Positions 1 through 64,000 of a stretch of 64,000 nt of DNA are shown here, in pieces. The notes under the pieces were generated by a model. It saw only the letters and a list, made by a program, of their open reading frames with translations. It did no database searches and was not told where the DNA came from. A program made the translations under genes and the position numbers. Each line of letters starts with the position of its first letter. Position 1 is the first letter of the stretch. Source of the stretch: Cryoendolithus antarcticus (lineage: Eukaryota; Ascomycota; Dothideomycetes; Cladosporiales; Cladosporiaceae); contig NAJO01000051.1 of NCBI GenBank assembly GCA_002077065.1, positions 124,001-188,000 of the forward strand, read 5' to 3'.

Positions 1-678
1 CTAGCAAGCTACGCGGATAACATGCTAGACTACCACGTTATCCTCGACCTGCTCCCCACGCTGGCTCTTCTCTACTTCACCGGCCGGATCCGCGATTCAA
101 ATGGCATTCGTCTCTCGTCCCTGCAGCAAGCGCTCTTAGCAGCCATTGGCTTACAGCGGAAGAGCATCGAAGACGTGGAAAAGGAATTCGGCGTTGTGGC
201 TGGTCAGCTGCTGGCGCAATTCATCAAAGTCGTGCGCAAGATCTCCGCGCACTTCAAATCCATCCAAGAAACCACCATATCAGCTACCCTCCCATCCGCC
301 CCTGCAGCGACAAACCCAGACACCCTGCCCGACGCTTCGGATCCAGCCGCTGTCTCCGCCGATCTCGCCGCTGACCTCGCATCCGGCGCTAAAGAGTTCC
401 ACGCAAACGAAGCCGAGCGCGCGAGAGCGAGGGAGATGATTGACGCGCTGCCATTGGAGAGCTTTGGAGGTACAGTGAACGACGATGCGGAATGGGAGGC
501 TGCGGAGAAGCAAATTGCTAAGGGTGGCAAAGGCCGCAGCAGTACTGTGGCTGTCAAAAGCGGCAGAACGGAGGAGAAGGCGAAGCGTAAAGCGGGAGAG
601 GCGCTGGAAGCTGCAAGGAAGGAGGCGGAGCAGTTGGAAGGTGGGGGTAGGGGAAAGAGAAGTAAGAAGAGTAGGTAG
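1..678 (+). CDS. KRE33: RNA cytidine acetyltransferase (KRE33/NAT10 family), C-terminal part only
   Basis: This is the 3' end of a gene that begins left of the window; the frame is open from base 1 and stops at 676-678. The visible 225 residues match the C-terminal tail of the NAT10/Kre33/TmcA family, which makes N4-acetylcytidine in 18S rRNA and tRNA in the nucleolus. Recognisable pieces are the stretch around NMLDYHVILDLLP, the motif LSSLQQALLAAIGLQRKS, and a following helix ending in KISAHF. After about residue 95 the sequence becomes an Ala/Glu/Lys-rich low-complexity tail ending in RGKRSKKSR, a likely nucleolar signal. The helicase and GNAT domains lie outside the window, so activity cannot be judged. 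The gene converges on the NDUFAF7-like gene with 126 bp between the stops. Confidence 0.9.
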   Translation, partial: LASYADNMLDYHVILDLLPTLALLYFTGRIRDSNGIRLSSLQQALLAAIGLQRKSIEDVEKEFGVVAGQLLAQFIKVVRKISAHFKSIQETTISATLPSAPAATNPDTLPDASDPAAVSADLAADLASGAKEFHANEAERARAREMIDALPLESFGGTVNDDAEWEAAEKQIAKGGKGRSSTVAVKSGRTEEKAKRKAGEALEAARKEAEQLEGGGRGKRSKKSR

Positions 679-804
679 ATGATGAAGGGTTTGTGGAGAA
701 TGCGGGTAAGATAGATACATAGATAACTGGTCTGTACATCACACGCACATTCCTCTGCGCTATCCACCCACATCGCTCGCCCGCCTGACAAAACCTCCCT
801 CATC

Positions 805-2316
805 TCACACCGTAACCATAACCTTCGCATTCCCAAACCATCCCCTACTCCCCAGCACGTTTTCCCCGCTCCCCAACCGCCCCCGCTCAAGCTCACTCCA
901 CCGTTCCATAAAATCCCCATGCCCATCGACCCTCGTCAATCGCCCCGTAACAGCCCGATAAACGCCCTCCATAACCCCGAAATCCGTCGGGAACAAGATA
1001 TCGAAGTATCCTTGCTGTACTAGCGGCGTTGAGACGGGGATCGTGCGGCGTTGGTACCGCGTTTGGACGACGGGCGCGTTGTGGCCGGGGGTGGCGTTGG
1101 GGAGGGAGCTGAAGTCGCTGGTGATGAGGCGGTGGGCAGGGAAGTGCTTGGAGAGGAGGGTGAAGAAGTGGAGGAGGCGGGTGGGGATGTATTCTGGCGC
1201 TGTTAAGTTTGGGGCCATGGGGAGGGAGTGCCGCAGTTTGCGCAGCCACGGGCTAGGGGAGCGAAGGGGGTGGGTTGGAGGGAGGCGGTTTTGCGTGGCG
1301 AAGGAGCGGATTTGGAGGTAGCGTGATGCTAGGGGGTCGAGGTGCGGGGTGTAGAATTCGAAGAAATCGCCTGCGGAGTCTATGAGGACTTGGCCTTGTA
1401 GGGGTTGGGAGGTGAAGGGGTTGTAGCGGAGGATGTCGTGGGGGAAGTTATCGAAGACTTCGAGGGCGAGGAAGAAGCAGGGGTCGGGGGTGTAGGTTTT
1501 CCAGTCGAAGATCGAGAGGTTGAGGATTTCGACGCAGTGCGCGTGGCCGCGGTCTGCGGCTTTTTGCTGTAAGGAGGCGAGCATGGGGGAGATTTCTATG
1601 ATGCGAAACTTCGTCCTGGCGTAGACTTGCGGGTCTGTGCGGCGGATGTAGTCTAGGATGTTGAGCATGAGGGTGCCATTTCCGGCACCGAGCTCGTAGA
1701 TGAGGAGGTCGTGGTAGGGATACAAGCTCAGCTTATAGTTGGAGACCATGTACCGCGCTATAGCCTCAGCATAGTACGGCTGGAACAGTTCCGTTGGTGT
1801 GTGCCAGAGCTGTCGCGTCTCGTTGTACTCGATCGCGTCGAGCTTGTCCTCGAATTCTGTGTACCGCTGTCCGAGCACGCGTTGGAAAGCCGGTTCGTCG
1901 GGGATGCTGTTGAAATCGAAGGGCTCGCCGGCGTTGAAGATTGTGACATTTTTGCTGAAGTAGCCGTAGGTGGGGTTGTAGAGAGAGTCTTCTATGAAGT
2001 CTCGCATGAGCATCTTCACTCGCCGGGGCCGCTCTCTGCGAGTGCGGAGATCCGTGGCCGTGACGAGCGGATAGCGGTGGAATTCATCGGCTTTGTCCTC
2101 GGGAAAGGCATCGGTGCGTTGCTGCCAGTTGCTCTCCACCGATGTCTTTGGTCTTTTACTGGAGGGACCGCGGTATTGGGGTGCTGTATGGGGGTAGCGG
2201 CTGCTATGGCGCCGTTGTCCCGTGGGGAGCGCATGGTGGATGGCAGGCGCACCTCGCTGACAGAACCGGTGTGTGGCCAAGCGGCGGAAGAGGGTGTTCA
2301 GGACTGCCGACTCCAT
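805..2316 (-). CDS. NDUFAF7/MidA-type SAM-dependent methyltransferase, mitochondrial
   Basis: A single-exon ORF of 503 residues. The Arg-rich, acid-poor N-terminus (first 40 residues) looks like a mitochondrial presequence. The core matches the DUF185/MidA family, whose animal member NDUFAF7 dimethylates an arginine of complex I subunit NDUFS2 during assembly. Visible signatures are the N-terminal FIEDSLYNPTYGYFS segment near residue 107 and the SAM-binding loop ELGAGNGTLMLNIL near residue 208. RIIEISPML follows, then an LALEVFDNFPHD segment. Fungi with complex I carry this gene. It starts 269 bp from the MSH1 start and is transcribed divergently from it. Family assignment is firm; the exact substrate is inferred from homologues. 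Confidence 0.88.
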   Translation of the reverse strand: MESAVLNTLFRRLATHRFCQRGAPAIHHALPTGQRRHSSRYPHTAPQYRGPSSKRPKTSVESNWQQRTDAFPEDKADEFHRYPLVTATDLRTRRERPRRVKMLMRDFIEDSLYNPTYGYFSKNVTIFNAGEPFDFNSIPDEPAFQRVLGQRYTEFEDKLDAIEYNETRQLWHTPTELFQPYYAEAIARYMVSNYKLSLYPYHDLLIYELGAGNGTLMLNILDYIRRTDPQVYARTKFRIIEISPMLASLQQKAADRGHAHCVEILNLSIFDWKTYTPDPCFFLALEVFDNFPHDILRYNPFTSQPLQGQVLIDSAGDFFEFYTPHLDPLASRYLQIRSFATQNRLPPTHPLRSPSPWLRKLRHSLPMAPNLTAPEYIPTRLLHFFTLLSKHFPAHRLITSDFSSLPNATPGHNAPVVQTRYQRRTIPVSTPLVQQGYFDILFPTDFGVMEGVYRAVTGRLTRVDGHGDFMERWSELERGRLGSGENVLGSRGWFGNAKVMVTV

Positions 2317-2585
2317 ATATGCGTCATCCTACAGTCGCGACGACTCTTGAGTAGCATGCTGCAGTGCTGAGCTCAGTGTGAGGTCGGCCTCGGCTTATCC
2401 TAACTTGGTAAGCCGGCTTGTGCATGAACAGAACGGCGATGGACACTCCTGTGTCTCGTTCACATTCATGCCGTCTCATCCCTTAAGGCACAAGTGCTTA
2501 GGCCAGCTCACGGGAATAGTTGTGGGGGCGTGATCATGGATGTGTTGATCACCGACTCCAGGTTACCGACTCTAGAGATCGCCAC

Positions 2586-5500
2586 ATGAGATTCAAGGGC
2601 TCATTGAGGCCATTAAGATGGACGGCATCGCTTGGCTCGCTGGAGAGCCTCGCTCCCCGGCAGCTGAACGATACTGTCTGGCAGACTGGAAAGCCTTCAT
2701 GGACAACTACATCACTCCCAACGGCCCAGGTGCGCGGAGCGAAGCGGACAACAACAATCAAAGCGAGCTCTCTACCCCAGGGCGTGCTACCACCGCTGCC
2801 GCCGAGTGAACCTTCAAAGCAGCCGGAGAAGACTTACCCTACAGTCCTCCAACAGCACCTCAACAATGTCCGGAAGTTCGGCGACTGCGTGGTCCTTACC
2901 CGAGTGGGTGACTTTTACGAGATGTACTTCGATCAGGTCGAGCAGTATGCGCCGCTGGTCGGCCTCAAGACCGCGAAACGAGCCACCACGCTCGGCGACG
3001 TATCTATGGCTGGCTTTCAGCACACTCAGCTAGATCGCTACTTGAAGATGTTCGTCCAGGATCTGGGCAAACAGGTAGCGATCAGCGAGCAGATTCGACT
3101 GCCTGAAAGTGAACGCAATTCACGGGGTGGAGGCCCGATGTTCGACCGCAAGGTCACACGGGTTGTTACTGCTGGGACGTTGATCGATGAGAGCTTCGTG
3201 GATCCGTTTGAGAGTAGCTTCTTGCTTGCTGTGCATACTGATTTGAAGAAGGCCGTGCACTCGAATGATACAACATCGACTGCCAACGTTGGTGTGGTCA
3301 AATTTGGATTGGCCTGGGTCGACGTCTCGAGTGGCGACTTCTACACCCAGTCTTGCGACGCATCTACGCTGGCTTCTGCAGTCTCACGGATCGGACCAAA
3401 GGAGGTCGTCGTTCGCAGGAGTATTGATGAGCAGCACCAAGACGATCTGCAACGACTGATCGGTGAAGGAACATACTCGACAGAGATCTTTGATGGTGAG
3501 CAGTCGATGAACGTCTTCGCCGACTGGAATGAAGTGCTGGAGCGACAAGTAACAACGGAAGAACGGGACGCTTTCTCGGATGAAGAAGTGCAAGCTGGGA
3601 ATCTGGTCCTGTCATTCATCCACGAGAAGCTGATAGATACCAATATCCTATTGCAGGCACCTGTCCGGCGCTCTTCAGAGGAGACCATGGTCATAGACCG
3701 TCAGAGCTTGCGGAACCTTGAGATCAGAGCCACACTACGTGATGGCCTCACACGAGGAAGTCTGCTACAGATATTCCGCCGAACGGTGACAAACAGTGGC
3801 GCTCGTCTGTTGAGCCAACGTTTGGTATCTCCCTCGCTTTCGCTAAGCGTCATCAACAGGCGGCTGGACCTCGTGCAGGAATTTCATGAGCACGATGTGC
3901 TGCGAGAGCGAATCATCGCGTATCTCCAGCGCACCGCCGACACAACAAGAGTGCTTCAACGCTTCTCAATTGCCAAAGGCGATGCCGACGATATGCTGAG
4001 CTTGGCGAGGACTATCAACATGGTGCAGCAGATCGCTGATAGCCTGCAAACGCACGTGCTTCGAGAGTCTGACCGCGGCTCGAGCACACAAGAGACTGAC
4101 GCAAAGAAATCTGTCAAGTCGAGGACAAGTGTCTCGAGTCTTTCGGATCTTCTCGCGAGGCTGATGCTCGTTGGCGCTGCTAAGCTCGCCAGAAGTATTG
4201 TGTCTACCATTGACGAAGAGGGCCTGTCAAAGCAGCATGCTGCAGAAGATGATCAAGCTCTGGCCTCCGAAGAGATGACTGCAGACGTGGTCGCTGCTGA
4301 CGCAGCAGGCAAGACCTCGCCAAAGCTGACGAGACGAGCGTCGAAGCAAGCATCATTGAGCGTTGCGCAAAGTAGTGACGACCAGGACATCTGGATCATG
4401 CGGCGATCTGCCTCGCCTGCACTCGGACAAGCTCACACGAAGCTCGACGGCCTTATCGCATCGAAGCAGGACTTGGCAAACAAGCTCCGTGCTGCAACGA
4501 AAGCGGAGAGTCTAACATTGAAGTGGAGTGCACAGCTTGGCCATTTTATCCATATCAAAGGTCGGGACGTTACTGGCCGAGTCGCTGCTCTTGACGGAGC
4601 GCACAGCATCAGCTCTACAAAGAGCACCAGATCCTTCCATCTTACCGAATGGTCCCAATTAGGTGTCCAGATCGACGATGCCAAACGCCGCGTCCGCACT
4701 GAGGAATCGCACGTCTTCACAAAACTTCGTGCTCACATCCTCGAGAACCTAATGCACCTCCGCCGCAACGCCGCAGTCGTAGACGAGCTAGACGTAGCCT
4801 GCTCCTCCGCGACGATAGCCCGCGAACGCAATCTCATCCGCCCAATCTTGGACACCAGCACATCTCATCATATCATCGGCGGCCGCCATCCTACAGTCGA
4901 CATCGGCCTCCGCTCTCAAGGCCGCCAATTCGCCTCGAACGACTGCCTCGTCGGCCAACCCAGCCAATCAATCTATCTTATCACCGGCCCTAACATGGGT
5001 GGCAAATCGACCTACCTCCGCCAAAACGCCCTAATCACGATTCTCGCCCAGACTGGCTCCTACGTCCCCGCCGACTATGCCAAGATCGGCCTCGTCGACA
5101 AGATCTTTTCCCGCGTCGGCTCCGCAGACAACTTATACCAAGACCAATCAACATTTATGGTCGAGATGCTCGAGACGGCCGCGATCCTCAAGCAAGCTAC
5201 CCCTCGAAGCTTCGTGATCATGGATGAAGTTGGCCGTGGCACGACGCCCGAGGACGGACTTGCGGTGGGATATGCGTGTCTGCATCATTTGCAGAATGTG
5301 AACAAGTGTCGGGCGCTGTTTGCGACGCATTTTCATGGCTTGGTGGATATGACGACGAACTTTGAGGGGCTGGAGAGCTTTTGTACGGATGTGCAGGAGA
5401 ATAGGGAGGGAGGCTGGAGTTATGTGCACAAGATGCAGAGGGGGGCGAACCGGCAGAGTCATGCGCTGAGAGTGGCGCGGCTGGCGGGGATGCCTGAGAG

Positions 5501-5603
5501 TGCTATAGATGTCGCCGGCCAAGTCTTGAATGACCTTGGGTACGGCGAGAAGAGGGTCAGGCCGGCCGAGTCCAGACAAGTCGCTGGCGCAACTGCTGGC
5601 TGA
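2586..5603 (+). CDS. MSH1: Mitochondrial DNA mismatch repair protein MSH1 (MutS homologue)
   Basis: An intronless 1,005-residue ORF. The first ATG of the frame, at 2586, is chosen; the frame is open further upstream but has no ATG there. The N-terminus is basic and Ser/Thr-rich, as expected for mitochondrial import. MutS domain I contains the mismatch-contacting GDFYEMY near residue 110. The ATPase carries Walker A GPNMGGKST near residue 800 and Walker B FVIMDEVGRGT near residue 876, followed by the ATHFHGL motif. A low-complexity Ala/Ser/Asp insertion lies between the clamp and lever parts (about residues 510-620). In yeast Msh1 maintains mitochondrial DNA. The length fits fungal MSH1 (about 960-1,000). 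The stop lies 105 bp from the convergent GH16 gene. Confidence 0.93.
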   Translation: MRFKGSLRPLRWTASLGSLESLAPRQLNDTVWQTGKPSWTTTSLPTAQVRGAKRTTTIKASSLPQGVLPPLPPSEPSKQPEKTYPTVLQQHLNNVRKFGDCVVLTRVGDFYEMYFDQVEQYAPLVGLKTAKRATTLGDVSMAGFQHTQLDRYLKMFVQDLGKQVAISEQIRLPESERNSRGGGPMFDRKVTRVVTAGTLIDESFVDPFESSFLLAVHTDLKKAVHSNDTTSTANVGVVKFGLAWVDVSSGDFYTQSCDASTLASAVSRIGPKEVVVRRSIDEQHQDDLQRLIGEGTYSTEIFDGEQSMNVFADWNEVLERQVTTEERDAFSDEEVQAGNLVLSFIHEKLIDTNILLQAPVRRSSEETMVIDRQSLRNLEIRATLRDGLTRGSLLQIFRRTVTNSGARLLSQRLVSPSLSLSVINRRLDLVQEFHEHDVLRERIIAYLQRTADTTRVLQRFSIAKGDADDMLSLARTINMVQQIADSLQTHVLRESDRGSSTQETDAKKSVKSRTSVSSLSDLLARLMLVGAAKLARSIVSTIDEEGLSKQHAAEDDQALASEEMTADVVAADAAGKTSPKLTRRASKQASLSVAQSSDDQDIWIMRRSASPALGQAHTKLDGLIASKQDLANKLRAATKAESLTLKWSAQLGHFIHIKGRDVTGRVAALDGAHSISSTKSTRSFHLTEWSQLGVQIDDAKRRVRTEESHVFTKLRAHILENLMHLRRNAAVVDELDVACSSATIARERNLIRPILDTSTSHHIIGGRHPTVDIGLRSQGRQFASNDCLVGQPSQSIYLITGPNMGGKSTYLRQNALITILAQTGSYVPADYAKIGLVDKIFSRVGSADNLYQDQSTFMVEMLETAAILKQATPRSFVIMDEVGRGTTPEDGLAVGYACLHHLQNVNKCRALFATHFHGLVDMTTNFEGLESFCTDVQENREGGWSYVHKMQRGANRQSHALRVARLAGMPESAIDVAGQVLNDLGYGEKRVRPAESRQVAGATAG

Positions 5604-5708
5604 TCGAGTGGAAACCACCATTTCAACCGGAGGCACCGGATGTAGATGTGACAATCAAAATCGTTGCTAATCTGACTAAAGTACACTGCAGTCCCAAAAT
5701 ACACTACT

Positions 5709-8700
5709 CTACGCAAGCGGCCGTTCCTTATACCACAACTCCGGCGCCTGCCCCGGCCTAGCCGCCCTCTTATTCTCCGCCAACACAACCTCAATATCAA
5801 AGATACTCCTCTTCGTCTCCGCCCTCTTATTCCGCCCATGCATGCCATTCAGATAGTTCGTCGCGTACGTCCTGCACGTAAACGAACTACTCGTGCTCGT
5901 GTAGCTCGGCGCGACGGTAACAGTGACGTACATGGTGGTCGTGGCCGTGGCCGTCATGCTGCCTGCTCCGCCGCCTGAGGCGGACTGCGTGACGGTGATG
6001 TAGCCGCCACCGCCGGTGGTCATTGTGACTGTACCGCCACTGCCGTAGCCGCCGGGAACGGTGGAGGGGGAGGGCGTTTGGGTTACTATTACGGTTCCGC
6101 CGGGGCCGGTGGTTTTTTGGACGGAGATGGAGACGACGATTGTGGTGGCTGTGGCTGTTTCTGTTGCTGTTTTCGGTGAAGCTGGGACGTAGGACACGCT
6201 TACTGCTGTTGAGACGCCGTAGGAGGTTACTGTTGTCACGCCGTTGGAGACGTACGTCGAGACTACCTGGCTGATGCTGTAGATTGTCGAGGGGACGTAG
6301 GATATTGCCGTTGTGGTTGTGGTGATTGTGCGGGTTGAGGCAGGGACGTAGGAGACGCTGACGGCTGTTGAGACGCCGTAGGAGGTGACGTACTGGATGC
6401 CGTTTGAGGTGTATGTGCTGACTGCCATGCTGACGCTGTAAATCGTGGAAGGCACATAGCTGATCGCCGTTGTGGTTGTGGTGACGGTCTGAGTTGGTCC
6501 AGGACCTGTACCGGGGCCAGTACCCGCACCTGTACCGGGACCTGTACCGGGACCTGTCCCAGGTCCAGTGCCTGGTCCAGTACCAGCTCCCGTTCCGGGG
6601 CCTGTGCCGGGTCCGGTGCCTGGCCCGGTACCCGGTCCAGCAGTGATCGTTGACGCAGGAGCAGTCATCGTCCCAATGACCGTCGTGCCATATCCGGGCG
6701 AGGTGCCATTGCTACCAGGTCCATAGTAAGGTGACAAAAGCTGCGCAGACGCTGCACCATCTTGCATCATCGGATTGGCAGCTCTCGACTTCAACTGACA
6801 AGAGCCCGTCGCAGCAAACCACGTAACGCCTAGACACCGGCTAGCCTGGTAGAAAGTGAGGGTGTTGTACATGTCGCAGGCACCAATGCAGCCTCCGAGT
6901 GTGCTTTGCGTCTGCGTCTCGAGGGTCGGGTCGGCGAACGCGAGGCTGCAGTAGATCCGGTACAGCATACCCATTGAGTCGGTAATGGTTTGACCGTTTG
7001 AGGTTGGACAGACTGGTGCTGTGTAGCCGGCTCCACCTGAGCCGCCTGAGCCTAAGCCACCTGAGCCTGTTCCTCCCGAGCCTGTTCCTCCAGCGCCAGT
7101 GCCTCCAGAGCTGGTACCTTCAGAGCCGGTACCTCCAGAGCTGGTATTTCCAGAGCCTGTACCTTCAGTACCTGTGCCTCCAGAGCCTGTGCCTCCAGAG
7201 CCTGGACCACCGGATCCTGACCCACCGCTACCTGATGCGCCAGTGCCGGACCAACCTGAGCCCGACGTCGAAGCAGGGATCTGGGTATACGTAATCGCAG
7301 CACCGCCAGCCTTCGTTGTAGTGATCACTTGCTGACCAGGCTGTGTCGCAGAGCCGCTGTACATGAAGTATCCTGGAGCAGGGCACGTAGGCTGAGGAGC
7401 ACAAGTCGTGACAACGTAGGTCGTGAACACAGTGGTCGTGCCCGTAGCGCTTCTGCTTGCAGGACGAGCGGAGCAAGTCGGATTGTAGTCGGGAGGTGCC
7501 TGACTCGGGCTGGTCGGTGTCGCATCGCCACCGATTACCACGACAGGCGTCAGGGCACAAGTAAAGCACAACGATGCTGATATTGATGTCGATGTTGGTG
7601 TGGAAGTGTACACATAGTAAGAGCCACGCGAGTCTGTCGTATAGTAGCCGCTGTTCGGTGCCGTTGTGGTGATGGTGCTAACGACCGTCGCTTGTGGTGC
7701 AGAGGATGGTCCAACGGTGATAGTAGCGCCTGATGAAAGAGCTAAGGCAGTCAGCAGAGATATACAGGATAGGAGAGGAAGCACTCACACAATGTCGCAG
7801 TGACGGAAGCCGAAGCTGGCGATAAGGTAGTAGTGATCGTAGCTGGTCCCGAAGCACTACCAGTGTTCGTCGTAAGCATGATCGGCCCACTAGTCGGTAC
7901 AGTCTGGATACCTGCATGACTGGTAGAGGATGAGCTGTATGTTGGCGGTACAGCTGCTCTCTGCGCAGCAATAATGCTTGTATTGCCGGTCTGCGTACCA
8001 CCGAATGAGGACTTGAGCCAACAAAGCCCGTACGCCAAATTGAATTCCAGACCAACGCAAGTCCTGTCAGCGTTACAGTTGGGCATGCAGTTCGCGATAT
8101 TCGTTGCAGCGAACGGAGTGCCGATGTTGTCGCCAGCATAGTCAGTATAGCACACAATGTTATACAAAGCACCAGTGCTATCGATGAAGCTCTTCCCAGC
8201 TGAGCCAGGGCAGGTGGGCGCGGCGGGAATTGGTGCCGGCGCAGTAGTACCGTAGACCTGCTGTCCAGCGACAGCACCAGGCGTGTAAGTGTAGCCAGTC
8301 ACGGAGCTCAGCAGAGTGCAATTCGTGCCAATGTAGTTGAAGTTGACGCATCCCGTAGTGTGGTCGCAAAGCGCTTGACATGAGGGTAGATCTGGCTCAA
8401 CAGCTCGGTCCACGAGCTCGTTACGTTTATATTGGCCATCTGTGTTGATGACAGTACCTGTATACGCAATGCCACACTGGACAGCATAGTTGTTGCCGCC
8501 ACTGCTCTGGCAGGTCGTCTGCTGATTGGCGCTACCACAGTACGAGGCTGTACTGGTGGGACACCGTGGCGCCGGAACTGACGAAGACTTGCTTGACGAG
8601 CTGCTGCCACTCAAGCTCGAAGATAGCGCACTCGACACAGGGTATACAGCTGGCATGCTCATCGAGGAGGCTGACATGGACGCTGACGACGATACTGGCA

Positions 8701-11700
8701 TCCAGCTGGATGACCACGAAGTCGAGCCAGCAGTGCTGTACACAGGGACGGACGTCCACATTCCACTCGAATAGCCGGCAGGTCCCACGCTGGACGTGCT
8801 GACTTGCGTGCTCGAATTGGACGGCAGACTAGACACCTTGAAGCAAGTCACCATGTTCGAAGATCCAGTGAAAAAGGTGCCATAGTTTTGCTTCAGGTAG
8901 CAATCACCAGAATTACCGTTGCCAACGTACGTAAAGCCATTGCAGCCGGCTTGACCGTCGCAGGCACCGAAGCACCCTGTGAAGCCACCGCTGTTCACTT
9001 GCACAGTGCGGTAAGATGGCGTGCTCGTATCGGTGTTGCACTTGACGACGTAAGTCTGACCCGAGGGATCTGTGAAGGTCGAATCACAAGGCGGTGCGCC
9101 AGCTTGCGAGTAGGTTGGCGGAGCTACTGAGCTGGTCTGAGCGATGGAGGAGCTAGATGAGCTTGATGAGCGTGACGATGATGCACTTGAGGAAGTCGAA
9201 GCAGTCGATAAGCCGTACACCGGCGGAACAATCGCACTAGAAGATGTCGATGTCAGAATGTTGCTTGTGATTGGCACCACGGGTGAAGTCATTGATGAGG
9301 TCGTGACAGATGTCAGAGCGATGCTACTGCCACTAGTCCATGAAGATGTGGCTGTCGACCCCGAATAGCTCGACGTCGGTCCAGAAGCGCTTCTGGCCGA
9401 CTGTCGCACCGCGGAGGACGATGAGGCAGTAGACTGAGCTGAGGCCGAGCTGCTGCTCGTCTGCGGATACAGTGGCGGCAGCGAGAAGCTTGAGCTTGAC
9501 GACAAGGTGCTGCTAGTAGCGCTACTGCCACTGCTCGATAACGTGGACTGGCTTGAGCTTGATGCCAGGTATGTCAATGGCGTGTAGGTAGTGGTCGTCA
9601 CATGCACTGAAGACTCTGTTGCAACGAAAGGGCCGGTAATCGTGCTCACGCTAGAGCTGGGCTGCTGATAGACGGGCGGGCCAAAGATAAGACTTGAGCT
9701 CGCGCTGCTTGAGCTGCTGATCATGGATGATGACCTTGAGCTCGACGAGCTGGACGATATGACCGATGAAGTGATGCCCATGCTACTCGTGGGCAAAGAG
9801 CTCGTACTAGACGCCGAGGATGATCCATACATAGCAGGCACAGCCGACGAACTCGAAGCAGCACTAGAAGTAGGAGAAGTGACTGACCTTGAGGATGTTG
9901 ACATTGACGGAGTCAACGGCGCCGAGGAAGAGGTCGAAGACGATACGGGCGGCAGAAGCGTCGCTGGTGGGCCATAAGTCTGGGGTGTACCAGTAACCGA
10001 TTGCGTTGTGATTAATGAGCTTGAGCCTGCGACACTTGGCACCGAGGTGGTCGAGCTCACTGCGCTGTAGGCCGGCGGGCCACTGGAGCTGGAGGCGGCG
10101 TGTGTGCTCGACGATGTCGCTGCACTTGAGCTGCCCGGCGCTTTCACAGCCAGTCTGATGCCATACGAGGACACAGTTGATGTCGTCGAATGCTTGAGGT
10201 AGCAGAACCCTCCATCCCCTCCATCTGCCCCATCAAAGGTCGCTGCACCGCAAGTAGAGTCCGCTCCGCAACTTTCGATGCAAGCCGCAAAGCTAGGGGC
10301 CGGGATCGAAGCGTAGGCGCCTGGCGAGGAGTCGGAATCGCAATAGATCGCATACATATGCGACTTTGAGTCGGTGAAGGAGGTGCCGTTCGCTGCGGGA
10401 CAAGTTGGTGAATTTGTATATGATGCTGGCGGTGCTGAAGCGGACGTCGATGTATACTGCGCCAGAGGTGCTGCTGATGATGATATTGATGCCGCTGACG
10501 CTGAGGAAGACGGACCATCGGCGCCAACCTTGCGTGCGCCAAATGTAGTGCCATCATAGTTCCAGCTTCCGCTCCCAGACTTGGTGTAGCAGGTGCCTGC
10601 TCCATTGCCTCCGAGATAGCCGACAGCAGTGCAGCCACTCTGGCCGTCACAAAGCTCGAGACACGCTTCGAAGCTGTTCGTGTACAACGGTCCTTGTGCC
10701 GGACCCGAGTAGTCAGCACCATAATGAACGTTCCATTGTACGCTGTTGTAGTCAGTCCAGACAGTATTATTCGACCCTGGGCAGATGGCTGGGGTTGCTA
10801 CAGCCGTCGGTGCTGAGCCTGTTGTCGAAGAAGACTTCGAGGTCAGCGGTCCAGTGTATGAGTACGAGGACAATATTGACGAGCTTGTCTGACCCATACC
10901 GAGCGGCACAGTGTTGGTACTAGACATGGGAGCAGCCGAAGACTGGCTCGTGCTGTATGATGAAGTCGGCTGTGCGCCTTGTGGCATCTGATAGACTTTG
11001 ATCGAGTTGATCTCCCAGTACGCTTGTGTGAAGTACGATGGATTATTGCCCACAAAGTTCACACACGCGTCGATAGAGCTCGGCGCACTAGGATCTTGCG
11101 GGCAATCGGGAAAGTACGCATACACGTTACCAGCCCAGGCGCCGCAGAAGTCTGTATTGATGATGATGCTCATGTTCACAAAGTGATCGTCAATCTTGCA
11201 TCCTGGACCCTGCTGGTTGACCGTGGGAGTGCCGAAAGTCGTCACGTCAGGTGCGCCATTGGTGATGCTCGCAGGAACGCTACCACGTGGGAAGAACCAG
11301 GTCTTGACGAAGTTGGACGTCCACTCAGTGGCGTACACGCCGCCACCGTTTGAGTTCAGGCCGGCGCCATAGTTGTTGGCAATGAGGGAACCGTTCAGTA
11401 GCGATCCGCATCCAGAGTTGCCGTTCACGCTGGTATCGCAGTTTGATGTCTCAAAGGTAGCGGTCTGATCGGCTGGTGAAATCGTGCAGCCAGGGGACGC
11501 GTGCCAGGATACCGAGTTCGATATACTGGTATGTACCCCCTCGATGATGTCTGCACTGTGGTCAGAGATGGACTGATCACAGTTCCCTAGTCCCTGTCGC
11601 ACTTACCGAATTCGCCAGTATACGGCCAATTGGGTCCTAGCAGCCAGTACGCAGGCCACGTCCCACATCCAGTCGGCATATGTGCGACATCCAGAATGAA

Positions 11701-12081
11701 CAGGCCATGCGTGTACGTATTGTCGCTAATCAGCCTGACCGCCGGTCGTCCAGGTCCGCCATTCGGCCACTTGTTGGTCGTGTCCACCGAGATGAGCGCA
11801 GACTTGTTACCATTCGACACTGTAGCGTAGCGATTTTGCTGTGCCGTCTGCTTGTTCACATACTGCACGTGGCCATACGTCGGATCATAATCATTGTAGA
11901 AGTTGAATTTGTTGAAGAAGATCGCCGGGTTGTAGTCATCAATCAGCTTGTACGTGCCTGCTGCCGGCGCTCCATTGCCTGGGTAGTATGCTCCACCGGA
12001 AACGCTTTGTGCATTAGCAACGAGAAAGAAGGAGGGAAACAAGAAGACAGCGATCCTCGAAATGAATGGCGAGGACCGCAT
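5709..12081 (-). CDS. Giant secreted GH16 glucanase-like protein with six PAN/Apple-like modules and mucin-type repeats
   Basis: Three exons (12081-11607, 11550-7789, 7729-5709) join in frame to 2,085 codons. The introns are 56 and 59 bp with GTAAGT...TGCAG and GTGAGT...TCAG ends. Residues 1-24 are a signal peptide ending near ANA-QS. Residues 25-350 are a GH16 domain; the catalytic ExDxxE motif reads GEFDIIEGVH and is restored exactly across intron 1. Six Cys-rich modules of 80-105 residues follow, near 415-500, 542-628, 980-1065, 1155-1258, 1272-1354 and 1652-1744. Each has the pattern of YxIxC, then CxxxC, then a GxCxLK end, like PAN/Apple domains. The linkers are Ser/Thr-rich. There is no clear GPI signal. 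The likely role is cell-wall beta-glucan binding or remodelling outside the cell. The GH16 call is firm; the PAN call and function are inferred. Two separate genes are possible but the splice phases argue against it. Confidence 0.8.
6177..6494 (-). repeat. Tandem duplication of a 53-codon unit in the GH16-PAN gene
   Basis: Two adjacent units of 159 bp (6494-6336 and 6335-6177) encode near-identical 53-residue blocks. Each has a TTTTTAISYVPSTIYS core and ends in YGVSTAVSVSYVPAS. They differ at a few positions only, mainly in the middle. The unit is Ser/Thr/Tyr/Val-rich and probably forms an O-glycosylated beta-rich spacer. Confidence 0.9.
6498..6641 (-). repeat. GPGTG-coding minisatellite
   Basis: An imperfect tandem array built on a 12-bp unit encodes alternating GPGT and GAGT for about 48 residues (protein residues about 1776-1823). 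Third positions vary among units, so the peptide repeat is kept while the DNA drifts. It links PAN module 6 to the 53-residue duplication. Confidence 0.9.
7026..7241 (-). repeat. GSGGTG-coding Gly-rich tandem repeat
   Basis: About 72 codons of imperfect six-residue units (GSGGTG, SSGGTG, GTEGTG and similar) lie just before PAN module 6. It is an 18-bp unit with substitutions. It probably forms a flexible glycine linker and is a likely site of length variation between strains. Confidence 0.85.
9089..10141 (-). repeat. Serine/threonine mucin-type low-complexity region of the GH16-PAN gene
   Basis: About 350 residues between PAN modules 2 and 3 are mostly Ser with Thr, Ala and Pro, including runs of eight or more serines. 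A loose unit ending in PxYG or PPxY recurs. On the DNA it appears as irregular repeats of AGC/TCG/TCA codons. Heavy O-mannosylation is expected. Confidence 0.8.
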
Positions 12082-12791
12082 AGTGACAACGCAATGTCGC
12101 TGTGATTTCTTGAGTGCAGTACCGACAACGAGCACGGCTGAGCGGCAACGATCGCAGCAGAAACTTGCGAGATACTCTCCACGCGAGACGCGTTGTTGAC
12201 GGACTTATTCTACATTCCTGGGCTACTCGGGCGGGCACCTTATGTCTCTCTATGCATTCCATCGCCACTACAGGCGCTTGCCAAGTCGGCTGCCACTCCT
12301 CTGCAAATGGTAATCGCATTTAGTCAGCTGAGCTTGAAATCATGAAGTCAGTGAATACTGGTTGTGGTGAAACATCAAAGCACGCGAGATGTGAATGGCA
12401 GCATCGTTCCCACGTCATGACGAGAGTAGGTGAACGCCTAATGGTGCGAAGTTGGCGAGCCACTGCGTAGGAGCAAAGGGCTGGCGCGTCAACGTTGCCA
12501 GTATGAGTCTCTGGGACGGCTGGTAGATCAATTGATGGGAAAAGATACATGTACATGTAGTCGACAATGGAAGGAGACGACATGAGACGCGACTCCTTGG
12601 CCGTTCGTCGCGGCTTGAGCCGAAAGCTTAAACCGGCTTCACTGCTCCATCTTGTCAAGAGATCGATGCACATGCTCGAAACCGGTTCTGTACTATTCAA
12701 AGTGATCGTACAATCCTAGACTGATTTCTATGCAATCCTTTGCCCATCTCCCAACACCTCGGCTACCCAGTACAAATCCCCACCCAGACTC
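12082..12791. other. Intergenic: KEX2 3' side and GH16-PAN upstream region
   Basis: No gene is supported here. The stretch holds the KEX2 3' region and the promoter of the GH16-PAN gene. The only pattern noticed is a perfect 14-bp palindrome at 12547-12560 (TACATGTACATGTA), about 470 bp upstream of the GH16 start. Short ORFs on both strands have no protein-like features. Confidence 0.6.
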
Positions 12792-15278
12792 CTACTTCTC
12801 GCTCTCCTTCGGCACCTCCACATCCCGATACCTCTCTTTCCCGTGCTCGTCCCCTTCCTCGTCCTCACTACTCTCTCCAAGCTCAAAAGACTCCTCCTCG
12901 CCATCGCTCCCCTCAGCGAAAGCGTCGTATAGCTCCCCAGCCCTGCGATTCTTCTTGCCACCGACGATGCCCGGCGCGGCACCGTCAGCGTCATCATGGT
13001 CCACCATCTCGAAGCCGTAGTCGTCGCGACTCATCCATCGCGCCCGTTTTCGGCGCTGATAGAGGTAGTAGCCTAGTAGTGCGGCGAGGAAGACGACGAT
13101 GAGGACTGCGGCGCCGTAGATCCAGACTTGCGTCCGCTTGGAGGCTCCGAAGGTCGGGAAGGGCCGAGGAAGGAAGTCACTGTTGGTTGATGTTGCGGTG
13201 GCTGGGAGAGATTCAGCAGGTGAAGTCTCAGTAGGTGTGGAGGATGGAGTAGAGGTGGGTTTGGCATTTACGGGACGATCAATGTGGTCCGTTGGGTTGC
13301 CTGCTGGTGCGCCAGTCTCAGTCGGGACCGCTACGGAGGTAGTGCCTACGACAGCATCTTCACGATCATGATCGTCGTCATCGTGATCTGTCGGCAACGG
13401 TAGTAGAGGTTGCTTCGAGGCATCGATGCTTTCACCCCAGAGACGGAGGCGCCAGTCCGTGAAGCTACCTTTATTGTCATCGACGAGGGTGTCCTTCACA
13501 ACGACCGTCCAGTTGCCGATGCCGGACTCGGCCCAGTGAGCAACTGACATGAAAGTCCAATCGACGTACCCTGCAGCGACATTGTCGTTTCGGCGATGCG
13601 TGGCCAGGTGGGAGACCATACCCGAGGGCGATCTCAGCTCTACAGACAGATCTCCTCTACGCATATGTTCGACGTTCATCGTCACTGTGACGTGTTCCAA
13701 ACGCTCAAGATTGGCGTCTTTTAGCATCTCCGCGGTGACCTGTACAGTGCTGGCAAGTCCTTGATCACCTTGCGGTACCTCGTGCTTGACATGCTGCCAG
13801 GGCGAGTAGTACCACGCCTGCGGCTTGACGTTCTTCCAGGTCTTAGCAGCTTCGACCAAAGCCCACGCATCGGCCTTACCATAGCCATACTGATGCGAGA
13901 ACTCCCTACCGAAAGCCTTATTCAGCTGCCAATCACCTGGATTCTCGACCTTGACAGCAGTGAGTGCTGTGAGCCATTGGAAGTCTCGCCATCCGAGCTT
14001 GGGGTTGACCTCCAGCATCAGTGCGTAGATCCCAGCGACTAAGGGACCTGCCGCAGACGTGCCGCCATGGCTGTTGTAGCATTTGTTCTGCCCCACATCC
14101 GTTGTGTGTATCGCATCGCCAGAGCCCGAGGAGTACGTGACTACAAGCTGAGCGCTGCACTTCTCGGAGTAATACGGATGCAGCCCCTTGCGATCGATGC
14201 CACCGACACTAACGGAGTAGATGCTGTTCGTGTATCCGTCAAAATTGCAGTTGTCGTCATTGGCAGCACCATTCCCGATGGCAAACACATAAATCGATCC
14301 CAAGCCTTGTCGACCCTTCTGCACACCATTTACCATTGCCCGCCGAATAAGCACACCGGGTCCCTCCATCGCTGTGCCGTCGTCGGGCGGTCCCCAAGAG
14401 CAAGAGTAAATGTGGTTCTTCTCAAATGCGTAGTTCATGGCCACAGCCTCGTCGGCGTCCGATATTATCTTGGACAAAATCCGTTCGCCTGCGACCTTCG
14501 AATCGTACGCAACTCCAACGCCGCAGACATTGTTCTTCACAGCCGCCACCTCCCCAGCACATCGTGTGCCGTGTCGATCGTCACTCAACCGCGGCTTCGG
14601 ATCATCGACCTGATCATTAAAGTCATAGCTCCCCTCCGCAAAGTAATTATCCTTCAAATCATCGCTGTCCATATCCAATCCATCGTCCACAATACTGATC
14701 GTACTGTTCTTTCCCGTAATACCCTGTGCCCAAACACCGGTGACATTTATGTCATGCCCAAGTTGCACGTGATTATACAAGTGCCATTGCTCCTGGAAGA
14801 TAGGATCACCAATATCCAACGCTTTTGCCAAGTCTATCCCCTTTTGCACTGCCGCGTCCACGGGCGCTTCGCCCTGTCGTCGCTGTAGCCGCGCTTCCTG
14901 GAAAAGAGGCGGTAATACGCTTCGTTTTACCAACGGAAATCGCTTGTGCAGCTCCTGCTTCTGCGAGAGCAAGACATGGTCCAGCGCATGAGGCTCATCG
15001 GATCCGGCTTCCCGCTTCCGCCGCCGCCATTTGAGGTCCTTTCTCGCCGTCTCGATGTGATTGTAGCCATGTTGCCGATGTGTGCGGAAGATATGATGGT
15101 CATCTAGTTTGCCAAGGGGTCCATCGTATTGAAGATCCAGTGCCGAGGAAACATCCTCAGGTCGAACACCTTGCTTTAGGTGAACTGCGTAGTAGTCGTG
15201 AGTGTCGTAGTCTCGTGCTGCCAGCACAGGAGATAGTATCGATGAGATCGCTATGAGCGCGCGAGTCAACTTCATCAT
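12792..15278 (-). CDS. KEX2: Kexin, Kex2-type proprotein convertase
   Basis: An intronless ORF of 828 residues from the ATG at 15278; the frame is open upstream but without an ATG. MMKLTRALIAISSILSPVLA is a signal peptide. The propeptide carries basic sites including HKRFPLVKR. The subtilisin-type catalytic residues are visible: Asp in SIVDDGLDMD (about 199), His in DDRHGTRCAGE (about 236), the oxyanion residue in AIGNGA (about 336) and Ser in HGGTSAAGP (about 408). A P-domain follows (about 490-630), then a Ser/Thr/Pro stalk and one transmembrane helix. The tail is acidic and phosphorylatable, with YGFEMV as a possible TGN-retrieval signal. Kex2 cleaves secretory proteins after KR/RR in the late Golgi. 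The adjacent GH16-PAN protein carries KR sites. Confidence 0.96.
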   Translation of the reverse strand: MMKLTRALIAISSILSPVLAARDYDTHDYYAVHLKQGVRPEDVSSALDLQYDGPLGKLDDHHIFRTHRQHGYNHIETARKDLKWRRRKREAGSDEPHALDHVLLSQKQELHKRFPLVKRSVLPPLFQEARLQRRQGEAPVDAAVQKGIDLAKALDIGDPIFQEQWHLYNHVQLGHDINVTGVWAQGITGKNSTISIVDDGLDMDSDDLKDNYFAEGSYDFNDQVDDPKPRLSDDRHGTRCAGEVAAVKNNVCGVGVAYDSKVAGERILSKIISDADEAVAMNYAFEKNHIYSCSWGPPDDGTAMEGPGVLIRRAMVNGVQKGRQGLGSIYVFAIGNGAANDDNCNFDGYTNSIYSVSVGGIDRKGLHPYYSEKCSAQLVVTYSSGSGDAIHTTDVGQNKCYNSHGGTSAAGPLVAGIYALMLEVNPKLGWRDFQWLTALTAVKVENPGDWQLNKAFGREFSHQYGYGKADAWALVEAAKTWKNVKPQAWYYSPWQHVKHEVPQGDQGLASTVQVTAEMLKDANLERLEHVTVTMNVEHMRRGDLSVELRSPSGMVSHLATHRRNDNVAAGYVDWTFMSVAHWAESGIGNWTVVVKDTLVDDNKGSFTDWRLRLWGESIDASKQPLLPLPTDHDDDDHDREDAVVGTTSVAVPTETGAPAGNPTDHIDRPVNAKPTSTPSSTPTETSPAESLPATATSTNSDFLPRPFPTFGASKRTQVWIYGAAVLIVVFLAALLGYYLYQRRKRARWMSRDDYGFEMVDHDDADGAAPGIVGGKKNRRAGELYDAFAEGSDGEEESFELGESSEDEEGDEHGKERYRDVEVPKESEK

Positions 15279-16017
15279 CGCTGACACACTCCAGAAGCAA
15301 GTGTGCTCGCGCCTAGCGAGCAAAGGTCGCTAAATGTGGTCTCGGTGATCGGTCCCATTTAGGTCGTTCGTGCATGCATTTCTTTCCAATGAATATGGGC
15401 GGATCGTGCGTGTCAGCCAATCGTCAGTCTATGGAATCAATGTCCAAAGGTCACCGTGCCGTACTGACGTTGCTGTCAACGGCAAAGACCGTAGAATATG
15501 TCCCCGTAAGTAAGCCAGATCGACACAAAGGGGACACGGCAGCTGCAGCCGAGGATCGTGCCGAACCCTCTATGGCGATCATACATATGCTTGATACTCA
15601 AATGCGGACAGCACGTTCTAGTGGAGTGCTTAAATGCGAATGCTACTGTCCAATGTGCAGCTTGTACTGCCAGCGATAGATCAGATTTTTTAGATGCTTC
15701 GTGTGTGCTGGAGCGGGCTGCCTTACACTTCATTACTGAGAACAAAGGTAGTGCTGTGCAGAATGGCCTGCAACTTGAGCCTAGGCAGCTGAAGAGGCCA
15801 ATGCGGGTACTACAGCGTACAGGAGCACACTCGATGTTACTCCAGCTATCCTCGAAGGACTTCTAATCTACCCTGGCCCCATGTATCATGCCATCGACAC
15901 GACGCCTAACGCCTGCCTCCCGTGAACGCTGATTGATGCTCATCAGGGTACTTCAAACTAAGCAAGCCAAACGTCCGTTGTCGATCGCATTACCCCCATT
16001 CCTAGTCTATACCTCTT
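15279..16017. other. Intergenic: upstream of KEX2, downstream of YDJ1
   Basis: Both flanking genes are on the minus strand, so this holds the YDJ1 3' region and the KEX2 promoter. I see no coding pattern, repeat or RNA gene. Confidence 0.55.
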
Positions 16018-17364
16018 CTACTGCGACGCGCACTGCACGCGCTCGCCGCCAGCGTGCATCTCGTCCTCATCGTCCTCCATGCCATTGCCCATGTTCGCCC
16101 TGCCAGCTTCGCGTCCGCTCTCGACAGTCTCGAGTTGGTAGTCTTCCGTCATAGCGTCTGGCGGTGGGATGGCCTGGGGCTTCCTGGGAGGTAGCACAGA
16201 TTCGAGTGCTTTGATCTGGCGGTCGTTGATGGTCGTTGGGTTGCCCTCGGCGTCTTTGGGACCGAAGAGCTTGTCGGGGAATTCGACGTCGAACTGTACG
16301 TAGAGGTTGCCGAAGTCGTGGTGGCGGTAAGAGGGCATGCCCTGGCCGCGGATGACTTTGATCTCGCCTGCGATTATGTCAGTATGCTGTACGGTATTGA
16401 GATTGGAGTGATATCGCTTACCTGGTGAGATAACCTCGCCTGGGAGGATCTCCACTGTCAACCACCGCTCATCAAGATGCTCGATGTAGATCGCGCCACC
16501 AGCGAGTGCAGTCAACAGGTCAATCTTTGCGTGGTAGAACAGATCGTCACCCTTGCGCTGGAACCTCGGATGAGGCTTCTGGTCGATCTCGAACTGCACA
16601 TCGCCCGGCTCCACGCCCGGCATCTGATCGCCTTCACCTCTGAAGTCAATCTTCGTACCCGGCTGCACACCACGGTCGACATGCACGTGCAACACCTTCC
16701 GCTCGATAATCGTCTTCTTGCCGTGGCACTGCTTGCACTTATCCTTCTCGCGAATCTGCTCGCCCTCACCATTACAATCCGGGCACACGGTCTGGAAGCG
16801 TTGGATCATCGGTCCCATCTGCCTCATCATCGTCTTCATACCCTGCCCGTTGCAGCCAGCGCAAGTCTTCACCGCGCCTTCCTTACCGCCACGGCCCTCG
16901 CACTTCGGGCAGATGACGCTCTTTTGCAATGCCAGCTTCGAGACCTTGCCGCGATAGATGTCCTCGAGCGAGACTTTGTGCTGGTGGTTGATTGTGCGTG
17001 CCTTCTTTGGTCCAGTGTCGCGTCCGCCGCCGCCGAACATGCCACCGAACCCTCCTCCTCCACCACCGCCACCACCGAAGAATTGTGCGAACAAGTCCTC
17101 GGCGGCCATGCCACCGCCGCCTCCCATTCCGCCACCTTGCTCGAGACCGGCCTCGCCATAGTTGTCGTAGAGTTGACGCTTCTGGGGTTCCGAAAGTGTT
17201 TCGTAAGCATGTGATATTTCCTTGAACTTCTCGGCGGCGTCTGCTGAGGGGTTTTTGTCGGGGTGATGTCTGAGGGCACCCTTGCGGTACGCGCTCTTCA
17301 GCTGTGCATCTGTGGCATCTGGTGCTACGCCCAGCACATCGTAGAACTTGGTTTCCTTGACCAT
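16018..17364 (-). CDS. YDJ1: Type I Hsp40 co-chaperone, Ydj1/Mas5-like, farnesylated
   Basis: Two exons (17364-16422 and 16367-16018) give 430 residues. The order is a J domain with HPD at 34-36, a Gly/Phe-rich region (about 75-115, with long Gly runs), and four CxxCxGxG-type zinc motifs ([32 protein letters not shown]). Two beta-barrel client-binding domains follow, and the protein ends in the CaaX box CASQ, identical to that of yeast Ydj1. It stimulates Hsp70 ATPase in the cytosol and on ER membranes. The 54-bp intron (16368-16421, GTAAGC...GCAG) is a multiple of three and stop-free. Removing it restores the family sequence at ISPG-EIKV; retaining it would add 18 residues. A heat-shock element lies about 430 bp upstream. 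Confidence 0.96.
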
Positions 17365-18043
17365 GGTGAATGAGTGATTGTTGGGCTGTGGTATGTGCTA
17401 GAGGATCTTTCCAAGGCGAGATTTGGTGTTGTCTGTCGGACCTCAGGCGATTCTGATTTTCCTTCTCTATGCAGGAGAGCTGAATCCAGCCAGTCAGCAC
17501 TGTAGAAATGTGTAGAAGAGATGACGATGGCAAGTGAAAGGCCACAAAAATTAGCTAATCGCGGGTAGCGCGATTGCCTGCCGGAGGCTGAACTTGCCCT
17601 TGCCAAGCTGATGGATCGATCTCTGATTGTTTCCACTCACACTGCGCGATGTCGTTGTGGGCTGATGATAGCAGAAATATGAGTCACAGAACGTGTGGAG
17701 AGTGCGCGATGTGAATATGTGCAACGCAGAAACATCCTAGGTACAACGATCCCATCGTTAACGGAGCAAGCGTTCGGCGTTGACGCGGTGGAAGGTTCCA
17801 GAACGGAAGCCTCAACCTAACCTCATCAGCCACAGCGGCCTCACTCACTGCCAGTGTGTACACCGTCAAATTCAGATCACTACATGACATGGCTCAAGGC
17901 GAAGATTACTTCGGCGGGAATTCTGCAGACGTCTGCCAAGAGAGTGCACGACGGACTTCATGCAACAATTGAGCTTCGTAGGTATCGTTTCGCAGGAATC
18001 AGAAATCATCTCACCGAGCTGGTCGAAAGATCAAAGCAGTTCG
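17365..18043. other. Intergenic: YDJ1 promoter region
   Basis: The upstream region of YDJ1. It contains the heat-shock element listed separately at 17790-17804. No coding potential was recognised. Confidence 0.6.
17790..17804. promoter_or_regulatory. Perfect three-unit heat-shock element upstream of YDJ1
   Basis: The sequence GGAAGGTTCCAGAAC is three contiguous inverted nGAAn units (gGAAg, gTTCc, aGAAc), the canonical Hsf1 trimer site. It lies about 427-441 bp upstream of the YDJ1 start. Hsp40 genes of this class are known Hsf1 targets in fungi, so the position makes sense. Function is inferred from the sequence only. Confidence 0.6.
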
Positions 18044-19421
18044 TCATTTCCTTTCCACGAGTGATAAAAATTCGGGATCAGAGCTCAACTTGCCAGGGCC
18101 CATTCCTCCAGGTCTGGCGCCTGCGTTAGCGAGCCTTGCATTGACGAGCGTGTAGAGGGTATTGCGCTCGTCCTTGACGTTCCCGGATGCAAGCTGAGGG
18201 CTGGTCCCAAGTCCGCAAGATCACGAAGACGTTCCCAATCCTACGTTGTGCGATGCCATCGCTTGCTGGAGCTATCCTGACCTCGTAATCACGAGGTCGG
18301 ATCTTACTGGTGAAGCGCCAGAGACACCCGCCTCGCCAATGCTTCCGAAGCCTGCAGGTCGGCCCATAATTTGTCAACGATTTCGAATACCTGATCTCCA
18401 TTTAGATTCCTGATCTCTTCTGAGGCAACGGATGTATCTCGTGGGTCCTCGTCGTCGGCTGCAACGTGCGGCCCAGCGTCCGTGTCGTCTGTGAGGTCAA
18501 TGACGCCATCTCTATACCGATCAACGCTCTCCACAGGCGCGAGAGGAGTGCCTCGCGCGATCCCTGCACCAGGCCTCCTTCCTACAGCCTCCCCCTCAGC
18601 CTCGAGCTCCCGTTCCCCCAGCTCCTCCGCCTCACGCAGATGGTGACTCTGGCGCTGCACTTGCGAGGCCCTATCAAGCAATTGCACTGGCGGCGGCATT
18701 CTAAGTCGACGTTCCTATCGTTCCCGTATCCGAGTCCCAGCGCGGGTGCTTGTGATGGCCCAGCCGCAGCCTTCAGGCCTCTGTAATTCTTCAACGCGTG
18801 CCCCACCATGAGTGCCCCGAAGTACGCAGCCAGCGCTTATCCAACTAACGAACTCGCTCTCCACTGAACTGGGTCTGCCGACTCGCTCAACCACCCTGTT
18901 GTCGCGTCCGTATCCCGTTCATTGCAACCATAGGCGATAGCGTCCTCCACTAAATGGGACCTCGGATAACGGATCGGGCAGACTATCCCTCCGTATGTAT
19001 GCAGGAAAGATGCTACCAGGAAGTCGCGGTCCATCGAGAAGTCATGCGAGTCTGCGTGCAGAACTAGCAGCTTGTCGAAAGCTTGCTTGCGCGGCCTGTC
19101 AGCTTCGCTCCCGTAAAAGCCTTGCCAGCGGAAACCAAGTGCCTCATATCTGGTCTGGACAAGCTGACGTTGGGCATGCCATGTCTCTGCGACATACATC
19201 TCAGGATTGAGCATAATGTCTGAAATCCGAGTCCTTTGCCTTCGCCAAGCCACGAGTGGCAGCCTCAATTCTGGCAACGAGTCCAAACCTGCCATAGTGT
19301 CGATGTCACCCGGGTCAGCGGTTGGCTGAAGTAGTGTCTCGCGCAGCTCACTGATTCTGGCCGTTTCTGTTCTCGTGAGTAATAATGTGAGCCAATGGCG
19401 ATGCCTGATACTCGCTTCGGC
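18044..19421 (-). CDS. Hypothetical multi-exon protein, N-terminus unresolved
   Basis: No family recognised. Three open blocks appear to belong together. Exon A is 19421-18850, starting at an acceptor after GACTAG. Exon B is 18700-18308. Exon C is 18194-18044, ending in TGA. Proposed introns are GTTAGT...CTTAG (149 bp) and GTAAGA...CCTCAG (113 bp); their phases match and give about 371 residues. Block A contains LLLTRTETARISELRETLLQ and a charged, tryptophan-containing region. Block B is acidic (VIDLTDDTDAGP) with a helical end. Block C contains DERNTLYTLVNARLANAG. No start codon was found for block A, so at least one 5' exon above 19421 is missing. Blocks A and B each also contain an ATG, so two small genes remain possible. 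Confidence 0.42.
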
Positions 19422-20084
19422 CTAGTCTTGAATGGAGAGATGTATCGAGACTTGACCCAACAAACAGAGGCAAGGACACCAGCGACTCGAAGGAGAGAAA
19501 GTAATAAGGATCAGCACAGCGAAAGCACATCTTCGGCCGCGTAGCGCTTGCTCAGACAGCACCAGTGCGCTCCTGCGCAAGCCCTTTCGAAATCAGCGAA
19601 GGCAGACCAACCTCCGCAACTTGCATTGCAGATATATGTATCTCTTGGCGACCTACTCGTATGCGGTCGTGAGCGCTGGAACTGCGCTTCCAAGTCAAAA
19701 TTCGCATGACATGTGCGCAACCCGTCGCTCGTGTGATGGCGAATATCGGCAAGTACTAGATCAGATACAGCACATCGAATGTTTTATCGTCAAGGCGTTC
19801 ATGGTCAGTGTCTCAACAAGATATTATCGGCTTGGCATTTTCTGCCATCGCGAGATAGATCTTAATACACGCAGAGTCATGAAATGGTGAAGGCAGGAAT
19901 AGGCAATTGGCACAGCATGCAATCTGCCATCGAACACATGTCCAGAGGTGAGGGAAAAAATCGTTCATCCGGCCAGCTGCAGTGCGGTATCTTCATTACC
20001 GCCCTTACCCCGTTCCTTCATAATCAGCAGCAAACTCCAGTAGAATGCGCCGAGCTTTCTCTCAACGTCACTTCATCCACGACT
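19422..20084. other. Intergenic or unresolved 5' exons
   Basis: Between the two hypothetical minus-strand genes. Short minus-strand open stretches around 19511-19750 (for example one containing VAEVGLPSLISKGLAQERTG) could be 5' exons of the 18044-19421 gene, but no splice chain could be fixed. Confidence 0.35.
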
Positions 20085-20732
20085 TCACTCCTTTACCTTT
20101 TCCACCTCCCCCAACTTCTCATCCTCCCTCAACAGCCCGAGCGCAATGTAGTCCTCCTTCGTCATCTCACCCTGCTCAATGATCTTCACACTCTCAACCC
20201 TCGTCGCCATCTCTACCAACACATCTTCACATTCCATCGTTCTCAGCTCATCCCTCGCCAAGCCACCAACGAGCAGTACTTCAACATATGCCCTCAGCAT
20301 ATAGCCAATACGACTCATACCCGCCAACTCGAACTCATCCTGCGGCACAGCCTTGGAGCCTCCTTTGCGCTTCGCACCCCACTTGCCATCGAAAGCCGCA
20401 ACGACACTCTTCGCATTGAGCCGACCCTTCACACGCACCTCCGGAAATGCGAGATGGGCACGCTCAGCGACTTTGCCGGGCCAGAGCTTCTGGCCGTGAG
20501 TAGTGACGAATGAATAGAGAAAATTGTGCTTGTTGGCTGCATTGTTCCAGGCTTCCAGATTCATTGTCGAACCCTGTATGGGCTTACCATAGTAGTCGAT
20601 GAACTCGAATGACAGCAGATGGCGAATGACAAGCGACTTGAAGGCCTCGAAGCGCGAGTGGTCGTCGGGTGAGTTCTGGAAGCGGAAGGTCAGGGAGCGG
20701 TAGGCTTGGAGAAGGAGGTAGTGGTCGGCCAT
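20085..20732 (-). CDS. Hypothetical protein, 215 residues
   Basis: Family not recognised. The start MADHYLLLQAYRSLTFRF at 20732 is preferred over an upstream in-frame codon (20852) because the added 40 residues look non-coding. The sequence is globular in composition: an N-terminal helical part (FEAFKSLVIRHLLSFEFID), a basic middle (KWGAKRKGGSK), a hydrophobic GYMLRAYVEVLLVGGLARDEL helix, and a charged C-terminus ending in EKVKE. No signal peptide or transmembrane segment is obvious. The regular codon structure over 216 codons supports a real gene. Cytosolic or nuclear location is a guess. Confidence 0.6.
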   Translation of the reverse strand: MADHYLLLQAYRSLTFRFQNSPDDHSRFEAFKSLVIRHLLSFEFIDYYGKPIQGSTMNLEAWNNAANKHNFLYSFVTTHGQKLWPGKVAERAHLAFPEVRVKGRLNAKSVVAAFDGKWGAKRKGGSKAVPQDEFELAGMSRIGYMLRAYVEVLLVGGLARDELRTMECEDVLVEMATRVESVKIIEQGEMTKEDYIALGLLREDEKLGEVEKVKE

Positions 20733-21542
20733 TGTTAATGATTTTGGTTGCTCGCCTGATCTTTGTGTCGGAGAGTGTTCGGGTATTTCTTGGGAGAGTG
20801 GTGGGCATTTTGTAATTGAGAGGCAAGCAATGCAATTGCATCGTCGTCTCATGCACAGGCACGTGAGTGGGCAACGGCATCACTTCGAGGTCCTTCACTG
20901 TGGGTACTGTGGAGTGGTTGCGCTGGAGGTCGCTGAGGTAGGCGGAGGGTGGGAGATCGTCAGGCAGCAAGCGGGTAGACTGCAGAAAGGAAGCAACGTT
21001 AGGTCATTAATCATAGAAAAACATTTTGCGAATGCTGAGAGAGCGCATGAACAGGCCACTGTTATTGTACCGGTAGTGACACGGGCGGAGCAAGACGCTC
21101 TGGCGATCAAGCCGTTTACTTGCGCGGCTAGAGGCTGTCGGTTGCACGCCATATCAGAGGTCGCACTCTGAACGGCTGCGTCGCTGTTACGACTAGCTCG
21201 AATCGGGCCTCTCAATGTGCTCATAGTATTCTGCCGCCGATAATGGGCGTTCAGTACCCACGCAGATGCCGCCACCATGCGACATTGAGCAAACTAGCAG
21301 TCGAGTAGCTGTCCCACAGCGCTGCAGAGGCTGCAGACTCACTTTTGATACCTCACTTGCAACTTTGAGGTCCAAAGTGCACGTGACAGTAAGCTTTCCG
21401 TCCGCAAATAAGCGCGTACCGACATGTAAAGTCACTGTCACTCAATCCTTTTCGACATATTCCTCATAACAACACCAAGATCTTCTTGACTCTCTCACCA
21501 TTGCGATACCAAACATCACAATCCTCATACTCAATCGTCACC
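20733..21542. other. Intergenic, divergent promoter region
   Basis: Lies between two divergently transcribed hypothetical genes. The 21440-21542 part is C/A-rich and resembles a fungal 5' leader. Nothing else recognised. Confidence 0.5.
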
Positions 21543-23567
21543 ATGCCCGCTCGCTATGAGTGTCTCTGCACGTCAACGGTACCGTACGGCCTTGCAGCGA
21601 TCCGCGAGGACAGAATCCGCAAGTGCATGCGCGAAGGCTGCCTTCAGTGGCAGCATGTAGCTTGTAGCACTGATCCCGATGTGCAGAGCGAGGCTCGCGA
21701 GCTCGTCCGCTGTAATGGCTGCTACACGCCGCCTAAGATCGCGCCCGTTGTGCAGAAAGAGCCCACTCCAGAGCCGATCAGCAAACTCGCAAACATCGAT
21801 GACAAGAAACTTACCGCCGCAGAGGCCGGCGCCAAGGCACTGCGCGAGACCAAAGCGCTCATGGCGCGCCAAAAGGAGGAGAGGCGCCTTCGTGAGGTCG
21901 CCGAGCAGAAGAGAATTGAGGCAGAGGAGCAAGCTAAGATCGCCGCTGAGCAGGCTAGAGTGGCAAAAGTCAGAGCTGAGGCTGAGGCAGTCGCAGCGGC
22001 AAAGCTAGCCAAAATTGCCCGGGAGAAAGCCGAGCAGAAACATGCTGATGAGATCCGCATGAAGCGCAAGAGAGAGGAGGGTGCGCGGTACCAAGAGCAG
22101 CAGGCGGAGAAGAGGAAGCAAGAGATTATCAAGCAGCAGGCGGAGGAGAAGAAGCGTGCAGAATTTGAGCGCTTGGCTCAGTTGAAGCGGGAGATCGAAA
22201 AGCGAAAGGTTGCGCAGGAGTTTGAGGCCAAGGCAGTGAAGGAAGCAAAAGAAACGGGTGAGGCGAAGCTGAGGCGCAAGCGGGAGAAGTATCAAGCCCA
22301 AATGGCCGGGCTGAAGGAGAAGATCGAGAGGACTGAAGGGGCAAAGCCTGAAGTACCGCGCGGTGTGATGGTGTCTGCGAGTGCATCGGAGAGCGGTGCC
22401 CAGACATCGAAGGGTGACGCGCAAGATGACGCAGAAAGACAGCCAGGGCGTCGGCTGTCCACTCCTACCAGCAAAGGACACGCTTTTTCCGGCCAGAGCA
22501 ACTGGTCCAGACCATTGGTTTCAGGCCAGCACAGCGCGGGAACGGGTTCGCAGTCACGCACACTATTCGGCAACGCGTACTCTCACAAGCCAGGCCGACA
22601 GTCATTCTCAGCCGCCGACTTCACTTCGACACAAAGCCAGCCACGTGTGACGGGTAGTATCCGGGAGCACCCGTCTCCCTCTGGACGACCACCTCGTGTC
22701 AAGCTCCTGGATCAGCTCAAAACATCTGTCACTCCAGCCTCCACATCCACTCCCACATCTACTCATTCGGAGGCTGCTGATCAGACTCATCAGCCCCCTC
22801 AATTTGACGGCACATTCGACACCAATGAGACCATGTCAACCAACGACCGTGTTGCACAGTGGTGCGCCGAAAACAGCATGCGCGCGGCCAAAGCGTACAA
22901 AGGCACCCGCAAAGTGAATCCCGATAACGCTGTCGACAGTGAGATCAGCGCTGACCAGCAGGAATTACCGATCGAAATCAACGAGTCCGAACCCGAGTCT
23001 TCTGATGAAGAGATGATCGAGCTTCCAGTCCTTCACCCCGAGATCAGTTGTGGCATCAACCTCCCCAAGCAGCCCACTTCAGCTCGTCCAGCGACCGGCA
23101 TCGCTCCAGTCGAGGCGATTTGGTCTCACAATTACAAAAACAACATTGGCGCCTCAGCTCCCTCCACCGCCACCGTCACGCCACCAAAGTCCAACGCTGA
23201 GCTTGACAATACCATCTTCCGCGTCTGCAGCACCTTCCTCTGGGCCAGCTACTGCGATCTTGACGAAGGCCCGGAAGAGAGCAAGAAAGTCACTCAGCTT
23301 ACCAAGCTTGACGAGGCGCCAGAGGAGTGGCTGGAGCCGATGCGCACCTCAATCCTCTTGCTGCTGCAAGCGGAGAAGGAGACAGGTCGTGACGGGTTGC
23401 TGGATGCCCTTGCCAGCGGCAATAGGGTCGCAGTGATCAAGGCGTTGAGTGCTGAGATTATGTTTCAATGTTACCACGGGGCCTTTAAGGGGCGCAAGAG
23501 GATTCAGCTCGGAGTCCTTTTGGAAGTTGTGGGGATAGCGATGAGGGGTACTTATTGGGATCCTTGA
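21543..23567 (+). CDS. PHD-finger-like protein with long coiled coil, function unknown
   Basis: A 674-residue intronless ORF. The start at 21543 has a good context (TCACCATGC) and is preferred over 21486. The first 60 residues hold a Cys4-His-Cys3 pattern: YECLC, then CMREGC, WQHVAC and CNGC. This is like an N-terminal PHD finger, although spacing is loose. Residues about 95-265 are a highly charged Ala/Glu/Lys/Arg/Gln coiled coil of a single long helix. The middle is Ser/Thr/Pro-rich and probably disordered. The last 100 residues form a compact domain (TIFRVCSTFLWASYC ... LLEVVGIAMRGTYWDP). A nuclear chromatin role is suggested by the finger but not shown. No orthologue recognised. Confidence 0.72.
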   Translation: MPARYECLCTSTVPYGLAAIREDRIRKCMREGCLQWQHVACSTDPDVQSEARELVRCNGCYTPPKIAPVVQKEPTPEPISKLANIDDKKLTAAEAGAKALRETKALMARQKEERRLREVAEQKRIEAEEQAKIAAEQARVAKVRAEAEAVAAAKLAKIAREKAEQKHADEIRMKRKREEGARYQEQQAEKRKQEIIKQQAEEKKRAEFERLAQLKREIEKRKVAQEFEAKAVKEAKETGEAKLRRKREKYQAQMAGLKEKIERTEGAKPEVPRGVMVSASASESGAQTSKGDAQDDAERQPGRRLSTPTSKGHAFSGQSNWSRPLVSGQHSAGTGSQSRTLFGNAYSHKPGRQSFSAADFTSTQSQPRVTGSIREHPSPSGRPPRVKLLDQLKTSVTPASTSTPTSTHSEAADQTHQPPQFDGTFDTNETMSTNDRVAQWCAENSMRAAKAYKGTRKVNPDNAVDSEISADQQELPIEINESEPESSDEEMIELPVLHPEISCGINLPKQPTSARPATGIAPVEAIWSHNYKNNIGASAPSTATVTPPKSNAELDNTIFRVCSTFLWASYCDLDEGPEESKKVTQLTKLDEAPEEWLEPMRTSILLLLQAEKETGRDGLLDALASGNRVAVIKALSAEIMFQCYHGAFKGRKRIQLGVLLEVVGIAMRGTYWDP

Positions 23568-23956
23568 GTGGTGAGATATCGGTGAGTATCTCACGTAGGT
23601 AGCCCTTATTGAAGCATGTGCCGGTACTGACTATAAATCGACCTCAGGGTGAGCAGGGAATTGCAAAGGCAATCGTTGATGGAAGACCAAGAATGAAGAG
23701 CGGAAAGGAGAGACCTGGGATGCCAGTCGGCAATATTTCGGCAGCATCCTGTGCATCGACAAAGGCGTGCAGGCGGTAATGGCTGTCTGCGAAATCATTT
23801 CGGATGCTGATAGTGGCCATGGGTAAGTCGAGTGTCCCGGGCCCGTACCGAGTCACGGTTAAGACCACCGAGAGCAGGGATCAGGGATCAGGGATCAGTA
23901 AAGCGGTCAAGTATCAGAAACAGCGGACGGATCAGTGGACTCTTCACCGTGCTTTT
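23568..23956. other. Intergenic between convergent genes
   Basis: 3' regions of the PHD-coiled-coil gene (+) and the cysteine-synthase-like gene (-). It contains the short heptamer repeat at 23876-23898 and nothing else recognised. Confidence 0.55.
23876..23898 (+). repeat. AGGGATC heptamer microsatellite, three units
   Basis: Three perfect head-to-tail copies of AGGGATC plus two further matching bases, in the 3' region between convergent genes. Probably a slippage product. Confidence 0.8.
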
Positions 23957-25348
23957 TCACCCCTTAGCCAGGATCTCATCCAGCGTAAACTCCACATCCT
24001 TACCACCAACCTCTCCAGCTTCCTTCCAGAACTTGCTCAAATGCCTGTTCCCACTATCGCACAGGATAGTCACAATTCTCGTATCCTTCTTCCCCTCGGC
24101 TCTCATCTTCTTCGCCACCACAGCAGCACTAACAAGATTAACACAGCTACTAGCGCCGACAAATAGCCCCTCCTTCTCCACAAGCCATCGTGCCATCATC
24201 ATAGCTTGCTCGTCTGTAACTTTGACCGCGTCGTCAATCAAGTGCATGCCAGCGGAGAAGTTTGCTGTGAGGCGATTGATACCGATACCCTCAACGATCG
24301 AGTCGACTTGATGTCTTCGGCGGGTGCCTTCGGTCTCGGTTGAGGAGAAGAGCACGCCGTTCTTGATCTTGTTGTATAGGCCGCTGCCTTGTGGATCTGC
24401 GAGCACGATGCGGAGATCGGGGAGCAGAGGCTTGAGAGCAAGGGCGACGCCACTGATCGTGCCGCCTGTGCCGGCCCCGCCTACGAAGACGTTCAGAGAG
24501 CCGGACGTCTGGGCGTAGATCTCTGGGCCAGTAGTATTCTGGTGTGCTAGGTAATTGGCAGTGTTCTCGAATTGATCTGCGAAGAAGCCGCGACCGGGCA
24601 AATCAGGGTTTGCGGTGTGCTGTTCAGCACGGCGCCGTGCGAGATTGACGAACTGATTCGAGTCCACAATCGAAGCTGGCTTGACCCGCTCGACAATTGC
24701 ACCAAGCTTGAGCAGAAGGTCTGACTTCTCGATCGCAGCATCTGAAGGCATGCAGATGTGGGCTTTGTACCCTCGAGCACGGCAGACAGCTGCGAGGGAT
24801 ATGCCAGTGGAGCCGACGGTACCTTCATAGATCGTGTCACCGCGATTAGGCACGAGCAAACCTTCCTCTTCGGCGTGCGTGATGATGCTGAGAGCTACAC
24901 GATCCTTCGGTGAGTTTCCAGCACCATTGAGGAATTCGGCTTTCGCGAGAATCTCGCATCCAGTGGCTTCCGACAGAGAGCGAAGCTTGATCAGGGGGGT
25001 ATTTCCAATCAGCCCTTCTATACCAATCGGAATCTCTTGATCGTCAGTAATGACAGTCCGACGTAGGTCGTCTTCGTGTACCGCAGCTTTCGATGTCGTC
25101 CTGGTGTGGTCTTCGAGACGGACATAATCCGCCCGGCCAGGCAAGGCGTGATAGCCACCATTGGTTCGAGTCCTCCCAAGTCTTCGCCGAAATGAGGCCT
25201 CCAAGTCCGGGTACAAGTCCTTGAAGGTTAGAGTCAAGATGATACCTACTAGCAAACCTCCGGTGGCGGTCAATTTGCCCTTGTTGTCCAGGATCCGCTC
25301 CCATGTCCGGGTCCAGAGGTTGGAGAAGACATCGGAGATCGCTCCCAT
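23957..25348 (-). CDS. Membrane-anchored cysteine synthase-like PLP enzyme (Mcy1/Cys12 type)
   Basis: A 463-residue single-exon ORF. Residues about 24-44 (GKLTATGGLLVGIILTLTF) form an N-terminal membrane anchor followed by a linker. Residues 110-460 are a fold-type II PLP enzyme of the cysteine synthase family. The substrate loop reads GLIGNTPLIKL, the PLP lysine lies in NSPKDRVAL, the phosphate loop GTVGSTGISLA replaces the usual EGTSGNTG form, and the Gly-rich GGAGTGGTISG is intact. The C-terminal LCDSGNRHLSKFW fits the subfamily of yeast YGR012W (Mcy1), a mitochondrial outer-membrane protein. O-acetylserine or phosphoserine sulfhydrylation is possible but unproven. Diverged from HEM12 by 318 bp. 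Confidence 0.85.
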   Translation of the reverse strand: MGAISDVFSNLWTRTWERILDNKGKLTATGGLLVGIILTLTFKDLYPDLEASFRRRLGRTRTNGGYHALPGRADYVRLEDHTRTTSKAAVHEDDLRRTVITDDQEIPIGIEGLIGNTPLIKLRSLSEATGCEILAKAEFLNGAGNSPKDRVALSIITHAEEEGLLVPNRGDTIYEGTVGSTGISLAAVCRARGYKAHICMPSDAAIEKSDLLLKLGAIVERVKPASIVDSNQFVNLARRRAEQHTANPDLPGRGFFADQFENTANYLAHQNTTGPEIYAQTSGSLNVFVGGAGTGGTISGVALALKPLLPDLRIVLADPQGSGLYNKIKNGVLFSSTETEGTRRRHQVDSIVEGIGINRLTANFSAGMHLIDDAVKVTDEQAMMMARWLVEKEGLFVGASSCVNLVSAAVVAKKMRAEGKKDTRIVTILCDSGNRHLSKFWKEAGEVGGKDVEFTLDEILAKG

Positions 25349-25666
25349 GGCGCGGATACTCTACGCAGCTTTTGGGCCAAGCATATCCATCGTCATCTTG
25401 ACTGTGGTGTCTATATGTACTGTTCTGAAGTCAAAATGAGGTCGAGGATCAGATTGATCGCAATGTTAACTAATGCAAGGGCGTTTGTCAATCAATTCAT
25501 GCGGCTCAACTCCCCCCTGCTTCCCTGCAGAACTCTAACAACCTCAATCGTCACTACGATGCTTTCGTGAAATATTGCCTCGGCCGGGAGCATGAACTCT
25601 ACATAAACAGACACAGTACAATCGATCATTTTCCTACCCATATCCTTCTTCTTCTCAATCACAAAC
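25349..25666. promoter_or_regulatory. Divergent promoter of the cysteine-synthase-like gene and HEM12
   Basis: 318 bp between two start codons. The HEM12 side ends in a pyrimidine-rich leader (25628-25660), typical of fungal genes. No specific factor site assigned. Confidence 0.5.
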
Positions 25667-26970
25667 ATGGCCACCCACGACTTCCCTCCCCTCAAGAACG
25701 ATCTCCTCCTCCGCACCGCCCGCAACGAGACAGTCGAACGCCCACCATGCTGGGTCATGCGACAAGCAGGCCGCTACCTCCCCGAGTATCACCAAGAAAA
25801 AGGCACGAAAGACTTCTTCGAATGCTGCCGCTCGCCCGAGATCGCCTCAGCCCTCACCCTCCAGCCAATCGACCGCTTCGAAGGCCTCATAGACGCCGCA
25901 ATAATCTTCTCAGATATCTTGGTCATTCCGCAGGCGATGGGGATGGAAGTCATAATGGTTGACGGCAAGGGGCCGGTATTTCCCGATCCGTTGAAAACGC
26001 CAGAGGATGCGCAGTATAGGGAGATTGTGGAGAGGCATGTAGATGTGAAGGAGAGTTTGGATTATGTCTACAAAGCTATTACGATTACGAGACGCAAGCT
26101 CGACGGCCGCGTACCGCTATACGGCTTCTGCGGCGCGCCATTCACGCTGCTGTGCTACATGGTCGAAGGCGGCGGGAGCAAGATCTTCAAGCAAACGAAG
26201 TCGTGGATATACAAATACGGGGAAGAGAGCAAAGTCCTCTTGCAGAAGATCGCGGAGCTCTGCGTAGAGTACCTAGCAATGCAAGTCGTCGCCGGCGCGC
26301 AGATCGTGCAGGTCTTTGACTCGTGGGCGGGCGAGCTGAGTCCTGCGAGTTTCAGGGAGTTCGCGCTGCCGTATCTGCAGTGGATCTGCGATCATTTGCC
26401 AGACCGGCTGCGGGAGCTGGGCGAGGAGGTCGTGCCGATGGTTGTGTTCGCAAAGGGCGCGTGGTATGCACTGGAGGAGCTTTGCCAGACCAAGTACGAT
26501 ATCATTGGGCTGGACTGGTTGCATGAGCCGAAGGAGGCTTATGCGGTTGCGAAGAAGTATGGGAAGGTGGTGCAGGGGAACGCTGATCCGGGGGTTTTGT
26601 ATGGTGGCAACGCGGCGATCACAAAAGTCGTGCAGAATATGGTGAATGGCTTCGGCGGCGGGAAGAAGGGCTGGATCGCCAATCTCGGGCATGGTATGTT
26701 ATCTCTTGATCCGCGAATGCACATGAAGTTGACACATTGGCAGGCATCACTCCGTTCGTCAAGCCAGATGATCTGAAATTCTACTTCGAGGAGATACACC
26801 GACTATCTGCAGGTAGCTGAATCCACTTAGCGAGGCTCTGACATCTTTTGCCAACATGTCGTACAGAAGCCCACCAGGCCGAAGCAACATCGGCGAAGTC
26901 AAACGGCCATGCCGCTAGCGCCGCCGAGAAGGCAATGCACGAGCGCAACATGCTGCACAGCGACTGGTGA
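25667..26970 (+). CDS. HEM12: Uroporphyrinogen decarboxylase (heme biosynthesis)
   Basis: Three exons (25667-26693, 26744-26812, 26867-26970) give 399 residues. UroD removes four acetate carboxyls from uroporphyrinogen III to make coproporphyrinogen III in the cytosol. Signatures are the N-terminal [29 protein letters not shown], the WAGELSP region, GNADPG and [28 protein letters not shown] appears only after the first intron (50 bp, GTATGT...GGCAG) is removed. The second intron (54 bp, GTAGCT...TACAG) is less certain. Spliced, it adds an Ala/Ser-rich 33-residue tail ending in [11 protein letters not shown]. Unspliced, the protein stops at 26820 after 367 residues, the normal family length. 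The stop lies 13 bp from the FCY1 stop. Confidence 0.93.
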
Positions 26971-26983
26971 CAGCCACGAGAGC

Positions 26984-27584
26984 TCACTTGCTAGGCTCTC
27001 CGATGTCTTCGTACCTACAGCATGTCAGCGAGGTGTACAGGCACACGCAATCGGGCCGCCTACCAATCACCAGGGTTCGTCTTGATGAACTCGGTCATCA
27101 GCTTCTCGCACTCCTCACTCCTGACGTTGACAACTTCAATACCTCGCTCCTTCAGGTACGCCTCACCACCAACGAAGGTATTGTTCTCACCGAGAACGAC
27201 TCGGCGGACTTTGTACAGGATGCAGGCGCCGGTGCACATGTCGCAGGGGCTCAGCGTGGTGTACATGGTGGCGTCCTTGTAAGCCGATGCCGGGAGACGG
27301 CCTGCGTTCTCGAGGGCTGAGATCTCGGCCTGGACACGTCAGACTTGACTTAACTTGACACACATGTTACGACTTGTATGTACGAGAAAAGCAGGAAATA
27401 TAGATAGATCAAGAGTACATACATGAATCGTTGGACTTTTCTTCTGCACTCTCATGTTGTGGCCTCTACCGAGTATCTTACCATCTGCAGAGACTAGGCA
27501 TGCTCCTATGGGTACACCTCCCTCATCAGCGCCTTTCTTGGCCTCCTCGAGTGCGGCCTTGAAGCCGACATCACTTTGCGACAT
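26984..27584 (-). CDS. FCY1: Cytosine deaminase (pyrimidine salvage)
   Basis: Three exons (27584-27423, 27329-27064, 27014-26984) encode 152 residues, close to yeast Fcy1 (158). It deaminates cytosine to uracil (and 5-fluorocytosine to 5-fluorouracil) with a zinc-bound water. The zinc ligands and catalytic Glu are visible: HAE is formed exactly across intron 1 (TIH-AEISALENAGRL), and PCDMCTGA supplies the two cysteines. The last exon is only 31 nt and encodes the end of DWYEDIGEPSK, matching the conserved C-terminal DW(F/Y)EDIGE. Introns are 93 bp (GTATGT...TCCAG) and 49 bp (GTAGGC...CTGTAG). Divergent from SIN3 by about 450 bp. Confidence 0.95.
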
Positions 27585-28035
27585 GATCGTGAGATACTCA
27601 GTTGAAACTCGTACTTACTTTATCTCGCGATTTCAGTTCTGTTTTCACATGCCTCCACTGCCTCGGAGATAAAATGATCGACGGATCTACCCGTCTGTTT
27701 CTCTGGCCCATGACGGAGCTACTCCCTGCATCACAAGCTGCAGGGTGTCGCAAAGTGTGCCGGCCTTGTCTCATCAGCTGTAAGGTACCTTGCTTCCATC
27801 TGATCATCTTTCGAATGACCACCACGACCCATCACTAGCTACGCCTTCGCGTATCAAGAAGAGCACTCAATACAAGGGTCCGTCCGCGTCTGGCTCCGGC
27901 AACCTTCACGAGCCCGGAACACGCGAGGTACCAGAGTGCTACAGCACAGGAACTCGGCACGGAACGTCGAGAAAGGCGAAGCATTACACGAAAGCATCGA
28001 CGAGGCAACCACATCACGGCTATCAGGCGTTCATA
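27585..28035. promoter_or_regulatory. Divergent region between FCY1 and SIN3
   Basis: 451 bp shared upstream region. The SIN3 frame is open upstream from about 27790 but has no conserved coding features there. No motif assigned. Confidence 0.45.
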
Positions 28036-31000
28036 ATGGATCCCGGGCACCGAGGCGGATGGGCGCAGGGCGGCGGGAACCCACATGGAGACCAACAAAA
28101 CCAGCCAGGGCCACGTCCGGGAGCATTTGGGTATGTTCTCCCTGATCTTTAGTACACGCGCACGCATGATCTGTACCATTGTCATGGGCGACTGTGACGC
28201 GTGGATGCACTTTTGGCTGCATTCTCCCCTTCTTCATCCCCAGCGAGGCGATGAATGCACGCTAACAGAAAGGACTCACAGGCCGGGGCAGCTCCCGCAG
28301 CAATCGCAGCAATCACCACCTGCGGGAAACGCGAACCTCCCGCCACCGAATGGCCATTTTGGGTATCAGCAGCAGAGCCATGGGCTAGGTGGACTGCCAG
28401 GGCTTGCACACTCTTCGCCAAGGCAACCACTGCAACCACCTCATCGACCAGACGGTCAGCCAGGCATTGGATTTAGTCTGCCAGCAATTGGTCAAGCGAC
28501 GAGCCAAGCAGCTGCTGCTGAGCAGCGCGAACGGGAGCGGGCTCGCGACATCGAGCAGATCCACATCAAAGAAGAGCAAGATCGAGCACATCGAGAGCAT
28601 CAAGAGCGTCAGAGGCTCGAGCAGGCGCCGCAGCATCAAGCACAACCAGGACAGTCGATACATCTGCATCAGCCAGTTGCTGTTGGTCCTCGGCACGGGC
28701 TACTTGGGAATCCAGGGCTTGGTGTGTCGCAAGCACAGCCTGCTTTCCCGCTTGGAGCACCCTCGGGACCTGGCAACATCTTCGCAGGTGGTCCAGTGCA
28801 ACCACCGCAATCCCAGGTGCTCGGCAATCAACAGCAACAGCCAGGCCTTCTGATGCCCTTTGCGCCGGCTCAACAGCAGCAGGCTGGACAACAGCAACAA
28901 CAGGGACCACCACCAGCAGGTCAACCCCAGGGTCAAGGTCAAGGCCAGCAGCCTATCCTGAATGATGCGCTCAGCTATCTGGACCAAGTCAAAGTGCAAT
29001 TCGCCGATCACCCAGATGTTTACAACAGATTCCTGGACATCATGAAAGACTTTAAGAGTGGTGCTATTGATACACCAGGTGTAATCGGCAGAGTCAGCCA
29101 GCTCTTTGCTGGAAATCCCGAATTGATCCAAGGGTTCAATACGTTCCTGCCACCAGGCTATCGGATCGAATGCGGTACCGGTGATGATCCCAATGCGATT
29201 CGAGTAACGACGCCGATGGGTACGACAGTGCAGTCAATGCCACAGCCTCGTCCTCTGAGTCAGCAAGACAGTGCGCCTGGCAGAAGAGAGAACGGCACGT
29301 ACACTCCCCAACCTGGACAACAACCGCAGATGATGCTCAGTCCAAATGGTCGCGCCATAGGACCAACGATCGGTAGCAATCATCTTTCGCCACTCGAAGT
29401 GGCCCGTCAGCAGGAGCAGCAAGCGATGCACCAGCAACAGGAACGTGGTGTCAATCACCTGCAAAACGCTGTCTCAGCTGCAGCAAGCGGTGCTGCGCTT
29501 CGTGCAGGCATGTCTCCAGCACCAGGCCGCATTACACCTTTGCCGCAGGACGGCGATGGTCCAGGCGGGATGGAAAAGCGCGGACCTGTCGAGTTCAATC
29601 ATGCGATCAGTTACGTGAATAAGATCAAGGTGAGCAAGACTTTCTGCTATCACGTGAAAGCAAAGAAAGCACGCTAATAAACTTACCCTCAGAACCGATT
29701 CTCATCACAACCCGACATCTACAAGCAGTTCCTCGAAATCCTCCAAACCTACCAACGCGAATCAAAACCCATCCAAGACGTCTACAGCCAAGTCACGCAT
29801 CTATTCAAAACCGCTCCAGACCTCCTCGACGATTTCAAGCAGTTCTTGCCAGAGTCTGCCGCTGCGGCCAAAGCGCACGCCGCGCGTGCGCAAGCTGAGC
29901 AGCAGGCTATGTTGTCGCATGTGCGGGGTGAGCCGATGTACGGCAGCCCGGTGATGTCGAGGGAGGTAATGGGTACGCCAAACCATGGGAGAGGGTTGCC
30001 ACCTGTTGGCAACTTCGCGCCAACGCCGACGGTGAAGGACAACAAGCGGAAGAGGGGCGAGAGGCAGGGGACAGTCAATAGTGCTGTTGAGCCTATGGCT
30101 GTTGCTGGACCGAGCAAGGGAGCGTTTGGAGGGCAGCAGAGTAAGGTGAGTAATACTGATAGAGCCAGACGTTTGCGCATATGTGACCTCCCACTGACAA
30201 CGCCACAGCGCGCAAAGCAGGCGCACGCGATGGCGAAGGCGGCCGAGCAGCCTCCTTCATCGCCAACATTGATTCCTGCGCTGCCATTCCCACTACCGCC
30301 CACGACATCAACACTCGCCACCAGTGAAGAGCTCAGCTTCTTCGATCGCGCGAAGAAAGCCATCGCCAACAAGAACACCTTCAACGAGTTCCTGAAGCTC
30401 TGCAACCTCTTCAGCCAAGACCTCATCGACCGTACCACACTGATCCACAAGTCGCGCGCATTCGTCGGCAGCAACACAGACTTGATGAAGTGGTTCATGG
30501 ACTTTGTGGGGTACGAAGAGAAGGACATACTGGTGGAGAACAAGCCGCGCATCCCTGGCGGCAGGGTGAGTCTGAGCAATTGTCGCGGTCTTGGGCCGAG
30601 TTATAGGCTGCTTCCTAAGCGGGTATGTTGACTCCCTTCTCTCGTTGTCGCGTGCGTGACATGTATACTGGAGTCCGGGGTACCCCTCAGGACCTCCCTG
30701 GGACGTTCCTTCCAACTTGGAATTCTGGCGCACGGACCTTGCCTTCACTGAACGAGACGATCCTATTGTCGAACTTACCATTGTCGACTTGCCTCCATCT
30801 CATCTCGCTCTCGGACGAAGTACATCTCACCTACGACAACAACTTTGCAATCGAATCACTCGCAAACCTCCCCCTCTCGGACAGCGCTGGCCGCACCTCA
30901 CTCACAATTACCCACAAACCGTTCACGTCACCAACAAGATGGTGTCCACTCGCAAGAAGGTCGTACAGGATGGTGAGCAGCTGGCTGCTCTGCCAAATCC

Positions 31001-33974
31001 GACGACACCGAATGCGAAAAAGACTCAAGCCCCAACTCCACCCGCCACACTTACCCCGGTTGGCAGATCCAGCAGCAAGGGCAAGAAGAGGAAGGCCCCA
31101 CCGCCTGCCATCCCTATTCCATCTGCGTCCGAGGTGACGACCATGATATCGACTGGGCTTTCTTCTGCCACCCTCATACTCACGCCGAACGCCAAAGCTG
31201 AGTGTCTGGAAAACGAGCGCACGAATAAGAGAAAGCGCGTTCCGCAATCTGGGATGTCGGTCATCAATCTGAGCCCGCGGCTTTCGTCTGGTGCTTCCAC
31301 GCCAATCCACACTATCGCCGACTTTCAAGACTATGCTGGTGCCAAGATCAATGCTGCCAAGAGACTCAAGCTTCGCGGCGGAGACAGCACAACAGCAATT
31401 GTCAAGACAACATTCGAAGTCAGAGATCGAGTGAAGGAGCTGGGATATTCGCCATTGAGGACCGGGAGAGACTACCCAGAGGCTATGTACAGCGATATCC
31501 GAGGCTCTTCGCCACGCCAGGCTCCATTCGACGACTTCTTCACTAAGCCCACCGCTCCGGATCCTGGACCTCGACCCACATCACCCGGACATAGCCCACT
31601 GGGACGTAGCTTTATGAAGCTTGCTAACGCACAAATTTTGCAGGAGCGCCAGAAGCCATGCAGCGGTCGTGACGAGCTGTGCCAAGCAGTCTTGAACGAC
31701 GAGTGGGCTTCTCACCCTACGTGGGCGAGTGAAGATTCCGGATTTGTCGCTCATAGGAAGAACGCACACGAAGAAGGTCTTCACCGTATCGAGGAAGAGC
31801 GTCACGACTATGACTATAATATTGAGGCTTGCGGTAGGACCGTGCAGCTGCTCGAGCCCCTTGCGCAACAGCTACTGCGCCTTTCGCCAATCGAGCAGAT
31901 GGCTTGGCAGCTTCCCACTGGCCTTGGCGGTCAGAGCGAGACTATCTACAAGCGCGTCATCATGAAGGTCTATGGCCGCGAGATGGGCCATGAGGTGATT
32001 AGGGAGCTGCACAACCACCCGTACCAAGTCATCCCGGTCTTGCTCAACCGCCTCAAAGAGCGCCTCGAATCTTGGAAGCTGGCTCAGCGCGAATGGGAGA
32101 AGGTCTGGCGCGAGCAAACCCAGAAGATGTTCTGGAAGTCTCTTGATCATCAGGCTGTCAACACCCGTAATTCGGACAAGAAGGCCTTCCAGATGAAGAC
32201 GCTGCTCGGCGAGATTCAAGTCAAGCATGAGGAGATGGTCAGAGAGGACAAGCAGGTGCCGGGTGTTATGCACAATGCGCAATTCAGCTATGCTGTGGAG
32301 GACGCGGATGTGGTGCTCGACGTCGCCCGCCTAGTGCTCACCTATATCGACGCCAACATGACGCAAGAATCGCCAAAGCTACCTGCCTGGATGCGCGACT
32401 TTATCCCCACCTTCTTCGGCATGGACCCAGACTCGTTCAACGAGAAGGTCGCCATCAAAATCAGCCCAAGCGACACGCCTGCCAACGAAGTGGCCGATGA
32501 TCTGCCATCTGGTGCCGAGGATGCCGCTACTCCGAGAGGTCGCAAGGCTAAGGGCAACAATCTCTTCCGAAATGTCATCGACAAGCAGCGTGCTGGCAAG
32601 TTCGGCCGCAAAGATCGTGAGGACAGCAATGCCTCCGCCAGCCGTGCTTCAACTCCTGAGATCGGCTCCATCGCTGCTGACGATATGGTGATCGACACTG
32701 CTGAAGAGGCTGAGAAGAGCGAGGCTGTCGTCCAGCGCTGGCTCGAGCATCCCACCACTGGTAACAGCGTTGGTGATAGGAATGTCGATCCCGCTGAGCT
32801 GCACAATCGCACCGTCTACACCATGTGGGCCAATGGTCCAATGTACTGCGTCGTTCGCATGCTGACGATGCTCTACGAGCGTCTGCTCAAGCTCAAGAAG
32901 GGCGAGAGGGAGTGCCACAAGGCTATCGCCCGGGCCAACACCGAGAAGCCAGCCCTCGACCTAGGCATCGTCGACAAGCTGCCAGCCGACTTCTTCGAGG
33001 ACACCTCAGAGCACGCCAGCTACTACCGCCAGATGCTTGGCAAGTTCGAGAAGTGCCTGATCGGCGACGCCGACTTCACCGAGGTTGAGGATATTCTTCG
33101 TCGCTTCTACTTGCAGTCCGGCTACCAGCTGTACTCGCTTGAGAAGATGATGCAGGCATTCGTGCGCTACGGCAACAACATCCTGATCAACGAGGGTAAG
33201 GAGAAGAGTCTTGACATCTACAACATCTGGCGCAAAGATCGCATGAGGGAGACCTCGAACGCGGCGCAGATCGTCGATTACAGAAAGTCAGTCGAGAAGC
33301 TGCTGAAGGACTCTGAGCTATATCGCATCGACTACGTAAGTCTCTTCCTACGCCACACTGATCGAACATCAGCTAACGATCACCTCCAGGACCAAGCCAA
33401 CCCCACCCTCCGCTTCTACCTCACCAAGAAAGATGATCCTACCTTCGACGCTGCGCTCTCACCTGCTGACCAAGAGCACCGCTGGCGCTACTACCTCGCC
33501 TCCTACACAGCCTTCACCGCAACCGCCGGAATCACCTACGACACGCTCACACGTCCCTTCCTCTCGCGCAACTACCGTGCCTCCGGCCTCGCCACCTCTG
33601 ACCTCTCTGCGCCCCCTTCGCCATCTTCAGAAGAGGGAGTGGATTACATCTTCCGCCGATTCGCTGCCGCTAGAAGCGAGGAGAACCTGACTATAAGGAT
33701 CACGGTCAATAGCTACCATCGGATCTTTGAGAAGGGAACGCAGGAGTGCTTTTTCTTAAGTATGGGGGAGAGGAGTGGGGCCGAGGAAGGGTTGAGGGAG
33801 AGGCAGGAGGTGAAGGCTTGGAGGGAGGAAGCTGTTAGGGAAGGGTGGGAGTTGAATAATGAGGCTATGAGAGATGTTGGGAGGGAGGTTGTGGAGGGTG
33901 CTAACGACGCGTTCATGAAGTTGGTCGCTGGCGAGGAAGTCGTGGGAGAGGGGGAGGGCATGGAGGTCGATTGA
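28036..33974 (+). CDS. SIN3: SIN3 histone-deacetylase scaffold (three PAH domains plus HDAC-interacting domain)
   Basis: Six exons: 28036-28130, 28282-29629, 29693-30145, 30209-30622, 31644-33335, 33390-33974; 1,528 residues. Sin3 scaffolds the Rpd3 deacetylase corepressor complexes in the nucleus. After a Gln/Pro-rich N-terminus come PAH1 (about 258-325, [19 protein letters not shown]), PAH2 (about 468-540, split by intron 2 at [17 protein letters not shown]) and PAH3 (about 671-735). The junction [20 protein letters not shown] is contiguous in Sin3 proteins, which supports removal of a 1,021-bp intron (30623-31643). The Sin3 HDAC-interacting domain follows, including [17 protein letters not shown] and [12 protein letters not shown]. 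Introns 3 (63 bp) and 5 (54 bp) are stop-free multiples of three. The long intron 4 contains an ORF in frame with exon 5, annotated separately. Confidence 0.93.
30939..31643 (+). CDS. Open frame inside SIN3 intron 4, in frame with exon 5 (candidate alternative N-terminus)
   Basis: Within the 1,021-bp intron the frame of exon 5 is open from about 30717. The ATG at 30939 (context CAAGATGG) gives 235 codons before joining the exon at 31644 without a stop. The peptide is basic and Pro/Ser/Thr-rich with two nuclear-signal-like clusters ([12 protein letters not shown] and [10 protein letters not shown]) and a less repetitive part ([20 protein letters not shown]). I recognise no family. Such a long open stretch in an intron is unlikely by chance. 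Options are an alternative first exon for a short SIN3 isoform of about 993 residues lacking the PAH domains, an optional internal exon, or a split gene. The splice signals at 30623 and 31643 still support full-length SIN3. Confidence 0.4.
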
Positions 33975-35755
33975 TTGCTTGATCGATCGTACGAATTGAG
34001 GCGATGAAGGACGGCGGCGTGCTTCACGGCGATGATGCATTGAGCAAGCATGGTTATGGCGAGATTTGCGTGGCGTAGACTTCACGCCCTACAGTCTACG
34101 GTCGTCCGAAGGCATGACTGTGGGCTATAGTCACCAATGGGGTGCATTTACTTGGTATGCGAATCCTCACTCGTCCTACTGTCTGCATTCAAGGTGCTCC
34201 ACCGCTGCCATGCTCATGTCAATGCGCTTTGCCGTCTCAATGCATATAGCCATGCGGAAGCTCGTACGACGTGACAGAGGCGGCTGCACGAAATCTCAAT
34301 GGCGCTCTGGACTCCACGTGCTGCACAAACGGACTTGACAGTAGCACAAGTGAGGCGGTGGTAAGGCTGATTTGAATCAGATCAGATAGAGCCGTGCAAT
34401 AATCCGACTTGGCCTATCTCATCCATTGCGCAGTGCCATTCGTGAGATACCTTCACGAGACAAAGTCACAACATCCACTGCATGACCGCCGGGACACGCC
34501 GTACAACCGTTCCCTTCCCTGCCCTCCATAAAGCAGCCCGCCAACGGCACCATGCCATGCGGCCTAACACTCGGCTTCCACGCGCTGCCATTGGGCCCAG
34601 CGTGCATGGCTGAGAATGTGACAGCTGCACCTCACTCCGAATGGAAATGCAGGACAGGGATGCTAGATGTGGTGATCTCTTGATCGGGATGGAGGCGCTC
34701 ATTGGGACGTTGGAGGCGATGGGAACGAGCCATGAGAGGCAGCGAAAGCAGTTGTTTGCTTAATGAACAGAGGGCGATGCTTGGTTAGTGATGGGTCGGA
34801 GTTGATGGGGATTTTTATTAGTGGTGGATGAAGCAGATGGCGATGGCCTGCTCAACGCCGACCCAAGCTTCGCTACGCCTCTTTGACGCCTCCCTGCAGT
34901 TCACGTGGAGACCTGTACGCTGCCGGTGAGTGACGGAGGGACCTCGCTTGTAGTCCTGCTGCAGTCGACGTCGTGCTGCAACGTCGGGAGCCCAAGAATC
35001 GCTTTTCGTTTGCCTTCTGCATCTTCCGTCAGCACTTCGAGAAGCGATCGTATCGCGACATTCGACGACGGCCGCTTTTGGCAAACCCGAGCACTCTATT
35101 GACGCATGCGCAACAGCAAGGGCGACATTGTCGTGCATGTTGATGCCGCGACGGTACCATAGAGCTGGTTGACCCCCCTGCTCGGGATCGCCAAGAGCGG
35201 GGCGCGTGTCTTATCGAATTACCCGGCACCGGCGCCCTCTCTCGAACGTCAGTCCGCTGCACCTCGCCATCACGTCGACACTATGCGACATTCTACAGAC
35301 CGTGCCGCCATACTGCTGGACCGGTACTCTAACTACAGCAGCTGATCGCTCAGCTCCCGTCGCCTATCCCCACCCCTTCCACCGGCGACACAACATCCAC
35401 CCATCGGACGCACGTAGCCGTCCGTCTAGATCCTGGAACTCCTGTTCCAATCACGAGGCCGCCTTCGCACCCTGCCCCTCGCGTCGGGCGGGCAGCACAG
35501 CGTGCATGCGAACAATTCTTTGACAGCCCATCTTGTGCTCATCTCACCTCACCTCTGCTTCGCTACGAGCACCTCACCTGCATCACCCGAACCCTCCCTC
35601 TCGCCCCTGTTGACAGCTGCGCGAAGTTCTCTGGTACTGGGTCCCATCATCTGGCTTCTCTCCCACCCGGCGCAGGCAGGGAGAGGAGTACGTATTGAGT
35701 TGCTCATTGTCGACCGAGTGGGAAGGCTGGACTTTCTCGCGTGGCGAACGCTATT
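33975..35755. other. Long intergenic stretch, SIN3 3' side to WD40 gene leader
   Basis: 1.78 kb without a supported gene, the longest such stretch here. Several short ORFs exist on both strands, none protein-like. From about 35490 to 35680 the plus strand is pyrimidine-rich (C/T with repeated CACCTC), like a long 5' leader of the WD40 gene. No tRNA or repeat array seen. Confidence 0.5.
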
Positions 35756-38050
35756 ATGGCCGAGATGTTCTATTTCGGCGGTGCCAGCGTTGCGAGCGCG
35801 CCTGTTAAGTGTCGCAAGATTCCCCTGAGTCGACGGCGCTTGCTGGACAAGCGGATTTGCTCGGTTGACAGGACGGAGCGTTTGACTGTCACTGAGAGGG
35901 CTTGCATGGCGAGGTTCGTTACTGAGCCTGTGGTTTGTGAGAGCGGAGTTTTACCTTTCACGTTGGACTCGTGGCAGGATGAGTGTTTCTCATCGGATGA
36001 TGACGAGGAGGGGGGAGTGTTACTGGATGCCGAGAGTGATCGCTCTGGTACTGGGGCCTTATTGTCGCCGACGTTGGACGACAGCGTCTACGTGGATGAT
36101 GCTGGCTTCGCGACTCCTGCGCTTTCGACCTCATCTTCAGCAAAGTACGACGATACTGCACTTCCAGATCTGGTTACCCCTGACCAAGATAGCTCACCGT
36201 CGTCGCTCTCGTCCCGGACATCACTGGCTCTACGACAACCACACCCTCGACCTGTATGCGAGGAGACTACCAGGGAAGAACATGTCCGTCGGCAAAGATT
36301 TGCCTTGCCAGGAGATGGACCAGACGAGGTCCCACGCTTTGACGAAGCAATTGGGCGTGTTCTTGACACACGTGGACTGGTCATCCATCGCTCTTGCGAT
36401 AATCTACGTAGCCAGGACCGTTACCGGACCAGGCAGCCACAATTTCGCATACGATCACAGAGTCTGGCTGTGATACCCAATAGCGCACCAACATCTTCTG
36501 ACGTACCTCCTGTTCCGATCATTGAGCCACATGTTCGTAGCAGCGAAGCTAATGCACCCGTTCTCGTACCTCTTGACACGGCTAGCGAGGATAACCTGTT
36601 CGACGTCCTGGACGCGGATCGAGTGGTGTTGGACGTCAACGACCAACGCCACTCTTACGACTTTGCAGACTTCATTGATGACTGGGAGTATGACAAAGCC
36701 CACAGTGCGAACCCAGCAAACGCACCTGGAGCGATCCGCGATGCGCTGCAACCTCGTACAGATCCTTCTGTATACCATGACATCACACGCCATGACTTTA
36801 TTGCTGGACCAGGTGACCTGCAGGGCATACCGTGGAACGAGACAACGACGACACGAGCCCAAGCCATGGACCAAAGAAGACAGCTACACCCTTCGCACAG
36901 CAGCCGCTACCGTACGGAGCTCGACATGAGACCGCAATTGGGCGGTTATGCACAAGGGGAGCAACACTACCGCTTTCATCGCTTCAACGGCCGATGGAAG
37001 TCAAGCTACTCACATTTCGAGCTACGCAATGTCGTCGCTTCTCACGGTCGAGACGTCTTCTTTTCGGGAGGCGAACGCATACATTGCACGCCACTCACAC
37101 TGCCGGCGGAAAGCCGTCTTGCCATGGACTTGACGAAATGCAGTGCGTCTGCTGCACCTGTGCGGGTGACTTGTCTGGCCACTTCAAAGCCCTCTGATCT
37201 GTCGTATACCAGTGAAAGCGTCCTTATTGCAGGAGGCTTCTATGGCGAGTATGCGCTTCGATCACTTGGACCTGCCTGCTCTGAAGTGCACGAAGGCTAC
37301 GTGACGCACAATTGGAACGGTCTAGTCACTCACATCCACACCTTCCCCAGCCGTGCCTCAGGTGCTCTTCAGGCGGTGTTCTGCTCAAATGACACTCGCC
37401 TTCGCGTAATGGACGTCCGCACGCTCAAGTACACCAGCACTTTCACCTATGCCAACTCCCTCAACTGCTCAGCCACGGCACCCGACGGACGCCTCCGCCT
37501 CATCGGCGGCGACTCACGCGACGCACTGATCACAAACGCCGAGACTGGCGCTACGCTCGTTACTCTGCCCAGTAAAGACCACGTCTTCGCGTGCGCCTGG
37601 AGCCCAGACTCGCGCCATGTAGCTTCAGCATCGCAAAACGGAGAGACTTTGCTGTGGGATTCGCGCAACTGGTCGCAGCCAACTGCTTCGCTGCCGAGCG
37701 TTATGAGCTGCGTGCGGAGCCTGCACTTCACAGATGATAGTGCTCTCCTGGTAGCGGCTGAGAGCGAGGACGTTGTCTCGATCTATGATGTTCGCAATGC
37801 GAAGAAGGAACGCCAGGAGCTGAGATTCTTTGGGACTATAGCTGGAATCGCCTTGCTGGATGGCGGCAACGAAGTCGTCGTGGGCAATGGCGATCGGACT
37901 GTGGGTGGCTTGTTGACATGGAGGAGAGATGCTGGAGGTGTACTTGGCAGAAGCAGCGATGGTGCCTGGGGACGACGGGAGAGGATGCAGTGTCAGGCTC
38001 GACGGAGGAGACGTGCATGGGACGGTGATGATGATGTGCAGGTGGTGTAG
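35756..38050 (+). CDS. WD40-repeat protein with disordered N-terminus
   Basis: A 764-residue ORF. The first ATG of the frame is at 35756 (MAEMFYFGGASVASAP). Residues 1-350 are acidic and Ser-rich, probably disordered. A segment around YRFHRFNGRWKSSYSHFELRN and the C-terminal 250 residues form WD40 blades, for example ACAWSPDSRHVASASQNGET, RSLHFTDDSALLVAAESEDV and an NGDRTVGGLLTWRR end. The layout resembles the uncharacterised fungal WD-repeat family typified by S. pombe SPBC2A9.03. Function unknown; a scaffold role is typical for the fold. Single exon as far as I can see. Confidence 0.8.
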   Translation: MAEMFYFGGASVASAPVKCRKIPLSRRRLLDKRICSVDRTERLTVTERACMARFVTEPVVCESGVLPFTLDSWQDECFSSDDDEEGGVLLDAESDRSGTGALLSPTLDDSVYVDDAGFATPALSTSSSAKYDDTALPDLVTPDQDSSPSSLSSRTSLALRQPHPRPVCEETTREEHVRRQRFALPGDGPDEVPRFDEAIGRVLDTRGLVIHRSCDNLRSQDRYRTRQPQFRIRSQSLAVIPNSAPTSSDVPPVPIIEPHVRSSEANAPVLVPLDTASEDNLFDVLDADRVVLDVNDQRHSYDFADFIDDWEYDKAHSANPANAPGAIRDALQPRTDPSVYHDITRHDFIAGPGDLQGIPWNETTTTRAQAMDQRRQLHPSHSSRYRTELDMRPQLGGYAQGEQHYRFHRFNGRWKSSYSHFELRNVVASHGRDVFFSGGERIHCTPLTLPAESRLAMDLTKCSASAAPVRVTCLATSKPSDLSYTSESVLIAGGFYGEYALRSLGPACSEVHEGYVTHNWNGLVTHIHTFPSRASGALQAVFCSNDTRLRVMDVRTLKYTSTFTYANSLNCSATAPDGRLRLIGGDSRDALITNAETGATLVTLPSKDHVFACAWSPDSRHVASASQNGETLLWDSRNWSQPTASLPSVMSCVRSLHFTDDSALLVAAESEDVVSIYDVRNAKKERQELRFFGTIAGIALLDGGNEVVVGNGDRTVGGLLTWRRDAGGVLGRSSDGAWGRRERMQCQARRRRRAWDGDDDVQVV

Positions 38051-38313
38051 ATAATTGTCTAGCAATGTCGCGATCGTACATCGGAACCGCTTCACATAGT
38101 CGCTCATATCTCTGTGGCGTTTTCGCTCAACGCCTCGGCTCCACATCAATGGTCTTATATCCGGACGTCGAGCTCTAGTACCTCACCGATATCTCAAGCA
38201 CTATGATTGATTGTTATCGCTTACTTGTCCCTGCCTTTGCGCTTCCGATGCCATCGCTCACCGGACATGCCGTCGCCGCCACAGCGGCGTGAGCTTCTCG
38301 CGCTCACGGCAGC

Positions 38314-39531
38314 ATGCCAGCTCGCATTCCCGGATCGATAGCAGTGCGAAGCTGCCAGGCTTACCCTCTCAGACCGCCTACCCTCCAAAGACCTCTGCGC
38401 GTACGACTCTTCCACACCACCTCTCTCCGCCTCCGCGACCCTCACGGCCAGTCCTCGCGCTCTCGAAATCCGCAATCCGGCCTCTCAACCCCGATCAGCG
38501 AGCCCAGCTCAGACACTCCGACAGTCCTCCACGATCCTACGTCGCGAAACGACAAGAAGGCCCCCTACATCTTCCGCACCGGCTACGCAGCCTGGCCCAA
38601 ACGGCCCCCTCGCCCATTTCCGCCTCCCTTCTTCTCGCCGCCCTCCGGCTCCTTCAGCGACCCCCTCTCCACGCACAACCGCAGCCACGACCGCGTGAAC
38701 GGTGTACCGATACTGGGCGTGACGAATGGCGATGATGCGCTGTTTGCGGGGGAGAGGTTCCTGTGTGTGAATGATGGCGTTGGCGCGTGGGGGTTGAAGG
38801 ACCGGGGCTGTGCTGGACTGTGGAGCAGGTTGGTGGGGCATTTTTGGGCGGGGGAGGTTGAGGGGATGGTGAGAGGGGAGGAGAAAGAGGAACAGGGAGA
38901 CGGGGTGGTCGGCGCGCTGAGCAGGGCGTTTGAGAAGACGAAGGAGGCGCTGTCTGAACCGAATGCATGGCTGGGTACTACGACTGTGAGCTCCGCTCTG
39001 CTTGATGGAGCTGCGGAGAGTGAGGGCAAAGCTGTACTCTGGGTAACGCAGCTGGGTGATTGCAAAGTCATGGTCGTACGGCCCAGCAAGAGCATAGAGG
39101 AGAACATAATCTTCAGAACAGAGGAGCAATATCATTATTTCGACTGTCCGAGACAACTCGGCACGAACTCCCCCGACACACCGGAAATCAACGCCGTCCT
39201 GGATAAGGTGGAGGTGGAAGAAGGGGACATCGTGCTAGCCATGAGCGACGGCGTAACAGACAACCTCTGGGACCACGAGATCGCGCGCATATTGCTCGAG
39301 GCACGTGAGAAGTGGTCTACGGAGCATGCAGGCGAAGCAGTGGCGGGCAGCATGAAATTCGCGGCTAGGGAGATCGTGCTGGAGGCTAGGAAGATTGCTG
39401 AGGACGCTTTTGCTGAGAGTCCGTATATGGAGAAGGGTGTTGAGGAGGGGTTGGCAATTGAGGGCGGGAAGAGGGATGACATTAGTGTTGTCGCGGGGAT
39501 TGTGGAGAGGAGGAAGGAGGGCGCTGGCTGA
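38314..39531 (+). CDS. PP2C-type protein phosphatase, Ptc7-like, mitochondrial
   Basis: A 405-residue single-exon ORF. The N-terminus (MPARIPGSIAVRSCQAYPLR...) is basic and Ser/Arg-rich, a probable mitochondrial presequence. The PP2C/SpoIIE-type core has metal-binding Asp residues in LCVNDGVGAW (near 152), VLAMSDGVTDNLWD (near 307) and a final GGKRDDISVVAG. The first motif is usually ADGVGGW in this family, so Asn precedes the metal Asp here. An acidic low-complexity loop (about 190-210) is an insertion. In yeast Ptc7 dephosphorylates mitochondrial proteins, including the coenzyme Q factor Coq7. The substrate here is inferred from family only. Convergent with SEC20. Confidence 0.85.
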   Translation: MPARIPGSIAVRSCQAYPLRPPTLQRPLRVRLFHTTSLRLRDPHGQSSRSRNPQSGLSTPISEPSSDTPTVLHDPTSRNDKKAPYIFRTGYAAWPKRPPRPFPPPFFSPPSGSFSDPLSTHNRSHDRVNGVPILGVTNGDDALFAGERFLCVNDGVGAWGLKDRGCAGLWSRLVGHFWAGEVEGMVRGEEKEEQGDGVVGALSRAFEKTKEALSEPNAWLGTTTVSSALLDGAAESEGKAVLWVTQLGDCKVMVVRPSKSIEENIIFRTEEQYHYFDCPRQLGTNSPDTPEINAVLDKVEVEEGDIVLAMSDGVTDNLWDHEIARILLEAREKWSTEHAGEAVAGSMKFAAREIVLEARKIAEDAFAESPYMEKGVEEGLAIEGGKRDDISVVAGIVERRKEGAG

Positions 39532-39974
39532 GAAGGGCAGAGAGAATGATGCACTACCAAACGACGACCAAGTCGCGCAGATCCGAGGGTCAATGTGAGC
39601 ATAGCGCTGCACGACCCATACGCACAGTATCTGAGACACGGGGCTTCGATGCATGTACCCACAAAGTACGCACAGCCGCCGACGCAGACGGAGGCTCACT
39701 CTGAGCTCCAGTGGACCGCAGCGCAGAGCCAAGTGAAGTCATCGCGATCGCTCACAGGAAGATGGCGCTCAAAGTTATTGCAATGGCCGCTGGAAAGTGA
39801 CCTAGAGAGGTGGTGGGAAGAAAGCTGAGAGTTGTTCTGCGAATTTGACGGCTTTGGAGATTGCCATGTGCCCGAAATGGCAAGGGATGTACATGTCGGA
39901 GGCAAGATCGGCTCTGGACGGATACATGTAGTTTTGAAAATGGAGTGGCAAAGACAATCTCTACTCTCGACTGT
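39532..39974. other. Intergenic between convergent PTC7-like and SEC20 genes
   Basis: 443 bp of 3' sequence of both genes. Nothing further recognised. Confidence 0.5.
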
Positions 39975-41324
39975 CTATAATTCGTCTCTGACCTTCCCCT
40001 CCTCCGAACTTTCATCAACAAACCCCTTCTTCCGCGGATTCGGCTTCTCATCCTCCCTCCGCTCCCTCAACACCGTTCCATCGCCCCTCTTCACCTCCTC
40101 TTTCTCCCCAGCAGCCATCTTCCCAATCTCCTCACTAACCTTCCCACTCAACTCACCGCTCTTATCCCGCTTCGCGCCGCCTCCACCCGCGCCAGCCGGC
40201 ACACCCACACTTTTCAGCTTATCTGCCATGCCTGGGATGAACTGGCGCACGCCTTCCGTAGCGCTTGGCTGGATGATCAATGGGCGGCGGGTCGTGGTGC
40301 TTTGGTACGCCAGAGCCGAGGAGGTTGGGTCGTAGGGTGTTGTCGTGATGATGCCTGTTACTGTGCAGAACAGCAAGAGGGGTTTGAGGAGCACCCAGTT
40401 GAGCAGGAAGATGCCAACGCGGTAGAAGAACAACGGCAACCTGATAAATGGGCCGTAGAGGAGTCGTCTGAAGATCAGCCAGACTAGGGTGGCGCAGAGC
40501 AAATAGAAGGCAGTTTCCAAATACCACGTATCGCTCTTCTGGCTCCTGACGAGCGTGCTTAGCAGCTCGCGACTCTTGCCTAGCACGGAGCCAAGGTCGG
40601 TGTACTTGTCGCCTAGCTCTGCGAGGGCGGCGGTGCTTTGTTCGAGAGTTTCGGTCGCGAAGTGGCTCCTTCCCACCTCAGTCTCGAGCAGCGCGTGCGT
40701 GCGTCGGAGACTAGTCGTTAGATCCGAACTCGTAGTAACCAGCAAGTCGTCTCCACTCCTGACCTGCTGTCCACTCCTCCCAGCTTTGCCTTTACTGCGA
40801 TGCGCGAACAAGCTTTCCCGCGGCGTCGAAGCACCACTCGAGTCTCTTGCAGCTGTTTCCTTCCTCAGCTCAGCAAAGACCAACTCTCGTTCCTGCACCT
40901 TCGCAGCCTCCGCGTTCTTCTTCGCGACAATCTGCGCTCTTCTGAAGCCCGCCCTCGCACTCTTCAAATCCTCGCCAAGCTTAAGCACACTTGCTTGCAA
41001 CCTCTCGATTTCCCCTGCTTTACTCCCTCGTCTCACGCTCCCGCTCCTCGTCCGTCCAGCAAGACCACTAAACCCCGCGCTGCCGGTGCCGTGACTGTCA
41101 GTCAGGTCCTCGAGTTCTAGCCGCAGTAGCTCGAGATCTTCGTCTAGCTGTGCCAGGGAATCGTGGATATCCTGCGCGAGCTCTAAGCGGACGGAATTGG
41201 GGTTTTCGGAGAGGGATTCGGAGCCGGGTTGGAAAGAGAGGGCTTGCAGCCGTGTGATTAGGGTGGTAGTTTGCGTGAGGGTTGAGGTGAGGGATTGGAG
41301 ATGAGATTGGAGGGTGGATGCCAT
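39975..41324 (-). CDS. SEC20: SEC20 family Golgi-to-ER SNARE
   Basis: A 449-residue single-exon ORF. An N-terminal helical region (residues 1-75) with heptad character precedes a coiled coil (about 100-155). The Sec20-type SNARE-like segment lies at about 200-262 (SSDLTTSLRRTHALLETEVG, then YTDLGSVLGKSRELL). A transmembrane helix follows at 267-286 (YLETAFYLLCATLVWLIF), with a second hydrophobic stretch at 297-325. Sec20 forms the ER t-SNARE with Tip20, Ufe1 and Use1 for retrograde COPI vesicles. The yeast protein ends in HDEL; this one ends in EGKVRDEL, an RDEL-type retrieval signal, which fits. The C-terminal 100 residues are Lys/Glu-rich. Confidence 0.9.
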   Translation of the reverse strand: MASTLQSHLQSLTSTLTQTTTLITRLQALSFQPGSESLSENPNSVRLELAQDIHDSLAQLDEDLELLRLELEDLTDSHGTGSAGFSGLAGRTRSGSVRRGSKAGEIERLQASVLKLGEDLKSARAGFRRAQIVAKKNAEAAKVQERELVFAELRKETAARDSSGASTPRESLFAHRSKGKAGRSGQQVRSGDDLLVTTSSDLTTSLRRTHALLETEVGRSHFATETLEQSTAALAELGDKYTDLGSVLGKSRELLSTLVRSQKSDTWYLETAFYLLCATLVWLIFRRLLYGPFIRLPLFFYRVGIFLLNWVLLKPLLLFCTVTGIITTTPYDPTSSALAYQSTTTRRPLIIQPSATEGVRQFIPGMADKLKSVGVPAGAGGGGAKRDKSGELSGKVSEEIGKMAAGEKEEVKRGDGTVLRERREDEKPNPRKKGFVDESSEEGKVRDEL

Positions 41325-41611
41325 GGGTAGGCTGGATTGCGGTGCAGCATGAGTCGTCCGAATCGCGATATCAAGTGCTGTTCAAGGTTGTTTGTGAATG
41401 TCAGAGGCGACGTCAGAGTGGCTTTGCTGTGTTGCGCCACGTGGCGCGAAGGGAACAGCAAGACACGTGATGAAGGACGGTTTGCCAAGAACACAGATCA
41501 TGTTCCAAGGTGACAGCTCTCGTCTACCATACAAGTGGTACCCTTCATTACTCGTTGCACAACTGCCCTGATCCGCCATGTTCGTCGCGTCCCTCACGAC
41601 AATCCTCCCAA

Positions 41612-43972
41612 TCAAGCCCTCATCAAATTCACAAACCCAACAAACCGCTCCACATCCAATCCCTCCTTGCCCTCACCTCTCGCCGCGGCAACCTCGACCT
41701 CCACCCTATTAACGCCCTGAGCAAGACTCCCCTCATACACGTGTCTCCTCAAGCCTCCAATGCCCTGCCCAACCTCGCCACTCTCGACCACAGTGTCCCG
41801 TTGCGTGAGCCGCGTACCGTTGACGGTCACGAAGCATTTGTATGGCGTTCCACTGCTCAGCCGGCGAGAGATAGTAGGTGAGATCTGCAGGAAGTAGTGC
41901 GTGTGCATGAGTGTGAGTGTGCGAGATTGCGTGGCCAGTGTCGGATGAGGTGAGATCTCGAGGTGAAAAGGCGAGGGGAGTTTGAGGTGAGGGTGCGTCT
42001 TAAGGGTTATGAGAGGTATGAGTGCGTTCTCTAGAGGATATGTGCGTACTGGCGTAGGTGGCAGAACGGTTGGCGCAGTGTAGTGGTAGCTTGTCGGTAG
42101 TTGCGTTGGATGAGGACTGCTGCTGTTTGGTCGGAAAGAGGGCGGTGGCATTGTGCCATTCGTAAGACTCGGGTGCACAGCATTCAGAGCTGGCGACTGC
42201 GAAGGTCGACTTTCGAGCTTCACAGGCTCGGGCGAGCGATGGCTGCCGGCTGTGTGTGATCGCCTTGGGTCCAGCGTTGGGACGTTTGAGTTCGAATGGC
42301 TGGTGCCGTTCACGCCGTACTGTGGGCGCTGCTGCGTCGCATAGCCATCCGCGCCAGCTGAGACCATCTGCCGCTGGCGTGCGAGCGCTTCGCTGTCAAC
42401 CGAGACTGCACCGGGCGCAGGTGGCGGCTTGTTGCCAGACAGACTGAGCGTCACCTTCGGCTTCGGTCCACCGAGCTTCAGCTTGGGTTGCGATGGCTCA
42501 TCGACTTTCGATCGAACGTCCTCAAGCAGCTCATTGAAGTGCTCCTCGAAGTCGTTCGCAAGTAGGTACATCTCACTACCATCCTCATTGTAGTCCCTCG
42601 CGTTCTTCCAGATGAAGGCCATCTCCTCGCCAAACTTATCCCAAGACTTGAAATCGGTGATACCAGTCGGGTCATTGCGACCATGCTGGCCTCTGATCCT
42701 CTTCGCTACGCCCTTCAGCGAAACAGGGTACTTGATGAATTTGTAATAATCTTCCAGCTTCCGCGAAGGCAGCATTGCGAAGGGCGTGTAGATCTCCAAG
42801 CCTCTGTTGAGATTGTCAGTGGACTTGCCTCTCAGCTAGCATGCAGGCAGACTTACTCATCGTCTGTGTACGACAACAACTCATCTATGATCATCTGCTG
42901 CGCCTGCTGGAACGTCTTGCCAGCGAAGTCCAGCCCGCTCTGATTCTCCTCGACTTCAGCAGACGCAGAAGCGGCAGGCTTACTCTCTTCCACAGCTGGC
43001 GTTGCAGAAGCCTTGCCTCTCTTTGCCGGCGTCTCACTCCTCGCTCCATTCGCCTGCGCCCCACCCTCGGCATCCTTGCCAGGCAATGGGGTAGGAAAGC
43101 TCACATACCCTTCCACCTCTCGGTAAGCCGGGTTGTGTATCTTCATGTAGTTGAACACCAGCTTGCGGATCTTCTCGGCATCCGAGAAGGCGCGACTAGC
43201 CTGTTCGTTGTAGTCTTTGGCATTCTGGACCATGCGCTTAAAGTCTGATTCAATCTCGGTGACAGTGCTGTAGGCATTTGAGGCGAGTTTGCGCTCGATC
43301 GTGTCGATTGCTATGGGGAGACGGGTGAAGGTGTAGTAGTCTGGCAGGTCTTTGCGGGAGGGGAGAGTGAGGAAGAGGGTGGAGATTGGGTGACCGGTGC
43401 TGGAGGATGTTGTTAGTCTTTGTCCTGCATGAACTTACGGTCGAGATAACGGCACGTACGTCTTGTCATTCGACCGCTTGATCTGATTGACTAGCTGTTG
43501 TCCAATCTGCTGGATTGCAGCAGTGTCGCTCGATGGTGCAGGAGACGCTGTGGTATGCTTGGAGTTCTGCAGAGTGGCATGTTAGATGTTTTGCGCTGTT
43601 GCAGGCGGCCTTGCAGGTGCAATGCGGTGGTGGTAGCGGTGCTGGGAGCAAGGTTCGGTCATCGGTCGAGATTGGAGGGACGGAGATGTCGTCAAGGTCA
43701 TTCCCGCATGGGTGCTTCGACACTTGCTCTTCCTCTTCTTCGTCCACCTCGACCACCACCAACCCACTCTCTCAACACCGCCGTCGTCGCCTGTGCATGT
43801 CCATGACCTTGCAGCATGTTGCAGATACGCATGTGCGCTGGTGATGCTGCACGCTGGACCAGTGGGCGACTTGTGAAGAGGACAGGGAGGGTGAACTCAC
43901 TACGAGCCGGATCCTCTTGGTCGCGCCGTCATTCGGCGTCGCGTTCGATGCTTTGCGCTTTCTCGACTCCAT
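41612..43972 (-). CDS. RSC4: Tandem-bromodomain subunit of the RSC remodeler, Rsc4-like
   Basis: Four exons: 43972-43901, 43566-43460, 43399-42857 and 42803-41612, giving 637 residues (yeast Rsc4 is 625). The start MESRKRKASNATP carries a nuclear signal. Bromodomain 1 is formed across exons 2-3 (IQQIGQQLVNQIKRS ... LTLPSRKDLPDYYTF ... MVQNAKDYNE). Bromodomain 2 is formed across exons 3-4 (DELLSYTDDE-GLEIYTPF, MLPSRKLEDYYKFIKYPVSL, IWKNARDYNEDGSEMY). A Pro-rich linker and a beta-rich C-terminal domain follow, as in Rsc4. The domains read acetylated histone H3. The donor of intron 2 could also be GTAAGT at 43438, but that intron would be only 39 bp. The 334-bp first intron is long for this window. 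Confidence 0.87.
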
Positions 43973-44729
43973 CCTGCACACTGGCCTGTCACGAGCTGTC
44001 GAGGATGGTTCGGTGTAGACCGGAATAGAGCTTGAAGAGCGATCGTATATGTTGTCCACGCGGCAACGACAATAGCGTGTTCTTCGACTGTTGTGCCTTG
44101 CTGCGCGTCCTCGAACACGATTTGGGCTGAGGAAGCGGCACTAGTGGTCTGTGCACGACGACTTTGGACTTCGCCTGTCATATGAGAGACAAGCAATCAC
44201 ACATCACAGGCACAGGCAATATCGAGACACGCTGCTACGACCGACATACTGGATCATCGACTAAGCAAATGTGAAGTGACAATAGCGACCAGGGACTATA
44301 AGGGATGCTCATGGTCTCACCGAATTTCAGTAGGAAGATTTACCAGGTTATGCTACTGGCAACGACTCCAGTCTCCCTTGAGAATTCAATAGGATCGCTG
44401 ATGTGCAAGTGTGAGTAAGACCTAGTCATTCATAACGGTACCAGAAACCCGCAAAGTTTGGTGGGCAGTCTGCCGTTACGAAGCTTGCGTTGACTACGAG
44501 GTGAGACCCATTGTCTGCACTTGCTTGTCTGGAGCAAACATACACCACAAGAGCGTCTGCTCACTTGCATATGAGCTCTCTCTTCATCTTATCTGTCTCC
44601 TCATTGACATCTCATCCCTTTCCCATCTCCTCAACGTTCCAAGATCCCAGATGCGATCCAAGACGCAGCCCGAGAGGTCAAACACAAAGCCTATACCCAC
44701 TCACATCGACCGCACCACCCACGGCCCGC
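43973..44729. promoter_or_regulatory. Divergent region between RSC4 and a hypothetical gene
   Basis: 757 bp between divergent starts. Several ATGs occur in the last 230 bp, including one at 44651 in another frame. No motif assigned. Confidence 0.45.
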
Positions 44730-45419
44730 ATGGCCGATACATCCCAGGCGCCATCTTCGCCTCTCCAGAGACGGAGAAGTATCATCGAACCACAGATTCA
44801 GCCCAGTGTGGATGGTGGTGTGTCCCTACACAGTTCAAGCGGGACTATGCTGGGCTCAAGCAATTGCCGATGCAGCCCAGGGAGAGAGACGAGATTGCGG
44901 AGTGGGTCGAGCAGTCGAGACGAGGAAGGGGATGGTGATGGGCATGAGATGGGGGCAGGCGAGGAGATGATTGGATCGGGTGGCGAGAGTGAGGAGGAAG
45001 AGGGGTTAGAGGACAGTGGAGGGGGCGTGAAGCTGGAGAAACCGATTGAACGAGATGGTTACATGTCCGAGCCTGCGCTGGTGTGCTGTCCTTACCCACG
45101 CCACCGCTTGACGACCACACAGATGAATCTCTCACGCAATCGTACCTCGCAGCCGTCACTCTGGCCTTCGACTATTGCACCATTGCCGACTCTCCCGCAC
45201 ACTTCGGATCAGTCGGCGCTAACATCGGCTGTGCCAAGCACTCGCCGTCGTCACAAGCGCGAGTACGTCAGCTTGGCAGATCGCCCGCAGGTTGATCCAA
45301 CGGCGCTGGACTTTCAGTTCCCCGGAAGAGCGTACATGTCGGATGACTGGCGGATGGATCAAGAACTACATTCGCGGAAAGCAGACGAAGCCGAGCAGAG
45401 AAAGCGGAGCAAGTCGTAG
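44730..45419 (+). CDS. Hypothetical acidic, low-complexity protein, 229 residues
   Basis: No family recognised. The ATG at 44730 (MADTSQAPSSPLQRRRSII) has a good context; the frame is open further upstream. The middle is very acidic (HEMGAGEEMIGSGGESEEEE), followed by a Ser/Thr/Pro part and a charged C-terminus (RREYVSLADRPQ-like, then FPGRAYMSDDWRMDQEL and a basic end KRSKS). A second frame starting at 44651 overlaps and also looks codon-like over about 60 codons, so an intron or a different start is possible. Probably a disordered nuclear protein. Its stop lies 77 bp from the convergent FAS1 gene. Confidence 0.5.
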   Translation: MADTSQAPSSPLQRRRSIIEPQIQPSVDGGVSLHSSSGTMLGSSNCRCSPGRETRLRSGSSSRDEEGDGDGHEMGAGEEMIGSGGESEEEEGLEDSGGGVKLEKPIERDGYMSEPALVCCPYPRHRLTTTQMNLSRNRTSQPSLWPSTIAPLPTLPHTSDQSALTSAVPSTRRRHKREYVSLADRPQVDPTALDFQFPGRAYMSDDWRMDQELHSRKADEAEQRKRSKS

Positions 45420-45496
45420 ATACCCAACCCCGTCATGTCGCATCAAAACATCCCAGCCCCTTCCCTTCGCATACCAAACACCCCACCCTTTGCAAC

Positions 45497-46120
45497 TTAT
45501 TGCCTAAAGTCTACAACCCCCCTCAACATCCAAACCTCCCCATTCCCCGCCTTTCCCACAACCCCCTCAACCTCCACCTTCCCAGGCATGATTCTCCTTT
45601 CCCCCTCCTCCCCGTGAGTCTCCCACCACACCTCCCCACCCCCAAGCGTCTTGACCTTCTTTCCCTCTTCCCAAGGCCGCTCACAGACTACATGAGCTTC
45701 CGTGAAGCGCTTCAGGTTCTCTGCCGCGCGTTCGGAGCCCTCGGAGCCAGAGTAGGCGTTTGCGCCAAGTTTGTCGTAATCCGCGGGGGATTCCCAGGGT
45801 TTGCGCGGGAGGGACGAAAGGACTGTGTTCAGCGGCGCTAGGAGTGTGGTGTTTTCTGAGGTGGACTCTAGTCTAGATAAGACTGATGATACGTCCCGCG
45901 TGAAGCCGGCGAAAATATTGATGCGCTTCTGAGATGGCAAAAGGTCCGAGAGGATGGATGACGATGCTGATTGAGGTGCTGGCGCGCTGTCTGCGAGGGC
46001 TTCGAGGGGTTGTTGGTTCGGTTGGGCCATGGTGGGGGGCTTTGGGTCGGAGAGGACGAGGAGCTGGGCGGAGGCGCTGAAGATGAGCGAGAAGGGGAAG
46101 AGAGTGTGGTGTAGACGCAT
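45497..46120 (-). CDS. FAS1 (fasciclin) domain-containing secretory protein
   Basis: A 207-residue single-exon ORF from the ATG at 46120. MRLHHTLFPFSLIFSASAQL is a signal peptide. After a Pro/Ala/Ser linker, residues about 65-205 resemble one FAS1 domain: SDLLPSQKRINIFAGFTRD, then the characteristic TLLAPLNTVLSSLPRKPW, and a C-terminal GKVEVEGVVGKAGNGEVWML segment ending in GVVDFRQ. FAS1 domains mediate adhesion or protein-protein contact. This short fungal form is an uncharacterised conserved family, with a yeast relative in the vacuole or ER. No transmembrane or GPI signal at the C-terminus. Its start is 181 bp from that of FAN1. Confidence 0.82.
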   Translation of the reverse strand: MRLHHTLFPFSLIFSASAQLLVLSDPKPPTMAQPNQQPLEALADSAPAPQSASSSILSDLLPSQKRINIFAGFTRDVSSVLSRLESTSENTTLLAPLNTVLSSLPRKPWESPADYDKLGANAYSGSEGSERAAENLKRFTEAHVVCERPWEEGKKVKTLGGGEVWWETHGEEGERRIMPGKVEVEGVVGKAGNGEVWMLRGVVDFRQ

Positions 46121-46301
46121 GGCTGGTATCACGATGAACGAGAGACGGGGACGCTCAGCTGAGGGTATTAAGAACAGCTGCTTCGGTCTACCTGAAGTGA
46201 GTGCCTACGATGTCATTGGCACGTGTCAGCGCGTCCAACCGCGCTGCACTTTGACCTCCTCCAAGCTGCAGGCGCGTGAGTGGCGACGACGAGGCCAGGA
46301 C

Positions 46302-49016
46302 ATGGCATTGCAAGCCAGCAGTCCATCGAAGCACAATGCGATGCTCGGATCCAGCAAGAAGGTCCCTCATCCCAGATCAACGAAGTACGATGAAGCGGAG
46401 GAAGACTTCGCGACGCCTTCGCCTAAGCGGCAAAAAAGAGGACTCTCGGGCTTTGTGAAGAAGACAGTATCGCCGCAGAAGGTAAGAAGAGAAGCTGTAC
46501 CCGACTCAGACGATGATGGAGAGGAAGTAGTGTATGATGGTGAAGCACCCAAAGCTCGACAGACGGATATCGAGACCGCATTACCGCCCATACAGACGGA
46601 TCAGGAAGCTATCGAAGCGTACGAAGCTTCACGAGCTGCTGGAGAGCTTGATATAGATGGAAGGCTTGATCAGAGGAAATGGGAGCGCGGCAAAAGCTCG
46701 ATCTATGTCGATGCGTTCAACCTGGCGCTCGAGACGGTTCTGGACGAGGAGAGCCATCTCTTCGATGAGGCCGAGCACGATGTCTTCACCAACTGGCGCG
46801 GCTTAAGCTATGAGGCGCAATACTTGTATGTGCGGCTATTCCTGCGGAAGACGTCGAGCTGGCATCGCGTGAGTCGGCTGGGGTATCATAGCGATATTGC
46901 AGATCTGCCGCAGGCGGTGCTGGATTTGCAGGTCGCGTATGATCTGCCGAGTGCGTCGTCACAGGTGCAAGACAACCCTGGCGAGTTGGAGGCGCCGGAG
47001 GACGCATCGTTGCGGGACCGATTTTGTTTTGCGGATAGGTCGGAGGATTGCATTAAAGATCTTGAGGAGGCAAGCTCGCTGCTGCTTTTGGACGAGCTCA
47101 AAGCGATCGCGAAGGATGCTAAGGTGCAGGGAAAGAACAAGAAAGAGCTGCTGCGTGCTCTGCGAAGAGCAAGTAGCAAGCAGACTGGTCTCGGCTTTGC
47201 AAGTCTCAGGCGATCTGATACGGACGAGTCCGCGGTGTCCGCAGGCTCGGAGATTGACGACGAGGTGCGAGAGCAGAGAGCGAGAAAGCGAGAGAATCGA
47301 GACAAGCACTTCGTTGACAAGATCATGGCAGAGACCGGGCCTTGCATAAGGCTCTCCTTGCCTACTTTGAAGCTATTCGAGCGGGTGCATCTTGTCTTCT
47401 ACCGCAGCACAGAGTGGACCGAGAAGTCTCTCACCACCATCATCCTCGCTCGCATCGCTCGATGGAACTTCCCTACCTACATCGTGAGTCGAAGTGCGAA
47501 CATCTTCCCGTCTCGCGCGCTGCTCCTGGAGTTCGAAGCCTCTGTGCGTACGCAGTTCAGAGTTGACAACATCCTTGAGTTCAGTGGCACGCCCACGAAC
47601 GACACATTGCAGACCGTACTCGAGATCTTCGAGCAAGTTTATCCACGATGGAAGGTTCTGCTCGCAGAAGAGCAACACAAGGAAGACAGTATCTACTCCA
47701 CAGGTGAAGGTGCTTACTTGCGTCGACTGTCGCCTGCTTGGGTGTATACTCGCATCATCCATAAGGGCGCGTATGTTCTTGGCAAGTTCAAGCACCATGC
47801 CCGCGAGCATGAAGTCCTAGTCGAGCTTCTCAATCAGAAGCTGTTCCATGCTGCGAGACGTGGTGATTGGTACCAGCGCAAAGCTCTGTTGGAGGAACAC
47901 TACATGTACCTACACCTGCCCTCGCCTACAGACTGTAAAGACGTGGAGGCAAAGAAGAAGCATTGGAAGCGAGTCGCATTGCGGACATGCGAGATCGGGC
48001 TAGAAGACCAGCTGTCCCATCTCATCCACCACCACGACTTGCAGAAGCGGACAGTGAAGCTTGAGAAGTCACTCAAGGTGCCAAAGAGGGCTCAACACGA
48101 CTTTGGACATGTGCGACTCACGAAGCCACTAGAGAGGACGTTCACTGGCGTCCGGATTGTACGACCGCCTTTTCTATCACGCCAGAACAGTGGACAGAAC
48201 GCCACACCCAATGCAAAGCCCATACCGAACCGCAACACCAAAACAATCTGGCTCGACCCAGCTTTCGAGCACTCGCCCCGGGGACTCGAGAAACCCGAGA
48301 AACCCGAAGATGAGCTCATAGACGACACGAAACCTCCCATCCTGAGACGTAAATCTTCCGCCCCCTCCTTGGTCGGCGAATGCTCCGTCGAATTAATGTG
48401 CCTCTCCCACTACCGCGCCCTCGGCTACAAAGGCTACCACTCCGAAGGCCGCCTCCTGCGAACCCTCTTTGCGCACCTCTTCCACGACGTCTTGTACCTC
48501 TACATCCCCAATGTCTTCCAGACAGCGTACCAGACCTGTCCCTTAGACCTGCATACAGATGCTTTTTATCCCAGCCGCATCTCCGAGATCAACGCACGGC
48601 TCAACGAGCTGAGCAATGGAGACGCGGGGAGGCTACTAGAGAGGTGCTACGCCGAGCACGGCGAGAAGAAGACGTGTATAGTCGGGTTAGACTGGACGTA
48701 CGAGCCCTCCGATCTCGCTGAAATCTGTGCATCCTTCCCTCCTGCAGCGTTGGCCACGGTGATGAAAGTTATGGCGCAAGAGTACGCGCAGCGCGGCGGC
48801 GGCGTGCCGGATCTGTTTCTCTGGAAACCTCGCAAGGTGAAGGAAGAGGATGGCGGAAGCGAGGGCTGTGAGGGCGAGGTGATGTTTGCAGAAGTCAAGA
48901 GCGAGAATGATAGGCTGAGCGATACGCAGAGGATGTGGATTGATGTGTTGAGTGGTGCTGGGGTGAGGGTGGAGTTGTGTCATGCTGTTGCTGGGGAGGC
49001 GAGGGTGCAGGGGTGA
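46302..49016 (+). CDS. FAN1: FAN1-type structure-specific nuclease (interstrand crosslink repair)
   Basis: A 904-residue single-exon ORF. The ATG at 46302 (MALQASSPSKHNAM) is preferred because the upstream part of the frame is antisense to the FAS1 gene. No UBZ finger is present, as in other fungal FAN1. Visible parts are a disordered basic N-terminus, a FAN1 N-domain region (YLYVRLFLRKTSSWHRV), a SAP-like helix pair (LLLDELKAIAKDAKVQGKN) and helical repeats. The C-terminal VRR-NUC domain (about 813-896) has the PD-(D/E)xK residues in GGGVPDLFLW and VMFAEVKSENDRLSDTQ. FAN1 cuts 5' flaps and helps resolve DNA interstrand crosslinks. Convergent with DUS2. Confidence 0.92.
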   Translation: MALQASSPSKHNAMLGSSKKVPHPRSTKYDEAEEDFATPSPKRQKRGLSGFVKKTVSPQKVRREAVPDSDDDGEEVVYDGEAPKARQTDIETALPPIQTDQEAIEAYEASRAAGELDIDGRLDQRKWERGKSSIYVDAFNLALETVLDEESHLFDEAEHDVFTNWRGLSYEAQYLYVRLFLRKTSSWHRVSRLGYHSDIADLPQAVLDLQVAYDLPSASSQVQDNPGELEAPEDASLRDRFCFADRSEDCIKDLEEASSLLLLDELKAIAKDAKVQGKNKKELLRALRRASSKQTGLGFASLRRSDTDESAVSAGSEIDDEVREQRARKRENRDKHFVDKIMAETGPCIRLSLPTLKLFERVHLVFYRSTEWTEKSLTTIILARIARWNFPTYIVSRSANIFPSRALLLEFEASVRTQFRVDNILEFSGTPTNDTLQTVLEIFEQVYPRWKVLLAEEQHKEDSIYSTGEGAYLRRLSPAWVYTRIIHKGAYVLGKFKHHAREHEVLVELLNQKLFHAARRGDWYQRKALLEEHYMYLHLPSPTDCKDVEAKKKHWKRVALRTCEIGLEDQLSHLIHHHDLQKRTVKLEKSLKVPKRAQHDFGHVRLTKPLERTFTGVRIVRPPFLSRQNSGQNATPNAKPIPNRNTKTIWLDPAFEHSPRGLEKPEKPEDELIDDTKPPILRRKSSAPSLVGECSVELMCLSHYRALGYKGYHSEGRLLRTLFAHLFHDVLYLYIPNVFQTAYQTCPLDLHTDAFYPSRISEINARLNELSNGDAGRLLERCYAEHGEKKTCIVGLDWTYEPSDLAEICASFPPAALATVMKVMAQEYAQRGGGVPDLFLWKPRKVKEEDGGSEGCEGEVMFAEVKSENDRLSDTQRMWIDVLSGAGVRVELCHAVAGEARVQG

Positions 49017-49220
49017 AGGGGGACATCCTTCCTTTCGCAGACCTGACAGGGCTACTAGGTGTCATACTACACACATGAGAACTGCTCTGCGTCGCACGCG
49101 ACGATCGTCTATAAAGGTGAGTGATCGATGTAGTGCTGAGAGAAGACCAGCACTTGGTCTCCCCGCTGTACACTGCAGTCTCTTTGGTATCATCCGTTGC
49201 CTTCAGCTCGCTGATCTTTC

Positions 49221-50525
49221 CTACACTGCTAGCACGGACGCCTGGCCATTGAGCGAGCCTGGGCCCATCTCGCGCAGAGCATCGTGTGGCATGTCCAGCT
49301 CAGCCACTTCTGCTGTTCGCTTTCGCGCATTCGAGTCGCCGGGGCCGTCTGCTTCCTGCTTCGTTCGAGCTTTGTCCACGTCCAGCACAGCAGCTTCTTT
49401 GTTCAGTCGCTTCTTCTCTGCCTTGCTGAGGACGGGCTTCGCGAAAGTGCCCAGCTCGAGCAACTCGTCAACACCTTTCGCCATCTGCACGAAGGTCTCC
49501 TCAGTATCGTACCCAAGCGACTGCACGAGCTCCGTAAAGCTCTTCGCTGCCATCATGCGCTTATACTCCGGTACCTTGCCAGGTACCATCTGACCAAGCA
49601 GATACTTCGTATTACCAAATCGGTTCTCGACTTCAAGCGACGTCTTGACATACTCCTTGACGACTTCTTGCCAAGGTAGCACGCCTTCTTCGCGAAAGCA
49701 GGACGGGTTCGTTTCAGCAGCTGTGGCTATCATGGCACCATTGACGCCGTACTCTTCCGCTGAAGCTAGGCCATCAGTCCGTGACGTGACATCTCCATTC
49801 ATTAGGCAAGCTACCCCGTTCTCCTTGCACACTTGCCCGATCATTCTCAGCTGCTCTCTGATAGCTCGCTGCCTTGGTCTCATGGGCGTCGTCCGGCAAT
49901 GTATTGTCAAACCAGTGATACCCGTTGCGCAGAGTGAGCGTACTAGAGTCTCGGTCTCCTCAGGCGTCTCTAGTAGTCGTATCTTGACCGATACCCCGAT
50001 CTTGAACGGCTCGCCAACTTCCGCCACCAGTGCTCTGAGGATCGAGCAGAGTGTCTCCGGCGTTTTGAGCAGTGCAGCACCCATACCGCCACTCGTGGAG
50101 AAGGGCTTGGGACATCCGGCATTGACATCAATCCCCGCCACATCACCTGCAATGAGTTTTGCTGCCGCAACAGCAGTGACGGGATTCGAAGTGCCGATCT
50201 GATAGATCAACTTCTTTCCTTCCCTCGCAGGGTGAAGTCGGTAGATCAGGCTTTCCCTCTGGTCTAGGCTCAATACCGGATTCTTCAGACCGTTCGAGGA
50301 TACGCGAGTAAAGTCGACAGTCTTCGTACGAGGATTGACAGCGCGAGTAGTCCCTATCAGCGCTTTGTCGATGGTTTCAGGGCCCCAGACAAGGTCTGCG
50401 CCGTATTTGAGAGCCAAGAGACGTGATGGCAGTTCGCCTGACCGGACCATTGGAGCCAGAACAATCTTGTTGCGGTAGTCGACGCCATTGGCGGGGATGG
50501 GAACGCGAGTCGGTAGGGAAGCCAT
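49221..50525 (-). CDS. SMM1: tRNA-dihydrouridine(20) synthase, Dus2/Smm1
   Basis: A 434-residue single-exon ORF. The second ATG of the frame (MASLPTRVPIPANGVDYRNK, 50525) is chosen, five codons in. The FMN-binding TIM barrel shows NKIVLAPMVRSGELPSRLLA, AGIDVNAGCPKPFSTSGGMG with the catalytic Cys, KIGVSVKIRLLETPEET and GLTIHCRTTPMRP. NGDVTSRTDGLA also follows. A helical C-terminal RNA-binding domain comes after, then a charged tail. Dus2 reduces uridine 20 in the D-loop of cytoplasmic tRNAs using NADPH. The animal double-stranded RNA-binding domain is absent, as in yeast. The family is unambiguous. Confidence 0.94.
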   Translation of the reverse strand: MASLPTRVPIPANGVDYRNKIVLAPMVRSGELPSRLLALKYGADLVWGPETIDKALIGTTRAVNPRTKTVDFTRVSSNGLKNPVLSLDQRESLIYRLHPAREGKKLIYQIGTSNPVTAVAAAKLIAGDVAGIDVNAGCPKPFSTSGGMGAALLKTPETLCSILRALVAEVGEPFKIGVSVKIRLLETPEETETLVRSLCATGITGLTIHCRTTPMRPRQRAIREQLRMIGQVCKENGVACLMNGDVTSRTDGLASAEEYGVNGAMIATAAETNPSCFREEGVLPWQEVVKEYVKTSLEVENRFGNTKYLLGQMVPGKVPEYKRMMAAKSFTELVQSLGYDTEETFVQMAKGVDELLELGTFAKPVLSKAEKKRLNKEAAVLDVDKARTKQEADGPGDSNARKRTAEVAELDMPHDALREMGPGSLNGQASVLAV

Positions 50526-51932
50526 GATTCTTTTAAGCATGCCCTTGTGGCGAATGTGTCGAGTAACACGAGCGGAGTTACTTCACTTAACGTAGTTCGT
50601 GTTGTCTAGAATTTGTCCTCTCGGCGGCTCGGTGAGGGGTTTCGGTATCATGCGGACTCTGAAAGCAGCGTAAAAAGATACACTACGGTCGTGGCGAGTG
50701 TATGCGAACCATTGCCAGCCGGTCTTCGTCCGAAGTACTCCACGTGAATGAATGACTGTGGCCGTCTAGAGTGTCAATGCATCAACAGTTGATCGAATTC
50801 ACTGATCGCTGCACCCGATGAACTGTGACAGCCATTGCGCTGGAAGTGACGAAGCCGTTGCGAGATCATCCCGCAAAACGCCCTGGAGTCAAGTCCCGAG
50901 AGTCTGGGCGATGGGACGAGCCGCGACTAGCGCGCTAGTCTATTTTCGCCATGAAGCCAAGGCCAGACTGCACCTCCCGTCAGAGCGATGGACAACACGA
51001 TGCGAAACATCACCATCACCTGCTTTTACACTAGCGGGATGTAAACACTGACTGCCCACGCTTAGTCTTGAAGTGATGGGCCAAAAGTATAGTAATCTGG
51101 ACTTGAATCCGGATTTCGTGTGCAGGGTCTCGGCATTCCAGTCATTGATTGCCACATACTATTGGTGCAGATGCCATCAATGTCTGTCAGGCGCTCTACC
51201 TTCTGTCCGTGCGGACGTGCAAATGTATGTCGCAAGTGGGATTACAGCGTGACGTTGTCAGATTGGATGCGAATCAGGCACATAAAGCTGCTTTTGAAGC
51301 GCGCGCCGCTCGTTCCGTGCGCTATGCAGCCATGAGCACGTAGGCCAACAAATCATTCAGCACATCATACTTGCGCATCTTCGGGCCAATACGCTATCGG
51401 ACGAGTGTTCCACAATCTACCGTCAATAATCATGACATAGCATACTGAAATATTGCGTCTGCTTCAAGTATCGATGTGGAAGGCTCTCTGTTGAAAATAG
51501 TGGATTTCATGATGTTCTTCGCCTTATGCCCGCTACAAATTCGGCTGGTCCGAGCGCCTGTAACCGTCTCCAGTCCGCATCCTCGCACCTTGCCGTGCTT
51601 GTCCCTTTCCTCTTCTCTCCACATCCATCGACATCGCGCTTCTGCCTCGTGTCTTGCTTTCCTCTTCTCTGCGCTTCGTGCAAGCAATTCCCATAGCGCG
51701 CCGAATCTGTCAGTCACCGTCGGATTTATCATCCGGCGCAACCTCGACATCACCCTGGCCACCTGGGCCCTTCGGGAGTTCGCAGCCAGATCAGCACAAT
51801 CTGCGTCGTCATCTGCAATACACGACGTGGTCTCTGCATCGTTTTCACTGCTTCCTGCAACGACAGATGGCAGCGCCTTGACGACTTCGGCGCGACGTAA
51901 CATATGTTGCATCGATATTTGACATAGCCAAC
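50526..51932. other. Intergenic divergent region between DUS2 and SNT2
   Basis: 1.4 kb. The part from about 51560 to 51680 is pyrimidine-rich on the plus strand and may be SNT2 leader. ORFs of 148 and 160 codons lie on opposite strands over 51430-51922, but neither looks like a protein. No tRNA was found: a B-box-like sequence near 51107 lacks a partner A-box. Confidence 0.45.
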
Positions 51933-54900
51933 ATGGCCGAATCTCTGTTGAGAGATGGCGAAGTTGGTGTCATGGGGCACCGTGTTGCTGAAGTCACGCC
52001 CGCTGAGCCACCGCTTCCAACATCTGGCGGCTTTCAGGCTATCAACAAACTCACAGCAAACTTGCAATCCACATACGACTCTCCAACGCCACAGCGATCA
52101 TCACAAGGTGTGGATTCTGACGCGGAAGCCAGTACTCCAGCCCCGGCTGATGCCTCGAGCTACGGTACACGCGCTCGGCGAGGCGGCCATCAACGGCTGA
52201 ACTATTCCGAGGACAAAGAAATGGATTTCGAATTCACGTCAGCAGCGACGACGAAACCCAAGAAGGTCGCTGCTCAGGATGGCACTGATGCAAAGCGCGC
52301 CAAGGACCTCCCGCAATCCACGACCCTGAACGGCGGAGCGTCGCACTTCAACGCCGCACAAAGTGCCAAGGACAGTCCTTCTGCGGGCTCTGCTGCACCA
52401 ACGACCAACGGCAAGAAAAGGAAAGCGACTGCGGCGGTCTCTGCGCCAGTGCCACCCGTGTCGCACGCGACCGCGACATCGGGAGTCAGGAAAGCATTGC
52501 CGTCGACAGCTGCGCGGCCCACTCGCGAAACTAACGTGATGACCTTTTCCAAATCAAAGGCTGTGCTCAACAAAGCAAAGGAGCTTGTAGCCGACGATGG
52601 CACCAAGTTGCGTGTGAATGGTCAGTATCTCATCACAGTTTCATAGGTCGGGAGTCGAGGCTCGGCCAACCCCGCGTCCGAGAATCTCTTGGCTGATGAC
52701 TTAGCAGATCACGTGTATCTCATCTCGGAGCCGCCTGGCGAGCCATACTACCTGTGTCGGGTGATGGAGTTCCTGCATACCGACTCGGAGAACCCGAACT
52801 CGCCTGTCGACTCTCTGCGCGTCAATTGGTACTATCGCCCTCGCGATGTGCAGCGATATAACAGCGACACTCGCCTGGTGTATGCTACCATGCACTCCGA
52901 TATGTGCCCTCTGACATCTTTGCGGGGCAACTGCATGATCAAGCATCGCTCTGAGATCCCTGATCTTGAGCTTTACCGCAAGGAGCGCGACGCTTTCTAC
53001 TTCGTGCAAGTCTTCGACCGTTTCATTCGACGCTGCTACGAGTGCATCCCAACTTTTACGATTATTAACGTTCCGGAGAAGGTGAAGAAGGCTCTCGATG
53101 AGCGCTGGAAGTTTGTGGCTGTCGAGATCGGCAGGGTGAAGGAATTGACGAGTGCTGTCAAGACCTGCAAGCGGTGTACCAAGTTCGCCGCCACCACCGA
53201 CTCAGTCGATTGCGCGATATGCAAGAACTCGTATCACATGAACTGCGTGCAGCCACCACTACCAAAGAAGCCGTCTCGAGGCTTCGCGTGGGCTTGTGGA
53301 CCATGCAGTCGCGAAAGCGAGCGTCAACAGGAGGCGGTCAACACGCCGACAATGAGCGGCGATGTGACCGAGGTCGAGGCTGAGGAGGTGCGTGAGGAGC
53401 AAGACCCGCCAGGCATCTCCGAAGAGGGTACGCGAGCGCCGACGCCCGACGAGGCTGACATGCCGGTCGACGATCATCCTGCAACTCAGGCTGAGATTGC
53501 ACTTGCCAAAATGTGGCCCATGAGGTATCTTGGTATCCACTGCAGGGTCGAGGATGCGTTGCAGTACGACGATCGCGCGATCTACCCTCGAGCAAGTTCA
53601 CGTTTGGGACCACGGCATCAGGCTAACGTTAACGTCTGGCATGGGCGGCCTGTGGAACTCGCGAAGCCTGCGGACATCAAAAAGAAGTACACGAAAGGCA
53701 ACAGCAAGAAAGAGGGAAAACTCTCGAAGGAGACACTTGCTGCAATGGAGGCTGATCGTGTCGAGAAGGCGAAGCGCCCTAAGTGGGTGCAAGACGAGCC
53801 AGTTGGCTATGTGCCGCGTGGAGAGGACTTTCCGAACGATGACCCAAGATGCACAGCGTCTATCATGTTCAAATTGCCCGAGCAGGGTGTGCACTCAGAC
53901 CGCGGGACGGGTAATGCTGTTGCGCGACCGCATGATTACGACAAGCTGGTCGACGACTACCTAGTGAAAGCAAGACCGCTTGCTCGGAAGATCGGTGTAC
54001 CACCTTTTGGTACCAACTTCCTCGATAAGGCGGTCGAGCTGTTCACGACTAGCAATTTCAACGAGAAGGTTGCCCTGGATAGGCTAGGAAAGGTCGATCG
54101 CAAAACCGATCTGCATGAGCCTGTGCTCACAAAAGACCAGCTCACCAGGTTCGAGGAGGGTGTGTCCAAGCATGGCTCAGAGCACCGACTTGTTCGACTG
54201 CACATGAAGACTACGCTCCCAAACTCGGACATCGTACGTTTCTACTACCTGTGGAAGAAGACACCCAAGGGCAAGGAGATCTGGGGCAATTTTCCCGGAC
54301 GGAAGGGCAAGAAACGCGTTGACAACGACGCCGCTGCAAAGCTACACGAAGAAGTGGCACATGACGCAGATGACTCGGCATTTGACAACGACAAGGCTGT
54401 CAAGCGGAAACGTGGTTTCCAATGCAAGTACTGCAACACCACCCATGCAAGGCAGTGGCGGCGAGCACCAGGTGTCCCACTTGGGCAGACGGTCTTGGTC
54501 GAAGTCAAAGGCGGACCGAAGGAGCGCAAAGAGCGGCGGCTGCTAGCGCTCTGTCTTCGTTGCGCTGGACTGTGGAGGAAGTACGGCATTCAATGGGAGG
54601 ATGTAGAAGAGGTCGCGAAGAAGGTTGCGCAAGGTGGTGGTCGCGCACTCAAGCGCCGGGTCGACGAGGAGCTGTTGAGGGAGCTCATGATCGCGAACGA
54701 CGCCGCGGCGCAGTCGCCATCGCCTGAACCGACCAATGCAGTCGCGAGTATCGAGAACGGCGAGCCGCCCAAGAAGAAGAGCAAGACCGGTGTGCCACAG
54801 CCTTTGGTGGAGCCGCCAAAGAAGGTCGAGAAGCCGCCTCCACCCCCGAAACTGCCGACGCCTCCTCCACCACCAATAATCCCCACACAGCCGACCTGGA

Positions 54901-57827
54901 AGGCCTTACCATGTGCGGTGTGCTTGTCTGATGGCAACACGATCGAGTGCGCTCACTGCAAGCTTACTATTCACCGTACTTGCTTCGGCTTGACAGATGC
55001 GGACGGCCGCCGTCCTGACGGTCAAGTATACTGGGTTTGCGAGCAGTGCAAGAACGACTACACCGCGCAGGTGTCAACTGACTACTCCTGCTGCCTTTGC
55101 TTGACCGAGGAGACGCCGGTGGATCTCGTGGAGCCGCCGAAGGTGTCGCACAAGAAGAAGACCGAGCGAGAAAAGGAGAAGGAGCGTATGGAGAAAGAGC
55201 TGGCGGATGGCATGCGCAATGAGTACCGCAACAAGCAGCTGGCGCATCATCGACCGTGGATGCCACGCGAGCCGCTCAAGCGCACAGCTGGCAACAATTG
55301 GGTGCACGTCTATTGCGCCATGTGGATGCCTGAGATTCGTTTCAGCAATGCGCAGGCACTCGAACTTGCAGAGGGCTTCCAGCTCATCCCTGCCTCCAAG
55401 CTTGAAGCAGTCTGCAAGCTATGTCGCAACAAGGACGCTCACAACGTACTGCGGACTGATCGAGGTGCATGCGTTCCTTGTCATCAATGCGGCGCCAATT
55501 TCCACGTGTCATGCGCTCTGGAGGCCGGGTACCAACTTGGCTTCGACGTCACGCCGGTCAAGAACTCAAGGAAGGATCAGGTCACAACTGCTACTATCGC
55601 GAACGAGAACGGAGCTGTCGTCCCGGCAATCTGGTGCAAGGAGCACACTGTCAAGTCCATCGTTCATCCGATGTACGAGATCGCCGATGCAGGGCTCACT
55701 GCTCTCCAGGTGTACGCGCAGAAGTTCAAGCAGGCGGATCTGACTCTTACTGGTACTGTGCGCAAAGCGAATCTGGCACAGCTTACGAAGGACAAGGGTC
55801 AGCAGGCTGCGATCGCATCGCACGCCAAAGATCGACGAGAGTCCATCGCGAATAGTATCGCCGGTGCTGTTCGCCGAGGCGCGCGAAATTCGTCGATTGC
55901 GGAAACTCGAGTGAGTGAGCTGGATGCTGCTACAGACGGCGGCGATGATGCTGGGAGCGTAGTACTGCCAGCCGAGTGTCGCTGCGCGAAGTGCGACATC
56001 GATGTGACGCCGAAGTGGCACGTACTCGAAACTGGGCCCAGGATACAAGAAGCCACACCCCCTAAGTCGCCCGAGGCACGCGCTCCCGCCGCAGTTATCG
56101 AGACGGTCGAGCAACATCATGAGCCGCCGGCTCCGATCCCAGGGCAGCCTCCAGAGGTTGCGCCCGCTCCGACAAACCAGCCAAGCGTCAACGTCGACAT
56201 CACTGGTGCCCCAATCACAACTCGAGCTACAGAACCGCCTCGACCAGCGCAGAACATTCGGTTCATGGCACCTGGCATGAACGGTCGCGCGTGGGAAGGC
56301 ATGCCTGAGCGCTACTCGTCCAGATCACCTAGACCACCAGGCGACGCCGCGCCGAACACTGTGCAGCTCGCCGCGCAAGCATACATGGCTGCCGCTGCGC
56401 CGACGACTGGGATAGTCATTACGGAGTTCACAAACGCTCCTCCGCAAGACGCAGCGCCCATGCCAGGGGGCTTGTACGGTACTGGACTTCCGGCTTCAGC
56501 TAGGCCGCCGCCAGCGGCATACGACCCCACTTTTCTCAATAGTCTCGTGCCTCAGCACAATGCTGCTGACACACAGAGCGCCGCTCCGATGCAGATCGAG
56601 TCGCAGCCGCAAGCCCGAACCAGCCCGCAGATGACTGCACATACCAGCCCCCACACGAACGGAATACAGGCTGCGACGGAAGCGCCCAGGCCTTTGGCCA
56701 ACGATCAGGTGCATGAGTCCACGGCGGCCGCAATGATGAGGCCAGACACGGAGGTGCAACCCGTGCAATACCTCTGTCACAAGTGCTTCGTAAAGAGGAA
56801 GTTGAATCCAACACCGCCGCCGCCGTCTCCGCCACCACGCATCGCACTGTCACCACCTAGACAGTTCCCGCTCAGGCTGGATTTCAACGGTGGGCCACCT
56901 GCCATGGGCCAGCGACCGTTGCAACGCTCGCCGTGGGAGGAGCCAACTAGATCCAGTCAGCCGCCGCCAGTCATGCACCAGCCGCCGCAGCAGAATGGAA
57001 TGGGACAGTCATCTGGATATGGCATACATCAAGCTCCTGCACAGAACCCAGCATACCCGCCTGCATACCATCATCAGCCCAATGGCTACACTCCAGGACC
57101 GCCCATCAACCATGACCGTCGGAATGGGTACGGCTTCCCACCTCAACGATCGCCGCATCCATCCCCGTGGCCGCACAATCGCCATCCACCCCCGCCAATG
57201 AGCAACTACTCGCCTCATGGTCCACCCATGCAGAACGGCATGCGCTCACCACACCTGTCGCATCCTCAACAATTGCAGACTCCAAGCTACTCTCACGGAG
57301 CGCCAACGCCGCCTCAATATGGCCCACCTCCTCGCCGTACTGCGTCGCCCTTCTCCTCACAGCTCCCTCCACTTGGCGGTCCGCTCTACAGTAGTGGTCA
57401 CAGTGCATTCTCGCGCGCGAACGATGGACACACACAGCAGGCTCCGCATCAGCAGCCAGCCACATCGGCGCCCAGCGGGACACCAGGCTCAGCCACGACC
57501 GAAGCACCACCTGTCAGACTTTCGGCTTTCGCACCAACGTCCGAGACTATGCCCTGGGAGCAACCTGGCTTCACACAAGGGGCTGGGTCGCAAGCTACCT
57601 CGGCTCCAGCTGCGCAGATGTCACCGCCAGCGCCGAATCCGAACATCGATCCGGCGCTTACTGCGGCTCCCGAGGCGGCGGAAGGGCAGCCGCCCGGTAC
57701 GGCAGAGCAGCATGTCTCAGGTACAGTAGAGCAGCAACGGTCTAATACGCCGCTCGATACGCAGGCGACTACAACAGGCGGCTTGGGCGCCAGTGGGAGT
57801 CCCAACTTGAGGCATCTGCTGTTATGA
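51933..57827 (+). CDS. SNT2: SNT2-type chromatin reader (BAH, PHD, SANT, GATA-like and extended PHD domains)
   Basis: Two exons (51933-52620 and 52708-57827) give 1,935 residues. The 87-bp intron (GTCAGT...TTAGCAG) is fixed by the BAH sequence: KLRVN-DHVYLISEPPGEPYY. Domain order: disordered N-terminus with NLS; BAH (about 230-370); PHD1 (about 382-430, CKRC ... CAICKNSYHMNC); an ELM2-like patch near 593; SANT/Myb (about 700-760, DIVRFYYLWKKTPKG); a GATA-like finger near 799 (CKYCNTTHARQWRRAPG); PHD2 near 963; and an extended PHD (about 1020-1205). The last 600 residues are Pro/Gln-rich and disordered. In yeast Snt2 joins Ecm5 and Rpd3 in a stress-responsive histone-deacetylase complex and has E3 activity on excess histones. 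The GATA-like finger is typical of filamentous fungal versions. Confidence 0.92.
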
Positions 57828-58465
57828 AGGCGGTGTTACAGTTGAGATGCATTGCTTGGACTATGGGCACGAAGGAGATTGCTGAACCTCAAGGAGTAAC
57901 GTGTACGATGTGATGTTGATGGAGCCTCAGAGGAACTTGAAATGGCTGACGGTAGTAGTGTAGGATCAGTGTATGATTTTGGCTCTATCAGTGTCTCCAG
58001 CACCCTCTCTTCAGAACTTGCTTCATGTATGACACGTGCTGTGTGCACGCGCTATCAGCATTGGAGTTATATCCGCGCGACACATGGTACGATGTTATGT
58101 GATGACCATATTCCTCATGCTGATTGATCGAACGTCCACGTGTGAGCGTAGTGTCCTCGAACTGCATTGGTTTGTAGACACTCGGAAGTCGCAACTGCAA
58201 ATCTGCACCACATCTCCCAAATCCTCCCCTGCATCTTCGTCCTCGACCAACAGCTGAGATTCGCGAGCCATGGATCTTTTCGCCGAGCTGGGGAGCATGG
58301 CTTTTATGGAAGAGGAGATGGACCACATCGATGTGGATGAGCTGTGGATGGCCGTACATGCACCGATGAAGTATCTCTGCGCCGCAGACCGTTTGTAAGA
58401 GTAAGTTCTCCAGCAATTATGTCTCCCCGACGATGATCTCACAAATTTCTGCTGCAGCTACGTCG
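57828..58465. other. Intergenic/5' leader of the AIG2-like gene
   Basis: 638 bp between two plus-strand genes. It holds the SNT2 3' region, a 42-codon ORF with strong start context (58270) and a likely 5'-leader intron (58395 or 58401 to 58457, GTAAGA/GTAAGT...CTGCTGCAG). Confidence 0.5.
58270..58398 (+). CDS. Small upstream ORF, 42 codons
   Basis: ATG in near-ideal context (GAGCCATGG). The peptide is acidic and Met-rich (MAFMEEEMDHIDVDELWMAV) and stops at TAA inside a canonical donor GTAAGAGTAAG. If the donor at 58395 is used with the acceptor at 58457, the frame instead continues to 58512 and gives 59 residues, overlapping the start of the AIG2-like gene in another frame. It could be a translated regulatory uORF or a chance ORF. 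Confidence 0.3.
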   Translation: MDLFAELGSMAFMEEEMDHIDVDELWMAVHAPMKYLCAADRL

Positions 58466-59212
58466 ATGGCAGCGCAAGCAAGTCGGCCCATTCCCCTGAG
58501 AGCATGCGCTGACTTTGCCAGATTTCTGCTCAAGCTTGATGGGCCACTCGACTCAGCTGAACGTGTTCGTGACATAGCCGGACTTGCGACCGCGTCAAAA
58601 ATCTATCAGGCTTCTGCTGGTGCCGACAACGATGGCTCGGGTGACGAGAGTGTCAACGCGCTATTCATCAAATTGAGTGGGAGCACACGCTCGAAGCTGG
58701 ACCACTGGCTGTCAACTGAGCATCCTTCACACCGGCCCCTGTTCATCGCGCACAAGGTGGCTCGCAAATATCTCAGCCCGTACAGCATCGCGCCATTCCT
58801 TGGGCTGGACGCAACGCTGCCTCAACACCGCTCGGATGCCGCAACGCTACCAAGTCCACAGCCAGAGCGATATCCAGTCTGGTACTTTTTCTACGGCACT
58901 CTGGCAGACACAGGTGTACTGCGACGCCTTCTTGGCGATGGCCCGGACGACTATTATAAGCTTCACCCAGCGCGGGTTTCAGGTGGCAAAGTCAAGATGT
59001 GGGCTGACAATTATCGGGCGCTGGTGGACTCGGATGATCAAGAAGCTGTGATCCATGGGTCGGCGTTTCTGGTGCAGAGCGCAGAGCACGAGGAAGCGCT
59101 GCGGGTATACGAGACTGATATGTATGAGGTCGTGTGGTGCCGAATTGCGATTACTGAAGACTATGGAGGCGAGAGATCTGTGCTGGGCTGCACTTTCAGG
59201 TTCGTCGGATGA
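58466..59212 (+). CDS. AIG2-like/gamma-glutamylcyclotransferase-fold protein
   Basis: 248 residues from the ATG at 58466 (MAAQASRPIPLRACADFARF). An ATG 11 codons earlier (58433) is in frame but probably lies in a 5'-leader intron. The C-terminal half carries the GGCT/AIG2 signature: WYFFYGTLADTGVLRRLLG near residue 140, then VIHGSAFLVQSAEHEEALRVYETDMYEVV with the conserved acidic residue and YET. The end reads GCTFRFVG. Fungal relatives are short uncharacterised cytosolic proteins; gamma-glutamylamine or glutathione turnover is possible. The N-terminal 120 residues are a fungal extension. Convergent with the MATE gene, 104 bp apart. Confidence 0.82.
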   Translation: MAAQASRPIPLRACADFARFLLKLDGPLDSAERVRDIAGLATASKIYQASAGADNDGSGDESVNALFIKLSGSTRSKLDHWLSTEHPSHRPLFIAHKVARKYLSPYSIAPFLGLDATLPQHRSDAATLPSPQPERYPVWYFFYGTLADTGVLRRLLGDGPDDYYKLHPARVSGGKVKMWADNYRALVDSDDQEAVIHGSAFLVQSAEHEEALRVYETDMYEVVWCRIAITEDYGGERSVLGCTFRFVG

Positions 59213-59316
59213 TGACACTCGATGAGGGTGTTCGGGGGGTCTTCTCACTGGCGCACAGCGCACAGCTGAGCGGGTGTGAAGGTGACACGATTGCGATGGG
59301 GCGCACAGAAATGCTA

Positions 59317-61281
59317 TCAGTCAATGGCGTTCCTCTTCTTCGCCTCCTCCACGCTTCGGCTCCAGTCCGTCTTGTAAAGATACAGCCCTTCTACGAGCGC
59401 AACCAACGCCAAGGCAATTGCTACACCAGTCCACAAACCCTCGAGCTTCCAGTTCAAGCCGAATGCGAGACCCATCGACACTGGCATCGCAATGCCATAA
59501 TATGCAGCGAGGTTCACGTAACCACCGAAGTGCTGGCGACCGAGACCGCGCAGTGTGCCATTGCAAAGTGCAGCCAAAGCATCAAAGAGCTGAAACGCAG
59601 CGCAGAGCGGGAGGACAGCAGATGTCAGCCGAATGACGACTTCGTCACTCGTGAAGAGTCGCGGGATGTAATCTTTTAGCGCTGATAGAAGCGTGACGTT
59701 CACCACACCGATGATCAAGGCGCCGAAGAATGCGACCTTGTATGTCAGGTGTGCGGCATCCACCAACGTCGCGCCTATCATGTTTGCCACTCTGGTGCTG
59801 GCTGCGATCGAAAGCGGGAAGGGCAGCTGGAATGTGATGCCCGTCAGCGTCGACAAAATACTGTTGGCTGCCAAGATTTCAGTGCCAAAGCGTGCGCTGG
59901 CGAACGTTAGGATCTCGAACGCCAGCATTTCCGCTTCGACCATCAGGACACCGGGCAAAGCCAGTCGGACCATCGGGCCCCAGTTCTTGAGCGCTTTCTT
60001 CGTGAAGCCATTCCAGCAGCTCATGCCGCGCTCGCTGAAGAAGCGGATATAGATGAAAAGGCCAACGGGAAGTAGATTGTCGGTGATAGCGACTGCGATT
60101 GGTGCGCCGATAAAGCCGAATCGCTGGACAAGGAAGTAATTTGCCGCTGCGTTGAAAGGTGCCAGCACCAAGAGGACGTAGAGCGCTGCAGAGAAGAGTC
60201 CTTGTGCTTGCGCAAAGCGCTTGCCGGCTTCAAAAGTGGCGTAGCCAGGTGCGCCAAGCAGTACAACTTTAAGGTAAAGGCCTGCGAGCTCAGCAGTGCG
60301 CTTTTCGGGAACGACGCGCTCGAGGATCTTATCGGCGAAGAACCAGAAGGCACCGATTGGGATCGTAATGGCCCACAGAAAGTATATCATGCGCTGCATT
60401 TGCAGTCCCACTAGCTTCCTCTTGCCACTACCATACGCCTGGGCGCAGAGTGTGTCTAGGGAAGTGGCTAGGCCTTGGTAGATCGCGTAGCCTGTAATGT
60501 TCGCTGTCATGCTCGCCAAGCTGACAGCACCCAGCTCTACCGTCCCGAGATGTCCCAGTGTGAAGATTGATGCCACCGTGAGCGAGTACTGCAGTAGAAA
60601 CGTGACCATCAGAGGTAGCGAATAGCTCGCCAACACTTTCGCTTCTCTTTGCCACGTCGTCTTTATCTTGCCCTCCTTGACAGCTTCCTCCCACTTCGCC
60701 GAGATGACTGCAGCTTCACCTTGTCCGCCATAAGGCTTACTCGAATCACCCAACAGCGGGCTACTCTCACTGGGCACCTCTGGTATCGGTCCCTTTCGAT
60801 CAACGCGAGGGATAAAGCTTCTCCGTCTCCCAGTCCCATCGCCCTCGGGCACAGGATGTTTCGGAGGGATAATATTATTGTCTCTCAAGAGGCTCCTCTC
60901 CTCCTCCAACACTCGTCTTCGCTCCTCCCGCGATGCAACGCCATCTTCCGATACACCAGCAAAAGGCACAAAACCTCTCCCTCCTGTGCCAACGAAACTT
61001 GGTCGTCGGTAGGAAGATGCGAATGAGTAGGCTGAAGGTGCTGAACGGGAATATGCCGGTCTTGAGTCATTATCGGCGTCCGAGTCTGATGTGGATGAGT
61101 AATCTACGGCAGCAGTGACTTCCTCGTCTTCTTCATCTTCAAGATCGCGGAGGAGGGACTCATTGGCTATGGGCGCAGTCTGTGTCCAGGTGGAGGCGAG
61201 AATGTGTGAATGAGGGTCGCTGTCGCCGCTGCTAAGAGGTAGCGGGTCAACAGTGGCGGCGACAGGTTTAGAGCGGGACAT
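59317..61281 (-). CDS. MATE-family multidrug/toxic-compound extrusion transporter
   Basis: A 654-residue single-exon ORF. Residues 1-210 are a cytosolic, Ser-rich and acidic N-terminal extension (LRDLEDEEDEE ... SESSPLLGDSS) typical of fungal MATE proteins. Twelve transmembrane helices follow. MATE signatures are LMVTFLLQYSLTVASIFTLG in helix 1, the LDTLCAQAYGSGKR motif after helix 2, and GTLRGLGRQHFGGYVNLAAYY near the C-terminus. These proteins export organic cations or metabolites by H+ or Na+ antiport at the plasma membrane or vacuole; yeast Erc1 is the best-known fungal relative. The substrate cannot be told. It is not in a secondary-metabolite cluster. Confidence 0.93.
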   Translation of the reverse strand: MSRSKPVAATVDPLPLSSGDSDPHSHILASTWTQTAPIANESLLRDLEDEEDEEVTAAVDYSSTSDSDADNDSRPAYSRSAPSAYSFASSYRRPSFVGTGGRGFVPFAGVSEDGVASREERRRVLEEERSLLRDNNIIPPKHPVPEGDGTGRRRSFIPRVDRKGPIPEVPSESSPLLGDSSKPYGGQGEAAVISAKWEEAVKEGKIKTTWQREAKVLASYSLPLMVTFLLQYSLTVASIFTLGHLGTVELGAVSLASMTANITGYAIYQGLATSLDTLCAQAYGSGKRKLVGLQMQRMIYFLWAITIPIGAFWFFADKILERVVPEKRTAELAGLYLKVVLLGAPGYATFEAGKRFAQAQGLFSAALYVLLVLAPFNAAANYFLVQRFGFIGAPIAVAITDNLLPVGLFIYIRFFSERGMSCWNGFTKKALKNWGPMVRLALPGVLMVEAEMLAFEILTFASARFGTEILAANSILSTLTGITFQLPFPLSIAASTRVANMIGATLVDAAHLTYKVAFFGALIIGVVNVTLLSALKDYIPRLFTSDEVVIRLTSAVLPLCAAFQLFDALAALCNGTLRGLGRQHFGGYVNLAAYYGIAMPVSMGLAFGLNWKLEGLWTGVAIALALVALVEGLYLYKTDWSRSVEEAKKRNAID

Positions 61282-61972
61282 GGTGGCGGGGTAGGTATGT
61301 ACGTAGAGATACCTCAGCTGTGGGAGATAGGAGAGATGAGAGACAACACATTACCCCAATCGCGAGAGTGACTATCTCGCGTATAATAGCGTCTGGCCTG
61401 GCATACGATAAGCTATTCATGATAATGATGGCGCCGAAGCTTGCGAGTAGAGCTGTGGATGGAGCGTCCGCGTTGGGCAAGCCCAGCCGGCGAAAGCCTC
61501 GCTTTAGCCATCGAGAGATTTCTGTCTAAAACAACATCGAAGAGGTCAACGGACTTCATCATGACGCTGTAGCGGACGGAGCACTCCAAGGCTGGAGCTT
61601 GGATGGACAGCAATTCTGAGAGCGGTGCCGCAAGTATTGTTTCGTACTATAGACAATCTCGAATCGAATCAGGGCGTTTCACATCTTGAGTCGAGAGCAC
61701 CCGCCTGAACGCCGCCCAACGAAGTCCTTACTTCCGTGCCCCGAGCTGAGCAGTATGCGTGGTTTCAGGTTACGCCGCCTCGCACGGATTGTCAACTTCG
61801 CTCCCTCCCCAGTAAAGCCCAGTCTGGAGACGCCCAACAACTGACCGTGGACCGTATCAACAGCCCAGGCTCCTCCACAGTCTCCTCGCTTCGCATTCGA
61901 CGTGAGATCAGTCACCGCGCTCGACTCGTTCCAGTATCCTATTCTCACTCCTTGACAATGTTCCCTGCCTCC
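61282..61972. other. Intergenic between MATE and CKS1
   Basis: 691 bp holding the CKS1 3' region and the MATE promoter (both minus strand). An 89-codon minus-strand ORF (61679-61948) has no protein-like features. Nothing else seen. Confidence 0.5.
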
Positions 61973-62444
61973 TCAGTGGGTGGGTGCCTGGTAGTTCATC
62001 GGGCGCCTAAAGGCAGTGTGTTAGCAGAATTTGATGTTTCACTAACATATGGTGCAAGACTTACTTGAACAGCAAGATATGCGGCTCCGGCTCATGCACC
62101 TCATAGTGCTCCCACCCCAAGCTCTGCGTGATTCCAAGCCCTCTCCACTCGTCCTCCCACAGCAGCTTCAGCGTTCCTCTGCCATTGTCGAAGTAATCTT
62201 TTGGTATAGCTTTGAGCATAGCCTTCGGAAGCTGGACGTGACGGTACTCGAACTGGTCATCGTTGTACCTATGGAGTGAGCATGATCAGCGGGCTGGCTT
62301 TCGCTGAGGCTTCATCGGCCGCCAGCGAACCTACCGTGATGAGTAGTGTATGTTGTCAATGAACTCCTCCAATTTGTCCTTCTCCGGATCGCTCAGCAGG
62401 CGAGGCTTCTTGTTGCGTCGTGTGAAGTCGATGTCGATCGACAT
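61973..62444 (-). CDS. CKS1: Cyclin-dependent kinase regulatory subunit CKS1/Suc1
   Basis: Three exons, 62444-62335, 62268-62065 and 62006-61973, join to 115 residues. Introns are 66 bp (GTAGGT...CATAG) and 58 bp (GTAAGT...TTTAG). No single ORF reveals the gene. The protein starts [19 protein letters not shown] and contains the CKS signatures: [20 protein letters not shown] across the first junction, [20 protein letters not shown] with the beta-hinge HxPEPH-type motif, and the C-terminal RPMNYQAP. Cks1 binds Cdk1 and directs multisite phosphorylation and proteasome contacts during the cell cycle. Size and all conserved residues look normal. An ACGCGT box lies about 220 bp upstream. Confidence 0.96.
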
Positions 62445-63546
62445 TATGAGGCGGAATGAGGTGCAGCCTGACGGTGTTGCCTCCACTCGCACGGCGGTGT
62501 GCTACCTTATGTCGTGTGACTTGGACGGATGTTGGTCAAAGTGATGGCAAGGATCAATGGAAGTACAGCAGTGAAGTTGGCGGTGAGTTACTCCAAGTTG
62601 TGTCGCGTGGTATTGATTGTCACTGAAGTGAGGGCAGAGGTTGTGGTGGGGTCAAATGCAGGAACGCGTCTAGCTTCCTTCACGACGCGCTTGTGGGGCC
62701 AGTCGTGCAGTCGTGTTGTTCGTGAGAAGAACAGTCAATGCCGAGTGAAGAGCGCTATTTACATATGATGTCGCGGTTCAGAGTACGAAGACTTGAAGCT
62801 CTCTTCAGTATTGTCTTCGAGCGACGATCAAATCAACAGCCTACCCGAAGAAGACTAGCGCTACTTCCGGCGGCGGGCTTCCCGCGCGCCAATATTTACT
62901 ACTCTTGTCCATCACGCGCTTCCATGTTCTTCATGCCACACTACATGCTATTGTAATTGCGGTCCCCGTAAAATCGCTCCCATCCTGTGCGGGATCATCT
63001 AGTTCGAATCCTGCGAGCATGCGCTCGCCAGGCTTTCCAGGCGCCCTATCGATGGCCGTCCTTCTCGCAGTATCTAAGCAAGTACATTCTGCCATTTCAT
63101 CTCCAGCTCACTATCTCATCTACCTGTCTTTTCGCGTTAGTTCTACAGCATCCAGAACAATCAGACCTATGGTGTCTCTCTCATTGTGAACTCTGCCAAT
63201 CAGACTCCGATGATGGAGGTCACAACGCTGAGACTCAAGACCGTCACGACAACGAGAGCTTGTCGTACATTTCAGTGCAAGCAATCACAGATCGCACACC
63301 TCGACCACACTACAGCATACTGTGGTGTTCGACAAGCGCGCTGTTATGCTCTGTCAGTCCCATTGCCACTCTTGCGACAGAAAGCTCATGCTCACTCGCA
63401 CATGAACCCACGCGCGTGCGTTCTCGGCCCAATTTGACGCCTGCGGTGTATGATGCCTTGGTGTTTGCTGTCAGTTCTCGACGCACAAAGCCAGTCGTGA
63501 GCTGTTACGATGCTACATATCGACACCACTCGATACGCTCTGACAT
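62445..63546. other. Divergent intergenic region, CKS1 to the last gene
   Basis: 1.1 kb between divergent starts. It contains one ACGCGT (MCB-type) box at 62664-62669 on the CKS1 side. Short plus-strand ORFs around 62987-63607 do not resemble proteins. A B-box-like GTTCGAATCC near 63002 has no fitting tRNA fold around it. Confidence 0.5.
62664..62669. promoter_or_regulatory. ACGCGT (MCB) box upstream of CKS1
   Basis: A perfect palindromic MluI cell-cycle box about 220 bp upstream of the CKS1 start, the motif bound by MBF (Mbp1-Swi6) for G1/S expression. A single site of six bases is weak evidence; the context makes it worth noting. Confidence 0.35.
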
Positions 63547-64000
63547 ATGGCGAGACTCAAGCTTAACGGGTTCCAGCGGGCGCTGGTGGCCCTGCTCGCG
63601 GCATTAGCACTTTGCCTCCTGACTGGACCGATTACGTTTAGAGACTTATACCAAGGGAGCGACACAAACGAAGAAGCTTCACTCTCACTCTACTCCGCCT
63701 TCGCGAGATCGAAGACGCCTGCTCAGGCCCTTCGTAGAGCCGACAACAGCGGGTCCGAAGACAGCAACTCCGACGAAGATGAGACCGAATTGCCCGCGCC
63801 CGTCGAGTTCAAGCTTACGGAAGAGGAGAAGACGACAGCTTACCACGACTATGGCTGCCGCGGGGCGAAATTACTAGGTATTCTTCGCGATTCCGCCAAA
63901 CACACACCATCCTCGTGGATTCATTTTTCGGGTATCAGTTCCTGGGGCTGGAGAATCAATGCAGAGTCGACAGCCCAGGGCGCACCCGTGCGCGAGTACG
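63547..64000 (+). CDS. 5' part of a type II membrane protein, unknown function (runs off the window)
   Basis: Begins at ATG 63547 and is open to the end in one frame or by splicing. MARLKLNGFQRALVALLAAL and the following residues form a short basic cytosolic stub plus one signal-anchor helix (about 12-30), so the rest is luminal or extracellular. An acidic linker (SEDSNSDEDETELPAP) and FKLTEEEKTTAYHDYGCRG follow. At 63896 a possible donor (G-GTATTC) could splice to AG at 63981 and give AKLLESTAQGAPVREY. Otherwise the frame simply continues. Family not recognised; the short anchor with a luminal domain recalls Golgi or ER enzymes of fungi, but this is only an impression. Confidence 0.55.
   Translation, partial: MARLKLNGFQRALVALLAALALCLLTGPITFRDLYQGSDTNEEASLSLYSAFARSKTPAQALRRADNSGSEDSNSDEDETELPAPVEFKLTEEEKTTAYHDYGCRGAKLLGILRDSAKHTPSSWIHFSGISSWGWRINAESTAQGAPVREY

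Follow-up and report, generated by a model that had tools for sequence, protein, structure and literature searches.

The 1,021-bp intron that lies between PAH3 and the HDAC-interacting domain (HID) of SIN3 in the window (i.e., the whole 64,000-nt stretch of DNA analysed here) contains 235 codons (30939-31643) that, judged by comparison with a second copy of the gene in the same genome, are protein-coding and fast-evolving. We think it probable, though well short of certain, that an internal promoter makes a 993-aa, 112-kDa SIN3 lacking all PAH domains beside the 1,528-aa protein. A PAH-less SIN3 had been proposed in a preliminary description of this DNA; that reading is partly supported by the present comparisons, its promoter and its effect on Rpd3 being putative.

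Layout of the SIN3 gene

Pfam matches to PAH repeats, Sin3_corepress (HID) and Sin3a_C place the gene among the SIN3 corepressor genes. Six joined exons give, in a single frame, a full-length SIN3 of 1,528 aa, and the closest named protein is a deposited sequence from Rachicladosporium sp. CCFEE 5018 (P0001), which puts the window in or very near that rock-dwelling genus. A second SIN3 copy is present in the same genome (contig C79, 348844-351246, minus strand), and we call the two copies homeologs because the contigs that carry them are largely colinear across the window. The features of the gene are as follows.

28036-30622, + strand: SIN3 exons 1 to 4 (28036-28130, 28282-29629, 29693-30145, 30209-30622), with PAH1, PAH2 and PAH3 (Pfam PAH matches; colinear with P0001)
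30623-31643, + strand: SIN3 intron of 1,021 bp, spliced out to give the full-length form (donor GTATGT, one CTRAY branch site, GCTAAC, at 31623-31628, TTTTGCAG acceptor; splice signals identical in the homeolog)
30640-30938, + strand: putative promoter within the intron, together with the 5' leader of a short form (ATG content, C/G skew, divergence below that of short introns)
30939-31643, + strand: coding segment of 235 codons that begins with ATG, ends in LANAQILQ and shares the reading frame of the HID exon (omega, indels, copy in P0001)
31557-31672, + strand: 116-nt run across the acceptor, the same in both homeologs (alignment to the homeolog)
31644-33335, + strand: SIN3 exon that encodes Sin3_corepress (HID) and a portion of Sin3a_C, common to both forms (Pfam; aligns to yeast Sin3 from residue 764)
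33390-33974, + strand: final SIN3 exon including the stop codon, common to both forms (exon joining)

The intron at 30623-31643 measures 1,021 bp versus 54 to 151 bp for the other four SIN3 introns. Both of its signals are present, i.e., the donor (CGG/GTATGT at 30623) and the acceptor (TTTTGCAG/GAG at 31643), and splicing joins LLPKR to ERQKPCSGRDEL, confirming the restored LLPKR join of the preliminary description. A TGA (30657-30659) is the stop directly before the intron frame; from 30660 to the SIN3 stop the frame is stop-free (1,104 aa) and joins the HID exon in frame, with 328 intronic codons where more than 300 had been reported. Of these, the 235 codons of 30939-31643 carry a coding signature, and the 93 codons of 30660-30938 bear no clear one.

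Coding selection on the intronic frame

Compared with the homeolog, segment 30939-31643 has a dS of 0.42 and a dN of 0.08, yielding an omega of 0.19 (bootstrap 0.12-0.31), and a second, BLAST-based alignment of this open reading frame (ORF) gave 0.18. The two remaining sense frames have omega values of 1.7 and 2.0 and contain 6-7 stops. Substitutions fall 22/17/59 on codon positions 1/2/3 (chi-square p = 1e-7), all four indels (12, 3, 6 and 9 nt) are multiples of three, and codon usage over the ORF is positive in the sense frame only, among the six frames. We consider the ORF coding rather than a chance frame because of this purifying selection, which is stronger evidence than the length of the frame. 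Protein identity between the copies is 98% in the HID exon versus 84% in the intron ORF; the HID exon has an omega of 0.016 and a dN of 0.008, so that the ORF evolves about ten times faster. An antisense gene over the ORF was considered and rejected: the best antisense frame has an omega of 0.28 with 4 stops, and the antisense of the HID exon mirrors its sense frame likewise (omega 0.10, 25 stops).

ATG30939, noted earlier for its good context, is retained in both copies with A-3 and G+4 although the adjoining bases differ, and is M in P0001, the window-homeolog alignment being gapped right around this codon and hence less certain there. Thus, this alternative 5' segment codes for protein, in frame with the HID exon, and has a conserved start of its own. 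No stop precedes the ORF-HID junction in the window, the homeolog or P0001, and the frame is intact in both the homeolog DNA and the P0001 protein; stops or frameshifts in close relatives had been named as evidence against the short form.

The ORF product is rich in P, S, T, A, K and R (pI 10.3), and the nuclear-signal-like clusters described previously are seen by eye as KGKKRK, TNKRKR and KRLK. Its fold prediction (mean pLDDT 42, one short helix) was made from a two-row alignment and is thus weak evidence of disorder; the encoded segment is probably disordered. Pfam returned no match for the window ORF and two sub-threshold matches for the homeolog ORF (E 0.07 and 7.6). The short form starting at ATG30939 is calculated to be 993 aa and 112.2 kDa, close to the ~110 kDa anticipated for a PAH-less product, and is predicted to keep the HID with zero Pfam PAH matches. 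Predicted masses are accordingly 112 kDa (short form), 170 kDa (full-length SIN3) and 195 kDa (SIN3 with the insert).

Leader upstream of ATG30939

The leader at 30660-30938 (93 codons) gave frame-0 omega values of 0.59 (BLAST-based alignment) and 0.67 (other alignment), and differs from the homeolog by one 2-bp indel. Frame 0 is open in both copies; its omega is 0.34 in the first half, on 13 changes, and 0.91 over 30801-30938. This weak signal leaves room for an older or longer coding frame in the leader.

The 250 nt before ATG30939 in the window contain zero ATG and have a C/G skew of +0.37. Of 480 coding windows, 7% were likewise free of ATG, as was one of the 12 gene upstreams. The skew was matched by 1.9% of the coding windows and exceeds that of all 12 gene upstreams measured, these upstreams being defined from first shared ATGs, not verified starts. 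The matching 250 nt of the homeolog hold one ATG and have a skew of +0.33. Identity between the copies over these 250 nt is 87.5%, which is not extreme (2 of the 12 gene upstreams are higher and 10 lower). Region 30623-30938 differs less between copies than the four short introns do (40/312 versus 78/330 sites, p = 5e-4), a result also obtained with a MAFFT alignment (49/314 versus 83/331, p = 0.003); 209 of 712 SIN3 fourfold sites are changed relative to the homeolog. From these properties we infer that the part of the intron before ATG30939 holds the promoter of the short form as well as its 5' leader.

The homeolog has an in-frame ATG 92 codons above the shared ATG, the window counterpart of which (30660-30664) is put out of frame by a 2-bp difference; the start of the short form may therefore differ between the copies.

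Splice signals and the conserved acceptor

The donor, branch site and acceptor of the 1,021-bp intron are identical in the window and the homeolog. The sole CTRAY in the whole intron of either copy is the GCTAAC that serves the 31643 acceptor (in the window the motif is at 31624); by eye, a CTRAY also lies close to the acceptor in each of the four remaining SIN3 introns. P0001 reads LTNAQ at the branch-site position, where CTAAC is still allowed. The 116-nt identical run across the acceptor is the longest in SIN3 and the second longest in the aligned window. Over the final 90 nt of the ORF, 0 of 17 fourfold sites are changed, versus 28 of 95 in the remaining ORF. The run is a probable reflection of overlapping coding and splicing constraint, as judged from the alignment, and gene conversion is another admissible origin for it. 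RNA structure over the conserved acceptor region was not indicated (z +0.71). Together, the retained splice signals and the unchanged fourfold sites on the acceptor side argue against gene fission and for two products.

Alternative readings of the intron

The ORF could instead be an optional exon extension, in which an intron-internal acceptor adds about 225-235 residues between PAH3 and HID (up to 1,763 aa), a reading that we regard as unlikely, though it is the strongest of the competing ones. Precisely this inclusion is seen in P0001 (CCFEE 5018, 1,763 aa, a cluster of 7 sequences), where the ORF sits between LLPKR and ERQKP of a full-length SIN3 and the LLPKR-MVSTRKK join matches an AG directly before ATG30939 in the window; moreover, the ORF is in phase with the 30623 donor, and in-phase YAG sites occur near 30884 and 30968 in both copies. 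However, the P0001 gene model appears to be ab initio, as the available text of the CCFEE 5018 genome paper names Augustus, GeneMark-ES and EVM and leaves RNA data unmentioned (PMC5502844). In addition, the bases ahead of the ATG are AAG in the window and ACG in the homeolog, so that the P0001-type acceptor AG is missing from the homeolog. A CTRAY scan of the whole intron found no consensus branch site for an acceptor at the ORF start in either copy (weaker sites are possible), the only one serving the 31643 acceptor, and the frame-0 omega of 0.91 over 30801-30938 also speaks against an extension. The short-form reading in turn has evidence against it: P0001, the only deposited ORF-bearing protein found, has the ORF inside full-length SIN3; the homeolog leader has an ATG within the 250 nt plus the upstream in-frame ATG; and leader frame 0 is open in both copies with an omega of 0.59-0.67.

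A separate nested gene, whose own protein would not be fused to the HID, would agree with the tenfold faster evolution of the ORF and with its own start, and yet is improbable, because no stop precedes the HID exon, no stand-alone relative of comparable length was found at E <= 0.1 among 3,646 word-sharing candidates, and the organism's own genome (46.97-Mb assembly, 149 contigs) yields nothing besides the homeolog except a weak match (31%) that contains a stop. Neither mark of a stand-alone gene, i.e., its own stop or its own relatives elsewhere, was thus found. That weak third protein match (C99, E 4e-4, one stop) was read by eye and taken as a composition match. A DNA search of the same assembly returned the window and homeolog only, and a mobile or duplicated origin of the ORF was rejected; a plasmid DNA search returned nothing, which carries little weight for a fungus. 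Gene fission, with a PAH protein that stops after LLPKRVC and an HID protein from a gene of its own, the gene split considered in the preliminary description, would suit the open frames of both halves; it is very improbable and is disfavoured by the retention of donor, branch site and acceptor, by the unchanged acceptor-side fourfold sites and by the exact PAH3-HID join. That the long intron simply holds an open frame by chance, or one in decay, is hardly credible. Among 20,000 simulated introns (Markov sequences with the intron dinucleotide content), the median longest open frame was 118 codons and 187 reached 235 codons, which allows for chance at that length (6 reached 327 codons), but purifying selection and frame-keeping indels over a dS of 0.42 count against it.

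Distribution among SIN3 relatives

Among 2,174 word-sharing candidates of SIN3-like length, the ORF matched one protein cluster, P0001. No ORF relatives beyond Rachicladosporium appeared in two word-based protein searches (2,174 and 3,646 candidates), both of which reach only relatives with short exact words in common. A PAH3-HID junction motif fitted 97 of the 120 SIN3 relatives listed (the best 120 of 792, E <= 1e-10); in 90 of these 97 the spacing is the plain 7 residues, and the other 7, P0001 among them, are longer. The 23 listed relatives outside the motif comprise 4 with a plain join by eye and 19 without a clear join. Five of the longer junctions (P0057, P0072, P0075, P0089 and P0093) seem, by eye, to include intron sequence at the same site, which suggests that Pezizomycotina have long had this intron. 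After P0001, the nearest relatives in the list are P0012 and P0013 (64% over the HID exon); both show the plain join, and P0013 is a 1,458-aa protein on a 4,925-bp contig, leaving no room for a 1-kb intron beside it.

In-frame inserts at the PKR/ERQKP intron site are present in Peltaster fructicola P0003 (129 aa) and Coleophoma crateriformis P0093 (94 aa). The Peltaster insert has no significant match to the ORF; its PDB matches were weak and taken as composition, the best (E 1.2e-5) being a 20-residue alignment with a designed helical protein. The Coleophoma insert looks unrelated to the ORF and apparently ends intron-like, by eye. These inserts are either model errors or independent cases of the same arrangement.

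A proposed PAH-less SIN3

For the short form, coding selection, the conserved ATG, the conserved splice signals and leader conservation are directly supported; its promoter, transcript, protein and competition are proposed from them. The 1,021-bp intron would carry an alternative first coding exon: a promoter within it (about 30.64-30.9 kb) would start a short mRNA, translated from ATG30939 and reading unspliced through the 31643 acceptor into the HID exon, so that a fast-evolving, basic and probably disordered N-terminus would replace PAH1-3. Pre-mRNA from the normal promoter would lose the whole intron and give the 1,528-aa SIN3. The short form would hold Rpd3 via the HID and the WD40 subunit via the C-terminal region, and would be without PAH1/2 (transcription-factor binding) and PAH3 (Rco1 or Rxt2 binding); it is predicted to compete for Rpd3 or to form an untargeted Rpd3 pool.

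This division of contacts follows from yeast and Schizosaccharomyces pombe complexes as presented in the available text of the structural papers. Yeast Rpd3S has the HID wrapped around Rpd3 and PAH3 in contact with Rco1; PAH1/2 cannot be seen in it (PMC10432269). The yeast Sin3 HID is given there as residues 749-1322, and the SIN3 part of the short form aligns from residue ~764, so that a few HID residues would be missing. In S. pombe, the HID binds Clr6 and the HCR binds Prw1, Pst3 PAH3 anchors Rxt2, which blocks one active site, and in SIN3S each of the three Pst2 PAHs (PAH1, 2 and 3) holds Cph1 or Cph2 (PMC10115800). Because of these domain contacts, a PAH-less SIN3 should keep the enzyme and the WD40 subunit and not the targeting arms, and by analogy with Pst2, all three PAHs of which join the assembly, it might be excluded from a SIN3S-type complex.

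More tentatively, at a little under an even chance, we propose that a lineage-specific segment arose in an old SIN3 intron, captured the HID exon in frame, yields a PAH-less Rpd3 competitor in which Rpd3 binding is parted from targeting, and was kept in both homeologs of a duplicated genome. As the PAH domains of SIN3 serve targeting and the HID links it to deacetylation, an HID-only form, if real, would tune Rpd3 through the scaffold rather than the enzyme. It would also represent an apparently new coding sequence born in an intron and then held by selection, and suggests that an alternative first exon can go unnoticed where the gene model splices it into a long protein.

Comparison with known short SIN3 forms

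A search of open-access papers for short or PAH-less SIN3 isoforms found no HID-only form; the comparisons below follow the available text of the papers cited. Mouse SIN3B(SF)/SIN3B(293) is likewise a short form of the same gene with part of the scaffold only, but it retains PAH1-2 and not the HID, and is a splicing product that shares its transcription start with the long form (PMC5902990, PMC4914931). The predicted short form of the window, with the HID kept and the PAHs lost, would be its mirror image and falls outside the SIN3B(SF) type (PAH kept, HID lost). Drosophila SIN3 187/190/220 are also isoforms of one SIN3 gene, although all have PAH1-3 and the HID and vary at the C-terminus (PMC5902990). 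Caenorhabditis elegans SIN-3 resembles the short form in combining fewer PAH domains with the HID, whereas it is the product of the sole Sin3 gene, with one PAH, and not an alternative form (PMC5902990). Fungi are known to make N-truncated regulators from alternative starts, and one of these, Zeb2S of Fusarium, inhibits the long form; Zeb2, however, is a bZIP factor (PMC9604717), unlike the present corepressor scaffold with a new, conserved, intron-encoded N-terminal segment.

The homeologous region around SIN3

The whole window (1-64000) is duplicated on C79 (316000-385999; L010-L016), the main blocks being 73-88% identical and nearly colinear. This duplication is consistent with the gene counts of two Rachicladosporium strains (18,781 and 18,892) given in the available text of their genome paper (PMC5502844), and, judged from this locus, a whole-genome duplication or hybrid origin is likely. 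Most of a ~9.7-kb segment (39533-49224) matches the homeolog contig inverted relative to its surroundings, in two blocks (84% and 82%), and by this alignment is an inversion between the homeologs. Stretch 18625-20967 has 73% identity to the homeolog, below its surroundings. At 51751-52813, where a long gene that changes slowly has its 5' end, several runs (138, 99, 92, 92 and 79 nt) are identical to the homeolog.
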